From Dendrophyllia cribrosa (Eukaryota; Cnidaria; Anthozoa; Scleractinia; Dendrophylliidae), in the NCBI GenBank assembly GCA_024195265.1, contig JAJLRJ010000003.1, forward strand, positions 24,474,989 through 24,538,988: a stretch of DNA of 64,000 nucleotides, written 5' to 3'. Below are positions 1 through 64,000 of the stretch, one piece after another. Both the position numbers and the translations under genes were made by a program. Under the pieces are notes generated by a model. That model did no database searches, was not told the DNA's origin, and saw nothing but the letters and a program-made list of their open reading frames with translations. How positions within the stretch are numbered: the first letter of the stretch is position 1; the number at the start of each line of letters is the position of its first letter.

Positions 1-932
1 CTTAGTTCAGTGTCTTGCCAGCGATTGATCGTTTCTGGAAATTTTAACCACTTGGCGGCTTGTAAGCGAGTTCAAAGTATCGTGTTTACATTTATGTCTG
101 ATTTATATTTCATTGTATAAAAATTGATCTGATCGAACACGCAATGATTCAGCGATGTGTTTTGTTTCGAATAGCATTTGTACGTGTAGATTTTTGATAG
201 ATGTTCCGTAGAATAGACGCCTTCCAGTGAACACTTGCGCTGCACTTTGAATTTTATAATTCGGAATACCGTATAAACATTTATATTACTCGCCAGTCAG
301 TGCCGATCGAGTCAGTATATTTTTGTAGGCCTCACTGACTTCGACGGCTCTCCAGTCATGCCTTGGCTTGAAGGAACTTCCAAACAGGATATGGATTGGA
401 AAAATTATGCTTGATTAAACGGCCTCACCGGCCGGAATGTTATTTTCTTTTGCAAAATAATATTAATCTTAACAATAAGCGCTTTCATTGAAAACAACAT
501 CGCTTGACGTACCCTTTCCGATGTCGACGAACAAATTTCGTGTATTTCGCCGGCCTATTTTCCTCTGGAGCAAAATAAAGCTTTGTTACACCCTCTGTTA
601 TCGAAGAATTCTAATATCTCGTATGTTTGAGGCCGCTCGCCACATAATATTGGTCCACCTCTAGCGACGTCTCTTGTCAGCTCTCTTGTTCTCTATATTC
701 CCGCAGCAGTTTGTACAACTATTTACGTCACAGTGTAATATGACACTGGTTTTGGCCGCGCACAAATTGGAGCCACTTTTTAGCGCCAACAACCTAACTT
801 TGAGACCATAAAAAAAGCATTTCGCATCGTCCCTAACACTTTAAACCTTTTATTCCAAGGTCTAAAAAGGTGAAACTTTCGATACATCAAAAAATAAATT
901 TCATTTCATAGGCACTTTAAAGGAACAAAATA
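1..932. other. non-coding stretch, nothing recognised
   Basis: I see no long ORF, no convincing splice-bounded exon and no clear repeat here. It is AT-rich and ends where the first terminal inverted repeat element begins. Confidence 0.4.
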
Positions 933-2660
933 TTTACAGTGCAGCTACTGTTACCGGGGTCACCCAGACGAAGTAAAGCAATCACAAAGCAGAACGGGAA
1001 CAATGGATTCCAACATTTTCAGCCAATGAAATGTCAAGTACAGAACAATGAAATTGCAACTTGTTCCTTCGTCATAAAAACAAACAGAACAATACAAGTT
1101 TTGGTTGTACGGCGTTGGATTTTCAATTAATTGCGATTCCATCCCTTTTGAACTTAACTATTTTTAACAGCACCGTTTGGAAGGTAAATACCAGCGATGT
1201 TAATGAAAAAGAAACTCTAAACTGTATGAAAACAGGGAATGCGACGGCCGTCCCGTATGCTTCCACAAATTAAAGAGCGTGGCGGATTTCAAATAATTTT
1301 GCCAGTGACAAATTCAAGTTTTCTCAAAGGCGTCAACCTGAACCGGGGGTTTTGGAAGTACCATGTGGGAAATAAATATTAGACTCTTCACTGTATAAGT
1401 ACCAGGGAAAGCGACGGTCATAGATTAGGCAAAGTGTGGGACGGATTTGAAAACATGAAACATGAAACATGAAACATGAAAACACGGCTTGTTCGTCGCC
1501 GTGATAAATTAAGCTTTATGCGTTGCCGGATATTTAATTTCCAACTTGCTTTTAAAATTTGAGTTCCACTTGTTGGGTTCTGGCAGTACGATTATAAGCT
1601 GAAATAAAATTAAGTAAAGAGAAATTCAAAACTGCATAAAAAAGTATCGGCCGTATATTTGAAGTTTCGGCAATTCAGCGTGGCGAGTCTAAATTAACAC
1701 GAGAAAAAAACTCAATCGTCTGAGTCGAATATTTTTTCGCAGAGTTCGAGGTTTGGTTAATAATTATTTCTATTTTTCGGCATATACAACTATAGACTTT
1801 ACTTCACCAAAATGATTTCTTCAAAACCTTCACGACCGCCTTGAGAGATTGAAGAAACCACTCTAATGCTCAAACCGCATAAATAATCCGCAGTGAAAAA
1901 AAAAATTGACGACAATTTAATAAAGGAGAATTGAGATAAAGGAGCCGCTCTTTTTCAAACGGTTAGAAAATAAATGCGTATATATTTTACCTTGGCAGTG
2001 TGCCTGGTAATATGATATATTTGTAAAAAAAAAAAAAATGAATCAGCCGCAACCTCGTTCCCAGAGACCTTGGGAACGAGGTTGAATCAGCCGGCGGTTT
2101 AGTTTTGTTTTCCCGAGAATTCAAATCCGCCACACAATTTGCCCAAGCACGCATCTGTCGCATTTACTCCTTTCAAAGACAGGTAGCTAAGCCGATTGCG
2201 TATTTGCTCGCCCGCTCGACTACACTCTTTTTTTTTGTAAGAACGTGCATGCAATTTTGGGGCTGTGGGCGAGCTGGGGCTGCACTTTATTTTTTATTGT
2301 TCTGGGCCCGGTTGTTCGAAAGCCGATTAACGCTAATCCTGGATTAAAAGTTAACCGAGGATTTCATTTCTCTGTTTAAAAATGTTTTCAAAAGGTCATT
2401 TGTAGCTAGTAGTGAAGACAAGTTAAAGTCGAAACTGAAGGGTTGAAAACTTTGAAAAATTTTCAATTGTTGAGTCATTTAACTGCATTCAAAATTGACG
2501 CTAATCCTGGGTTTGCTTAACCGTGCTTTGAACAACCCGGCCCTGTACTCGACATTCATTGGCTGAAGTAAAAAATGTTGGAATCTATATCATTCCCGTT
2601 CTGATTTGTGATTGGTTCACTTCGTCTGGGTGACCCCGGTAACAGTAGCCGCATTGTAAA
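933..2660 (+). mobile_element. TIR DNA element, copy A (non-autonomous)
   Basis: The left end reads TTTACAGTGCAGCTACTGTT at 933 and continues into ACCGGGGTCACCCAGACGAAG. The right end, up to 2660, is its reverse complement, giving a terminal inverted repeat of about 40 bp with few mismatches. A sibling lies in opposite orientation at 59974-61429 and shares interior blocks, for example around 1090-1260, 1560-1630 and 1720-2015. The interior has no transposase ORF. No clear target-site duplication was found. The superfamily is unassigned. Confidence 0.75.
2304..2543. mobile_element. nested palindromic MITE inside copy A
   Basis: The ends GGGCCCGGTTGTTCGAAAGC and (reverse complement) GGGCCGGGTTGTTCAAAGCA form an imperfect inverted repeat. 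It interrupts copy A between 'attgttct' and 'tgtactcgac'. The sibling element at 60 kb reads straight through this point, so it acts as an empty site. A related truncated copy lies at 19214-19413. Confidence 0.7.
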
Positions 2661-2749
2661 GGTTTGGAGGTTTTAATATTTGAAGTGTCGACTTTTGCAG
2701 AATTAAGTGTTTAGAAAGTGTGGAAAGTTCTTTAGGTCATGATTCAGGT

Positions 2750-2905
2750 CTCGTGCCATTTTATTTATTATACGACAACTACTAACAAATGCCAAACTGA
2801 CCAAACCGACGGCTAACAACTCACACGGCTCCGAAGATGACTTCCCCTCAAGATGTCGAAACGTCAGTCATTGTCAACAGAAACACTTCTGGGTTCAAAC
2901 CATTT
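2750..2905 (+). mobile_element. Penelope-like element 3' fragment
   Basis: The segment with GAAGATGACTTC followed by GATGTCGAAACGTCAGTCA matches the 3' end of the longer Penelope-like relic at 44385-44430. The upstream 60 bp also resemble its coding tail. No intact ORF remains. A CTT/T-rich run and an unrecognised AT-rich stretch follow. Confidence 0.6.
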
Positions 2906-3186
2906 ACATCCTTCTTCTTCTTCTTTTTTTTCGTTAACCGGAAGTTTGTCACCATTTCTTTTGTTAACGCAAAGTTTGTTGACCGGAGGTTTGTTAAAAG
3001 GAAGATGTTAACAATAGAATTACCAACACCAGTTCACATATCCAATTCGCTAAAGGTTTAAAAGTAGTTGTCGGTTTGTGAGCGACTACCTTGGGTACTA
3101 GAGGTTCTGAGAAAATATAAGAGATACAAGAGGCGCGTAAAGAGGGATACGAGAACGTGAGAAGAGCCTCTGAAAGGTAGTGAGCG

Positions 3187-3345
3187 ACACGTCACCACAG
3201 CGACCATACCCTACATCAAGGGCATGCACTTCTGAGACTGAAAGATAAGTTATGTTGATCAGGTTGTCAAAACGTCGGTCATGGTCAACAACAACAGGTT
3301 TTTTTCAGAGCTACACTAACTCGCACGATCACAATCGAAAGACTT
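3187..3345 (+). mobile_element. second Penelope-like fragment, internally deleted
   Basis: The motif 'tacatcaagggc' near 3212 corresponds to 'tgcatcaagggc' in the relic at 43.9 kb. The distal block 'gttgtcaaaacgtcggtca' and the 'agctacactaactcg' block correspond to its 3' end. About 400 bp between these two blocks are missing here. Confidence 0.5.
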
Positions 3346-5612
3346 AAAAAAAAGGTTAACGAAGTCCCGGTTAACTCCACTGTGTTAACTCTAAAGAACA
3401 GTTTCGTTTTTCGCTGCCGCAAATATCATAGCGGACGTCTTAGGAAACTACGACGCTTTACGCGTAAAGTTCGCATATCATTGAAAGGCGCAGTAAGTGT
3501 TTATTACAACTGTTCTCCTAATATTTACTTAAACTTTAGAATAACCTGTATCTAGTAGATCCTGAGAAGAACGAATATTGTGTTTTTGGCGACCTTTCCC
3601 TCTCGACTTGCTTGAGGAAGGTTCCCGCGTTCAGCAGTGCCTGCTAAACGCAGGCGATCGACTATCACTCAGCTACTCACCGTAACTTAACAGTTATTTG
3701 ATATTCCATTCTTTAACTTCGCTTCTTTTGTTTTCAGTTTTGTTTTTCTGGCTCTCGCGAAATTTGTCCTGAGAGTTTTTTTTGTATGTTTTTAATCTCA
3801 ATTAGATTTAAGTATTTCATATTGCTTTTCCTATGCAGCAAGCGATATACCATTTCCTCATCAGCATACACTGAGTCGTACTTCTATGAGCGACCACCTC
3901 TCGTAAGCGACCACTATTGTAAAATACCAAATTTTTTGCAGTCAAATCACTGAAGTCGAAACCTCCAGTGAGCAACCACTGAGTGACCGCGACCACTTTC
4001 AATTCGCTGGTGATTCGGAATTTTTTTGTTTTTAACCTCTGTTAAGCGACCACTCGCATATATTTCGATGTCACTGCTCACACAAATTGAATCATGTGTT
4101 AAAGTACAAGTTGAAGAAAACGAAAATATGTTGCCCTTTGCATCAAAACCTCAATATGATGCAATATTTTGTACATGTGCTTTGTACATTGAAAATGATA
4201 TGGTTCAACAAAACAGGTCGACGAGTTTTCAGGCTCTAAAGTTCAATTTAATTTTTATTCAATATTCATGCAGAATTTGGGCCCCATCAGGAGACATATT
4301 TGATTGATGCCGCACTTAGCTCTTGGATTTATTCCAATATTAGTTATATATTTCACAGATGATCCATTCCATGTGCATGAAGTGTGAGCCAAAACCGTTA
4401 GCTGTAATACTAAATTGATGTGTGTAACATGAATTTAAGGACTATCGGTTTTTCCTTTGGGATAGTGGGACACATCTGCCAATCATGAGAACATGTTAAT
4501 GTACATCGACCAAAAACTTGGCACTCAGGTTGCATGATTTTAGTACTGACTTCTGCTTTACTCATTTTGGATTGTGTTCGTTGCGTGTTTGGCCTGGTTC
4601 CGAGCAAACGGGAGTTACTCTGTAAAGGGAAATAATTCTCCAAATTGTACTTTTTACGCCTTTAAAGACAACAGTCCATTTCATATGAAGAACTTGCGAA
4701 TTAAGCTACACACTCAACTGCAATTCAAAATTTATGCTAATTCTACAGTACATGAATTTAAATTACGTGTGGCCATTTCTATAAAAGGAAACCTGACTGA
4801 TCTGTCAATGAAAAGAAAATGTAAATGTTGATCAAACAGAAGCTCGGAAAAAAGCTTTTAAATTCGGCACGTATTTTTCTTGTATAAAGACCTATAAAGA
4901 ATCGGAATAAAGATCGCATCAAAGGAATCACTGTTAAGCGAAGCGAGCAGTGAATAATAATATTTTTATGTGACTTCATGTGCTTCAGATCGATTCAGAA
5001 GTCGACGTTTATATTTCTGATTTTCTGAGCCGGAATGACTCCGCACAAGTAAACTGGTGAAAAAGAGAAAAATACTGTGTAATTTCTCAAGTCAAGATAA
5101 GCTTATTTATAAGAGAATTTGAACATGAAAGACTAAGTTATTTCAAAGAAACAGATTGTAAATTTATTTCGCTGTCATAAAGCTGAGAGGGGCTTTTAAC
5201 CGCGATTTGACTATCAATCGCTCGTCGATCATTCGAGCTTCGTTTCCATTTCTTGTATTTGTGATATTCTTTCTAGTTTATCAGACATGTGTAAGTACCT
5301 TAAAAATTAGAATTGTGATCAACTGGATAAACGAATAGAAACTAATTTTAAGAAAATTTATACCCGGATTTTGGCTGAGTCGACACAGCATATTAACCAT
5401 TTTCGCATCCATTGTTTTCAATATGGCCAGATTGTTTTATACACGAGCATTTCGCTTTTTATGCGATGGTCATTAAAGGACAAGATACATGTTCAACGCA
5501 AGTTTAAACTATAGTTGGAGTTTTATATTAAATTTAAAATTTGTTATTTTCTTGGTAGACAAAATATATCAACAATGCTCTGTAAATTATGGCCACGTGC
5601 ACTAATAATACA
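3346..5612. other. intergenic, with degenerate pogo-like repeat
   Basis: No supported gene. Around 3885-4060 short iterated strings such as 'agcgaccacctct' and 'aagcgaccact' resemble subterminal sequence of pogo/Tigger-type MITEs in a decayed state. The small ORFs in 4.0-5.0 kb show no domain and no codon structure that would support them. Confidence 0.35.
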
Positions 5613-5759
5613 ATAGGTGGTTTTCATGTTACGTCATCGCCGCCATGCTGGTGGACATAAACAATAGTTCTCTCATTAGCTCCTTTTGTTCGTCCACCAG
5701 CATTTGTTCGTTTCACTATTGTTGTCTATGTCTCTAGAGATTGATTGCAAACCACCTAT
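5613..5759. mobile_element. short TIR MITE
   Basis: The ends ATAGGTGGTTTTCATG and (reverse complement) ATAGGTGGTTTGCAATC are inverted repeats around a 147-bp unit. An internal inverted pair ('ccaccagca', 'tgctggtgg') is also present. Non-coding. Confidence 0.55.
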
Positions 5760-6102
5760 ACATAAAGGTTTCGTAGAGGTTATTCAGCGAAAAGTTGTGT
5801 AATACGGCTGGGTATTTTTATGGGTCTTTTTTTTTCGAGCCTTTAGGCGAGTAAAAAATAAAAACCGACGAGTAGAAATGATCAGCCGTTTTACAGAACT
5901 TTTTGCTTGACAGTCATCTCCGAAATCTATGTCTTTGAAGTAATAACGTGTCTTATAATTCAACACATTGATGCACTGTCTACATGACGTATATCCAACG
6001 ATAGAGGTAAATTTCGCATTTTGACAAGAGAATGCAAAAATGACGGACCGGCCTCGATATTTTTTCTTCAAACTGTGCTTTGTTATCAATGTGTTGAATT
6101 AT

Positions 6103-6220
6103 TAAACTATTATAGCGCTTAAGCTTGCGTGATATCGCCTAATTTTAGCCGACTCGGCCTACGGCCTCGTCGGCTAAGAATTAGGCGATATCACGCGCGC
6201 TTTTGCGTTATAATAGTTAA
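6103..6220. repeat. inverted repeat / hairpin MITE
   Basis: Arms containing GTGATATCGCCTAATTTTAG and CTAAGAATTAGGCGATATCA face each other across a short loop, with outer arms AACTATTATAGCGC and GCGTTATAATAGTT. The whole unit is about 118 bp. Confidence 0.6.
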
Positions 6221-6795
6221 ATATTTGCACTCGTTTGGTGCGTATATTCGCACTCTAAAATGCTATGTCGAATAAAAAAATACTTTACTGAGTACCACCA
6301 TTTCGAGATTTTTCACTGAATATACAAAAAAGTTACAATAAAGAGTTTCTTTAAAAATACATATCACATTGCTAAGAATGGGATAATATCGTCGAGTTAT
6401 ATAAATTTGAAAATAAAAAAGATATGGTAGGGAAATTTTACAGATGTTTGTGTGGTGGTTGTAAATATATTATCCTCAGGGGAGGCAAGAAATTGCTTGC
6501 CACCATATAAGCGTCTGCTACATGAATCTGTAAAATGTTCTAGCTCAGGTCAGGTTATAACTCGTGATATCATCACTCTCAAATTTGGTGGCCATTTTGC
6601 TAATCTTAAGTCGCTCTTCCCAGCAGTGACCATGGATCTTTGCAACGAAAATAACAAAATTTAGTTTATCGTGACAAGCCTCTGGACCAATACAGGAAAG
6701 GTGATCACACTTTCTCGCTGCGCGTGCGCCAACCGCACATTCTCGTCAAAACAGCCTTCGTTTTGTTTGGTCAGCGGTTGAAACGAGCAGCGTAA

Positions 6796-6990
6796 TAGGC
6801 CATTTCCGAGTTGCCTTTAGCCTCTCTATCAAAGCGAGGCTAGGTGCGAAACCTTTCATATGAAAATGAGTTTTCATTCACATGCAAATAAGTTTTATTT
6901 GCATGTGAATGAAAACTCATTTTCATATGAAAGGTTTTGCACCTAGCCTCGCTTTGATAGAGAGGCTAAAGACAACTCGGAAATGGCCTA
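6796..6990. mobile_element. near-perfect 195-bp palindromic MITE
   Basis: Starts TAGGCCATTTCCGAGTTGCC and ends with its near-exact reverse complement GACAACTCGGAAATGGCCTA. The arms, about 90 bp each, meet around 6890 with only a few differences. Such a structure should form a long hairpin. No coding capacity. Confidence 0.75.
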
Positions 6991-7903
6991 TTCAAAAAGA
7001 ACCATAGAGCTCTGGGGGACGAAGACATGATTCGCAGGGAAAAAAACATAATTAAAAATGAAATGAAATTGCCGCCATTATGCATTGTTGTTTCAAGGAT
7101 TGAGATTTCCATAGAGCGCAGTGAAGAGCTTTTGAATATTTTATAGAATAACTAGAAATCATGTACGGTCATACGCTCAACAGATGTCACGGTTGCAGGA
7201 AATCTCAATTCCAATGTTCCTTTCTGAGTCCATATTCCAAATTTTCGTGAACGCTTGGCCTGGCTACAAAGGCCATCAGAATTTTTGTGTAATCTCGGAT
7301 TTCCATTGTATGGTTAAAAGAATTGCAATTCCTTAGGGACGGACAAAGGGAGGATTTTTTCAGGTATCCCATGATGCAACGCGAATGAACTATATTATCA
7401 ACTGAAAATTGCGTGACCAGTCATTTGCCATGGAGTTGCTCGAAGCGAGCGCATCGTCCACTGCGTAGATTTTAGCAATAAACATATATCACATCGTCCA
7501 ATCTGGCTTGTTGTAGGTTCCCAACGGTATTTAGTACATGTTTGCCTCCCCAAAAAGTTTTATATTTTTTAGAACAATATTTTATATCCAGAAGCAGATG
7601 GTCAGAACACAAATAAATCACACTGACGTTGTAGAATGTTAGCGACTTATATACACTTGGGGAGGATCAAATGTTCTATCTTTTCATTGGCTTGTTTAGT
7701 TTAGCCAATACCAATGGTTTATTTTTGACCCGACGTAAGTTGTGTTTCTTTGTAGGCTTTTTAGCTGATTTCATAAGCATGTAAGATATTTTCTGACACA
7801 AGGAATGGCTCTTTTATAGTTGTACAGTGGCATTGTAGGTACATGTATATCTCAATGGATGAGAAATACTTTGTTTATGTGTTGTAGAACAAGCTTGTAA
7901 TTG
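6991..7903. other. intergenic, nothing recognised
   Basis: AT-rich sequence without a supported ORF, exon or clear repeat. Confidence 0.35.
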
Positions 7904-8748
7904 CAGGGGCGGCGCTACCGGTGCGGCAGGTGGGGCATTTGTCCCACCAACTTTCGACAGCTCAAAATGGCGGTGGGCGGAGATGAATAGTGTAGCAACA
8001 TCCTTTGACCAGATCTGATGGCGGGGCGCTTTAATGCATTAGAGTTTGCAAAATAAATATTCTGTTAATTAATCAAAAGCCTACAATTTTAGTATCGGAG
8101 ATATTGTGACTGACTTTAGACTGGAGATTGGATATTGTGAACCAAGCATTTCAATACCCCTTGAGTTACTCGGACGTCAGCTATCGGACTCCAGCTACCG
8201 ACAAATCCATCAAACAAATCCATCAATGCTGTGAGTTAGCGCTCGGCCTCTGCCCTAAGAAGGTTCAAGACATATCTACGAACAAACTTTGTCACAAGAA
8301 AGATTAAATCATTGCATTATCCAGACATTGCATTAACTGACAAATTGAACATGGCTGATATTGGAAATCAGTTTCTTTCTGCCTCTTAAATGACAGAGAA
8401 AATCGCTTTGGAAAATTCGTTTCCAAAACCTTCCCATACTGAAAAGAATTGACAGAGAATATTCGAGTGACAGTCGAATTTACTTTGAACAAACAACCAA
8501 AATGGAGTTACACCTAAGTTTCAGAAAGTGTTTCGTGTACATGTACTTTTCATGAGAATTAAACTGAACTCAAAGCTGGCCTTGGAAACTGTTTCTCCGG
8601 TCTCAGGAACGCTGGAAATAGCATTTCAGAGAGTTCCATTTCAAAAATTTCCCGGGGGAGCATGCCCCCGGACCCCCCTAGAAGTTCGCGCCTTCGGCGC
8701 TCGGCACAGGAGATTCGCCCCACCAACATATTTCCGGCGCCGCCCCTG
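7904..8748. mobile_element. hAT-like non-autonomous element
   Basis: The left end is CAGGGGCGGCGC and the right end is GCGCCGCCCC(TG). The element is flanked by the 8-bp direct repeat TGTAATTG at 7896-7903 and 8747-8754; the last TG of the right inverted repeat overlaps the duplication. An 8-bp duplication and a CAGGG-type terminus are typical of hAT elements. The interior, about 840 bp, has no transposase ORF. Confidence 0.7.
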
Positions 8749-9042
8749 TAATTGTAAGATGGTTGGGTGTACTACGATGGGCTGTGGAAGCGACATCAAC
8801 AGGGGGCTGGTGTAAAGAAAATTGTAGGGGCAGTTACAACACCGCGGCCAGGCTTTATGCGATCAAGCTGCTGTTACATCAGATCTGACTTGCTGTAGTA
8901 TTCCTGTCTCTAGTATGGCCTTACTAGTATTCCTAACACGTATATGTGTCAGGCATTAAAACATATAAACTCGCAAAAAAAAATATCATGCAAGCAAATC
9001 ATGGCAAAAAGAAACATTCTGCACAGTCAAAAAATTGCCCAA

Positions 9043-9070
<28 letters not shown>
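9043..9070 (+). repeat. poly(C) tract, 28 bp
   Basis: Uninterrupted run of C, one of eight long G/C homopolymer sites in the window. Confidence 0.95.
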
Positions 9071-9073
<3 letters not shown>

Positions 9074-9234
9074 TCAAAAATCTAATGGTCCGTCCCTAAG
9101 GGCTGGTTTTAAAAGCCATCTTAAGTAAAATGGAACATTCCTAAGAAAAAGGAAGTTTTGGAAAGGCTGGAGAAATCGAAAAAGATGGACATGGTGAGTG
9201 GAAACAAGTGTATGTTCAAATTTAATCAGGTTCA

Positions 9235-10720
9235 CAGTCGAACCTCTCCTTTATTCGGACACCTCTCTAATACCTGCTAATACGGACACCTGTCTAATAC
9301 CTGCTAATACGGACACCTCTCTGATACCTGCTAATACGGACACCTCTCTAATACCCGCTAATACGGACACCTCTCCAATACCTGCTAATACGGACACCTC
9401 TCTAATACCTGCTAATACGGACACCTCTCTAATACCTGCTAATACGGACACCGCTCTAATACCTACTAATACGGACACCTCTCTAATACCTGCTAATACG
9501 GACACCTCTCTAATACCTGCTAATACGGATACCTCTCTAATACCTACTAATACGGACACCTCTCTAATACCTGCTAATACGGACACCTCTCTAATACCTA
9601 CTAATACGGATACTTCTCTAATACCTGCTAATACAGATACCTCTCTAATACCTACTAATACGGATACCTCTCTAATACCTGCTAATACGGACACCTCTCT
9701 AATACCTACTAATACGGACACCTCTCTAATACCTGCTAATACGGACACCTCTCTAATACCTGCTAATACGGACACCGCTCTAATACCTACTAATACGGAC
9801 ACCTCTCTAATACCTGCTAATACGGACACCTCTCTAATACCTGCTAATACGGATACCTCTCTAATACCTACTAATACGGACACCTCTCTAATACCTGCTA
9901 ATACGGACACCTCTCTAATACCTACTAATACGGATACTTCTCTAATACCTGCTAATACAGATACCTCTCTAATACCTACTAATACGGATACCTCTCTAAT
10001 ACCTGCTAATACGGACACCTCTCTAATACCTACTAATACGGACACCTCTCTAATACCTGCTAATACGGACACCTCTCTAATACCCGCTAATACGGACACC
10101 TCTCTAATACCTGCTAATACGGACACCTCTCTAATACCTGCTAATAAGGACACCGCTCTATTACGGACAGTTTCCTATGTCCCGACAAAATTCTCACATA
10201 TTTTCTTTAAAAAAGACCTCTTTAATACGGACCCTCTCTAATACGGAGAACGGACACTAAATCTCGGCCCCAGAGAGCAAATTCATATAAACTGAACCTC
10301 TTTATTGCGGACACCCCAGTGATCAGGTGATGATAGTTTGAGTAAGTAATACAATTTCCTGTTTGTGGTTACAAACATACAGTATATCGAAAGACGTTTT
10401 CAGAATTGTACTTTATATTACTTTTTCACATGCAGCATTGCGTTGCAGTTCGTTTTAAAACAGTGATTCCTATACCTTATGTAGCTGAGAATTTTACAGT
10501 GTAGTACACTACTGATAGACAGTGTCTCAATGCTGTATATTAATCAATTTAGATGCAGTTAAAAGACGAGTGTGGACCCGTTTTTAGTTACTGAACCAAA
10601 CCTGTTAGTGAAGTCTTAAAAGTGACGTCATCGTGGTGACCTCTATGATATGGACAGTCCTCTCTTATACGGACACTTTACTCTGTCCCTTCAGTGTCCG
10701 TATTAGAGAGGTTCAACTAT
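9235..10720. mobile_element. pogo/Tigger-like TIR element carrying a minisatellite
   Basis: The left end CAGTCGAACCTCTCC, continuing into a cggacac block, and the right end, reverse complement AGTTGAACCTCTCTAATACG, resemble the CAGTNGAACCTCT-type termini of pogo/Tigger elements. Between them lies the 27-bp repeat array, then about 500 bp of unique AT-rich DNA with further TIR-like strings at 10285-10315 and 10655-10680. No transposase ORF is present. Exact ends are approximate and no TA duplication is certain. Confidence 0.5.
9256..10150. repeat. 27-bp minisatellite, about 33 units, higher-order
   Basis: The unit is approximately CGGACACCTCTCTAATACCT followed by GCTAATA. Because 27 is a multiple of three, both strands stay open for 300 or more codons; the plus frame reads NTDTSLIPA repeated. 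Variant units (ALIPT, then alternating IPA/IPT) recur at a spacing of 12 units (324 bp), so a larger block was duplicated. The unit contains the same string as the flanking terminal repeat. Confidence 0.95.
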
Positions 10721-12109
10721 AATTCAACATTTTCACGAAAATATTCTATATTATTTGCAAATGATACAAACTTATTTTTCAACGCAAAAATCTCAATCAA
10801 TGAATACAAACTAAAGCATCACAAGGGTTCGATTCCAGTAAACTAACATTAAATACAAATAAAACAAATTTTATGATATTCAAAACTAACCTTCAATAAG
10901 AAAAAAATGCACATTCCTGTACTTGTCAAAATAAAGCTTATAAATAATAATAAAATAGAACATGTTAAATGGCCAAATTTCTTGGTATTAGAATATTATT
11001 GATGAACATATCTTGGAAGATTCATATCAAATATAATACTAATAACTTACCAAAATTATCAGGCATTACTAGCTAATCTAAAACACAACTTTCCTAGATG
11101 ATAGTACTTTAAGGAGGCTCATAAAGGCTTCTTGTTTTCAATAGTGTGTCCAAATGATGAAATAATAAAAAATGATGCAACCGATGATATGGACAACGTT
11201 TGGATATCTATACCATGCTATTTACAGGCAATGCTTTAAGGGTGCTTATGATGTCATAGTCATTGCCATGGCAACAGTACAGCTCTCTGAATAGAGCCTC
11301 TAAAACTCAGTTTTCCCTAATTATGTTTAAAACTAATCTCGTGACCTATTAGTTTTTTTCTCAATTTGGAAAGCACCGCTAATTTTCTTTTCTTTTTGGC
11401 GCTATGACAAAAATCAATCTAGTGGGAAATCGAGTTTATATTTCCAAAAAGGTTGTTGTCAGAAAAGAAAAAAATTCTGCTAGATAATTTTTTCTCAAAC
11501 TCTTGTTTAAGATTTGGAATATCGAATACTGGTTTGATACAGAAAATCAAGATAGGTCACCGAACGAACTTTTAAGATAAAGAGGAATATTTTTTGCACA
11601 AATTATTTCTGGTTCACACGACTTTACGGAGTATTTTCATTTCCAGTGAGCTGCGCACGCTACTTTTTGATAGGAAAATCAGCTGATGCATGCGTCAATG
11701 CATGAACAGTTCACGTCGCACACGCCAAAACTGAAAACCCTTTCTAGCCTCCTTAAGAAGTATTTACTTTACAATGTCATGATAACTACTCCCGATGTGG
11801 AGGGGTACTCTGTACATTTTTGGGTGGTTGTGTGCTGTTGGGACTCTAAAACCTTTACCATATACCAGACCATGTTCAGCTGCATTGTGCAATCCTATTC
11901 TAGACTAGACACCAAAAATACTTAATATTATACCCTATCCCAGACTCACTATTTTTCAGAGACTCTACCCTCATACCACTGATCAGTTTCCCATAATACA
12001 CTATTCTAGACCAAAACTCTCTGATTTCTATACCCTATCCCAGACTTAACTGCTTGAAAACCATTCCCTTCACAGCAGCCCATACATTATTATTTGATGC
12101 TTAAATGTT
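10721..12109. other. intergenic, low-complexity and decayed repeats
   Basis: No supported gene. At 11930-12060 the phrase 'taccctatcccagac' occurs twice with 'attctagac' nearby, suggesting a low-copy tandem relic. The ORF at 11686-11925 overlaps this and has no recognisable domain. Confidence 0.35.
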
Positions 12110-12193
12110 TTTTTTCTTGAAGATGTTAGCCAACAGGCTACTCTGTAAATTCGAGCTGAAATAAAGTTAATGTATGTATGTATGTATGAGAGT

Positions 12194-12194
<1 letters not shown>
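12110..12194 (+). repeat. probable non-LTR retrotransposon 3' tail
   Basis: 'gagctgaaataaagttaatg' is followed by a (TATG)n microsatellite. This is the form taken by 3' ends of many invertebrate LINEs with short-repeat tails. Similar tail-like blocks occur in reverse at 20370-20455 and 60890-60967. Confidence 0.45.

Positions 12195-12226
<32 letters not shown>
12195..12226 (+). repeat. poly(C) tract, 32 bp
   Basis: Uninterrupted run of C directly after the (TATG)n tail; the longest pure C run in the window. Confidence 0.95.
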
Positions 12227-12479
12227 TTCCTTGCTGGGAATTTTCCGTACTTGACATATTGTTATATCTTTTGTATGGGTAAGTGATTATCCATTTAGAC
12301 TGTAAAAATATTTGGGTAGATAGAAGGTTTATTTAATAAGTTTCAAAATTGACGCCTACCAGTACAAACTGTCACTGTTTTTGTACCATGTGTCACAGCC
12401 ATAGTTTAAAAAAGATGGTCACAATCTTGAAACCTATCGGGAATCACTAATGGTTGCAAAATTTAGGCAAAACTATTAA

Positions 12480-12775
12480 AAGCACAAAGATTGTGTTTTA
12501 AATGTCTCAGTGGTTTAGTTCCAGAATATCTTATGAATCTTATAATAGTTAGGAATCACACAAGATACATCAGTGTATAGTTTGAGATCACGTAATGCTC
12601 CAACACTCTTGCCACCAGTAGTGGCAAATCCTATCCTATGCTTGGTGATAGAGCATTTCAGTAGGCTGCGCCAAAAATTTAAAATAACTTGCCAACATCC
12701 ATTCACTCTATCACAAGCATTTTAGCATTTAAAGTTGCATTAAAGACTCACCTTTTTAGGCTAGCCTTTAATAAT
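12480..12775 (+). pseudogene. LINE reverse-transcriptase C-terminal relic
   Basis: In the plus strand a broken reading resembling 'CLSGLVPEYL', then 'RLRQKFKITCQHPFT' and a 'LKTHLF'-like end follows the order seen after the reverse-transcriptase core of Jockey/CR1/L2-type LINE ORF2 proteins. Stops and frameshifts are present. An ATT-rich microsatellite follows at about 12850. Assignment rests on weak pattern similarity only. Confidence 0.4.
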
Positions 12776-13072
12776 TAATTTTTTATTAACTATACTTTTC
12801 CTTTATTCGATAGTAATTTATTGATGGTTTTAAAATTTATAAATTGATTTTATTATTATTATTATTATTAGTGTTATTATGGTGTTTACATTAATTTGCG
12901 TTTCTTTACACATCAGTTGTGAGTTAAAGGTAGAAATTGCTTCTCTGTTTTTGTTTCAAAGTGTTGAGTTTTTGGAGTCCTTGGGGGTTTTGCAGTATGG
13001 GTGTTCCCTTAGAGCCCTCCACAAGTTGAATACAAAGTCTGGTGCACTTTTGACAGCTTCATGTCACTCATT

Positions 13073-13073
<1 letters not shown>

Positions 13074-13103
<30 letters not shown>
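13074..13103 (+). repeat. poly(G) tract, 30 bp
   Basis: Pure G run about 125 bp upstream of the first recognised coding exon of the plus-strand PRDM gene. Confidence 0.95.
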
Positions 13104-13104
<1 letters not shown>

Positions 13105-13227
13105 GTGGGGATTTTATATCAGGCATGGTTTTACCTTTAGTAAGACATCAACCCAGCATTTTATTACATTTTCTTTTTGCTTGACTTTAACAGGTGTTTG
13201 AACTTTATACCCCTTCCACTGGTTAAT

Positions 13228-14664
13228 ATGGCTGACACTGGAAAGATTCAACACAAGGATTTTTCCGGTATGTACTTGGTGCAGTGGTTAACACGCTGGA
13301 CTTCAGATCGAAGGTCATTTGTTCGAGGTCTGGTCTCGGCCATCATGTTATTTCCTTAGACAACAAACTTTACTCCGCATTGTCTCTCTCCACCCAAGTG
13401 TATAAATTAATGGATAACCGGAAACAAAATGCTGAAGGTAACCCTACGATGGGCTAGCATCCCGTCCAGGGTAGCAGCAATACTTCTAGTTGCTTTTTTA
13501 TGAACTTCATTGGACACAAGCAGCTCACAAAATAGGATGCACCAAAGGGAAAAGGTACAAATGGGATGCAAAGCCCCATGCGATGCAACTATCCAAGAAA
13601 GTTAAAATATAGTTAAATATTAGATAATAAAGGACTATAAGCTAATGACAAAATTAAGTAATGAGTCAAACTGAATCATGCATGGAAACTGGGTTAATCT
13701 CCGCCAAGTGGACCACCTGTGGATTGTGTGCGACTTTCCCTTTTACCTTATTTGCAAGTATTTTTATGGCAATGAAACCAATTAAAAACTACATCATCAT
13801 AGCAATAAATTGCAATTTTATTTGTATTCTTTAGGTTTCAGTGATATTGGAAAGCTCTTCAAGGACTCTTTACCAGAAACGTTCCCCGTGTCATTTGTCT
13901 GCGACTCAGAAGTGAAGCCAAATGCTCAAAAGAAGAGCTTGGCGAGATCCTCTCTTCCACCTGATCTGTTCTTGATGCCATCTGCATTAGGGGGTGGCAG
14001 ACTTGGCGTTTATACAACAAACACAATTGAGGGACGTGTTGTTTTTGGCCCATTCAAAGGAAAAAAGGTCTCTACTCCAGACGTGGCAAATGAAGCTGAT
14101 TATTCCAACTCGTGGGATGTAAGCATTTATATTGTATCATGTTTTGCATCTCGTCTTCCTTCCTTCCTTTCTACGTATGTACTTTCCTTTCTGCCTCTTT
14201 CCCTTCTTTTCCTTTTAATTATCGATTCATTCATGCATTCATCCATGCATGGATTCTTGCATCTATTCTTGCATCCATGCTTGCATCCTTGCTTAATTTA
14301 ATTGAAAGCAGGAATTAAGTTGTAAAAACCCTAACAAGACAAATGCAAATGCAGTGTAATGTAACGCAGTGTAATGTAACGCTTAATTTAACTTCGTAAT
14401 AATTACGAATTATTGTCGGACGAAATGCGTCAAAATGCAGCCTTTCCCGCAGTTGTCATGACGTAGTGTAACGCACGCTGGCACGCAACATCATCAAAAT
14501 GATAAAAAAACATGCGTTTGGGAGAAGTACCCAATGAGGAGTAAAATGCTGTAAAGTCAATATTGTTTAAATGCCATGTTAATGTTAGTCAACGGTTATA
14601 TAGTAAGACATCGGCAAAGATTTAGACCGTGTTAAAAGATCGGCACGAACTCTTTTTTTTGTTT

Positions 14665-14701
<37 letters not shown>

Positions 14702-17014
14702 CCTTCATTCATCCAATCGCTCATAAATTCATTCACTCATTCATTCATTCATTCATTCATTCATTCATTCATTCATTCATTCATTCATTCATTCATTCAT
14801 TCATATCATGCGTTATATGATACTAAAAAAGCTAGAACCACTCTTACTAATACCGTAGAGGTCAAAGGTATGCGGTTAAAACATCACGACTTTCAGATGT
14901 TAACTTATATGTTGTTATGCCAACTTAAAAGCCTTATGCGTTTCCATTATTGACTTGTCTGCGAGAAAATTCTAGAAGTAACGTGCTTATGCAATTAATT
15001 AATGTGTTTCATTGTGATATTCACAGGTGATTAATTTTGAATCCACACAAGGCTACTTCACTGTTGATGGTTCAAATGAATGGCGTAGTAACTGGATGAA
15101 GTTCGTTAATTGTGCTCGCAACAAAGCCGAACAGAATCTGGTATCATTCCAGCACTGTGGAGACATTTATTACCGAACATGCAAAACCATCGACAGTGGC
15201 AGTGAGCTGTTAGTTTGGTTTGATGACTTGTTCTATTCAAAGAAGCCTTCTACAAAGCAGGACAGCGCTGTTTCGAAGTCTTGCAGTGAAGGTAAAATGC
15301 ACTTGAATTGAGTAATTTTGCAGCTACCAGAGCTTGTTACAGTGGAACCCTGCACTTTAATGATTTGGCCTCTAATACGACCACCTCGTTAGTAAGGCAT
15401 TTTTGACCTAAGCAAAAGCTTTTTTAGTCATCTTATTTTTAATATCTTAAAATCCGTTAATATTACCAATTATTCCATTTAAAGATGTAAGCGACGAATC
15501 AAAGGCTCCTATGAGCCAACTCGTGAACACGAAACAACCTTTGGACCCGTCCCTCTCCTAGGCGTGTTGCTTCATCGATCCCCACCACCTTGCGTCCAGC
15601 TCCCTTAATCTTGAAGCGTTATTTTCCAGGGCACCATTTTCAGTGCGAGAACTGCAAGCTGGTGTTCCTGGGACCATCCTACCTCTACCGACACAAGAAG
15701 CACAGGTGTCCCAGCCGTTTGTCGCCAAACCAGGCAGATGCAGATAGCGCCACAACTCCTTGTTGTGCGGCTGATGACATGGCACGATCCTCAGACGGCA
15801 CTGCGAATGCTCAAGGCAACTCTGTGACACCCCAAGCGAGAGAAGAAAAACGATACCAATGCAGCAAGTGTGACAAGTGTTTTGCATCTGCAAAATTTCT
15901 CCGCAAACACTTTGGTTCCCATACAGCTGAACTTCCCTACAAGTGCTGGGTTTGTGATGAAGGATTTGTAGACTTTCAATCTAGAAGAGATCATGTTGAG
16001 GAACATAACGTTCGAAACAATTTGAAATGTCCTGAATGCCGACGAAACTTTGATGAGATAACAGCCCTTCAAAGTCATCCATGCCTTGGCGTCGATGATA
16101 ATCCAAAGATATTTAAATGTTATCAGTGTGAAAAAACTTTCAGCAAAAAGGATTATCTTGTAAATCACTTGTCTACACATTCGGAAGTGAAGCTATTCAG
16201 TTGTGACCTTTGTCACAAGCAATTCACCAAAAAACTTGCCCTTAGCAGACACAAAAAACGACTTCATAGATCAAATGGTAATCAAAAAGAAAGTCCTTGC
16301 TGCAAAGTTTGTGGTAAAGTTTTCAGTGATACGTCTTCTCTGAAAATGCATCAAAGAGTTCACACTGGGGAGAAACCATACAAGTGTAAACATTGCGGGA
16401 ACTGTTTCGCGCAAGCTTCAACACTTGCTTCACATCTACGAACTCATACTAAGGATGAACCGGATAAACCTTTCAAGTGTGCCGACTGTGGAAAATGCTT
16501 TGTTCGTGTCGCGGATTTTCACATACATGAAAGGATGCATTCAGGCGAGAAGCCGTATAAATGTAATCAGTGTGACAAGTGTTTTGCACTTAGATATAAC
16601 CTAACTAAACACAGACTTGTTCACCTATCAGAAACGCAAAAAGTCGAGGAGTCCTTGGCAGGAAGGTTAAGACTTTGGAAGTGTGCTGAATGTGATAAAA
16701 TGTTTACCAAACGTTCAAATCTTCAGAGGCACGAGCGGACGCACAAGAAACGCTACAAGTGTACGAAATGTAATAGGCGCTTTTCTCGGAAGGAAGATCT
16801 GACATTGCACAGCGAAGTTCACACTAGCGGAAAACACGAGTGTTGGGTTTGTGGGAAGGTGTTGTCGAGCTATCATAATATGAAACTGCATATATGTGTA
16901 CATACTGGTGAAAGACCACATTCATGCCCTGTGTGTGGAAAAGGATATATAAGCTTGACGGGCTACAAAGCACATCTCAGTTCCCACAAAAACAGTCACA
17001 AGGACAACTCATAA
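13228..17014 (+). CDS. PRDM-type PR/SET domain zinc-finger protein, copy 1
   Basis: Exons: 13228-13267, 13835-14118, 15027-15291, 15630-17014. Every intron has GT/AG ends, and the exons sum to 1974 nt (657 aa plus stop) with intron phases 1, 0, 1. The ATG at 13228 gives MADTGKIQHKDFS. Residues about 55-180 form a PR/SET domain, with LGVYTTNTIEG and FGPFKGKK in exon 2, then NWMKFVNCARN, EQNLVSFQHCG and ELLVWFDDLF in exon 3. This wording is closest to PRDM9/PRDM7/PRDM11. Exon 4 encodes a C2HC/C2H2-like knuckle (CENCKLVF) and 13 C2H2 fingers, residues about 272-650; finger 3 is degenerate (ends HPC). Expected role: nuclear DNA binding, possibly histone H3 methylation. The usual VWY tyrosine is F here. 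No KRAB or SSXRD region is encoded in these exons; an upstream exon cannot be excluded. The linker between fingers 10 and 11 is shortened. The paralogue is at 22585-25711 (-). Confidence 0.88.
13272..13505 (+). mobile_element. tRNA-derived SINE in intron 1 of PRDM copy 1
   Basis: A polymerase III A-box-like TGGTGCAGTGG lies at 13277-13287 and a B-box-like GTTCGAGGTC at 13321-13330. They are followed by a body with CTACGATGGGCTAGCATCCC and GTCCAGGG, a tail type shared by many animal SINEs and their partner LINEs. It begins within a few bases of the splice donor at 13268. Intron 1 of the paralogue is only 75 bp and lacks it, so insertion followed the gene duplication. Confidence 0.65.
14668..14804 (+). 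repeat. (GATT)n and (CATT)n microsatellites in intron 2
   Basis: A GATT run at about 14668-14700 and a CATT run at about 14727-14804 give a spurious 'FIHS' repeat ORF. Intron 2 of the paralogue also carries GGAT/AATG repeats at 25225-25270, in the matching orientation for the inverted gene, so a shared origin is plausible. Confidence 0.9.
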
Positions 17015-17973
17015 ACGATTTGTTATGGAACTTTGCTAGTCAGTCTTATCTTAATTCCATTACTTTGGATTTGCATGAGTACATCTAGACTGATAATTTC
17101 ATTAAGTTACTTTTATATTGCTTCAGGCGGTTTTTGTTAAGTAGAAGTTCAAGTGGAAGACTAAGCAAAGCTTCATTTTTCATTGGTTTCCAAGCCGAAT
17201 TGGTTAAAATAGCAACAAAGTGCATTGTCCTTAACTCTAAACAATGCTGATTTTCTGAAAATCTAGGACGACACTTTAAAAGCCACTTTAGCCAACAGGT
17301 GCTGTAAGGCTATTGGGTTATAACACGGCTAGAAGGTTACTGTAGTCGGCTGTTTTAAAACCCAAAGATACAAGCATGTCCTCTACCTGATGGTCAGTTC
17401 CTTGTTTGCTTTAGCTAGGGCGCGGTGCGATAAGGCCTTTGAGTAAAGCCGACGCCTTAACCAAGCGTGGGTCTTGTTCGAAAAAAAAAATTCCCCTCTT
17501 TTACGTAGATCACGATTTAATTTTTACGAAATAATTTTAATCATTTCCACATTTGTTTTCGTTACCATAAAAAGATAAACGCTAGAACTTAACAAAGAAC
17601 TTATTAATTAGAATTTCTACGATTGTCTTACAAAAACAAATTTAGGTAATAACTAAAAATAAGGTCAATGCAGTCGACTCTAAGGTGGCTGCAGGCTTTG
17701 TGAATCTGTGATTTGGTGGGCTTATTTTCCCAATGTCTCGTGGAAGGGAATTCCTAAGCAAAAAAATGCCTTTTACAGATCGGTAATTAATTAATTAATT
17801 AATTAATCAATCAATTAATTTGTTTTTAGATGCAAATAATTCAGTAAAGAATGACAATAAATTGTATATTCGTGCAAAGCCGGTTTCTTTCTTTAATTGT
17901 TGTGCGACTTGATTCAGTTTGTTCTTCTTTTCGATGAAGAGCCTTTACTATGCATGTTACTGCTTGGAATGTC
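17015..17973. other. 3' flank of PRDM copy 1, no gene seen
   Basis: Probable 3' UTR followed by intergenic DNA. An AATAAA string occurs near 17860 but is far from the stop. A TTAA microsatellite lies near 17785-17815. I see no similarity to the 3' flank of the paralogue. Confidence 0.4.
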
Positions 17974-18084
17974 AATAGGCCTATTTCAATATACACTGTA
18001 TATTAAAATTCTTACTTGGCTCAGAGGCTTACGCTAATAATAAGAGTCAAGTTAGAATTTTAATATATCGAAATTGGCCTATTT
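17974..18084. mobile_element. 111-bp TIR MITE
   Basis: Ends AATAGGCCTATTTCAATATA and (reverse complement) AATAGGCCAATTTCGATATA are inverted repeats around a short non-coding core. Confidence 0.6.
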
Positions 18085-19213
18085 TATCTATTGAGATTGC
18101 TTCTTCAATAAATCAATCATTCTTTTTGATCAATCATTTCTATCGTTTGGTGGTTTGAATTTCGCACGGAATCGACCTCAGAGTTTTGTTAACAACGTAA
18201 ATAGTCTTTCTTTGACCGGCTCTCAAAGCGTTTTTAAAATTCAACTTGAAAGAGCATTAATCGGCATACCAAAGTTGTAGTGTTAATGTTAATTATTTCC
18301 GAAGAACTCGGTGCAATTTTCTAATGATATAAAAACGCTTTTAATTGAAGCTATAGCTGTGAAAACTGTATATCAATCGGAGTAATTAGCAGTATTTTTT
18401 GTGATTGCGAGGCTTGCCAATCAAGAGCAGAAGAGAGGCAATCCTTGTGGCGTGGATCTGGCCCTTTTATTTTTTAAGGGAGGCAGGCCAACTGAAAACT
18501 CCTAGGAACAAGACATTCAAGTTTAGCGTGTGTTGTGTTTATTCAGAACATCGTGTTCTAACATTTTTCACTACAGCGTCAACAACGCGCTTACCGAGCA
18601 GAGAGAGCTCATAGAGGCTTGGAGCCGAGCACGATGGCACGAAGATGTCCTAGGGGAATCTTCCCAATCAGCTCGATGGGTGACGTCACATTCTATTACG
18701 CGCCAAGGACTACAGTCAATCATATTAAATAGCGAGGGTCCGTAATAGTGGGGTGTGAGAAAATATTTATTTGAAAACATACTCACAGTAAGGAGAATAC
18801 ACGTATTTACATTGTCATTGACTGCTGGACCCGTTCCAGAACCTTATGGACGTGTAAAGGGCATTAAAACTGTTTTATTTACAAAACAGAACGGAACTTA
18901 CATACGCTTTTGTACAGTATATAGCAGTTCAGTACATTGTACCCAAGAATCAAATGTTACTGGAATTGTATCTAACCTATATGCATCGTTATCATTTCCT
19001 GCTGTACGTAATTTACATTTGAAAATCTGTGAGATTTATTTTCAAGCATTCATCATATGGTCGTCACTTCTCAGTGACTTCTCCTAAACAAAAAATCTAT
19101 CCAACCAGCTCTGGTTAATTCTCCTTTAAACGGCAATTACGCCGACTTTGTCGACGTCAAGGATGATAAATTCGTGCGCAATATTAAACCGCCCTCTTTA
19201 AATTAGAAACGCA
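18085..19213. other. intergenic, nothing recognised
   Basis: Several short ORFs (18405-19087) lack any recognisable domain and lie on both strands in overlapping frames. No supported gene. Confidence 0.35.
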
Positions 19214-19413
19214 GAAAAGTTAACCGAGGATTTCATTTCTCTATTTAAAAACGTTTTCAGATGGTCTTTTGTAGGTAGTAGTGAAGACAAGTTACAATCG
19301 AAACTTAAGGGAAGTAAACGTTGGAAAATTTTTCAATTGTTGAGTTGTTTAACTGGAGCCGAAATTGCGGCTAATCCTGGGTTAGCTTAATCGTGCTTTG
19401 AACAACCCTGCCC
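19214..19413. mobile_element. truncated copy of the 2304-2543 MITE
   Basis: Shares 'gttaaccgaggatttcattt', 'gtagtgaagacaagtta' and the terminal 'gtgctttgaacaaccc' with the element nested in TIR copy A. The left terminal part is missing. Confidence 0.65.
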
Positions 19414-19936
19414 AGAAAGACAAAGGTGTTGACAAAAAGCGGAAAAATAATACTTAAAATGTGTTTTGATGTTCAAAAAGTGAAACCAAAAATGTGACGT
19501 CGGTAATACTCGGCGAGATTCCGTAATAGCTGGAGTTTTTTTTTCAGCAAAACGTCTATAACTTTTGCCGGGGATTCACCGTTTGTCCGTAATAGCAAGG
19601 TGTTGACTTTCCAATTTTTGCTGATTGAATTGGTTTTTGAAGCAATATACAATCCAAAAGTAGGCACTTAGAGTAAAAATGCCTATAGTTGATGAATATG
19701 CAGATTACGAAAATTTTACTAATATGTTTGAAATTTGTTGAAACACGTTTTTTTTACTCGTGTTTCAAATGATTGAGTTTTATAACTCATCCAGCTGACC
19801 AGAATGGGGCGTTCTGGTTGGCTAATAACAGCGTTTGCGAACGATAGTGACGTTGCTCGCGAACAGAATCTGTTATCAAACTAGTACTATTAAGACTTTT
19901 CCTAGCGAAAATGCAAAACCAGAGAACGTTTCTATA

Positions 19937-20103
19937 CAGTGGACCTCCATTAAGGGTACCCCTTGGGGACCAGGAGAAGTGTCCCCTTAATAGAGGCGTC
20001 ACTTATTTAATAGAGGTGAACATTACAAAGATTGTATGAGCGTTTTGCCGGCCAGAGAAGTGTCCCCCAAATGGAGGTGTTCCCTTAATGGAGATGTCCA
20101 CTG
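19937..20103. mobile_element. 167-bp pogo/Tigger-like MITE
   Basis: Ends CAGTGGACCTCCATTAAGGG and (reverse complement) CAGTGGACATCTCCATTAAG are flanked by TA dinucleotides at 19935-19936 and 20104-20105. The TA duplication and CAGTGGACCTC terminus fit the Tc1/mariner-pogo group. Non-coding. Confidence 0.75.
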
Positions 20104-20369
20104 TATTTAAAAAATTAATGACAACGAGCTATTGGTTTTGCGATGACCTGTTTTACAAATGACATGATAATGAAATGATTTCGCTGTCATGGGGATAAAA
20201 GCTTCAAGCCATATGCCACAAGATGAAAGGTGATATGGGTTCCGACCCTACAAATAAATTATCACAATCAGCATTGCATCGCCCGTATAGAAAAAAAAAG
20301 CAAGGAGATAAACATTTCATTGGTTTATTGGCACTGACAAACACGAAACACAGTACATGGACTAACATC

Positions 20370-20455
20370 CTTACATACATACAGTTACATACAGTTTATT
20401 AACGTGACTAAAAGGCTATTTTACAGGTAAGCTCACAAATTAAATAAATAAATAT
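20370..20455 (-). repeat. dispersed LINE-tail-like repeat
   Basis: 'cagtttattaacgtga' and 'aaggtaagctcacaaatta'-type strings (here 'caggtaagctcacaaatta') recur at 60895-60967. The adjacent 'catacatacagt' suggests a reversed microsatellite 3' tail. The downstream 300 bp are AT-rich without a recognised feature. Confidence 0.5.
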
Positions 20456-20828
20456 AATCAAAACAATTAAATGTTAAATTGTAGAAATACGCCTATAATA
20501 GAAATAGCAAGTATTACAAGCCGGAGAGGTCAAGTTTACTAATTTTAGTTTTTAAAGACTTTATTTATGCACGATATAAGTTAAGGCAAACATCTTGCTT
20601 GTGGGGTCGTGTTTCTAGCTACAAATTAAAAACGTTTCTATATACATTAAAATTAATAATAATTATATACACGATTGTTTACATTAGTAAAACTCCATAA
20701 TTTTGCTGCACTGTAACGCCAGGAGCGTAGTCCGTATGTGGTACCATTTACTTTCGGTAAAGTAAGAATATCAGTACCTTTCAGATTATATCTCGACTTT
20801 CTTAAGGTAGTTAAATGTAAAAGACTTA

Positions 20829-22169
20829 CAGGTTACGCCACAAAATGTAATAATTGACGCAAAATGTAATAGTAACCCACAATGTAATAACTTTTGACGC
20901 AAAATGTAATAGTAACCCAAAATGTAATAACTTTTGACGCAAAATGTAATAGTAACCCAAAATGTAATAACTTTTGACGCAAAATGTAATAAACTCGGTA
21001 ACGCAAAATGTAATAACTTTTGACGCAAAATGTAATGAACTAAAGTAACGCAAAATGTAATAAATTTGACGCAAAATGTAATAACTTCAGTTTGACAAAC
21101 GCCACCTATCAATCAAGTTGTACACGTCATCGATCACTTGGCAACCATATTCAAGAGAGTAAGAAGCCCCTTCCAACAAAGTATAAGCTGGATATCGAGC
21201 GTTTGCCGAGCGATGAAGATAAACTTGGAACCTTCAAAGTAACGAACAGAAAGCTATATCAAAATGGCTCCAAAAGGATTAAAAACGGCAATAAAAATAA
21301 CACCAAACACAATAAAAGTTCACGTGGTCTCCTTCCATGCATATACTAACGTCTGAAATCGAAATTTCCACTTTCTTCAAAAGTATTGTGGACAAGGTTC
21401 CTTTGCCCAGAGTTTACATCCTAGAGATGACAGGCCGTGTTCTCCGTATCAGCGTCAGAAAGATAATCTACTTGAAAGGAAAAGGTTCTGGCGCAGTCTT
21501 GGAACTTAAAAACATCATCAACAGTTCAAATATATAACTGGTCAAATGCTTGGCTGATCTCAGTGGGCAACAGCCTTGGCTGGTTTTTCAAAAAGTCAAT
21601 TTACTGGAAGAAATAAGTCATGCGATCCTCGTTCCTTTTTTTTTCACCACAAAATGTTGTGTTGGTGTAAAGTTCTGAAACTTTCAATTGTTTAATTAAC
21701 AAAACACAGGATACTGTTTTGAAACTGTCAATGTACATTATTCACGAGTATGAGCTTCCCACGTAAACTTTAAAAAGGAAAAGGCAGATTTAGCTATTAA
21801 ATGCAAAAAAACAACAGTCTGGATAGCATATGCATTACATACGGACTGCATTTGCTCATATAGGAAGGTTTTTGTCGTTCAATAATTTAATAAAATAAAT
21901 GAAAATTTCCAAATTTGGTAGCTGGTCACATACCGAAAAATCCCGAAAATAAGTTATTACATTTTGCGTCAAATTTATTACATTTTGCGTTACTTTAGTT
22001 TATTACATTTTCCGTCAAAAGTTATTACATTTTGCGTTACCGAGTTTATTACATTTTGCGTCAAAAGTTATTATATTTTGCGTTACTATTACATTTTGCG
22101 TCAAAAGTTATTACATTTTGGGTTACTATTACATTTTGCGTCAATTATTACATTTTGTGGCGTAACAGG
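20829..22169. mobile_element. 1.34-kb element with iterated inverted arms
   Basis: The left arm (20829-21090) is an array of short units such as GACGCAAAATGTAATAAC and AACCCAAAATGTAATAAC. The right arm (21955-22169) is its reverse complement, ending CATTTTGTGGCGTAAC against GTTACGCCACAAAATG at the left. The core of about 860 bp holds only short ORFs (for example 21092-21349, Lys/Asn-rich) without a recognised domain. No clear target duplication. It lies between the two PRDM genes. Confidence 0.75.
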
Positions 22170-22584
22170 GACTGCGTTTAAAGCTACATTACTAGTACAA
22201 TTTACTCAAAAACGGTACTTAACTTTCGGTTTCGTCGCGTAAGCGTTCATATGATAAAGTTTACTGAAATCGTTCCAGATGTGTGTATTGAAAACACTTA
22301 TGAGTCTTTTAGACTTTTGCTATGATCTCAATTCAAGTGTTGTTTTGGACTGAATGTTAACCTCGATCAGTCTCATTAGCTTTTGACACTGGAAATCCAA
22401 CTGAAGATCTTTCCAGGTGGCAAATTTCATTTCAGTTGTATGCGCTTAACAAGCCATAGTACGACTAAACCATTTTTCCTGGATAAAGCCCCTGTCCCAG
22501 GCCTCCAAGTGTTTGACTGAGGTGTTCTAGTGACACCAAATACATAATACGTGACAAAAAGGAACAATAAAACTGTCTCTTAAT
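22170..22584. other. 3' flank of PRDM copy 2
   Basis: Probable 3' UTR and flanking DNA of the minus-strand gene. No repeat or ORF recognised. Confidence 0.35.
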
Positions 22585-25500
22585 TCAGTTCGAAGGTGTG
22601 TGGGAACGCAGATGTTTTCTAAAGCCCCTCGAGCTTATATATCCTTTTTCACACACAGGACACGAATGCGGTTTTTCACCAGTATGAACGCAAATGTGCA
22701 GTTTCATCTTGTCATAGCTGAAAAACACTTTTCCACAAACCCAACATTCGTGTTTTTCAGCAGTGTGAACTTCGCGGTGCAACTTCAGATCTTCTTTCCG
22801 AGAATAACGCTTATTACAGTCCGCGCACTTGTGGGGTTTCTCTCCTGTGTGAGTCCGCTCATGCTTTCGAAGATTTGAATTTCTAGTAAATGTTTTATCG
22901 CAGTAACCACACTTCCAAAGCTTCGCGATCCTTTGCCCCTCAGGAAGGTGAATCTGACTGTGTTTAGCGAGAGACGAATTCCATCGAAAACGCTTTTCAC
23001 AATGATCACATTTGTACGGTTTCTCGCCAGTGTGAATTCTTTGATGTATGCGAAAGTCTGCTACACGTGCAAAGCATGTTCCACAGTCGTTGCATTTGAA
23101 TGGTTTGTTCTTATGGGGTTCGTGTGTACGTAAATGCCCAGCTAGTGTTGAAGATTGAGCGAAACATTTCTCACAGTGTCTACACTTGTACGGTCTCTCT
23201 CCAGTGTGAACTCTTTGATGGACCTTCAGAGTAGACGCGTCGCAAAACAATTTACCACAAATTTTGCAGCGAGAGCTCTGATCATCATTCGATCTATGAA
23301 GTCGTTTGTGTCTACTGAGAGCGGCTCTTTTAGTGTACTGCTTGTCACAAAGGTCGCAACTAAACTGCCTCGTTTCGGAATGTGTTGACATGTGGCTTTC
23401 AAGATAATCTTTCCTCTTAAAGCTCTTTTCGCACTGATTGCATTTTAACTTTTTGGGTTTCACGAAAAAGCCTCGGCACTGGTGTTTTTGAAGAGCTGAT
23501 TTGTCATTATAGCTCCGCTTGCAATCGGAACATTTGAATTTCTTTTTATGTTCTTCGGCATGTTTGATTCTAGAAAACAAGTCCTTAAAGCCTTCACCAC
23601 ATACCCAGCACTTGTACGGAAAGTCAGCCGTATGGTCACGAAAATGATATAGCAGCAGTTTTGATGTTTTAAAACGCTTATCACATCGACTGCATTGGTA
23701 TTCAACCGTTTGAGACGTATCAGAGTTCATTTGGGTGTTGTTACTGCTTGCTAAGGTTCGTTCCGTGTTATCAGCCGAAGAAGGAACAACAGGCTCCACA
23801 AGTGCATTTTCTATTGATGGAGGCTCAGAATCATTTTGCACAGGACACCTGTGTTGTTTGTGTCGGTAGAGGTATGATGGTCCCAGGAACACCAGCTTAC
23901 AGTTCGTACAAGCAAAACGGTCCTCTAAAAAGGAAAAAAAACGTGTTTTTCGGTTAGGTTAAATTCTTGAACTATTTGTCTATTTTGATAAAATACGCCG
24001 TTTCCCAAGCTTTTAAGCCTGACCTTTGATAAAATGGTGGTTAATTTTCTTTGGCGTTGCCGAGACATGCCACTACTGTAGCAATACTGCTTTTCTTTAG
24101 CAAAAAGGAATGATGTAGTAATCAGTATCAATCAAAGTTGATCCTCCAGCGTTTAATCTTATTTCTTAAGGTGTTTAGGTTAGTTAACTATCGTTTCTTT
24201 TGTGACTAAAACCCGCGCAGTTGTTTCCAGAAAATACAAAAAGATGTTCTGTTCACGATGATTATGCCAACCTGTTCACATCGCGACGTTTAAACTATCT
24301 GTAGCATTATACAGATAGAAATCAGTACTGCTAATCAGTACCCCCAGAGCCTTGTCAACGGTTGTCCCATGCAATGCAATACACCACCAAGTGGAGTCAA
24401 GGCGCTGTGGGTAAAAAGATATGCATGCACATGATAGCGATAATATTCAGATCTGCCATTTTGGCATTATTTGCGTCCATCATTTTCATAGGCCTAGAAA
24501 AGTGTCAGTTATGACGAAATAAGACTTCCGTCCAGCAATATAGTTCGTACGTAAATGGCTAGGATCATTGGAAAACGACTGTCTGAAGACCTGGTATACC
24601 CGTTCACTTCTTGAGGGAACAAAATTAAACTTACCAAAACTGTGGCTTACCTTCACTGCAAGTGTTGTAAACAGTCTGCCCCACAGATTTGTTTTTTGAA
24701 TAGAACAAGTCATCAAACCAAACTAACAGCTCACTGCCACTGTCGATGGGTTTGCATGTTCGGTAATAAATGTCTCCACAGTGCTGGAATGATACCAGAT
24801 TCTGTTCATTCTCGTTACGAGCACAATTAACGAACCTCATCCAGTTACTAGTCCATTCATCTGAACCATCAACAGTGAATTGGTCTTGTGTTGATTCACT
24901 CTTAATCACCTATGAACATCACATTGAAACGATCAACATTGTTAACACAATGCGTTTACGGAAGGTTTTTGCATCATTTTTGCATTAGTTATGTTGCATG
25001 CGCTGCAGTACGTAAAGCATCTTAAGGGAGACTAAATACACTTTAGACTGCGAGCAGTAAGGGACTGCTCGCAGTCTATTTACACTTGAAAGCCATTTCG
25101 TTCCGTTTTTAAATATATTGCTTTAAAATTACTACTTCAAGCTTGCATGTTATGTTCGTTTGCATGTTTAAATCTTCGAAAACTAACCGGCTTACTTAAT
25201 GACCTTGATTAAAAAATGTGTACTTGGATGGATGGATGCATGGATGGATGAATGAATGAATGAATGAATGGAACCAAGGAAGGGAGGAAGAACCTGAAGA
25301 ACGAATACTTACATCCCATGAGCTTGAATAATCAGCTTCATTTGCCACGTCTGGAGTGGTGATCTTCTTTCCTTTAAATGGACCAAATATTGCGCGTCCT
25401 TCAATTGCGTTGGTTGTATAAACTCCAAGTCTGCCACCACCTAATGCAGATGGCATTAGGAACAGACTATTTGGAAGAGAGGATCTCGCCAAACTCTTTT

Positions 25501-25711
25501 GTTGCGCTTTTGGCTTCACTTCTGAGTCTCGGATAAATGTCATTGGAAAAGCGTCTGGTAAAGAGTCCTTGAAGAGTTTTCCAAGATCACTACAACCTAA
25601 AGATCACGTTACAAAATAATTTGTAAGGATCCTATGTTTTATTCTGTGTTAGTAAAATCTAAGCTGACTACCTGAAATATCCTTGTATTCGGGTCTTCCA
25701 ATGTCAGCCAT
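22585..25711 (-). CDS. PRDM-type PR/SET domain zinc-finger protein, copy 2
   Basis: Exons in transcript order: 25711-25672, 25596-25313, 24909-24651, 23924-22585. All introns are GT/AG and the exons sum to 1923 nt (640 aa plus stop), with the same phases 1, 0, 1 as copy 1. Exons 1 and 2 have identical lengths in the two copies (40 and 284 nt); exon 3 is 6 nt shorter. The protein starts MADIGRPEYKDIS. The PR/SET domain contains LGVYTTNAIEG, FGPFKGKK, NWMRFVNCARN, EQNLVSFQHCG and ELLVWFDDLF, with the same F in place of the usual Y. A CTNCKLVF knuckle and 13 C2H2 fingers follow. By eye the PR part is over 80% identical to copy 1. Helix contact residues are unchanged in fingers 8 and 11 but altered in 9, 12 and 13. 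Expected to be a nuclear DNA-binding protein; methyltransferase activity is uncertain. Confidence 0.88.
25045..25077. repeat. perfect 14-bp-stem hairpin in intron 2 of PRDM copy 2
   Basis: AGACTGCGAGCAGT and ACTGCTCGCAGTCT are separated by five bases. The sequence is GC-richer than its surroundings. It may be a very short MITE remnant or an RNA hairpin. Confidence 0.7.
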
Positions 25712-27879
25712 ATTAACCAGTCCAAAAAACCTACGCAGTGAGATAACAGAAGAAAAGTAAATATAACCTGAATCGTCCTATACCCGCTGAAAGTTTGAGT
25801 ATACATGTACATAAAGAGCGAAATGGTTAGCGATGGTTGCAATCTCAATGTGGTATGCTTAATTCATTGAACAGAAGAAAAGTTAACCTGTACTTTTTAA
25901 AACATCAAAAGAATTAATTAATTTAATTTGCTTCTAGCCAGAAGCCAACAGGTATGTAATCTTATGTAATATATTCATTGTGACAAATAGGTTTTGCCTC
26001 ACTTTTGGCGTTGACTTCGAAATTAAACCAACATCACGGAGACAGAACAAAAGGAAAAAAACACTGATTAATCTGAAGAAAGCTCTGAGCCACTCGCTTA
26101 CTGCGAGAAGAAGGAACTCGCCACAGTTCCTTGGGGTAACAAGATCTACTCCAACTGGACTTTAGAGGACAGCAGTGAATCACACTCTGCCGGATTGAGG
26201 TTCACATTGAGCAAGGTCTATTTGAAGCGCCGAACCTATTCAAAACAGCTTCACAACAAAGGGATAAATTACAGCCAAACATAGTATTCTCCCTAAAGCT
26301 TACTATACAGCACCTCATTTTCAAAGGGTTATTTTAACTTCTAAAGTGGAGTTAAAATTTTAGTTTTAAAATAATCCGTTTTGGACGATTATTTTAACTA
26401 CAAATTTTACTTCAAATCCGGGGTTTAAATTATAATTCTTATTCTTATTCTACTAGCCTTTTAGCCTTTTCGGGGCTAAAATAACTTATTTTTGGAGTTG
26501 ACATATAACTACAACAAAATTAACCCCAGTGTAAGTAGTTAATGTAACTCAACTTTAGAACTTATTTTATACGCAACTCTTTGGAACTCTTTATCAGTTC
26601 TGTTTAAACTACGTTCTATTCAGAAAGTATAAAGTAAAGATGACGGCAGCTAAAGATAGCTAATAACGTTGTATAACCGGTTATAATGGAGAAGGAAGCT
26701 TTATCTCTGGCACAATATGCAAAATGGCTAGAGCAGCTAGGAGCACATTTGAAACAAGGAAAACGTACATTCTATTAATTATTATCGCGGAGCTCCATAC
26801 TCATGGAATAGTCTAGAACTTATGCCCGTCATTTTTCATGGTCACAGCTAGCGGAATGTTTCGCGGGCGCGTCCGTCCGTGTGTGCATCGCGCAGGGCTA
26901 GCTCGCGGGCGCGTATGACGTCGCAAAACATGCGCGTATGACGTCACGCAACATCCGGGGTCTTAGCAATTTTGCAACCAAATCGAGGCTTTGTTTTTCT
27001 CGCGGCTACACGGCCGATGTCACGTCAGCTGTAGTAAACACTCTTGTGTTTAGCAACACACAAGAGTTTGCAACGATTTTGCAAAATCGTTTTTCCCTGC
27101 ATTTTTTCGAGGTTTGCAGGGGTACTAATTAAGGGATACTCAGAAGCCGCTACAGTGTAAAAAGAAGAGCTTTCAGGGATAAAATCTTGCTTCGAGGAAC
27201 CTCATACATTTTTATGAATGCGGATTTCAAAACCGAAGAAGAGGAGTTTTAAAGAATTTCCAAGCAGCGGAGTGACTTAAAGGCAAAAGAAATTTCATTT
27301 TTCGATGGGAATTTATATGTTGATATGTGATTGACTTTTTCTTTGTGTTCTCGTTAGTTTCGGAGAAATGTTTATAAAGCGTGCTCAAATTTAGTCGTGT
27401 TGATATTTTGAATTTCATCGAGGACAGCTCGGCCTCGATGCGCTATAAATGGTACGCGTTTTACTTTTTAACATAAACTAACAGATATTTGAATAAACTT
27501 TTTCAAAAGAAGATTTTGTTGTCCATTATATGTGTTTGTTCATTAATTACACAGGTTGAAAAGCGATTTTATGTAAACAAAACAAGACTTGGATTTTATA
27601 GTTCTAATTTCACTCGCGTCGCCTTATGCAAATATGTTTGTGTATTTTTTGTAATTTTGATTTCCTAATCAGTTTCTTGGGCAATTTTTGATGCGCAACA
27701 GGTGTATTTTATTCAGAAATTAGTCATACTTGTTATTCTAGACTGAGAAAAAGTTGTTTATGTGAACTTTTGTACGGTCTAAATGTACTGTGCAGACGGT
27801 CCCGTAATACTGTTTTTGAGAATTGCTAAAATTGAAAAATAGCGCGGTCGGCAATTCTTGTGCTTCCGACCTTTCACCT
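25712..27879. other. upstream region of PRDM copy 2, no gene assigned
   Basis: Contains the putative promoter side of the minus-strand PRDM gene. At 26850-27010 the DNA turns GC/CpG-rich ('gcgggcgcgtccgtccg', repeated 'gcgcgtatgacgtc'), with CRE-like TGACGTCA/TGACGTC strings. A hairpin with arms ACTCTTGTGT and ACACAAGAGT lies at 27040-27067. The short ORFs here have no recognisable domain. Confidence 0.35.
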
Positions 27880-28507
27880 TTAGTCCAGTCAATCTATAGT
27901 TTGGGTTCAAACAAATTGCAAAAGAATTTTTCTCATCGCCACACAACCAAGTATGGTCAACTTACTAACATACTAAAAGTCCCCCAAAATCCGTTCGGTG
28001 GAACACGGTGAAATTCGGCTTTGAAGTTTCACCCAAATAACACAGGGTACCCACGTTATCTAAAATTTAAAACAAATTGCTAAATTGAATATAAATATAT
28101 CTTTAGGTGAAATATTGCTTATGATATGATAATTTACTTAAACAAACATATTTCATGACAAAAAAATCTGAGAAGAATGTATATTTTCATTTTACGTTGC
28201 GCACTACCACAGGAAGCCCAATTCAGGTAAAATATGAAAATCAACTATTTTGTGTTAGCTCTGGCGTTTTTTCGGACATAACGGTCCGAAGTCTCACCAC
28301 TTGCACAAGTTTTACAATATTTTCAGCGAATACACTGTTTAATTCACTTCATTTACTACTCAACTACTTGATTTTTTAATATCCGACTTTTCATACATGT
28401 ATATCCATCGGGAAAAATCTCCCTTCTGAATGTACCACAATCGGAAATCTTCATTCAAAAATAGAAAGTGATTAAACTCAACACACTTATCAGTCACGCT
28501 AAAATGA

Positions 28508-29650
28508 TTAACTATCTACATTATCACCATCAAGTTCCAGTGCAGGGGAATTTTCACACGACTCTCCTTTGCAAACGCCGCAGGCAGGCGAGCAGTCTAG
28601 GCCATGCTTCCTACATGTACACCTCAGTGTGTTACATTCTGATTTGCAATTACAGGGCTGGTGCGAACGGGAAGAAGTTTTTTGCCATCTGTAATTGACC
28701 ATCCCCAATTCTCTGACTCTCTGATCTCTCTGCTGATTATCTCCTTTCCACTGATGCACTTGAAAAAAACACTCGAAAGCTGTGAAAAGTTGCCGCTGCG
28801 GATGTCGGTGGTAGTTGTTCGGGCTGTAGGAACGAAGACCCTGTAGCGACTTTCTTGCAGAAGCTGGTATAACGCAGTACATCAAGGCTTCCATCTGATC
28901 CACCGTACAGACATAGCAGAGCCTTTTCTCCAGCCTGGATGATCTCTTGTTTCGTAGCGTCAAGACGATCGAAAATCTTACCTTGATCACGAAACTTTGC
29001 GTCATTTGATATCTTCTTAAATGCCACTCCTTTGCCGATTCCAAAAAGTCGTGAAGTAGTATCGCATCCGAGTACTGCGTGCACGAACATAAATATTATT
29101 CTGTACATATTTGGCCCGCTAGGGCTGACTTCGTCTTCTTGATATTCCACACTTTTCTTTGTCTTTGAAGTCTGCTTCGGCTCGGGTATAAAGAAGTGGT
29201 CGTGGCTGTCCATCACAGCATGATAACAAAGTAAGACTAAGAGAACTGTGTCATGCCCGATGAGGACCGTTGTAGCGTTTCTAGCTGACTGTATAGCCGT
29301 CTGAACAATTTCAAGATCGGCGTCACCTGGTGCATGAACTACTGTGCAACTTTTCACTTCTAATTTGCCACCGAGAAGGTTAATAAACCTTTGTTTGTTC
29401 ACGCTTTGTTTGCGAGAAATTCAGCTTTCTTGGATTTAATCACCATGTCAGAGTCGAAGTTTACAGTTGGGCCTATCGTACCCGTCCATCTTGGATGTGT
29501 ACAGTCCTTCGTTGAAGGTCCATCCTCATATCCGTCAAATACTACTGTGGCCTTGCCATACTTTCGAGTAACGTATTGAACATATAAAGAACAATTAGCC
29601 TCAAATGCAAATGCCCGCGGCCAGGGTACACGGTGAAGGAGTGCTCCCAC
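28508..29650 (-). pseudogene. XPG/PIN-like plus CXC transposon ORF, frameshifted
   Basis: Three overlapping minus-strand frames join into one broken protein: 29650-29399 (VVFDGYEDGPSTKD), 29402-28737 (HAPGDADLEIVQTA, VLIGHDTVLLVLLCYHA, VLGCDTTSRLFGIGKG, LCLYGGSDGSLDVLRY) and then the frame ending at 28508 (CNCKSECNTLRCTCRKHG, CSPACGVCKGESC). The GDAD and D-T-(D)-xLLVLL blocks resemble FEN1/XPG-I-type acidic sites; one expected Asp reads V here. The Cys-rich tail is CXC-like. Frame changes occur near 29400 and near an A7 run at about 28765. I associate this architecture with repeated invertebrate transposon ORFs, possibly Academ-like; that name is from memory and unsure. Confidence 0.65.
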
Positions 29651-29733
29651 ATCAATGACAAAGCGGGCGTTCTCCGTAGGTTCTGCTGTTCATCCTTAGT
29701 CTTCGCGCAAATGGCATCGTCTTTACGCTACCA

Positions 29734-30024
29734 AACAAGAGATCATCCAGGTGGGAGAGAAGGCTCTGCTATGTCTGTACGGTGGATCAGATGGAAGCCT
29801 TGATGTACTGCGTTATACCAGCTTCTGCAAGAAAGTCGCTACAGGGTCTCCGTTCCTACAGCCCGAACAAGTTAGACGTTATCCGCTGTAATTGCAAATC
29901 AGAATGTAACACACTGAGGTGTACATGTAGGAAGCATGGCCTAGACTGCTCGCCTGCCTGTGGCGTTTGCAAAGGAGAGTTGGCAAAAATTCCCCTGCAC
30001 TGGAACTTGATGATGATAATGTAG
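29734..30024 (+). pseudogene. deleted second copy of the XPG/CXC ORF
   Basis: Plus-strand sequence repeats 'LCLYGGSDGSLDVLRYTSFC' in one frame, then passes directly to CNCKSECNTLRCTCRKHG and ACGVCKGE in another. About 180 nt present in the left copy between these blocks are missing. The inversion centre lies near 29733. Confidence 0.7.
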
Positions 30025-30161
30025 ATAGTTAATCATTTTAGCGTGACTGATAAGTGTGTTGAGTTTAATCATTTTCTATTTATGAATGAAGATTTTCGAG
30101 TGTAGTACATTCAGAAGGGAGATTTTTCCCGATGGATATACATGTATGAAAAAGGGCACGC

Positions 30162-30384
30162 AAAAAGGGCCCGGATGACATGGCACGTGATTTCGAGTAA
30201 TTTGCATTTAAATCAGTTGCTCAAAATGGCGGAAGCCTTGCGGTATGTGTATTCAAGGCGCGAATTTTACGGTTTTAATTTTTATTTCCAGACTTTTTTC
30301 GCTTCCATCATATTATTTAGGGATTGAGGTGGGCAAAAAAGCTGAAAACTCAAAATCGAGAAAATATGTCGTCCGGGCCCTTTT
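30162..30384. mobile_element. 223-bp MITE nested in the right XPG/CXC arm
   Basis: Ends AAAAAGGGCCCGGATGACAT and (reverse complement) AAAAGGGCCCGGACGACATA are inverted repeats. The left arm of the larger inverted structure lacks this segment at the equivalent point near 28385. Confidence 0.65.
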
Positions 30385-30948
30385 CGCGTAACGCGGCCCA
30401 AATATCAAGTAGTTGAGTAGTAAATGAAGTGAATTAAACAGTGTATTCGCTGAAAATATTGTGAAACTTGTAAAAGTGGTAAGACTTCGGGCCAATTATG
30501 TTCATAAAAACGCCAGAGCTAACATAAAATAGTTGATTTTCATATTTTACCCGAATTGGGCTTCCTGTGGTTAGTGCGCAACGTAAAATGAAAATATACA
30601 ATCTTTTCAGATTTTTTTTTGTCATGAAATATGTTTATTTGAGTAAATTATCATATCATAAGCAATATTTGACCTAAAAATATATTTCTATTCAATTTAG
30701 CAATTTTTTTAAAATTTTAGATAACGTGGGTACCCTGTGGTATTTGGGTGTAACTTCGAAGCCGAATTTCACCATGTTCCACCGAACGGATTTTGGGGGA
30801 CTTTTAGTATGTTAGTAAGTCGACCATACTTGGTTGTATGCCGGTGAGAAAAATTCTTTTGCAATTTGTTTGAACTTGGCCACTAAAAATCCATAGATTG
30901 ACTGGACTACTTAGGGGGTGTTTACATGACACCGGGGCGAGTTCACTC

Positions 30949-31968
30949 TAGCCTGTGAACAGGCTTCTTATTTGGGGAATTGGGTTAGGTTAAAATCGGC
31001 GAGTGAAGCGAGCCGAGCGCGGACTGGGGAAGAGGGAAGGGGCGGCGAAGCCTGTGGACTCGCCTTTGATGCCGCCGTTCCATGATACCAGAGTCTGATA
31101 TCATGAGCTGATTGGTCAGATCACTTGGTGTTGACAGGTATGCGGTGACAAACGACACATGTTGACATCTCAAATACCTTGCGCCTTAAATTTGCATAAA
31201 TATTCCATTCGCTGGCTCAAATGATAAACAAACATGACGACTCGTCGCATGCAATTTTGAGAAAGCTTTGAGCGATTCGTTGCGAAATTTTTCGTTTATA
31301 CCGAAGCTTAAAGAAGACGTTTTTTGCAATTTTGCCGACTGGATTTACAAAACAGCAACCATGCTACAGATTATCTGTTGGATGCCAAATCAAACGCTAT
31401 TACAAAACAAAGGGGGTTTATCCTAGCTCCACTGGGACACACTACTCAACTACAGAACTTTAATACTAAGGAGCTAAAAATTATTGCAATAATTCATGAT
31501 TTTAATGCAGTGGAATTATAGACAACGGCTTTTTGAGACTCGGATCTAAGATGCCTATTACCGTGTGGCCGGAAGCACTATAATTCGCCGAGATCAAAAG
31601 GTCAATGTCATCGAAGAAAACAAATTCATAACTGTGATCTAATCGCGCAATTCTCTCTGAAGTCTTACTGGAAAAGCTTTATACTTTAGGTTTTTTAAAT
31701 ACTTTTTTGCGAAGAGTGGGAGTCGTGTTTAGCCTGTCCATTTTTATACTGCTACCGATGCATTAAACAGAATAAAAACATGACAACTTGTTGACATTTT
31801 AATTAACTTGTTGCCAATATAATAACAGGATAATTACTAGGGGGCGGAACGGCAGCATCAAAGGCGAGTCCACAGGCTTCGCCGCCCATTCCCTCTTTCC
31901 CAGTCCTCGCTTCGCTCGCCGATTTTAACCTAACCCAATTCCCCAAAAAGAAGCCTGTTCACAGGCTA
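30949..31968. mobile_element. 1.02-kb hAT-like element with 8-bp duplication
   Basis: Terminal inverted repeats start TAGCCTGTGAACAGGCTTCT on both ends and extend for well over 100 bp ('ggcgagtgaagcgagc' against 'ggcgagcgaagcgagg'). The 8-bp direct repeat GTTCACTC flanks it at 30941-30948 and 31969-31976, exactly interrupting the outer palindromic MITE. The interior has no transposase; the 31324-31521 ORF is unrecognised. Confidence 0.85.
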
Positions 31969-32070
31969 GTTCACTCCGGTTCCCTCTTATGGCTCTACAT
32001 TTGTTTACATGATAAATGTGGTGGTATCATGTAAACAAATGTAGAGCCATAAGAGGGAACCGGAGTGAAC
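31969..32070. repeat. perfect palindrome with 46-bp arms
   Basis: Arms GTTCACTCCGGTTCCCTCTT... and the exact reverse complement meet around the 10-base loop 'aatgtggtgg'. This is the inner part of the outer MITE. Confidence 0.9.
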
Positions 32071-32117
32071 CCGCCCCGGCGCGAAAGTCGCCCCGGTGTT
32101 ATGTAAACACCCCCTAA

Positions 32118-33191
32118 GTTAAGCTTATCATCAGCTTTCTGTTCAGAGAGCTTCGCTGTTTGGCTCAGCCTGACATATATTACGAAGATACCTACAGGAG
32201 GTTTATTGTGACTAAAGGTTTCTGTTGATAAAACGATTTTGTATCAGTGTAAGTTACTAAGTCTAAAAAGTTGTAATGAAAACACAACTTACATTGGAAA
32301 ACACGACAAAATATGCACTGAGCTAGTAAAATAATTAAGCCGTAAGTAAACATAATCGATAACTGACTCTTGTATTATTTCACTCGATCGATGTATTATT
32401 ACATTATCCTTCGAACATCAGGCGATGTCCACTGATCGTATATTTGTCATTTTTTCTTGATTTCGCAAATCTCTTCCTCCTTTCTTCAGTAAGGTTATAA
32501 TTATAGCCTGTCGGCGAGCGGAGGGAACTGGGCGAAGGTTACTTTTATTTACACGTGGCTGACAAACTACATAGTGTCTATATGTGAGGCACTAGAGACT
32601 CAACTGATGACCGATAATGCTAAGTACGCACTCGCCCCCCCCCCCCCCCCCCCCCCCCCCCACCCACCACCACCGCTCTCCCAATCAAAAAAACACAGTG
32701 TAAGTACACAACATTTGTGTGGCCATGTCCATGTTGTTTTGTCGTAATGCTGCAGTGAGAACCAGGCCTCAGTACTGATCATCTTCCGTTCGCGATCGCA
32801 TAAAAGACCCATAAATCACATCATGGAATTGTTCATTTCACTGGACTTTATATTTTATAGATCTACACTCATTCAATTTTACATCAAATGATTATTCGGA
32901 GTATTTCTATGTCTTACTCATGTATGTCGAAACTTAACAGAAATAAGTCGCTCTTTTGATCTCTTTTCGTCGAAGCTCATTGATCTGTACTAAATTATTC
33001 ATTCTTCATGTCTGAAATACAGTGAAATACAACAGCAATAACTCAGGCGTAATTTGCCATCTTATTTCGTTCGAGATTTCTACTTCGCCTTTTTATCAGT
33101 TTAAATTATCCCATAAAGGAGCTTACCTTGTTTAAGGAAATGTTGGTTGTACAGAGAACACCGCTTTCGTTGCTTGGGTTCAGTTTCCTTT
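32118..33191. other. intergenic between MITE and ISL2EU element
   Basis: No supported gene. Contains the poly(C) run at 32635-32661 followed by a CACCC-rich stretch. Confidence 0.35.
32635..32661 (+). repeat. poly(C) tract, 27 bp
   Basis: Uninterrupted run of C followed by 'acccaccaccaccgc'. Confidence 0.95.
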
Positions 33192-33425
33192 TAAGCGAGT
33201 TCGGAGTTTCAGCGGAGTGTCAGCGGTCAATCACAAAATTGCGCGCGACTGGGAACAAGTCGGGATAAAAACTGTAAGTTTAAAAATAAAACTGTAAGTT
33301 AAAGCTGTAAGTTTCTGTGAAAGTTTACCATGATCATAAATTATTTGTCTAGCTTTTCACAGAAGTTTATCATCTTCTAATGAAATATTTTATCTATTTT
33401 AATTTTGACAGGGAAATCTGCAGTA

Positions 33426-34475
33426 ATGAACCCAGTCTCTAGGCAGTTGTTCCAGATAACAAAGCCATCAACTACTGAACGCGATACGTTAACTGATGTA
33501 GAAATGTTAATGCATGCATTTTACTCAAGCACACCAAATGCGTGTGCATTTCAATATGTAGATCTAGATGCAAAACAACAGTACCCACCTGAGGCAGATT
33601 TTAATGTTAAGAAATACATTGATGTCAAAACAACCAATACAATTCCTCCTACTCTATCAGAAATTGCATCCACTGCAAACACTGTGGATGAACTAATGGC
33701 AAGGTTAAGTTGCTTTACTACTGAGGAAGTCAAACTGCTTGAGGAGCATACGCGCGGGCAGAATGAGAATTCTGACTGGAAGTCTCAGCGTGTAGGTAGA
33801 ATAACTGCATCAATTATCCATAGGGTTATGACTAAAGTGAACTCCCTAAACAAGGACTCCGGTACAGCTTCTGCTATCCCATTAGTAAAATTACTGACCG
33901 GTCAAACACCACAACTTTCAAGTGAATGTATACCATCTCTTCAGTATGGACAACAAATGGAGGGGGAGGCTCGTGTAAAGTATCAAAATGAAATGAAGCT
34001 GGAGGGTCACAAGGATATTAAAGTGCAATTATGTGGCCTTTTTGTTCTCCAAGACAAACCCTATATTGGTGCATCTCCTGATGGTTTGGTAAGTTGTAGC
34101 GAAGGTCTCCTGGAAATTAAATGTCCATTTAGCATAGCCAACCAGAGCCCACTCGAGGCAAAGCTGGCTTATTTAGAACAGGAAAGTAATGGTGGTGGTC
34201 TTCGTCTTCGGCAAAACCATCCGTACTACAGTCAAGTCCAGGCACAAATGGGTGTTTTGGGAAGGAGCTGGTGTGACTTTTTTATTTACACACGTCATGG
34301 ATTTTACAGAGAAAGGATCAATTTTGATCATGAATTTTGGAAAGAACTGGTTAGGGCAGCACATCTTTTCTTTGTCAAATATGTTGCACCTACACTTCTA
34401 CAATGCTCAGCTCAAACAGTACCTAGTTGTTTATTGTATAATGATGAACTTCAGTATGTAGAAATTGATGCTTAG
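33426..34475 (+). CDS. YqaJ-type exonuclease of ISL2EU element
   Basis: About 349 aa from the ATG at 33426. The reading frame is open a little further upstream and a 'tttgacag' acceptor-like site lies just before 33411, so an upstream exon is possible. Motifs of the YqaJ/lambda-exonuclease-like PD-(D/E)xK fold: RVGRITAS (residues about 120-127), QYGQQMEGEA, GASPDGLV with the metal-binding D, LLEIKCPF (E-x-K), and YYSQVQAQMGVLG. This family cleaves or resects double-stranded DNA; in ISL2EU its exact role in transposition is not established. No frameshift or internal stop is seen. The partner transposase is convergent at 35272-37026. Confidence 0.85.
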   Translation: MNPVSRQLFQITKPSTTERDTLTDVEMLMHAFYSSTPNACAFQYVDLDAKQQYPPEADFNVKKYIDVKTTNTIPPTLSEIASTANTVDELMARLSCFTTEEVKLLEEHTRGQNENSDWKSQRVGRITASIIHRVMTKVNSLNKDSGTASAIPLVKLLTGQTPQLSSECIPSLQYGQQMEGEARVKYQNEMKLEGHKDIKVQLCGLFVLQDKPYIGASPDGLVSCSEGLLEIKCPFSIANQSPLEAKLAYLEQESNGGGLRLRQNHPYYSQVQAQMGVLGRSWCDFFIYTRHGFYRERINFDHEFWKELVRAAHLFFVKYVAPTLLQCSAQTVPSCLLYNDELQYVEIDA

Positions 34476-35271
34476 TGTACATCGTAAACTTCAGTTCTTG
34501 ACAATCATAAGGTGTATTGTGATCATCAGTTCATGAGTCGCTGCTTAGGGTTTAAGTATCACGCACAGTTTTCAAATAAAACCCACATGTTGGCAAAGTA
34601 CAATTTTCAGTTTTTGAGTTTTTCTTGTAAAGTGGCCTATATATAAACAATGTACACAAACTGTATCCTATTGTGACATTGTCATTGCTACATGTACATT
34701 TAAAACATTTCTCTATATTACTGTGCCTTTCATTAACATGAATTCTGAAGTTCAACCCCAACTAATACATTTTACTGTAATACACTGCTGTCAATAATAA
34801 TTATACAACAAACAGACCCCTACAAAAGCTGACAAAATAGATTGAAATCTACCAATCACAACCCATAAGCATGACCTTTGACTCTGTTGAGTTAAGTCTC
34901 CTTGGTCCTCTTAGACATCTTCTATGATAATTGACAGCAGTAAAAAACAAAACTGTTGGTTGAGTTTTAAACTTTAGAGACCACATGTTATATTGAATAG
35001 CACAGTAATAGAGAATCGCTATCTAAATTATCCATTAAATCCATAAGAATGATCAACATCACATTTCTCTTCACAATATTAATATGTAAACATGAGAAAT
35101 GGTCATGAGAATTATGAAAATGATTACCAACTAAGATAAATTATCTTGATAATTGAATACATTCTCTCAACCAGTAAAATAAGAAATGTAGAGACAATAG
35201 TAGGGAGAATTTGTATGTTGAACATGGGACTTGAAGGGTGTTATTCTTTCTGGTGAGGATGCTAAGTCACC

Positions 35272-37026
35272 TTATTGTACAAGTGGGGGTAGCAAATTAG
35301 AAATACTAGCACAAACAACAAGAATGTCGTCAACAAGAGGTACAAGTGTGATTGGTAGAGTATTCTTTAAAATTGCAAAAACTTTCATTCGGCCAATAGC
35401 CCTCTCCACGTGTATCCGTGCATTGGCAATTTTTTTGGTTGCTATTACTTTCTCTCTGGGCATTTGTTCAAGCCCTGAACTTGGTGGTGGGATTTCCAGG
35501 GTGGCTCCTTGCATCATGAGATCCTCTTTTATTGTGAAACCCCTGTCTGCCATAATTAAGTCTGTCGGCTCCAGGAGTTCAAGGAACCCTGATTCTCGAG
35601 TGATGTGTTGGTCAGATGCTCTGCCACCCCATGCTTTAGAAAGAAAACTAATCATACCATTTGGTGCAATGCCCACTAGAAATTTAACTGTGTTATGTTT
35701 CTTGTAATCAGACCAAGTGAGAGCCTGAATCTCAAGATTTCGCGGTCGATCTATAAATACTTCGCTGCAATCAATTGTACATCGTAGGTTTGGGTAACGT
35801 TTGAGGGATTTGGGAAGAGTTTCTCTAATTGCCTCTTTTGAAGGCCAAAATATGAGAGGTTTTAATTCTTGAGCCAGAAACTTGACCCAGGTGTTGATGA
35901 CCTGTGAAGCTCCCCCATTACTGATTCCAAATAAGTCTGCAAGCATTTCATTTGTGATGGCCATTCGCAATTTTAATAAGACCAAAGTCAATTCTTCTTT
36001 CACGGATAGCTTTCTCTTTGGCCCTGATTTCTTTGGCGACGCTTTGAAGTTTCTCCGAACTTTACTTGAAATAACCTTTTTTGAGCCACTCCAGTAGCAC
36101 AGTTTCTTTGATTTTGGGGTGACATACTTAACCAGGTCATTGAAAGTTCTTTTATTTGGCAAGCCTGTGTATGTCCTGATCTTTGCATCCGTTTTCAAAA
36201 ACTTGTCTGTGATATTCATACTCTTTGCTGATAATTTCTTCTGAAGAACAACATTTTGGGTTTTTAACTGCTCCAATTCTGACCACATTTTTGTGATTAT
36301 TTTGTTTTTTTGAATGCAACCTAGGCAGTCACACACATAAGTGTAATCATGATCGTGTTTGATGCTATCACCTTTTAGAACAGTTTGTTCAACTTCAATT
36401 TTATCCATACCGTCACCTTTGAGAACATTTTGGTCAACTTCAATTTTATCCGCACTGTCACCTTTGAGAACAGTTTGGTCAACTTTAATTTTATCCATAT
36501 CGTCACCTTTGAGAACAGTTTGTTCAACTTCAATTTTATCCGCACTGTCACCTTTGAGAACAGTTTGGTCAACTTTAATTTTATCCATACCATCACCTTT
36601 GAGAACAGTTTGGTCAACTTCAATTTTAGCCTTTTTGTCTACAGGGCTATATTGGGCACTCCTCATTTTAGGGCCTGCTCTTTTAGCCTGCTGTTGTTTT
36701 GGCTTATACCCAATATCAACAGAGGGATATGGATGATCTACAGTAGGTTGTCCATCCACGAAATGTTTAGAACAAACCCTGTCGTCGTCGTCATTTGGCT
36801 GCCAGTTTTTTCCTGTTTTAGGATCTTTTCGATTGATGGCTTTAATCCACTCCTTCCTTTTCCCAGGGTCCCTTTTCAATGTTGGAAAGGGATACAGCTT
36901 AAACGGTTCAGGACACATACACGCACTGTCTCTTCGATGACAATCATGTACACAACAGAAACCATTTCTCCACTTTTGCAACTGATAAGTACCGCTACTG
37001 CAGCTAACGACTGCACAAATCCTCAT
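35272..37026 (-). CDS. THAP + DDE transposase of ISL2EU element
   Basis: 584 aa, uninterrupted, ATG at 37026. The N-terminus (1-110) is THAP-like, with an early Cys pair, FPTLKRDPGKRKEWI and RVCSKHF, the C2CH zinc DNA-binding module. Residues about 132-220 are a six-fold 15-aa repeat (DQTVLKGDxxDKIKV). A CDCLGC motif and coiled-coil-like segment follow. Residues about 350-400 are an HTH_Tnp_4-like helix-turn-helix (VKEELTLVLLKLRMAITNEM, FGISNGGASQVI). Residues about 420-575 are a DDE_Tnp_4 nuclease: TIDCSEVFIDRP (first D), LIMADRGFTI (second D) and a final E in ARIHVERAIGRMK. Expected to bind the TIRs and catalyse cut-and-paste transposition. It looks potentially active. Confidence 0.88.
   Translation of the reverse strand: MRICAVVSCSSGTYQLQKWRNGFCCVHDCHRRDSACMCPEPFKLYPFPTLKRDPGKRKEWIKAINRKDPKTGKNWQPNDDDDRVCSKHFVDGQPTVDHPYPSVDIGYKPKQQQAKRAGPKMRSAQYSPVDKKAKIEVDQTVLKGDGMDKIKVDQTVLKGDSADKIEVEQTVLKGDDMDKIKVDQTVLKGDSADKIEVDQNVLKGDGMDKIEVEQTVLKGDSIKHDHDYTYVCDCLGCIQKNKIITKMWSELEQLKTQNVVLQKKLSAKSMNITDKFLKTDAKIRTYTGLPNKRTFNDLVKYVTPKSKKLCYWSGSKKVISSKVRRNFKASPKKSGPKRKLSVKEELTLVLLKLRMAITNEMLADLFGISNGGASQVINTWVKFLAQELKPLIFWPSKEAIRETLPKSLKRYPNLRCTIDCSEVFIDRPRNLEIQALTWSDYKKHNTVKFLVGIAPNGMISFLSKAWGGRASDQHITRESGFLELLEPTDLIMADRGFTIKEDLMMQGATLEIPPPSSGLEQMPREKVIATKKIANARIHVERAIGRMKVFAILKNTLPITLVPLVDDILVVCASISNLLPPLVQ
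36365..36630 (-). repeat. 45-bp coding repeat in the transposase, about six units
   Basis: Each unit encodes 15 aa (VDQTVLKGD + MDKIK or SADKIE). Two alternating unit types suggest 90-bp duplication steps. The frame is kept throughout. Confidence 0.9.
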
Positions 37027-37373
37027 CTCAGCTCGTCAATTAAGTGTCAACTTGACAAATAAAATGAAGCTACTACTCATTTATAAGCTTACTTCCAATT
37101 CTGGAAAGTTTAGAATAGCGACTGTTCACAATAGTATTTCTTCAGTATTGTTTTGTAATGTACTCCAACAAGTTAGATTAAAAACGTTAATTCAAACGAC
37201 GTGATAGATCACAACCGCGTTGTAGCTTTTTCAATCCCCGGTTTCCACACTTTGACCAAGAGAAAAATAGGTCGAACTGTCGAACAAGGACCTCGAATAA
37301 ACCATTTTTATCCCGACTCGTTCCCAGTCGCGCGCAATTTTGTGATTGACCGCTGAAACTCCGAACTCACTTA

Positions 37374-37994
37374 TTGACACCGTGCATAAAACATCGGCAA
37401 GGTAAACATTAACTCGTGTGGCACATGTGGCGAAGAAACAGCTCTATTGTTATTCATATAGTCGCATTGTTTGTTCTATTCAATCCTTTGTGTAGCAGTC
37501 ATTGTTTCGTCTTTCCTTTGATTCCTTTGTGTCAGTTGTTTTTAATTTTTCCGCGCAAGTGCACGGACGGCCATGTCTAAAATTGAGAACGACGAATCGG
37601 AGATCGGGAACGGGGAACGGGGAACGGGGAACGGGGAACGGGGAACGGGGAACGGGGAACGGGGAACGGGGAACGGGGAACGGGGAACGGGGAACGGGGA
37701 ATCGGAGAACGAGGAACGCGGAACAGGGAACGGGGAACGGGATATCTCGAAAATGAGGAATCTCTAAAACAGGGAATCTCTAAAATGGGTAATCTCTAAA
37801 ATTCGATTTTTCCGCGTTTTTTAATAAATTAGCGGGAAAATATGCTCTTGTCGTTTATAGTAGTATCAAAGGATTTGGTAGTGCATTAAGGAGTTGTCGC
37901 ATGTTAATTCATTACTTGGTGCTCTTCGCTGAAGGCAGTTGACTTTTATTTATTTTTATTTATTTTATTTACTTTATCATTTTAATTCAGGATT
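37374..37994. other. intergenic with a GGGAACG minisatellite
   Basis: No supported gene. The 37502-37767 ORFs are produced by the 7-bp repeat. Confidence 0.5.
37605..37741 (+). repeat. 7-bp minisatellite (GGGAACG)n
   Basis: About 19 units, with the array breaking up after 37700 (GAATCGG, GAACGAG). Frames that are open through it encode GTGNGER-like low-complexity peptide. Confidence 0.95.
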
Positions 37995-39520
37995 TGTTTT
38001 GTGTCCACTCAGAGAGAGGCCAACTGCGACCAGTCACTAAGGGACCATCCGCGTCCAAAGAGTGTGGGACCATCTGTGCCCAGACAGTAAGGGACCATCT
38101 GTGCCCACAAAAAATGTAATTTGTGATAATCTTGATTGGCATAAATTAATATTTTGCCGGCACGGTACAGAGAACCAGGTGCTAGTATAGTGCGCAGGGG
38201 CTCACGGTTCGTGAGTTTGAAAAGTGTCCGTTGATAGATTTGTGTCATTCTACGGTCAGCCTCGCCGCCTCTTGTACTGTTCAAACAAGTTCAATCTTAC
38301 TCCGATTTTTTGCTTTCCTCCCTGGCAATATGAACGAGGCTACAGCGGTACGACTAATAGCACAGAACAACCAGGACCTTCTTGGTCAGTTTAAGACTCT
38401 GGTTAAAAATTCCATTTCGGATCTCAAGCGTTCACATGAGGATACGGCTGTCCAGCAGATGACAGGAATCAAAAGAATCAAGCGCGGTTCCACTCCGCAA
38501 TTCAACAAGAAGAGCAACGAGGACCAGTACAATGTCAATAAAGCGATTAAAGAAACCATAAAGGACGCAAAGGCCGCTCTGGAACGCAAAGACATGGAGA
38601 AAATAATGGAAGCCTTAGACAAAGGTTTGGCCCTCGTGCAAGGGGGTCAAAAATTCATCCTGCTTGCAGATAAGTCGCCGTTTGGCTGGGCTTCTGTTAC
38701 AGCTAAAAACATTTATGTTAAGGATTCACTGCCAAGCAGACTTGAAGTCTCCAAGTCCTTGTCGCTCTGATCTCTAGCCCTGTTTTTTGCTGTCTACCGT
38801 GGGCCTGGCTGACCAACGCCCCACGCCTCTTAGCCTTGTGTGTTTGTTCGGGTGTCTAGTGGACGCAAAATATGTAATTTGTGATAATCTTGATTGGCAT
38901 AAATTAATATTTTGCCGGCACGGTACAGAGAACCGGGTACTACTGTAGTGCGCAGGGGCTCACGGTTCGTGAGTTTGAAAAGTGTCCGTTGATAGATTTG
39001 TGTCATTCTACGGTCAGCCTCGCCGCCTCTTGTACTGTTCAAACAAGTTAACTTTCGTCTTAGTTGTTTATTGTAATACCCTAAAACTTGTTATCGGCAG
39101 TTTTAGCCGCATATTTTAGTCGTTTATTCCTTAGTTAAAAACACCTTAAAACCCTAAAGGTAGCACCACTGCATAGGTCGGGGGTACACGGTCCCTGTTT
39201 TTTTCCAACAGTTGGTTTTTTGGGGTTAACGTGTCCGGCTCTGGTGCGCTTAGAGTTATTGTTATATTATAGTCCTTTGTCAATAATAAAATGTATCGTG
39301 GGCCTGGCTGACAAACGCCCCACGCCTCTTAGCCTTGTGTGTTTGTTCGGGTGTCTAGTGGAGGCAAAATAATAAAGAATTTAAGGACATTTTTGTGTCC
39401 AGTTAGACAGGGACCATCTGTGCGCCGTTAGTAAGGGACCATCTGTGCCCAGTCAGTAGGGACCATCTGTGCCCAGTCAGTAGAGACCATCTGTGCCCTG
39501 TTAGTAAGGGGCCATTTTTA
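37995..39520 (+). mobile_element. deleted Ngaro/DIRS-like tyrosine-recombinase retroelement and flanks
   Basis: Core 38114-39370. Block A (about 178 bp, starting ATGTAATTTGTGATAATCTT and ending GTTCAAACAAGTT) occurs at 38114-38291 and 38872-39049. Block B (about 73 bp, starting CGTGGGCCTGGCTGAC) occurs at 38798-38870 and 39297-39370. The order A1-ORF-B1-A2-B2, with B1 abutting A2, is the split-direct-repeat layout of Ngaro-type tyrosine-recombinase retrotransposons. Reverse transcriptase, RNase H and recombinase ORFs are absent. Outside the core, 37995-38107 and 39391-39520 share a 24-25-bp repeat (GGGACCATCTGTGCCC) and a 'tttgtgtcca' leader. Confidence 0.75.
38330..38770 (+). CDS. gag-like N-terminal ORF of the split-repeat retroelement
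   Basis: 146 aa from the ATG at 38330, which lies 39 bp after repeat A1. It starts MNEATAVRLIAQNNQDLL and is rich in charged helices (KEIIKDAKAALERK-like, DKSPFGWASVT). No zinc knuckle or enzyme motif is present. The last 20 or so residues after GWASVT may come from a different part of the parent element joined by deletion. I take it as the remnant of ORF1 of a DIRS/Ngaro-type element; function unproven. Confidence 0.55.
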   Translation: MNEATAVRLIAQNNQDLLGQFKTLVKNSISDLKRSHEDTAVQQMTGIKRIKRGSTPQFNKKSNEDQYNVNKAIKETIKDAKAALERKDMEKIMEALDKGLALVQGGQKFILLADKSPFGWASVTAKNIYVKDSLPSRLEVSKSLSL

Positions 39521-41356
39521 GCTTTTAGTCTTGTTACAGTTTAGTTAGATATTTTTCATGTGATCTTAAATTATCAGCTTATGTTTTATTTCCGTCTATC
39601 ATCATTGTTATTTTCTAGGTGGAGCCCTACGCATTTCCGTTGTAACGTAAACCTCATGTCACTTATAGCTACTTATAACTGAAACAAACCAATGTATTAA
39701 TTGTACCTGACTGAAGGCTGGTTTGGCCAGTCGAAATATAGTACACCTTTTAAATTTGTTTCTACGTTGTATCGGTCTTTGCTTCTATACTGTCTAGAAG
39801 GGCCAAGATTTGACAGGAAAATACAAACAAACGAAATTATAATTAATTACAATTTTTTCACTTTCTACATTTTTCATATTGATCAATGAACTTATTTTAT
39901 ATTAAAAAAAAATACAAATTTGATGCTCGGTATCTCGGAATCTCTTTTCTAAATATCCAGTATCCCGTTTATTACCCCCCCCCCCCCCCCCCCCCCAAAT
40001 ACCCTGTATCCCCATAGTTTTTTACCTAAATCCCGTATCCCGATAATCCCTAATAGGGCCTCAAGCCCTCAACAAAGAAAATGTTGGAGACATGTTGGAC
40101 TCATGTTGGATGAAAGTTTGGTTAAATTTCGATCATTGCTGCAACACGCTTCCAACAAGCTTCCAACATTTTTTAACACTTCCAACAACGTTGGACGACC
40201 CGGTTCAAACGTGTCCCGCCTGGCCTTACTCGCGGACCTTTCAAGACTTTTGGGGAATATATTTACAGTGTCAGCAAATATTTGAGAGGTCATGCAAAAA
40301 GCATGTGACAGGTGACAGCAGTCACTCCGTTTCTGTTCTTGACGTCATTCTCGTTTCCATGCTCCACGCAGGATAGTTCTATTTCGAGGAACTAAGTAAT
40401 GGCGATTTTCAGTTTGGTATAAAAAGTAGGCTTCGAAAAAAGGAAAGAAAATCATTGTCGTGTCCAGTCATGGGTTGTGCAAAAGCGTTCCTGTTTTTCG
40501 TTAACTTTATTTATTTGGTAAGTAGTGCGTAGTATTGTTTGCTTGCTTTTTTTGCGCTGGGAAATTATCTTATAAATTGGTGTGTCGAAATATTTTAAAG
40601 TGTCACAGCGGTTTCGAGGTTTGCAATGGAAAGCTGGAGAAAACAATGGCAAAATATTCCTCAAAATACAAGCTTAAGTTTCTGTTGAAATTTTAAGTCT
40701 TAGTTGAATGCATTTTAAGACGAAATGAGAAAATCTGCAAAGTAAATGCAGGTACGATCAACCAGCGAAGCGAGACAAGCGAGAACCTCTTGAGGCACGT
40801 TTCTCGCGCAGTCTTTTCATATATAAGCTTAACCTATATTGAGAGGCAGTATATAAATGGTGTTCCACTTGTACAGACATGTGGTTCATGACCGCTACTT
40901 GGTTAGCTATTGCATTATAAATTATGGGTACCCCAGTGTACAGTAGAATTCTTTAGTTGTAGGGGTAAAAATGGTGGAATTGTTAGGCGGGTAAGCCTGA
41001 AAAAACAGTGGAAATATTTGGGGTTAACGAAGCTTCTGTAGGGGTGAAAGACTGTACAGTTCTTTAGGGGTAAAATCCTGTATTGTTGATGGCATTCTTT
41101 TGGTTTAAATAAATTTCATGGAATTCTTGGGGAGCAAACACTTTTCTTCTGAATTCTTCAGGAGTAAACACAATTTTAATGAAATTCTTGAGGGGCAAAC
41201 CCAGTTCTGATAGAATTCTTTAGATAATTCTTTGATCATTTAAGAATGCTTTATCGGTCAACACACTATTAGTGAATTTCTTCGGGGTAAGAATGAAAGG
41301 CTAATCATACACTGGAGAAGGCCGGTATGCATTTTAAATGCAACAGCCCATTTCAG
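39521..41356. other. intergenic with decayed repeats
   Basis: Contains poly(C) at 39975-39996, then a block at 40080-40215 with many 'gttggac' and 'ttccaaca' strings in both orientations (a probable MITE relic). At about 40940-41300 there is a degenerate tandem repeat of roughly 45-50 bp built on 'gaattcttnaggggtaaac'. No supported gene. Confidence 0.45.
39975..39996 (+). repeat. poly(C) tract, 22 bp
   Basis: Uninterrupted run of C. Confidence 0.95.
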
Positions 41357-41766
41357 TTAAAGGGAGGGATTCACGGTTCAGCGCATGTGCAAGCTATGAT
41401 GTAACCATTTGATTTCATTATTTAGACCAATCGGAAGCGAGTAGATGACTCCGGCAGGAAATTTGCCTGTGAAAATGTCACGGTCAGTCCACCGATTGAA
41501 TGGATGAATGGATACTTACCCATGAAAGCCACCAGAGCATAGAATAAATCTTTCGGGTCAAAGGTTTTATTTAGTGTTGACTTCGTTGGTTTAATTCATT
41601 GAAATTTTCTGTGAATTTTGATCATCCTTTGCTTTGTTTGGACTAATTATAGTATGTGATTATTGAAGTAAATGTGAGTGTTTTTTTCACCAACAAAATT
41701 GGTAAGAAAGCGAATAAAGCATTTTAATCTGTGCACATGCGCCGAACCATGAAACCATCCCTTTAA
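41357..41766. mobile_element. TTAA-bounded MITE, 410 bp
   Basis: Ends TTAAAGGGAGGGATTCACGG and (reverse complement) TTAAAGGGATGGTTTCATGG, with the inverted similarity running on through 'cgcatgtgcaag'. The TTAA at each end fits a piggyBac/Kolobok-type duplication. Non-coding. Confidence 0.75.
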
Positions 41767-41870
41767 CTACAAGTGAACTATCAATTTTATGTCAAGCTGT
41801 CTTGCATCATAACATTGTACATTATGAAGTTTTTCGTCAATGCCTTAAAATCTAAATACATAATATTAAC

Positions 41871-42235
41871 TTAAAGGGGAAGTATCACAGGGATTTGGTG
41901 TCATTTTAAAAATCAAAAAATGTTATTGTATGATCAGAAACCGAAAAATAAAGCTCCAGTGGTGTGATCAATTATCCCAAAATATATCAAAACTAGATGG
42001 ACTGAGTCTCAATGAAATACAACTTGAAAAAAATTAGCCTAATATTTTTCAAGTTACCACATTTTCGTCTCCAAATGGGCTAGAACAGACCATAATCTGT
42101 CTCTCTTTCAAGAATTGGTTTATTTCACTCTCTTGGTGTTTTAGTATTATTTTGTAAATAAGTAAAGTCAGTAAAGGTATTGTAAAATGGCTTTGACCAA
42201 AAAACATCAAAATTCCCGTGATACTTCCCCTTTAA
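41871..42235. mobile_element. TTAA-bounded MITE, 365 bp
   Basis: Ends TTAAAGGGGAAGTATCACAG and (reverse complement) TTAAAGGGGAAGTATCACGG. Its right TTAA (42232-42235) is also the left TTAA of the next element. Confidence 0.8.
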
Positions 42236-43036
42236 GGTGATTCCTCAGTATTGCACTACGCATCCTGTACTGCGCATAACACACATAATTCGCAACATCG
42301 GCAGCTTTAAACATGGCTGCTTTTTTGGCCGGAAACCTCACCATGCATAAAAATGGGCGCTTCATAAAATCATCAGTGAAAAAAAGAACTGAAATTTTGT
42401 TTCAAGATCTAGAGAGAAAAAGAAAATCAAACGACAGTGTAAGCGCCTGCAAGGCCTGCAAGGCCTGCAAGGCCTGCAAGCTCGTTAGAAAATACGACTG
42501 TCTTTTTCTCTCTAACGAGCATGGTGACCTATATTTTTTATTGCATCATTTTGATGTTAAATTAATGCTTTTTAAGTTAAAAAAGTTAAAAAAAAATTCC
42601 TCGACAGGAAAAAAAGATATCGCTAAAAACGTTCTCAAATCAGTTACTCGTGGGGGCAAATTGATGACCTTGAAAACATGAACGCGAGGAATGTTTTGAG
42701 TCCGTGTCATTTGAAGATGTGTGACTTTTTTATAACTTTTATTTCAAAGTGTTCCCATATGGTGGAGACTTTAACCTATCAAGTTTTTTTGAAGAATTGT
42801 AAACTTTGCTTTCACGGGTTACCGGGAAAAGAAACATGAACCGATCAAATAATGACGTGCGTGATCGGTATTGCTATAGGCATAAATGGGGCAACATTGG
42901 TCCATCATATCTCTTTACCGAGCATGGTGACCTATCTTTCTTATTGAATTTTTCGAAACAACTTATGGTAGGGAGCTGTTAGGGAAAATTTAAAAAAAAT
43001 CGTTCGACAACTTTTATTTCTGAGGAATCACCTTAA
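42232..43036. mobile_element. TTAA-bounded element, 805 bp, sharing a TTAA
   Basis: Ends TTAAGGTGATTCCTCAG in inverted orientation at 42232 and 43036. The block 'gagcatggtgacctat' appears twice (about 42517 and 42922). A short ORF at 42313-42681, Lys-rich with a four-fold AAGGCCTGC repeat (KACKACKAC), shows no known domain and is probably not a host gene. Confidence 0.7.
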
Positions 43037-43164
43037 TAAAGAGTCATGATCTACAAAACCTGGATTTCACTAGTGACAGAGTCGTAAATATCAGAAGTAA
43101 ATTTAGTGAAAAGCAAACAACAGCATCGTAATCAGACTTTCCGATTTCACTTACCTGTCTGTTG

Positions 43165-44640
43165 CTTATGATCTAGTGAGAACTAGATTAGTAGTCGGTC
43201 GGTTGTGATTGTCCAGGTCAGTGTAGTTCTGAAAAGAACTGACGTTTCGACAACCTGAGCAAAAGTCATCTTCTGAGTCAAGTGAATTGTGAATCGTCAG
43301 TTGATGGTATATACGTTTGGTTATTGTTGTCATTGGTCAGTTTAGCCATGATATCATTGGCTTTAGAGACTCAAGTCAGTGATTGGTGCATTTCGATCCA
43401 TGTATTGGTAGTGTAATTTCTGTCATTGTATTGTTAGTAAAATTTGCCGGTGAGTTCAGTCTATTGTTTGTCTGTTCTGTTGACAAGTCCTTTGTTCTGT
43501 TGACAAGTCATTTTGGTAGCTGTTGGCATCTGTTCAGTGGTGTCTGTTCTAAGTTAGTAAACCAACTTTCTACAGTGAGTCGTTTGTAGTAGTCCTTTTC
43601 TAGACTATCTAGTAAGCTGAAATGACAACAAACTACAGACTACTATCTGCAGGAAACCGACTCCTACCAACATATTACTAGACTAGTCATTGTACAACCC
43701 TACATCTCACAAAGCGATGACCATAAGAACTTTGACAAGACGAGCGCAAATAGTTTGCTACTCACCTGACGGCTTAACTGACGAAACCAAGTACCTTGAC
43801 AACATTTTCAATAAGAACAACTGCAACCCAAATTTTGTTAAATGCAACATTTACAAAAACAACAAACCTAACACAACTAACGCAAAACCTGTCACCACTG
43901 CGACAATTCCATGCATCAAGGGCACTTCAGAGACTATTGCATGGATCTTACAACCTTACAACATCCGTGTCGCTCACAAACCGATTTCTACTTTACGACA
44001 ACTTCTAACAAACGTTAAAGACAAGGACGAACCTTACAACAGACAAGGAGCAGTACACAAGATCAAATGCTGCTAATGCCAGGCCCCTTATATAGGTGAG
44101 ACTGGCAGAAATCTGAACAAATGATTGACTGAACACAAACAGGCAACAAAAAATGGTGATGTCAACAATCACATTGCTGAACACAATTGACACACGAATC
44201 ACAGAATTGACTGGGACTCTGCTGAATGCATTACTTATAGCACAGACTACTACAAATGACTCACTCTAGAAAGTTGGTTTACTAACTTAGAACAGACACC
44301 ACAAAACAGATGCCAACAGCTACCTGTGGCCTACAAACGACTTGTCAACAGAACTGACAAACAATGTACTAGTAATACACAGATCATGACTGAAGATGAC
44401 TTCTGCTCAGGTTGTCGAAACGTCGGTCAATGTTAACAACAACAGTTCTTTTCAGAACTACACTAACCCGGACGATCACACTCGACAGACTACTGATACT
44501 CCTGGATTCAAACCATTTACAATGAAAACTAGGTTGTTAAGCAAAAATCTGTATTTGGAGAACCTGGAAATGGGCTTTATCATTGGTTTATTCTTCCGCT
44601 TCTACTTGCGACTCAATCTAGTTTTCACTAGATCCTAAGT
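43165..44640 (+). mobile_element. Penelope-like retroelement relic
   Basis: The coding 3' end of a Penelope-like element (next entry) is followed by the block with GGTTGTCGAAACGTCGGTCA (44410-44430). An inverted copy of that 3' block lies at the 5' side (43170-43275), and a further inverted pair sits at about 43545-43600 and 44240-44300. Penelope-like elements often carry such terminal repeats in inverted or partial form. Confidence 0.7.
43690..44385 (+). pseudogene. Penelope-like ORF end with GIY-YIG region, broken
   Basis: An open frame 43690-44076 (TIPCIKGTSETIAWIL, IRVAHKPISTLRQLL, AVHKIKCC) ends in a stop. The same frame then continues with YIGETGRNL, LTEHK and ESWFTNLEQTPQNRCQQLP, interrupted by several stops. 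YIGETGR...LTEHK is the GIY-YIG endonuclease signature of canonical Penelope-like elements. The reverse transcriptase part upstream is missing. Clearly inactive. Confidence 0.75.
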
Positions 44641-45342
44641 GATGGAGTGATGTGTGCAATTGGAAAAAAAATGGAAACCTTTTGATTCTTGCAACTCTGA
44701 TTCTGTCAAGCTTACATCTTTGCTTATACTGTAGCTCCATTGTTTGTTTTTCACTGGACCATAAGCGGTCTTATGACTCCGATTACGACTCTGACTCTGG
44801 AACAGAAAACAACTTTTGTTCGCTTGGTTGATTCCATCCTTTGTTTAATCAAACAGAATTTATTGGTTCCTTTTGTTTCTGCTTTGGATGTAAGGTGGTT
44901 ATCATGTACATGTACCCTTTCCTACTTTTACTTGCTCCCTTCATTCACTTCTCTTTTTCCTTTGCTCAATTCCTTAAGAATATAGTGATCAGGCAAAAAA
45001 GAAGTGTAAATGTTCCGAAACCAACAAGCACTCAGACATTTTTGTCATTTATTGAAAGCTGTAGTGATTGCTGACTTCCATTTGGTTACATTTTTGCGTG
45101 TTATTGTTGGTTATATCTTTGGAGCTTTGTATAGTTTTCTTAGTTCTACATTTGACTCAACAAACATCCTGAGAACCGTACCCACTGAATTTTAGCGAAC
45201 CAATTTTGCACCATTTTTGCAAACTTTAAAAGGGTAGGGCAGGAAAGAGGTAATCTTAAATTTCTTGAAATGATTTTTGGGTTTGGTAAAGTGTTTAAAA
45301 ATTAGTTTTGTTTACGTACTGGCTTGTTTCCATTGTTTTCAG
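44641..45342 (+). other. upstream flank or intron of the tetraspanin gene
   Basis: The first tetraspanin coding exon must lie 5' of 45343, but I could not find one here. The frame immediately upstream is open from about 45277 and would read SFVYVLACFHCFQ, but its end is a polypyrimidine tract and AG acceptor, so I treat it as intron. Confidence 0.4.
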
Positions 45343-45599
45343 GGAGTTTCTGCAGCTGTAATATTTGTGGCTGCATGGCTGATTAAGAAGTATGGTGATA
45401 TCACCAAGATCACGTCAGATACATACACGCTTGTACCATGTGGTATTCTGGTTGGTATTGGACTTCTCATCTTCATTACTGCTCTGTTTGGATGCTGTGG
45501 TACATGCCGCGACAACAAGTGCTGTCTCTCAACTGTAAGTCTCTATGCTTTTAGATTGTCCTGCAACTCATGCAGGCACAACCTGGGGTAGGGGAAGGG

Positions 45600-45630
<31 letters not shown>

Positions 45631-48600
45631 TTGGGGGGAGGTGGTATGCTGTTGTTCAATTTTAAGCTCTGGTCTATTTATTTCAATCCAGTTCAAATTT
45701 ACTGAACCAGTCCAATTTTTTTTTATTTAGTTTGTTGCGTCGACGAAGGAGACGCTTCCTAATCTTGTCGGCTAGGCGGAACGAATCGAGAAAAGTGTCG
45801 GTACCAAATCTGCGCCATCTTGAAACGTCACAATTGTATCCAGCATGCTTAGTGCGTCATCTAGGCGCTAGGCGGAATGAATCGAGAAAAGTGTCGGTAC
45901 CAAATCTGCGCCATCTTGAAACGTCAATACTATCCAGCATTCCCAGCGCGTGGAAATCAGGCATCATCCTGGGGAGCTTGCGGATGTGAATAATCTATTT
46001 GTCTTGATTTAGTTTCGGATATTTTACCGATTTTGGAATCGTACGGCTTAATATTTCAATGCCTACTAAAAGTACACAGTGGAAAAATTGGACAAAGGTT
46101 CTTCTCCGGACCAAGTAAGTTGTTGGGTCTCTTTGGAATCAAGCAAGAAGTTATCGGATTTTCCTCGCTACCGTTCTGGTATGTTTTGAATGTTCTATCT
46201 TGATTTTGCTGTGGTTCTCTGCCTGATTTGGGAAGCTTTCACCTAAATACCGACGTCGTTCTTCGTGATGTTCTACGGTACAGTGCAATTCGCTGTATGT
46301 CTTGTAGCAATAATTCACTGACCGACCGCGCCAGGCGAACGAAGATTAACTTTACAGTGCTCAAAATTGCGCCTGTATCGGGCGCATTTGCGACTAAAGA
46401 TTTCGCAGTTTTGGGCTAAAATTTGTCTAGCTAATAAAGGAATTTATATATTCAACAGTCTTGTGTCTTACTTGCAACTGGTAGTTGTAATTTTATCCGA
46501 AAAATCCTGCGAAATTCACGTTGAATGTTGCGTGACTTAAGAAGTTTATCACGGGAGCACTGTTTTAGGCTTTCTCAGAAATTTCTCATTTCCGGTTCCG
46601 GTATTAGTACATGTACTGAGAAGTATGATTTCAGAATCGGAGAAATAACCGAAATGAAATCAAGACAAATATACTATTTATATGTCGGAAAAATCTGAGA
46701 CCTTTCGGAGTACACAGCACGGTAGGATTTTGCCTGATCCCACGGCAATAGCGGGAATTTGTTTGATGTCGGCCCGACGTTTGTGCCTGCGTGACATATC
46801 TCGCGACATAGCCCTTTTAAGCAGTGGCTGAATTAATTCATGAAACTAAGGTACTAGGTCAAGACGAGGTGCCACGGGATAAGGAGACGCACTATAATCT
46901 ATGATTACTACTAGACAGTTTATTTTTATTTATTTATTTTTTATCAACTGTCTGAGAAGGGATTTTATATTTTGGGGTGTGGTTAAAAAAGGAGCTTGGC
47001 ATTTTTTTTGGGGGGAGAGGGAACCTGAAAATTATTCAGATGAAAATGATTTTTAGAGTATCCTTTTTGCCCCCTCCTCACCCACCAAATTAAGTCTCCA
47101 AATGTCAAACACAGAAATGCTTCCAGGTGTTGTTGGACTCCAACCCCAATCTTTTTAGCTTACAATGAAATTATTCAATTTAGCTAAAGGGAAATTTGGT
47201 GTAAAATAAGGAATGGCTTATGAGGTTTGTGTATTTATGGAACAAAATTCAGTTTGCATTGATTTTAGTTTTTAAAATTGACAGTAAAATGTCAGAAATG
47301 ATGACTGAAACATTTAAAGTTTATGGGAAAATGGGTTAGTTTTGGAAAGAATATAGGATACAATGCCCAGGGATAAGCTGGTTTCTCAAAACTTGTTTGA
47401 AACCTCAGACATGTCACATACACACTTATACCCCTACCATGGTACAAGGGGGGATGGAATATAACCCACTCTCCCCTTGTATGTTTGAGGATTAATCTGA
47501 ATCAATAACAAAGATTGAGAGCTGAAGGACATTCAAGCACTCAGACTTAAGCACTTGTCTGGATTTACATGTGATGAGCACCTCATGTTTACCCTTAAAA
47601 GGTATGACAAGGGTCCCAGTGACTTTTGTATTGGAGTCTACCAACCCCTGGGATGTTTGCACGCATCAAATATTCACCAGATAAGAGGAAGCCTAGCTTC
47701 CAGATTTGTAACTTGGGTTTCCCTTCTTTTAAAGCAATAATTTGGTTTATTGGTTTTAAACAATAATTTTAAGATAACTGAAAAATTAGTGTCAGTCATT
47801 AATTTTAGGATATTCTTTTGTTGTTTTAAATATAGTTCTTTGTGCTACTGCTCATTGTATTTTCACTGGAGATTGCAGCTGGAGTGATGGGCTTTGTTTA
47901 CAAGGACAAGGTATTGAAAACAAACATTTAATGTTTGACTGTCAAATAGTATACAGCTGAAAACATTTGCTGAAAAGCATGTCATAAAATTAATAACCAT
48001 GTCAATTTTTAAATTCAATCACTTGCCAGGCTGAAAAAATAGAAAATCCTTATACTATATAATAATTAATATGGTCTTCTTTCATTTGACTTGATTTGAA
48101 GCTTTCCCTGCATCATTAATTTTAAAAGTTGATGTCCTTCGAGGTTTCACAGATTGAGAAAATTGGCCATTATTAGAACAAGTTGTTTTACAAGTTTACA
48201 ATAAGTGATTACTTGCACATCTTTATAATACAGCCTGAGCAAACTAAATAGGAGATGTGTCACTGTGTATTGTGGTTCAAATTCTTTTCAAACCAGTTTT
48301 AACTTTTATTTTTCTTTGTGTCAAATCCACAATATGTTCTTATACAAAGGAAAACAAAAATCAAACAGGTTTGAAAATAATATTTTCAACGGTTTTCAAA
48401 GAAAAAATTGAACCATAATGATGTGCAGGCTACAGTCAGTCTGGCCTTGAAAGTTTTGGAACTGTTAAAACCTTCGCAATCCTCAAATACTGGTAGTGGT
48501 AAGTGCCACAGCAGTTTACGAGTAAAATACATTAAATTGAATATTCTAGGCACTGAAGGCATTCAATGATTGATTGTTTATCTCTTACAGGCACAGGGTT

Positions 48601-51600
48601 TTATAAATGATGGTTTCATTGCTGCAATAAATAAATATGACAACAAGCAAACAAGTTTGGATAAGGCAGTGGATGATTTCCAAAAGAATGTTAGTATAAA
48701 TGACAAGTTAGGCATAAAAAAAATTATTGTTTACTATTAAATGTGTTAATCGTAAAAGTCTAGACACATTTTTGTTTTATCATATCCAATAAATTTTTTG
48801 AAATGAAATGGTAAATGAATATGAATATTAACTGGTACATGTATGTAGTTTCATATTGGAAGTGAAGTGCTGCCACATTGCAAGATGTGTCACACTGACT
48901 AAGAATCTTGAAAACGTCATTTTGCGGCTACATTTGCATTCACTTCAAAAGTGTCGGAAACACAGACTAGCTAGTTACAAGATTTAGCCAAAACCAATAA
49001 CAACCATCAGGAAACTCTGATATATGGCCTTTTTTTTCAACAGTAAGTACAAGCAGGCATCGATTTGTATTTTTCAGTACTCTGGTCTTTTGACACAGTG
49101 GACAAACTATTTTAGTAATTGTGTGCAATCTCGCAAACAAAGTGTGCTGTGTCTTCTTGTTTTAGAAGGTTAACGCGCTACTTTGTTAGACTGCTCATAT
49201 TATCCCAATACTCCCTATCATCAGATCATGAAATAACATGCATGCAGATTCCCAAGACCTTTATTTTCTAATATGTCTAATACAACAACGTCCAAGTATA
49301 TGCTCCCACAGCATCTTGTTCCACAGAGATGCAGCAACTACATTGGCCTGGAGAAGAACCTTTGTCCTTGTTCAACTGATTTCCAGCGTACTTTTAGACA
49401 TTACCAAGTCGAATGGACAGCATAAGCTGCTTGAAAACCAGTCGAAAATGGCAGCGAAAGTTGTGCATGGATGCATGCTCGAGTTGGCTTGTCATCACTT
49501 TGTTTTGATTGGATGCCGAGGCTCTCCCGAGACTGCCGACGGTTTCATAGTAGATCTTCTTCCGCTCTTGATTGGTTCTCAAACAATTCATTGTTACTTT
49601 CGAAAAACTGAGACAGACAGAAAGACAGACGTTAAAATTCTCGATTCTACACGATTAGTAAACTGCCTCCCGGCAGCAATTAATTTAAAATTAGTTAAGT
49701 CACCAAAAATAATTCTTTCGTCCTGGGATAACTTTCGTCCCAGGATGACTTTCATCCCAGGATGAGTTCATCTTGGTGTATGCTCATTTTCTTTTTTATG
49801 TTTACTTGGTTTCATCCCAGGACCAGTTTATCTCTGCCCAGCTAAGCACCAGGATAAAATGTTATCCCAGAATAAAACATGATAAAAAATTCCATGTGAA
49901 ATTCCAACAGTTCAAACAGCTGTTTTGTTTTGATGAGCTCTGAATTTCACCAGTTCATGTTAGTCAATGCTCAACTAACTTATTTCTTACATTATGTACA
50001 ATTCAAAGATCAATTTATGGGGGAAAAAATATTGTTTGTGTCATTTACACTCGGCTGAGGTCAACACTCGCTTTGTCTTGGATGAGTTGACTTTCATCCT
50101 GGTATCCTGCCTGGGATGAAACCACTCAAAACGTATAAACATAAATTTGTTTCGTCTAGGTATGACACTCATCCTGGGATAAAACTTATCTTGGCTTTCA
50201 TGTTAACAGGCCCTTATAAAGACTGTATGTATAACTACTGCTGCTTTGAACAAGTAATGTTGTGCTTGCTTGGTTCATGCCCCAGTACTTCAGCCCACTG
50301 TTAAGTCTGTACATTTTTTGGTGCACAATAAATTTATTTATATTCTATCTATCAATCTATCTATCAGTCTATCTCCCTTTAATTCCCTCTATCTAATCAG
50401 ATGATTATTGCAATTGGTCAGCCACTCTATTCTGGCCTTGGGAGCTCTGAGATTGTTAGGCTATTATATCCTTATCATTGATTTATTTAGTTTTTAATAT
50501 CTTACAGTTGAAGTGTTGTGGCAGTAAAAGCCCAGCTGATTGGTTGACATCACCATACTATAAAGATAATTTGCAATATCCCAAATCCTGTTGCCCTGAA
50601 GGGACACTGGTTTGTAAGCCCTTGGTCACCCCACATTACAAGGAGGTATGAATCAATTTTATGCACCTTAATTATAGCTAAAGGGTGTAGCTAGGCAGTA
50701 TTTAAGACAGCAGGTCCAATATTATTTTGAGACAGTCCATGATTAGTATCTAAGTAAGAGAGTTTGCAAGCATCAAAAGTGTAAATTAACCTCTAGGGGA
50801 TCTCCAAGACATTTTAAAATATTTGGAGTTTAAAAAGTTGCATTTTTGTGGATTTTGACCCTAGCATTTTTTTCAAAATTAGCTATAATCAGTTTGTTCA
50901 ATCAATGTTTTAAGGTCATTAATGCTTCTCTCGGTTTATTATAATATTTATCTCCATCATAATTATATATTATGCCACCAAATATTTCCTATAAATCAGT
51001 CTTCCATAATAAATTGCTGTTGCAATAATGCTGGTTCTATAATATACAAGACATTAATTTTAATTGATCAATTTTGTTATGTTAAGCTGTAGAGCTTGCG
51101 ACGTACATAAAAATGCACCACTATGTGTAAAAGCATAATTAAGTATCAGTACAAAATAATACAAGCTTAAGAAAAGGAAGTTTTCATTTTTCTTCTGCTT
51201 GCGCTTATATATGTTTCATTGTCGAATCAACTGTGCAAACTGGAGTAACACAAGGAAAAAGAAATAAAATTTGGTATTCGGTGTTGTTTTTGAAAGGGCT
51301 GCTTAGACAAGCTGACAGAGGATGTTAAGGACAACCTTAGTTATGTCTTGGGAACTGCTATTGGGCTCGCTGTGCTGCAAGTAAGTGCCGATTGCATTTT
51401 TCAGATGATATGAAATCATTATACGTAGGCTACACTGCAGTTGTGCTACAAAGTCACATAATTATGTTACACCAAAATTCCACAAGGGTTTGGTTTCCTT
51501 CACAATGTGTTTCCTTATTGTTTTAAATCCTCTTTTCACAAAGGGTCTATGTGCTTTTGGCTCTGTAAAACTACCCTAAGAGTCACAAATTATGCTTTTC

Positions 51601-51890
51601 CTGCTTACATCTGCACAAGGTTCAGTTCCTCTCAGTTAGAATTCCTGACTAAAATAATTATTGTTTCATGCAAGATACAAGAAAATATGAAACGTACACT
51701 TGTGGTTTTGTCTACTTAACACCATACACTATACAACAGATAAAATTAATATTATTTTTTGCTGTGCAGTGAGACTTAAAGATTAATAATTACTTGTTGA
51801 CAGCTATTGGGAATGATTGGAGCTTGTTACCTGATGTGCTGTAGTCAAGAGTCTGGATATCTGAGACTTGAAGGAGGAATACGAGTCTGA
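45343..51890 (+). CDS. tetraspanin (six exons seen, first exon missing)
   Basis: Exons: 45343-45534, 47836-47910, 48591-48689, 50508-50645, 51297-51380, 51804-51890. All junctions are GT/AG and all phase 0, giving 224 aa from the second half of TM1 to the stop. TM1 end: VSAAVIFVAAWLI. TM2: CGILVGIGLLIFITALFGCC. TM3: FFVLLLIVFSLEIAAGVMGF. TM4: LGTAIGLAVLQLLGMIGACY. The large extracellular loop has the tetraspanin hallmarks KCCG and PKSCC plus two more cysteines (six in all). The tail CCSQESGYLRLEGG has juxtamembrane cysteines (possible palmitoylation) and a YxxPhi-like YLRL sorting motif. Tetraspanins organise membrane microdomains with integrins and other partners. The N-terminal exon (about 20 aa) was not located. 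Confidence 0.88.
45603..45630 (+). repeat. poly(G) tract, 28 bp, in tetraspanin intron
   Basis: G run about 70 bp after the splice donor at 45535, followed by further G-rich DNA. Confidence 0.95.
45771..45955 (+). repeat. tandem duplication of a 96-bp unit in tetraspanin intron
   Basis: Two copies beginning GCTAGGCGGAA and sharing 'gaatcgagaaaagtgtcggt' and 'ctgcgccatcttgaaacgtc' lie head to tail with a 96-bp period. Confidence 0.8.
49719..50190. repeat. inverted-repeat element in tetraspanin intron
   Basis: Several copies of 'cctgggat' or 'atcccagg' face each other: a cluster at 49719-49870 ('tttcatcccaggatga') and the opposite orientation at 50095-50185 ('cctgggatgaaac'). Probably a decayed foldback MITE. 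The overlapping ORF at 49238-49765 has no known domain. Confidence 0.5.
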
Positions 51891-52942
51891 TTCCAAGAAC
51901 GAGACTGCTGTGAATGAAGTAACTTCAGAAAACAAGAGCATTCATAGTAATGTCACTTTATAAATAATGACACTGCACATCAATCTTAAAGAAGTTTGAA
52001 AATAGATATTAATAATATATTTTAAGCTGAATTAGTCACTTACTATACACTGTAGGTTGATTACCAAGGTACTGTATATGTGATGCAACACTAAAAAAGG
52101 GGCTGAAGTATTTAATATTTCTCTGGAGCAAGAGAAACTAGGGGGATAGAGAGGGAAAGTTAGGGCATTGGCTGGGATATGCGAATTTCAACAAGAGTTA
52201 TTGTTAGACTTTGTAACATGGAAATTGGTTTCCCAAGACGTCTGCAAATCTTCAGTGTGATCAGAGCATGCCAAGGTGACATTATGTAATCGAGGCTGTT
52301 GAATATTCAGTATGGCTTTCCCTAATGGAATTTACTGGCGTTTGCAGACATTTCGGGAAACAGACTTCCGTTTCCATGACATCTAAAAATAAGTTACTGT
52401 AAGTGACATTCACATATCCCTTGAATATATGTGAATATACGTGAATATACTGGGCGTCTACCTCCCTGTCCCCTTATTTTATTTCATCTCCAGAGCAAAT
52501 TTACAGTATTATGAATCAAACATCAATATTATACAGGTCCTAAAACATACAGGTCGATCAGTGATCACCAAAGATAAATTGTCTCAGTTGAAGTTTTTAA
52601 AAACATCTTCTCTCAGCAACTAGCTACTATAAGAAATTCAGTAAGGAAAATAAAAACAATGTTGTTTTTGCATTCCTAAATTCTGTTTAATATTTAAGCT
52701 CGACAGGATATTTGTGTAACTGTTTAGTTGTCATTTGCTGGATGTTTCTTTTTTCTTTTTCTAAATAATGTTTTTGACAACTTAACAGACAAGATCATGT
52801 TAATAGTGAAGTGACCTTTCTCCGGCTGCATCCATGCTTTTTCATTAAGTTATTGAATTGTTATATTTTCAATAATTGTCACCAGTGATGTGCAAGGTCC
52901 TGTAAGGAGCATAATTTAAAATTTACATATAGTAAAGAATTA
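51891..52942 (+). other. tetraspanin 3' flank
   Basis: Probable 3' UTR followed by intergenic DNA. AATAAA-like strings occur (for example near 52648), but no polyadenylation site can be fixed. No other gene seen. Confidence 0.4.
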
Positions 52943-53480
52943 TTAAAGTGCCCCTGTGATCAAATTTTTGATTTTCATTTTTTTACATTTTCATGTACAA
53001 TTAGATTTTCTTACTCATCTTGCCAAATTTCAATTCATTACAAACATCAGAAGTCATTTTACTTTAACAATTATGTCCGAGAATTTACGGCCGCCATTAA
53101 TCAACCTTGTTCCAAGGCTTGGTTGCGAATGGGAGAAAGTGACGTCAAAGACTCAAACATACCTCACGGGTTGAAATTATAATAACAATAAGTATTGAAA
53201 ATCACGCGAAAAGCAACAAAAACTTTGTACTTGTTCTTCGTGCAATTTTCTATGCTTATTGTTATTATAATTTCAACCTGTGAGATATGTTTGAGTCTTT
53301 GACGTCACTTTCTCCCATTCGCAACCAAGCCTTGGATCAAGGTTGATTAATGGCGGCCGTAAATTCTCGGAAATAAATGTTAAAATAAAAAGACTTCTGG
53401 CAAGATGAGTAAGAAAGTCTAATTGTACACGAAAGCGTAAAAAAATGAAAATCAAAAATTTGATCACAGGGGCACTTTAA
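52943..53480. mobile_element. TTAA-bounded foldback MITE, 538 bp
   Basis: Ends TTAAAGTGCCCCTGTGATCA in inverted orientation. The arms match over about 230 bp each, including 'gacgtcactttctcccattc' against its complement. Mirror ORFs on the two strands are products of this symmetry. Confidence 0.85.
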
Positions 53481-53810
53481 GTTTGACTATTATTAAACTG
53501 TAGAGTGCTGGCTTAGGTTACTATTATACGCCATGATACACTGTCACCACACAGAGGTGATTAGTTAGGAACACAATAAAATGTGATTCTGGTTGTAATG
53601 TACTGTAAAATAACTATTAGTGATACCGTTGGTGTATAGTAAGTAAGGGCTGTCATAACTATAATAATTATTATGGCTGGCAACTGTGGCAACTCAAAGT
53701 TTGAAAATTGACTAAAGGACAGCACCCAAGAGAGGCTATCTTCAATGCATTTTCCTTGTTTAGCTGGCAACCAGCCCTGGTAAGTTGTTCCTGTTTAAAG
53801 TTTGTCAACC

Positions 53811-54285
53811 TTAAAGTGCCTATCACCCCTAGAAAGTTATTTTCAGAATCAACTCTATGTACATTGAATAGTTGAATGGTAAAATATTTCTTGTTTTGAA
53901 CGTCGTGTTTGTGAGTTATAGAGATTATTTTGAATTTACAAAATGCTAATTAGATGACGTCAACCCGGGAATTTGCCATTATTTCTATGCCAATTTACAA
54001 AGCGCAGTTCACAGCTTGAGGATAATTAATTTGATAAATATTAAAAATAAACTGTGGATAGTCAATTATTGATTCATTAAAAATATTACTTGGAGGTGTA
54101 AACAAGTAGTTGTATTAATAATAAATGATTCCCGGGTTGATGTCATCTAATTAGCATTTTGTAAATTCAAATCTCTATAACTCACTAACACGACGTTCAA
54201 AACAAGAAATATTTTACCATTCAACTATTCAATGTACATAGAGTTGATTCTGAAAATAACTTTCCAGGGGTGATAGGCACTTTAA
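53811..54285. mobile_element. TTAA-bounded foldback MITE, 475 bp
   Basis: Ends TTAAAGTGCCTATCACCCCT and (reverse complement) TTAAAGTGCCTATCACCCCT. The arms match over roughly 170 bp ('gaaagttattttcagaatca', 'tacaaaatgctaattagatg'). Confidence 0.85.
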
Positions 54286-54828
54286 GAGCCTTGAGTGGAG
54301 ATGGCCATGATATTTCTTTATACCACATTTATTCAGGACAAGAAAAAAGGTTTTGATTTCATATTAAAATTATTTATAATAAAAACTATTTCTTTGACAT
54401 TTAATGATTCATTATTAATATAATAATAAATCATTAATAAATCATAATAATATTATTATTATATATTATGTTAACAAAATTTTATACACTTTTTTGTTAT
54501 GGGTTTCAATAATTTCTATTAAGCTTAGTAGACTTTATGGTAGATTTAAATGCTTTTTGATTAACCACCACTTTTTTGGATCAATAAAATTAATATGCAT
54601 TCTTACCAGGAGTTGTATCATGATTGTATCATTAAAAGAAAATTTTGTCAAAGTTCTGTGTGATAATGAAATTCCTGGACTGGTAAAATATTAATTTTGG
54701 TTACTGCATGTTTGAAAAGAAGGACGACAATATAATGCAGGAACTGATGGTATTGTAGAGTTGCATATCATTTTTATTAAAAATTATAAATAGATATATA
54801 TGGCTTCCACCAGAAACCCATAAGTGGG

Positions 54829-55101
54829 TTCATAGTTAATAGAACAAACTGGTTATGAAACTCAGTCAGTCCTTTGTTATATGTTTTTGTTCTCCATTTC
54901 TTTTGTTTGTTTGCCTTGACCCTGCACAAAACACAAAAGGTATTAAAATGCATATGAGCAACTGACCAGTAGAAACATTTGGGCTCACACGTTAAACAAA
55001 ACAATGTGCAGGGTCACGGTTCGTTCAACATAAAACAAAGCAGCTTTGTACACTCTTTGAAATTTGTTGAGCTTCATAACCAGTTTGTTCTATTAACTAT
55101 G
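54829..55101. mobile_element. 273-bp inverted-repeat MITE
   Basis: The block TTCATAGTTAATAGAACAAA and its continuation 'ctggttatgaaactca' appear inverted at the right end as 'gcttcataaccag' + 'tttgttctattaactatg'. 'gaccctgcacaa' near 54920 is likewise mirrored by 'tgtgcagggtc' near 55005. Confidence 0.7.
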
Positions 55102-56308
55102 GTGGGTTGAAACGTGCAACTGTCTCTTGTATGCTTCAAAACAAGCTTCTGATTATTCAATTTGCTTAGAAGTTGTTACAGCCATATTTGGAAAATCACG
55201 ATAAAAATATTAGCCAATCAATTTGCTAGAACAACTTGCTTCGGCCAATCTCGAGGGACCGAGGGGTTTCCAAATATGATACTAAGCAAAAAATAAATAT
55301 TCGGAAGCTATGAATGCGCCTCTATTCAAAATCTCAACCACAATTTGCAATGGAATGTTGGACACTTAAGTCAATCATTTTTTATCATGTGAAAAGAGAC
55401 TCAGGTCACTTAAACAATCAGATGCAATCAATGCAATTTAAAATTTAAGAAAAATGACTAATGGAAGAAGCCTCAGCTGGTCACGAAACCTTAACTTTAT
55501 TACTTAATCCTGCTTTATATTGAGTTATTCTGTGAAAGCTACAAAATTGTATTAGCACTCTTCCTTGAATTTCTTAAGTGCCTTCCTAAAAATAAAGTCA
55601 CTGTAAAAAAAGTCTAGAATTAATGCATGGAGTTGGAGAACTTGGATAATTTACTCTAGGTTTATTGTCAAGTACTTAGCGCCTATAAAAGGCCAAAATT
55701 CAGTCTCCAATGAAATAGGCTCCCTGGTCATTTATTGGTGAACTAACAGAAATTGAGTTTTGCACTTCCAGTCTACTTCATTTCACATCCGATCGCGTAG
55801 AAAATGATTTTTATTTCTATTAAACTTTGCCCAGATAAACAATGGGATTTTGTGTTACTAAACTTGCAGTTGAAGTTTGTTTGTTATGGCAAAAATTTAA
55901 AATAAGGTCCAAAGGGACAAATAAATGTTGCAGTCTGCAAGTAAACATTTTTTGCACAGCCTGGCTTTTTGTACCCCGGGTGCCAGAGGTTTTTTTTATA
56001 GTGAAAACCAGCGAGTTTGAGCAGCAAAGCTGCAACAGCGAGATCATTTCACTCATGATATTCAGAGAATGGACCTCTGAATCCAGGGTAAGCTTTTTGT
56101 GCTCGAAAAGCTGTCAGGACTTGAGAAACACATGACAGAGATCAAAGTTGGAAAGGATCCATATTTCCCCATCACCTGCAGACAACAGATTAAAATTTTC
56201 CTTGAAAAAGTTATGGGCTACTCAGTACTTACAAGGTCGACCTTCATAGTTTGACGACTGAAAGAAAACACTGTCAGCTTTCATGAGCTGGTGGATGTGT
56301 GTGGGGTT

Positions 56309-56356
56309 GGGGGGGGGGGGGGGGGGGCAATGCCTACCCCCCCCCCCCCCCCCCCC
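56309..56356 (+). repeat. poly(G)/poly(C) perfect hairpin
   Basis: A run of 19 G (56309-56327), nine bases 'caatgccta', then 20 C (56337-56356). It could form a stem of about 19 G:C pairs, or a G-quadruplex on one strand facing an i-motif. Confidence 0.9.
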
Positions 56357-57205
56357 AGCTTGTACGCCTTTGATGTCTTTGATAGAGATAACTGGGAAGA
56401 GTCGGTGCTAACCATGTCATTTCCTGAATTTGCATTGGTTTGCCAAGAGTTAACTGAATTTCACCCATCTTCAGCTGGTCACTCACTCCCGTCTCCTTGA
56501 TGGCAAATGAGATGGTTATAAAATTCAGCATTGCCTGGGTTACAAGGAAATAAATCTGCTGGGCAATCTTTTATGGAAACTACTAATCAGTACAGCCATC
56601 AGTAAAATTAATATGGCAGACTTCCACCATTTAATTTTTAACAAAAATATTTACAGGTTACAATAATTGCAAAAAAAAGCAAATTATTTGCTTTTTTTTC
56701 ATGCAAAATGTCATTATGTACATTTAGTTCAGAAGAGTGTCTTAAGTATGATTTTATTAAACCCATGGAATAACTATGCAGTAATACACCTTGTTACTCC
56801 TCTAATCGTATCAATAACAAATTACTTGTCATGATTGTCTGTGCCAATTTCTTACAAAATTGATGCACAGTCATGTGGGTGTCCAATTGCACCAATCCAA
56901 TTACAACTTTTTTAATTGGACACCTATGTACGTGTGTCAATCACATGCATTCAAATGGATTCTTTTTTGCAGTTACCCTCCCAGTTTCAAACTGATAGAT
57001 ATCCCTGATGTTTTTAGTGGAATAAAGTCCACATCGATTTTTTAATCTCGAATTTTGTTATTGATGTGATTAATATTATTAGCCATTGGACTTTGTGTCA
57101 TACAATTCAGGAGTGATCATGCTCATAATTTCAAATACTCGCCTGATTATTCTCTGAATTGTACTTACTCAGTCTAATTACGAATACTAATCTAGTTTTG
57201 TCTGT

Positions 57206-57357
57206 TTAAAGGCCCACATTTACCCATTCTGCTCTGCTTTTTGTTTGAAATGGTTCAATTGTTCAATGTAGCGTTATGATTGACTGGCACGTCGATTTTC
57301 CATCTGTGTGAAAATCAGCCCGGGCATGCAAAGCAGATTGGGTGAACATGGACCTTT

Positions 57358-57359
<2 letters not shown>
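57206..57359. mobile_element. TTAA-bounded MITE, 154 bp
   Basis: Ends TTAAAGGCCCACATTTACCC and (reverse complement) TTAAAGGTCCATGTTCACCC, with inner arms around 'ctgctctgctttt' / 'aaagcagattggg'. Related to 59287-59469. Confidence 0.7.
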
Positions 57360-57360
<1 letters not shown>

Positions 57361-57400
<40 letters not shown>

Positions 57401-57470
57401 ACAATGGCGAGCTGAAGGCGAGCCATTGTAAACGCCCATACAGATCGGACGCGAATATTTTATCCTACTT
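57361..57470. repeat. inverted repeat with 35-bp arms
   Basis: 'agatctgtatgggcgtttac' + 'aatggc' is mirrored by 'gccattgtaaacgcccatac', with outer arms 'agtagataaaatat' / 'atattttatcctact'. Confidence 0.75.
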
Positions 57471-58406
57471 ATGAAATGAAACAATGAGTAGAGATCTGTA
57501 TGAAAAGTTAATGCATACTAATTAGCTGAGCAGATGTCTGTATCAAAAGTTAATGCTACTGTTTAATAATTCATCAACTCAGTTGATTTGTATTGGGGTT
57601 TACAAACCTTCATTAAATTTTCATTTTTTTTTGTACTTTCCTTATGAATTATTAATGAATTTTATAAGTCTAATAATCACCAACTATTTAAATACTGTTG
57701 CCAAGTTAATCACAGCACAACAAATCACAAGTGTCACAACTTAGATCAAAGTAATGGGTGCCTCAGATGGCAATGTCTGATATTTTAAAAAACACTGACA
57801 AGCCAGAAAAATTGGATTAATGAAGATATAAAAAGAATGTACCAGTTTTGTTAACAAATTACTATGTAATGCACTAAAACTATAAAGAAGTGTCTCAAAA
57901 TGCAGGTGGCCAGGATGGAAATGGTTTGCAACTTGAACAAATTGTCCACTTCTTCCCTTGTGATTTGGAAAAATCATTCTAAAATGGCTATCGTTTGTTC
58001 TCCCTTTGAGGAGTCACTTCATAGTTTCCTCTGGACGTTCTAGAAGCATTTTGTGAAAAAGCAAACTGGTGTTTAGTCAAATATTTAATAGTTTTGTCCA
58101 AAAACCTGCAAAATTACCACGACACTGCCCTTTTATAAATGACAGTTCTGATCAAGACAACTCCTTATCATAATCAATTTGAACACTATCAGTTCCAAAG
58201 AAACCACCTCATAGAATTTACATGTACATGTGCACCACTTGCAACAGAAACCTTGATGATAGTCAATAAATAACACCTGTTACATTAGTTTTCACATGAG
58301 GGCACCTTACAATAACACACATTCAAAAGTTTAAAATTAACCATTTTAGGCTTTTATCAATATTATTATCCCTGGCCATGCCCAGGTAACAATATTATTA
58401 GAAGTT
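57471..58406. other. intergenic, nothing recognised
   Basis: AT-rich sequence without a supported gene or clear repeat. Confidence 0.35.
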
Positions 58407-58745
58407 TAGGCTGTGTTTTTTGTTTTATGGAATCTGAAATTGGATTTGTGATCTCAGATCATATGGATTCTTCATGACCAAAAAATCAGAAAACATCATT
58501 TTATGAGAAAAAAAACAAAACAAAAAAACATTGGTGTGCAAAGGAATCTATTCTGACTTGCTCACTCAAATCCATTCCAAAAAATACACCACGTTTTATA
58601 GATCACAAATCTCAAAAATCTGGATTTAGATTAATTTTAATCTGATGAATCGACCAAGAGTATGGATTCAATGGATTGAATGACAAATCCTATTTTTGGA
58701 TGCAAGAACAGGATTTGAATTTTCCCAAAAAAAAACACAGCCTTA
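58407..58745. mobile_element. 339-bp TIR MITE
   Basis: Ends TAGGCTGTGTTTTTTG and (reverse complement) AAGGCTGTGTTTTTTTTTGG. Subterminal parts are rich in 'tggattc' and 'gatttg' strings in both orientations. Confidence 0.55.
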
Positions 58746-59286
58746 GTTGGAATTGGTGGATTTTTATCCACTTTCCAGCCCCTGATTGAACCAACTATCT
58801 TGTGTGAATGGCCACTGAATGAATCTAACCCTGCATGAAAAGCAGCATAAGCAAAACTATCCTATAAAGAGTGTGAAAAATCAGTATGAAACTAAAATTA
58901 GAAATGAAACCTCCCTTTCCCCTTGTTACAAAGGCAATAGTTTCACATACAAGGTTTCAAAGGGTCGTGGATACATTTCCTACAGTGAAAATAGAACAAT
59001 GCACTAGGTCAGTTTTCCATTGAATATCATAAATCAAGGAGTAATCACAGTCACTGGCCAATCACAACACACAAGACAATCCAAAATTTGACTAAACTTG
59101 CCCATAAGTCAAGATCAGAAATTGGTTTTAAGGGAGGACACTCCAAAATTACCATGAACCAATCAGAACTCAAAGAGAATTTAATTTTGTTGCTGGCACA
59201 CCATCACCAAGAGAAGGGAAAATGTGTGCAGGCAAGTCATGCTGTTTGTTTGATTTCCCTTTTGTTGAGAAAGGTACAAGTTCTTG

Positions 59287-59469
59287 TTAAAGGCCCACTT
59301 TCACCCAAAATGCTGTGGGCGCCATGATCACTTTTTGTGCTGAATTTCGTGTAACATGAAATTAACGCTTGAATGCGTGCAACCAATCAGATCACCTGTA
59401 TGAACAATGGAGCATTTCAAAACAAAAACAAACGACCGCAATGTCTTTTGGGTGAAGGTGGGCCTTTAA
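59287..59469. mobile_element. TTAA-bounded MITE, 183 bp
   Basis: Ends TTAAAGGCCCACTTTCACCC and (reverse complement) TTAAAGGCCCACCTTCACCC. Same family as 57206-57359. Confidence 0.75.
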
Positions 59470-59653
59470 GTAAAAAAGAATAGAAATGAACAACCATGAA
59501 AGCAAAATTAATTACACTACCCTTTAAACACTCATCTGAAAACTGCTATATCACAAAGATATCTTTACAAATTAGACATAAAAATGTTTAAGAACACATG
59601 AAAGTACTGATCTTTTGCTCTGGCAAAGTAAATAGATGTCCATATACATGTAT

Positions 59654-59784
59654 ATGTTGTGGTGCAATTTTTTCCTTGGTGCAAATTTTATTTTCCTTTG
59701 TTTTGGGGTATGGTAATGTATGATAATGAGTTTTAAACAAAAGAAAACAAAATTTGCACCAAGGATAAAATTGCACCACAACAT
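59654..59784. mobile_element. 131-bp inverted-repeat MITE
   Basis: 'tgttgtggtgcaattttttc' + 'cttggtgcaaattt' is mirrored by 'aaatttgcaccaag' + 'gataaaattgcaccacaaca'. Confidence 0.75.
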
Positions 59785-59973
59785 TATATATAATTTTATA
59801 AAAGTCTGTCACAGACGGAAAAATATGGCTTTTGGTGATCCTACAATGTTGTTTTTTGGTGTATTTTTACCATATTTTTTTTTCAATCTTTTTAAGTTTG
59901 CCACTGTCAGTCTCACGCATGTATTCATTTTTACAATGTGTGCTGACCACGAAAAGCAACAAAAGCCAATGTA

Positions 59974-61429
59974 TTACAGTGCAGCTACTGTTACTGGGGT
60001 CACCCATACAAAGCTAACCAATCACAAAGCACAACAGGAACAATAGATTCCAACATTTTTTCTTCAGCCAAAGAAATGTCGAGTATAGAACAATAAAATG
60101 TTGAATAAACTGTTACCTAGCATTGACTTTTCGATTTAAAAATTTTTAGTAGTTTCGCATGCTACATAAATGAATGTTATCTGTTATGCAAGTGAGCGGG
60201 AACTGATTTCAAACTGTATGAAAGAAGTGAACGCGACGGCCGTGTTTGGTCAAATAGCGTGGTGGATTTGAATTCTCGGCTGTTTCAGTGTTTTGATTTT
60301 CAATGCTACAAGGCACACTGCCAGCATAATATATATATATATATGCATTTATTTTCTAACCGTTTGAAAAAGAGCAGCTCCAATATCTTAATTCTAGTTT
60401 ATTGAATTGTCGTTTGTATTTTTTTCCGTTGCAGATTTTCTATGCGGTTTGAGCACTATAGTGGTTAATTCAATCTCTCAATGCAGCTGTGAAGGTTTTG
60501 AAGAAATAATTTTTGTGAAAGGAAAGTCTATAGTTGCATATGCTGAAAAATAGAAATAAAAATTAACCAAAACTCGAACTCTGTAAAAAAAAAATATGAC
60601 TCAGATGGCTGATTTTTTCTCATGTTAATTCAAACTCACCACACTGAAATGCCAAAACTTCAAATATACATGTATGGTCCATACTCCTTTTATGAAGTTT
60701 TGAATTTCTCTGTTACTTCATATTTCAGCTTAATCGTACTGCCAGAACCCAGCAGTGGAAAAAAAGCAGATCAGACAGCGCATAAGACTTATTTAATCAT
60801 GGCAACGAACAAGCCATGTTTTCGTTGTTTACAAATCCATCATGCACTTTGACTAAACTATGACCGTCAATTTCTCTGCTACTTACTGTACATACATACA
60901 TACAGTTTATTAACGTGAGTTCACACTTAGCTAAAAAGCTATTTTACAGGTAAGCTCACAAATTAAGAATGTTCAGAATGTTTTCCTTCGCTGGCATCAT
61001 CACATGTATTTATTTTCTAAATCGTACTACCAAAACCCCGGTTGATGCCGTAAAGAAAACTTGAATTTGTCATGGGCAAACAAATGATCTGAAATACGTC
61101 ATGCACTTTTATTTGTGGAGACATAAGGTACGACCGTCGCATTTCTGTTTTTACAGTTTGGAGTTTCCCTTTTATTAACATTACTGATATTTACCTTCCA
61201 AACTAGTCAAGTTGAAAAGGGATGGAATCGAAGTTAATTGAAAATCCAACGCCGCACAGCCAAAACTTGTATTGATCTGTTTTCATGGTGAACAAGTTGA
61301 AATTTCATTGTTCTGTACTCAACATTTCACTGGCCGAAGTAAAAAAGTGTTAGAATTTATTGTTCCCGTTCTGATTTGTGATTGGTTAACTTTGTCTGGT
61401 GACCCCGGTAACAGTAGCCACACTGTAAA
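59974..61429 (-). mobile_element. TIR DNA element, copy B (inverted sibling of copy A)
   Basis: Ends TTACAGTGCAGCTACTGTTA and (reverse complement) TTTACAGTGTGGCTACTGTT. Interior blocks match copy A (933-2660) on the opposite strand, for example 60310-60400 against 1909-2015 and 61140-61260 against 1090-1200. Copy B lacks the MITE nested in copy A but holds its own insertion, the LINE-tail-like repeat at about 60893-60967. No transposase ORF. Confidence 0.75.
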
Positions 61430-61533
61430 TGTTCATCTATACAAATAGCTATGTATAACACATGTATAAAATGTGCTCAAGTGAAAGATTATCATCCTGA
61501 AAACATACTGGATTGGTAATCTGCTAAAAATGG

Positions 61534-62472
61534 TCATGATCTGTGCTTTTTAGGAGACCTTGATCGTGAATGTGATCTGGATTTGGTTTTCTTCTTTTTG
61601 TGAGACTTTGAAGAGGAATGTCTTTCAGACCGTCCCTTTGACTTCGAGGTTGACCTAGATCTTGATTTGCGTGATCTCTTTGGTGACTTAGAATGCGATC
61701 TTTTTCTTCGTGAAGTTGATTTGTGATTTGATTCTGAACGTGACCCTGAGCTTCGATGATGTGTACGAGATGGCGACACAGAACGTGCATGCCTCTTTCT
61801 ACTTCTTTCTGGTGAGTTTGACCTGTCACGTGACGGTGATCGACGTCTCTTTAAATTTGAGAGAGGTGATGAGGAATGTCTTTTCCTATTTCTGGATGGT
61901 GACATAGATCTTGAGCGCGACTGAGAACGATCCCTATTAGAACGGGGGGTTTCTTCAACAAGTTTTATTTTCTTTCCAAGGAACTCTCGCCTATCAAGAG
62001 TTTCCAATGCTTTTAACATGTCTTCCTTGCTTGCAAATTCAACAAGTCCTTCACCAGGTTTCCTTCTGTGCGTATCTGCAAAAGTTACATCGCCCGCTGC
62101 ACTCATAAACTCTTTGAGTTCTGACCATTTTGCTCTGGCGGGAAGATTTTCAACCCGAATTCTGTGATTTGTTCGCACAGGAGGAGGCTTAGGTTGGCGA
62201 ACTCTTGCAGTATATCCACCAGCTACAGTGTATCCACCAACGCCATTTCTAATATCTTTCGCTCGTTCTACCAGAATACTCTGCCCCATAAAGTCCTTGC
62301 CGTTGAGTTCTTGCACGGCCTTGTCAGCATCCCGGTAATCTTTATACACAGCGTACGCATAGCCTTCCTTGAAATCAATATCGCGGATTTTTCCGATGGA
62401 TTTCAGCAGGGTTTCCAAATCTTTTTCTGCAGCGTTGGAAGGCAGTCTTCCGCAGTAGATCCTCCCGCTCAT
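61534..62472 (-). CDS. two-RRM SR splicing factor (SRSF4/5/6-like), intronless
   Basis: 312 aa in one uninterrupted exon, ATG at 62472. RRM1 spans residues 3-72 (RNP2 IYCGRL; RNP1-like EGYAYAVY). A Gly/Tyr/Pro linker follows. RRM2 spans about 103-174 and has KWSELKEFM where SRSF pseudo-RRMs carry SWQDLKD. From about 175 the tail is rich in RS/SR dipeptides (RDRSQSRSRSMSPSR and onward) up to SPKKHRS. This is the layout of SRSF4/5/6, nuclear factors that bind exonic enhancers and recruit the spliceosome; the RS tail is the SRPK/CLK phosphorylation target. The absence of introns is unusual for this family and may reflect retroposition or intron loss. Divergently arranged with 62655-63002 (+). 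Confidence 0.9.
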   Translation of the reverse strand: MSGRIYCGRLPSNAAEKDLETLLKSIGKIRDIDFKEGYAYAVYKDYRDADKAVQELNGKDFMGQSILVERAKDIRNGVGGYTVAGGYTARVRQPKPPPVRTNHRIRVENLPARAKWSELKEFMSAAGDVTFADTHRRKPGEGLVEFASKEDMLKALETLDRREFLGKKIKLVEETPRSNRDRSQSRSRSMSPSRNRKRHSSSPLSNLKRRRSPSRDRSNSPERSRKRHARSVSPSRTHHRSSGSRSESNHKSTSRRKRSHSKSPKRSRKSRSRSTSKSKGRSERHSSSKSHKKKKTKSRSHSRSRSPKKHRS

Positions 62473-62654
62473 AGTTGTTAAAAAAGCGCGCCTTCAAGAA
62501 AATTTTAGGAACTTTTCACAAAACCACGCTCAAAAATCCGCCATCACACCAGTAGGACTGCACTGCGCATGATTTGCAAAGAAGAGCGCTGGATAGAGAG
62601 AGGTTACCAAGCTCACGTGTGCTTTGTCAAAGGAGAGCAGAGCAGTGTGGAGCC
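62473..62654. promoter_or_regulatory. putative bidirectional promoter
   Basis: 182 bp between the start codons of the minus-strand SR factor and a plus-strand ORF. It is GC-richer than nearby DNA and contains 'atccgccatca', a YY1-like core on the minus strand (gatggcgga). No TATA box is evident. Inferred from the head-to-head arrangement only. Confidence 0.45.
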
Positions 62655-63002
62655 ATGTTTGCTGCGGGAAAGGTTGCATCAGAATGTTTTAGCAGGATTT
62701 TGAGCCGTAATTATCACAAACTGTGCAGGCCATTGAAGCAGTGTTGTCATATAACGAGAACCTCGTCGCCTCGCATTGGTTTGGAGAGTTTACACGTGGG
62801 AATCGAGCGATATACTGTAGGGTTTGTGCTTGGTCGTCACGCAAATATATGCACATCAGCTGATGATTCTTCTGATCAGCTTTCATGGAAGGAAAGGTTA
62901 CGAAAGATTTCTGTATTGCTATATTTTGCTCCGAGTGGTTATAGAATTCAATGTTCTTTTTCTTCTGGGCAATGTTCCATGTTGAAAACGTTTATATTAT
63001 AA
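62655..63002 (+). CDS. unidentified protein, probable first exon
   Basis: ATG at 62655 in good context (agccATGt). The frame is open to 63002 (115 aa) and starts MFAAGKVASECFSRILSRNY, an Arg/Ser/Ala-containing N-terminus that could be a mitochondrial targeting peptide. Later motifs SADDSSDQLSWKERLRK look coding; the Cys/Ser-rich end after about residue 85 looks less so. The true exon may therefore end at a donor such as AAAG|GTTACG near 62899 and continue beyond, perhaps outside the window. No domain recognised. Confidence 0.45.
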   Translation: MFAAGKVASECFSRILSRNYHKLCRPLKQCCHITRTSSPRIGLESLHVGIERYTVGFVLGRHANICTSADDSSDQLSWKERLRKISVLLYFAPSGYRIQCSFSSGQCSMLKTFIL

Positions 63003-63027
63003 TGCACCTATCAGTGTCAAGCTTGAG

Positions 63028-63067
63028 AAGAGGGTGGGGTGGGGGGGGGGGGGGGAGGGGGGGGGGG
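63028..63067 (+). repeat. interrupted poly(G) tract
   Basis: Two G runs of about 16 and 11 bp, separated by a single A, at the end of the preceding ORF; flanked by further G-rich DNA. Confidence 0.9.
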
Positions 63068-64000
63068 CGGAGGGTGGTAGTAGTGAGAAGGGGTTATTGC
63101 ATTTATTGAAAACGAGTTTACCTTCAACGATTGACCACTCAAGGACCGTCACTTCAACCAAGTTTCCAAGATGGCCGCCATGAGCAAGATGAGACTTGAT
63201 TTGAGTCCTAAAAAAAAATCAAACATCCCCACCCTGGGGCCCAGACTGTCAGTCCAATTCCCAAGTGTGGGGATAGCAAGTAAGTTCAAATGCCCCACAT
63301 ATGCCTGACTAACCCCCCACCCCCACCCCTTGGGCTTGAAATTGATAGGTGCATAAGCAGGGCTTGAACAACCAATGAAATCAATGTCATTTAATCAATG
63401 GATCCATGAACAACAGATGCTCAAGTTCTTTGTGATTAACGATTTCTATTGATTATTATTTTTTTATCACTTATCAAAACCATTTGATGAGTAAACTTAC
63501 ATCAATTTATTGTCATAGATTGGCCATTAGCAGCTTGTTCAACTGAGCTGAAGTTAAGGGATGATGCACGGTTCAATACATGTATCCTTCAACATTTGTC
63601 AAGTAATGAATGTTGAATGATGTTGCATTTTTTCGAACGAGTAGAAAAAATTTTCAACATTTTAAAACCATTGACTGAGGTTGTTTAACAACTTGCAACT
63701 TGTTGAACGGAATAGAGCCTGCCTCCTCCCACCCCACAGCCTTAACTTAGCTGGCTTTGTTACTAGGCAGTGTTGAAAAAGCATGTTTTTCAATTAAGGC
63801 TTTTTGTTTTCAGGGTTATTGATTTCGGAGATGGTGAACTGCTTTTGTATCCCAGAAGGTACACAAAAGGTCAGAATTCAAATGGTGATAGTTCCAGGTT
63901 GGTGATAACTTGATAATATTTAATGCCAGGCTAACATTAATATATATTCTGTGTCCAGAATAGTGTAGCCTGTCACACCAGTCATTATTGTCCAGTTGCC
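63068..64000. other. unassigned, possibly intron of the 62655 gene
   Basis: An acceptor-like 'ctttttgttttcag' at about 63800-63813 precedes an open stretch (VIDFGDGELLLYPRR in one frame) ending at a donor-like 'ccaggttggtg' near 63897. It might be an exon, but neither phase nor homology can be confirmed. Confidence 0.3.

Follow-up and report, generated by a model that had tools for sequence, protein, structure and literature searches.

The window, a 64,000-nucleotide stretch of the Dendrophyllia cribrosa contig JAJLRJ010000003.1 (forward-strand positions 24,474,989 to 24,538,988), contains two intact four-exon PRDM genes, A and B, which lie convergently (tail to tail) on opposite strands, with 5,570 bp from stop to stop, and encode proteins of 657 and 640 aa in frames that are open to the stop. 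Recomputation confirmed this pair as it was initially annotated, including the shared 40-nt and 284-nt exons and the shared intron phases (1, 0, 1), and all six introns of the two genes have GT-AG splice sites. The features of the locus are as follows.

13228-13267, plus strand: exon 1 of A as called, 40 nt, 13 codons and 1 nt; the N-terminus of P0001 aligns here
13835-14118, plus strand: exon 2 of A, 284 nt, degenerated knuckle region and first half of the PR domain
15027-15291, plus strand: exon 3 of A, 265 nt, second half of the PR domain, Phe at PRDM9 position 357
15153-15242, plus strand: probable gene-conversion tract, codons 151-180 of A; B counterpart at 24694-24783, DNA identity 98%
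15630-17014, plus strand: exon 4 of A, 1385 nt, C2H2 finger exon, 13 fingers by pattern, stop
17015-22584: spacer between convergent A and B, containing a fold-back repeat at 20832-22166
23924-22585, minus strand: exon 4 of B, 1340 nt, C2H2 finger exon, 13 fingers by pattern, stop
24909-24651, minus strand: exon 3 of B, 259 nt, second half of the PR domain, Phe at PRDM9 position 357
25596-25313, minus strand: exon 2 of B, 284 nt, degenerated knuckle region and first half of the PR domain
25711-25672, minus strand: exon 1 of B as called, 40 nt

A and B are members of the PRDM family, as both a PR domain and a C2H2 finger array are present, and their Pfam matches to PRDM2_PR (PF21549; 1.8e-34 for A, 3.7e-35 for B), SET and C2H2 (PF00096; 1.1e-49 for A, 1.5e-55 for B) indicate that the gene models are not products of chance. 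The models are also supported by P0001, a relative of 665 aa, whose contig (2,471 nt) comes from source 'lgn', whose coding frame runs continuously across all three A/B intron positions and which is therefore probably a spliced transcript, with a retrocopy as the alternative. Each protein had been thought to start directly at a 13-residue exon; we recovered the 40-nt exon 1 as called, but in both genes it may extend in the 5' direction, given that an AG lies 34 nt (A) or 19 nt (B) upstream of the called ATG and the reading frame between them contains no stop, and that the N-terminus of P0001 starts eight residues before the called start of A. Near the pair lies a third relative, for which we found no PR exon alongside and whose first-finger remnant contains in-frame stops.

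Among solved proteins, the PR domains of A and B match mouse PRDM9 best (1.6e-27, compared with 4.6e-22 for PRDM14 and 1.2e-19 for PRDM11), in agreement, as far as PRDM9 is concerned, with the initial view that their wording is closest to PRDM9/7/11. The predicted structure of P0001 renders the PR part as blocks of pLDDT 68-92 over residues 41-180, with PRDM9 (4c1q) as its best PR-structure match (E 4.7e-16, TM 0.77 by target), and residues 1-39, the former knuckle, fall below pLDDT 50. The PRDM9-type zinc knuckle before the PR domain has been lost: A contains no Cys-His set, B and P0001 retain the first Cys only, and exon 2 of neither A nor B is among the listed matches of the knuckle HMM. 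The equivalents of PRDM9 Tyr276, Tyr341 and Tyr357 read F-Y-F in A and B, a combination confined to A, B and P0001 among 48 aligned rows, 36 of which read Y-Y-Y; Tyr341 is thus kept. PRDM12 and PRDM14 (PDB rows) also carry F at 276, which leaves the F at 357 as the one informative substitution. According to one review, Y357 is indispensable in vitro, and the PRDM9-dependent marks are missing from mice that express Y357F (PMC6116924); another study indicates that a tyrosine substitution can be compensated (PMC5519329). The PR domain of A and B is probably inactive.

Each gene encodes 13 C2H2 fingers by pattern count, and the fingers of A and B are unlike one another. Mean finger-to-finger DNA identity is 0.45 in A and 0.46 in B, against 0.87-0.95 in three PRDM9-type genes elsewhere in the genome, and contact diversity is 0.84 (A) and 0.83 (B) compared with 0.71 elsewhere. 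At such finger identities neither gene contains a tandem finger minisatellite with contact-position variation, and the comparison shows the predicted arrays to be non-repeating, colinear and static. The three PRDM9-type genes, located on C20 and C6, combine KRAB-like and SSXRD-like exons with intact tyrosines and with 84-bp tandem arrays of fingers that vary at DNA-contact positions; in two of the three the finger frames are broken. These features point to the three C20/C6 genes, and not A and B, as the candidate recombination genes of this genome.

In agreement with the initial annotation, no KRAB or SSXRD sequence was detected for A and B in the window, where the KRAB-like HMM gave no match better than E 0.55 (positive controls match by construction), the SSXRD-like HMM reached E 3 at best, and tblastn with N-terminal queries from sponge, lamprey and crinoid returned below E 0.5 only a low-complexity match. 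Tens of kb upstream, the SSXRD-like HMM gave 0.2 in L031 and 0.3 in L030; no hidden upstream exon of either kind turned up across the window and the preceding 48.9 kb (L030-L034), a search in which distant or far-away copies of these short exons could be missed. Across the genome, Pfam SSXRD produced one sub-threshold match, at C16:27010577, away from A and B. Neither Pfam KRAB nor Pfam SSXRD matched the joined coral C20_5.94 N-terminus or the Oculina protein, neither was among the matches listed for sponge and crinoid (25 of 43 rows for crinoid), and the lamprey N-terminus gave sub-threshold values (KRAB 0.011, SSXRD 0.008). The basis for the labels 'KRAB-like' and 'SSXRD-like' is therefore short stretches in which the coral N-terminal exons resemble the N-termini from sponge, lamprey and crinoid (best E 0.003), together with Oculina P0025, a protein that extends across the N-terminal query at 73%.

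The genome contains 24 further PR loci besides A and B, of which the trees omit 8 (one with identical letters, five represented by a single exon of the two, and two left unextracted, one of which contains stops); the N-terminal end of the C1_41.38 row is short, and the knuckle column is uninformative for rows that start after the knuckle. Approximately unbiased (AU) tests, with groups defined after the first tree had been seen, rejected three placements of A and B: among coral PRDM9 (p = 6e-5), among anthozoan PRDM9 (p = 4e-4) and alongside vertebrate PRDM9/11 (p = 1e-3); placement with PRDM11, a long branch, was thus not found, and PRDM14 groups with C3_33.079 and C20_29.84 in the PR trees. 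The C17:24.89 group is sister to A and B (99/95), and by these placements the putative A/B subfamily is distinct from the coral PRDM9 orthologues, with its nearest paralogue in the genome on C17. The outcome named initially as refuting the idea, a phylogeny that places both genes far from PRDM9/11 with many paralogues at equal distance, is half borne out: 24 further PR loci exist, but for the nearest of these, C17 and C1, a grouping of A, B, C17 and C1 with anthozoan PRDM9 is not rejected (AU p = 0.27). The larger group of A, B, C17 and C1 might belong to the PRDM9 class as a partial, PRDM9-beta-like PRDM9, a proposition to which we give slightly less than even odds: the 32-row tree makes the same grouping (81/86), C17 and its relatives retain the PRDM9-type zinc knuckle, and vertebrate KRAB-less PRDM9 is described in part of PMC5519329 as often losing its tyrosines and array turnover, whereas the 48-row tree leaves the base unresolved, and a knuckle is likewise present in C4_18.30, which lies outside PRDM9, so that this feature may be older.

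The duplication that was initially proposed stands, but not its recency. Identity of protein A is 86.6% with P0001 and 66.4% with B, the A-B pair has an overall dS of 0.67, and the introns of A and B do not align except at exon edges and one simple repeat. Shared exon structure was likewise rejected as a sign of recent duplication, since all 13 PRDM genes inspected, from a genome-wide total of 26 PR loci, have the PR-domain intron after W[DE] at one and the same codon. The initial idea, that a PRDM9-like gene was recently duplicated in inverted orientation with a bearing on recombination control or rapid DNA-binding evolution, would draw on the PRDM9 match, on the adjacency and common structure of A and B, and on PR exons 85-86% identical in DNA; we give it almost no credence in view of that divergence, the AU rejections, the static colinear fingers, the Phe residues at two of the three tyrosine positions, the lack of a detected KRAB-like or SSXRD-like exon, and the presence of tandem arrays in three other genes that fit the PRDM9 description. 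Decay or loss of expression of one or both genes, for which the broken third relative nearby might speak, is very unlikely, if a shade less so: frames are full, splice sites are canonical, P0001 looks like the transcript of an A orthologue, and A and B are under purifying selection overall (omega 0.31; PR 0.31, fingers 0.23). Within the fingers, omega is 0.41 at contact codons against 0.19 at other codons, and that of the linker is 1.06 (36 codons).

The PR exons and finger exons of the pair appear to differ in history. Identical residues between A and B number 136/164 in the PR domain and 234/369 in the fingers, whereas PR and fingers evolve alike between A and P0001 (143/164 and 343/385); the fingers of A and B diverged well before the split of A from the P0001 relative. 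Codons for shared residues are identical at 118/137 in the PR domain against 154/230 in the fingers (Fisher p = 4e-5), and the AU test on the PR domain does not reject a grouping of A and B that leaves out P0001 (p = 0.25). We infer that the PR exons have been homogenised by gene conversion. Constraint on synonymous sites is the less probable source of the low PR divergence, although conversion should have homogenised the introns too, and these are unalignable; constraint accounts poorly for the contrast with A-P0001 and for the A+B grouping that the AU test does not reject.

We favor, at a probability of roughly 0.7, the reading that A and B are PRDM regulators of a coral subfamily with an altered PR domain and static fingers, their function being predicted from sequence. 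Under this reading, each protein would bind fixed DNA sites through its approximately 13 fingers and regulate transcription, and the PR domain would serve as a protein-binding platform rather than as an active H3K4/H3K36 methyltransferase. As inverted neighbours, A and B would exchange PR-exon sequence by gene conversion as their finger exons diverge, so that they could share partners and read different DNA. The pair would then represent a lineage-limited PRDM duplication that indicates which coral PRDM genes are not recombination candidates. The wider proposal, that one genome combines complete PRDM9-type genes (C20, C6) with KRAB-less, inactive-looking, static relatives (A and B), seems to us evenly balanced; if true, the association between domain completeness, catalytic residues and array turnover, given as a rule by Baker et al., 2017 (PMC5519329), would be repeated outside vertebrates, PRDM9-directed recombination would be predicted in corals, and A and B would provide its built-in negative control. 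A 2026 review calls it unknown whether PRDM9 has kept its function since the animal ancestor (PMC13186367), a question that a coral with complete and hypervariable PRDM9-type genes beside static relatives of altered catalytic residues makes testable.

Compared with known systems, A and B share the PR domain with PRDM11 and PRDM14, but these match them more weakly than PRDM9 does. They resemble complete, recombination-directing PRDM9 in PR/SET sequence and fold, in the intron-split PR domain and in the single finger exon that follows the PR exons, and differ in that KRAB-like and SSXRD-like exons were not detected, the zinc knuckle is gone, positions 276 and 357 carry F, a finger minisatellite is absent and AU tests reject their placement with PRDM9. 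They would work in the manner of fish PRDM9-beta as portrayed in PMC5519329, which likewise has a PR domain and fingers, absent N-terminal domains, substituted tyrosines, a static array and purifying selection, but A and B constitute an independent coral lineage, possibly descended from PRDM9 itself, that has also lost the knuckle. Their sister group, C17:24.89 with P0002, P0005 and P0006, also starts just before the PR domain and carries F at 276 (C17, P0002) or at 357 (P0005, P0006). For KRAB, the upstream sequence covered was approximately 2 kb at C17 and approximately 370 nt at C1_41.38. Unlike A and B, P0002, P0005 and P0006 are proteins of 907-972 aa with a long stretch from the first finger to a seven-finger array, and the C17 group keeps its zinc knuckle.

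In a survey of the genome (627 Mb, 22 contigs), in which the window spans C16:24474989-24538988, genes A (+ strand, 657 aa) and B (- strand, 640 aa), the convergent four-exon pair, proved to be the real, intact PRDM-type genes that the initial annotation had taken them for: a script check verified all exon coordinates, GT-AG sites and reading frames, and a profile search recovered PR (PRDM2_PR, 1.8e-34 and 3.7e-35), SET and C2H2 finger domains. P0001, a 665-aa relative on a 2,471-nt contig from another source, is 86.6% identical to A across 656 aligned positions and reads uninterrupted through all three of A's intron positions, so that the contig is probably a spliced transcript from a related species. 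Its N-terminus lies eight residues ahead of the start first called, and an AG stands immediately 5' of exon 1 in both A and B; exon 1 may thus exceed its called length.

Phylogenetic analysis of the PR domains places the pair outside the PRDM9 orthologues. A genome search with A's PR region as query yielded 41 matches with E no higher than 1; by our own count, those under 0.05 mark A, B and another 24 loci. Two trees (32 and 48 rows) unite A, B and P0001 in a single clade (100/100) whose stem is long (0.82 and 0.87, respectively) and whose sister is the paralogue at C17:24.89 Mb with its relatives (97/91 and 99/95), followed outward by the paralogue at C1:41.38 Mb (95/94 and 97/92). AU tests, with groups named only once the first tree was known and long branches among the rows, rejected constraining A/B to coral PRDM9 (p = 6e-5), anthozoan PRDM9 (p = 4e-4) or vertebrate PRDM9/11 (p = 1e-3); constraining A/B, C17 and C1 together to anthozoan PRDM9 was not rejected (p = 0.27). 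These rejections argue that A and B are not PRDM9 orthologues. We conclude that both genes are genuine and old, that purifying selection acts on them overall, and that they are not the recent PRDM9 duplication initially proposed.

The PR domain itself resembles that of PRDM9 in fold. An AlphaFold model of P0001 (19 sequences, mean pLDDT 73.6, pTM 0.33; residues 1-39 below 50, blocks across 41-180 at 68-92) has finger proteins as its five top PDB matches and PRDM9 4c1q_B as its top PR match (E 4.7e-16, TM 0.77 by target). At the PRDM9 catalytic tyrosine positions 276, 341 and 357, whose numbering was verified on the 4IJD row, A and B carry Phe, Tyr and Phe, a set unique to A, B and P0001 among 48 rows, 36 of which have Y-Y-Y. 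Single substitutions exist too: only position 276 is F in PRDM12, PRDM14, C17, its relative P0002 and C20_11.09, and only position 357 in P0005 and P0006, likewise C17 relatives. One review (PMC6116924) describes Y357 as absolutely required in vitro, and mice expressing Y357F as missing PRDM9-dependent H3K4me3 and H3K36me3 at hotspots. A has no zinc knuckle and B retains its first Cys only, and profile searches of the window found nothing better than E 0.55 for a KRAB-like exon or E 3 for an SSXRD-like exon, in line with the initial annotation, which saw neither. A and B are most likely sequence-specific regulators whose PR domain is probably inactive.

Three PRDM9-type genes lie elsewhere in the genome (finger counts by strict pattern; diversity given as contact vs other positions):

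C20:6.219-6.237 Mb (L049, L043, L052): PRDM9-type gene, 16 fingers, 84-bp spacing in 12/15 steps, mean finger DNA identity 0.95, diversity 0.49 vs 0.04
C20:5.930-5.944 Mb (L050, L044): PRDM9-type gene, 14 fingers, 84-bp spacing in 12/13 steps, identity 0.93, diversity 0.51 vs 0.09
C6:17.522-17.536 Mb (L051, L045): PRDM9-type gene, 18 fingers, 84-bp spacing in 15/17 steps, identity 0.87, diversity 0.66 vs 0.19

All three have KRAB-like, SSXRD-like, knuckle and PR exons with a Y-Y-Y active site, and they group with Oculina, Desmophyllum, Porites and Acropora PRDM9 (100/99, 48-row tree). Among the 120 of 181 matches listed for one of them, the nearest named relatives are Oculina (73%) and Porites (63%), with Acropora at 63% over 95% of the query, Desmophyllum at 74% over 54%, and Nematostella after the stony corals at 47%; by this ranking the genome very likely belongs to a stony coral. 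Only C20:5.94 has a single open finger frame (590 aa); the C20:6.23 and C6:17.53 arrays are frame-broken, which may reflect decay or assembly error. Mean finger identity is 0.45 in A, 0.46 in B, 0.48 in C17 and 0.50 in C1, with diversity at both contact and other positions. The suggested bearing of A and B on recombination control is not supported; the candidates for that role in this genome would be the C20 and C6 genes.

The fingers of A, B and P0001 are colinear, with agreement at 44/52 contact and 205/221 other residues between A and P0001 and at 32/52 and 156/220 between A and B. Omega is 0.41 at contact codons vs 0.19 at other finger codons, indicating that contact codons change faster, though omega stays under 1; in the linker joining fingers 1 and 2 it reaches 1.06 (36 codons). 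A and B share 136/164 residues in the PR domain and 234/369 from finger 2 onward, compared with 143/164 and 343/385 for A and P0001. Between A and B, the PR part has a dS of 0.34 and the finger part one of 0.96, same-residue codons are identical at 118/137 vs 154/230 (Fisher p = 4e-5) and fourfold sites at 49/61 vs 40/73 (p = 0.002), codons 151-180 reach 98% DNA identity, and a PR-domain grouping of A and B without P0001 was not rejected (AU p = 0.25). The simplest reading of these comparisons is that the PR exons have been gene-converted between the inverted neighbours; a recent long tract is disfavoured by the lack of intron similarity. Between the two genes lies a fold-back element (window 20832-22166) of roughly 40-46-bp repeats, with arms of ~190 nt, 98% complementary, and 863 nt separating the longest arms.

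A third relative of the pair lies 31 kb ahead of the window (finger exon, 57%):

L030:6440-8122 (C16:24442439-24443722): finger exon, 561-aa open frame

Upstream of this frame is a first-finger remnant with in-frame stops, and a search of the 48.9 kb ahead of the window at E 0.01 detected no PR exon next to the finger exon. Eleven of the 24 further PR loci cluster at C16:3.03-3.18 Mb (L014, L017, L018, L020, L022, L023, L025, L026, L028, L047), where one PR-exon match has two in-frame stops; the six cluster rows used in trees form a single clade with C4_18.30 (100/99). Two PRDM14-like PR loci ~34 kb apart, C3:33.079 and C3:33.113 Mb (L035, L036), have identical extracted PR exons, which points either to recent duplication or to a locus duplicated in the assembly.

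The remainder of the window contains further coding features, the first two probably mobile-element genes:

35272-37035, - strand: THAP plus DDE_Tnp_4 transposase frame
33384-34475, + strand: YqaJ-type exonuclease frame
61534-62493, - strand: RRM protein, single frame, arginine-serine-rich tail, SR splicing-factor type

A minisatellite at 9198-10241 is open on both strands (347 aa +, 307 aa -), with a SLIPANTDT-type repeat on the + strand, and two overlapping open frames at 28508-29420 (- strand; 195 and 227 aa) had no Pfam match.

Among titles listed for PRDM9/PRDM literature on cnidarians, corals, Acropora and Nematostella, none concerns this pair or coral PRDM9 arrays, which is not proof of absence. 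The vertebrate rule on partial PRDM9 derives from PMC5519329 and recurs for the beta copies of fish in PMC11703093, full-length PRDM9 homologues in cnidarians and sponges are already published (PMC13186367), and concerted evolution and positive selection are reported for the Nematostella Prdm9 fingers (PMC2779102).
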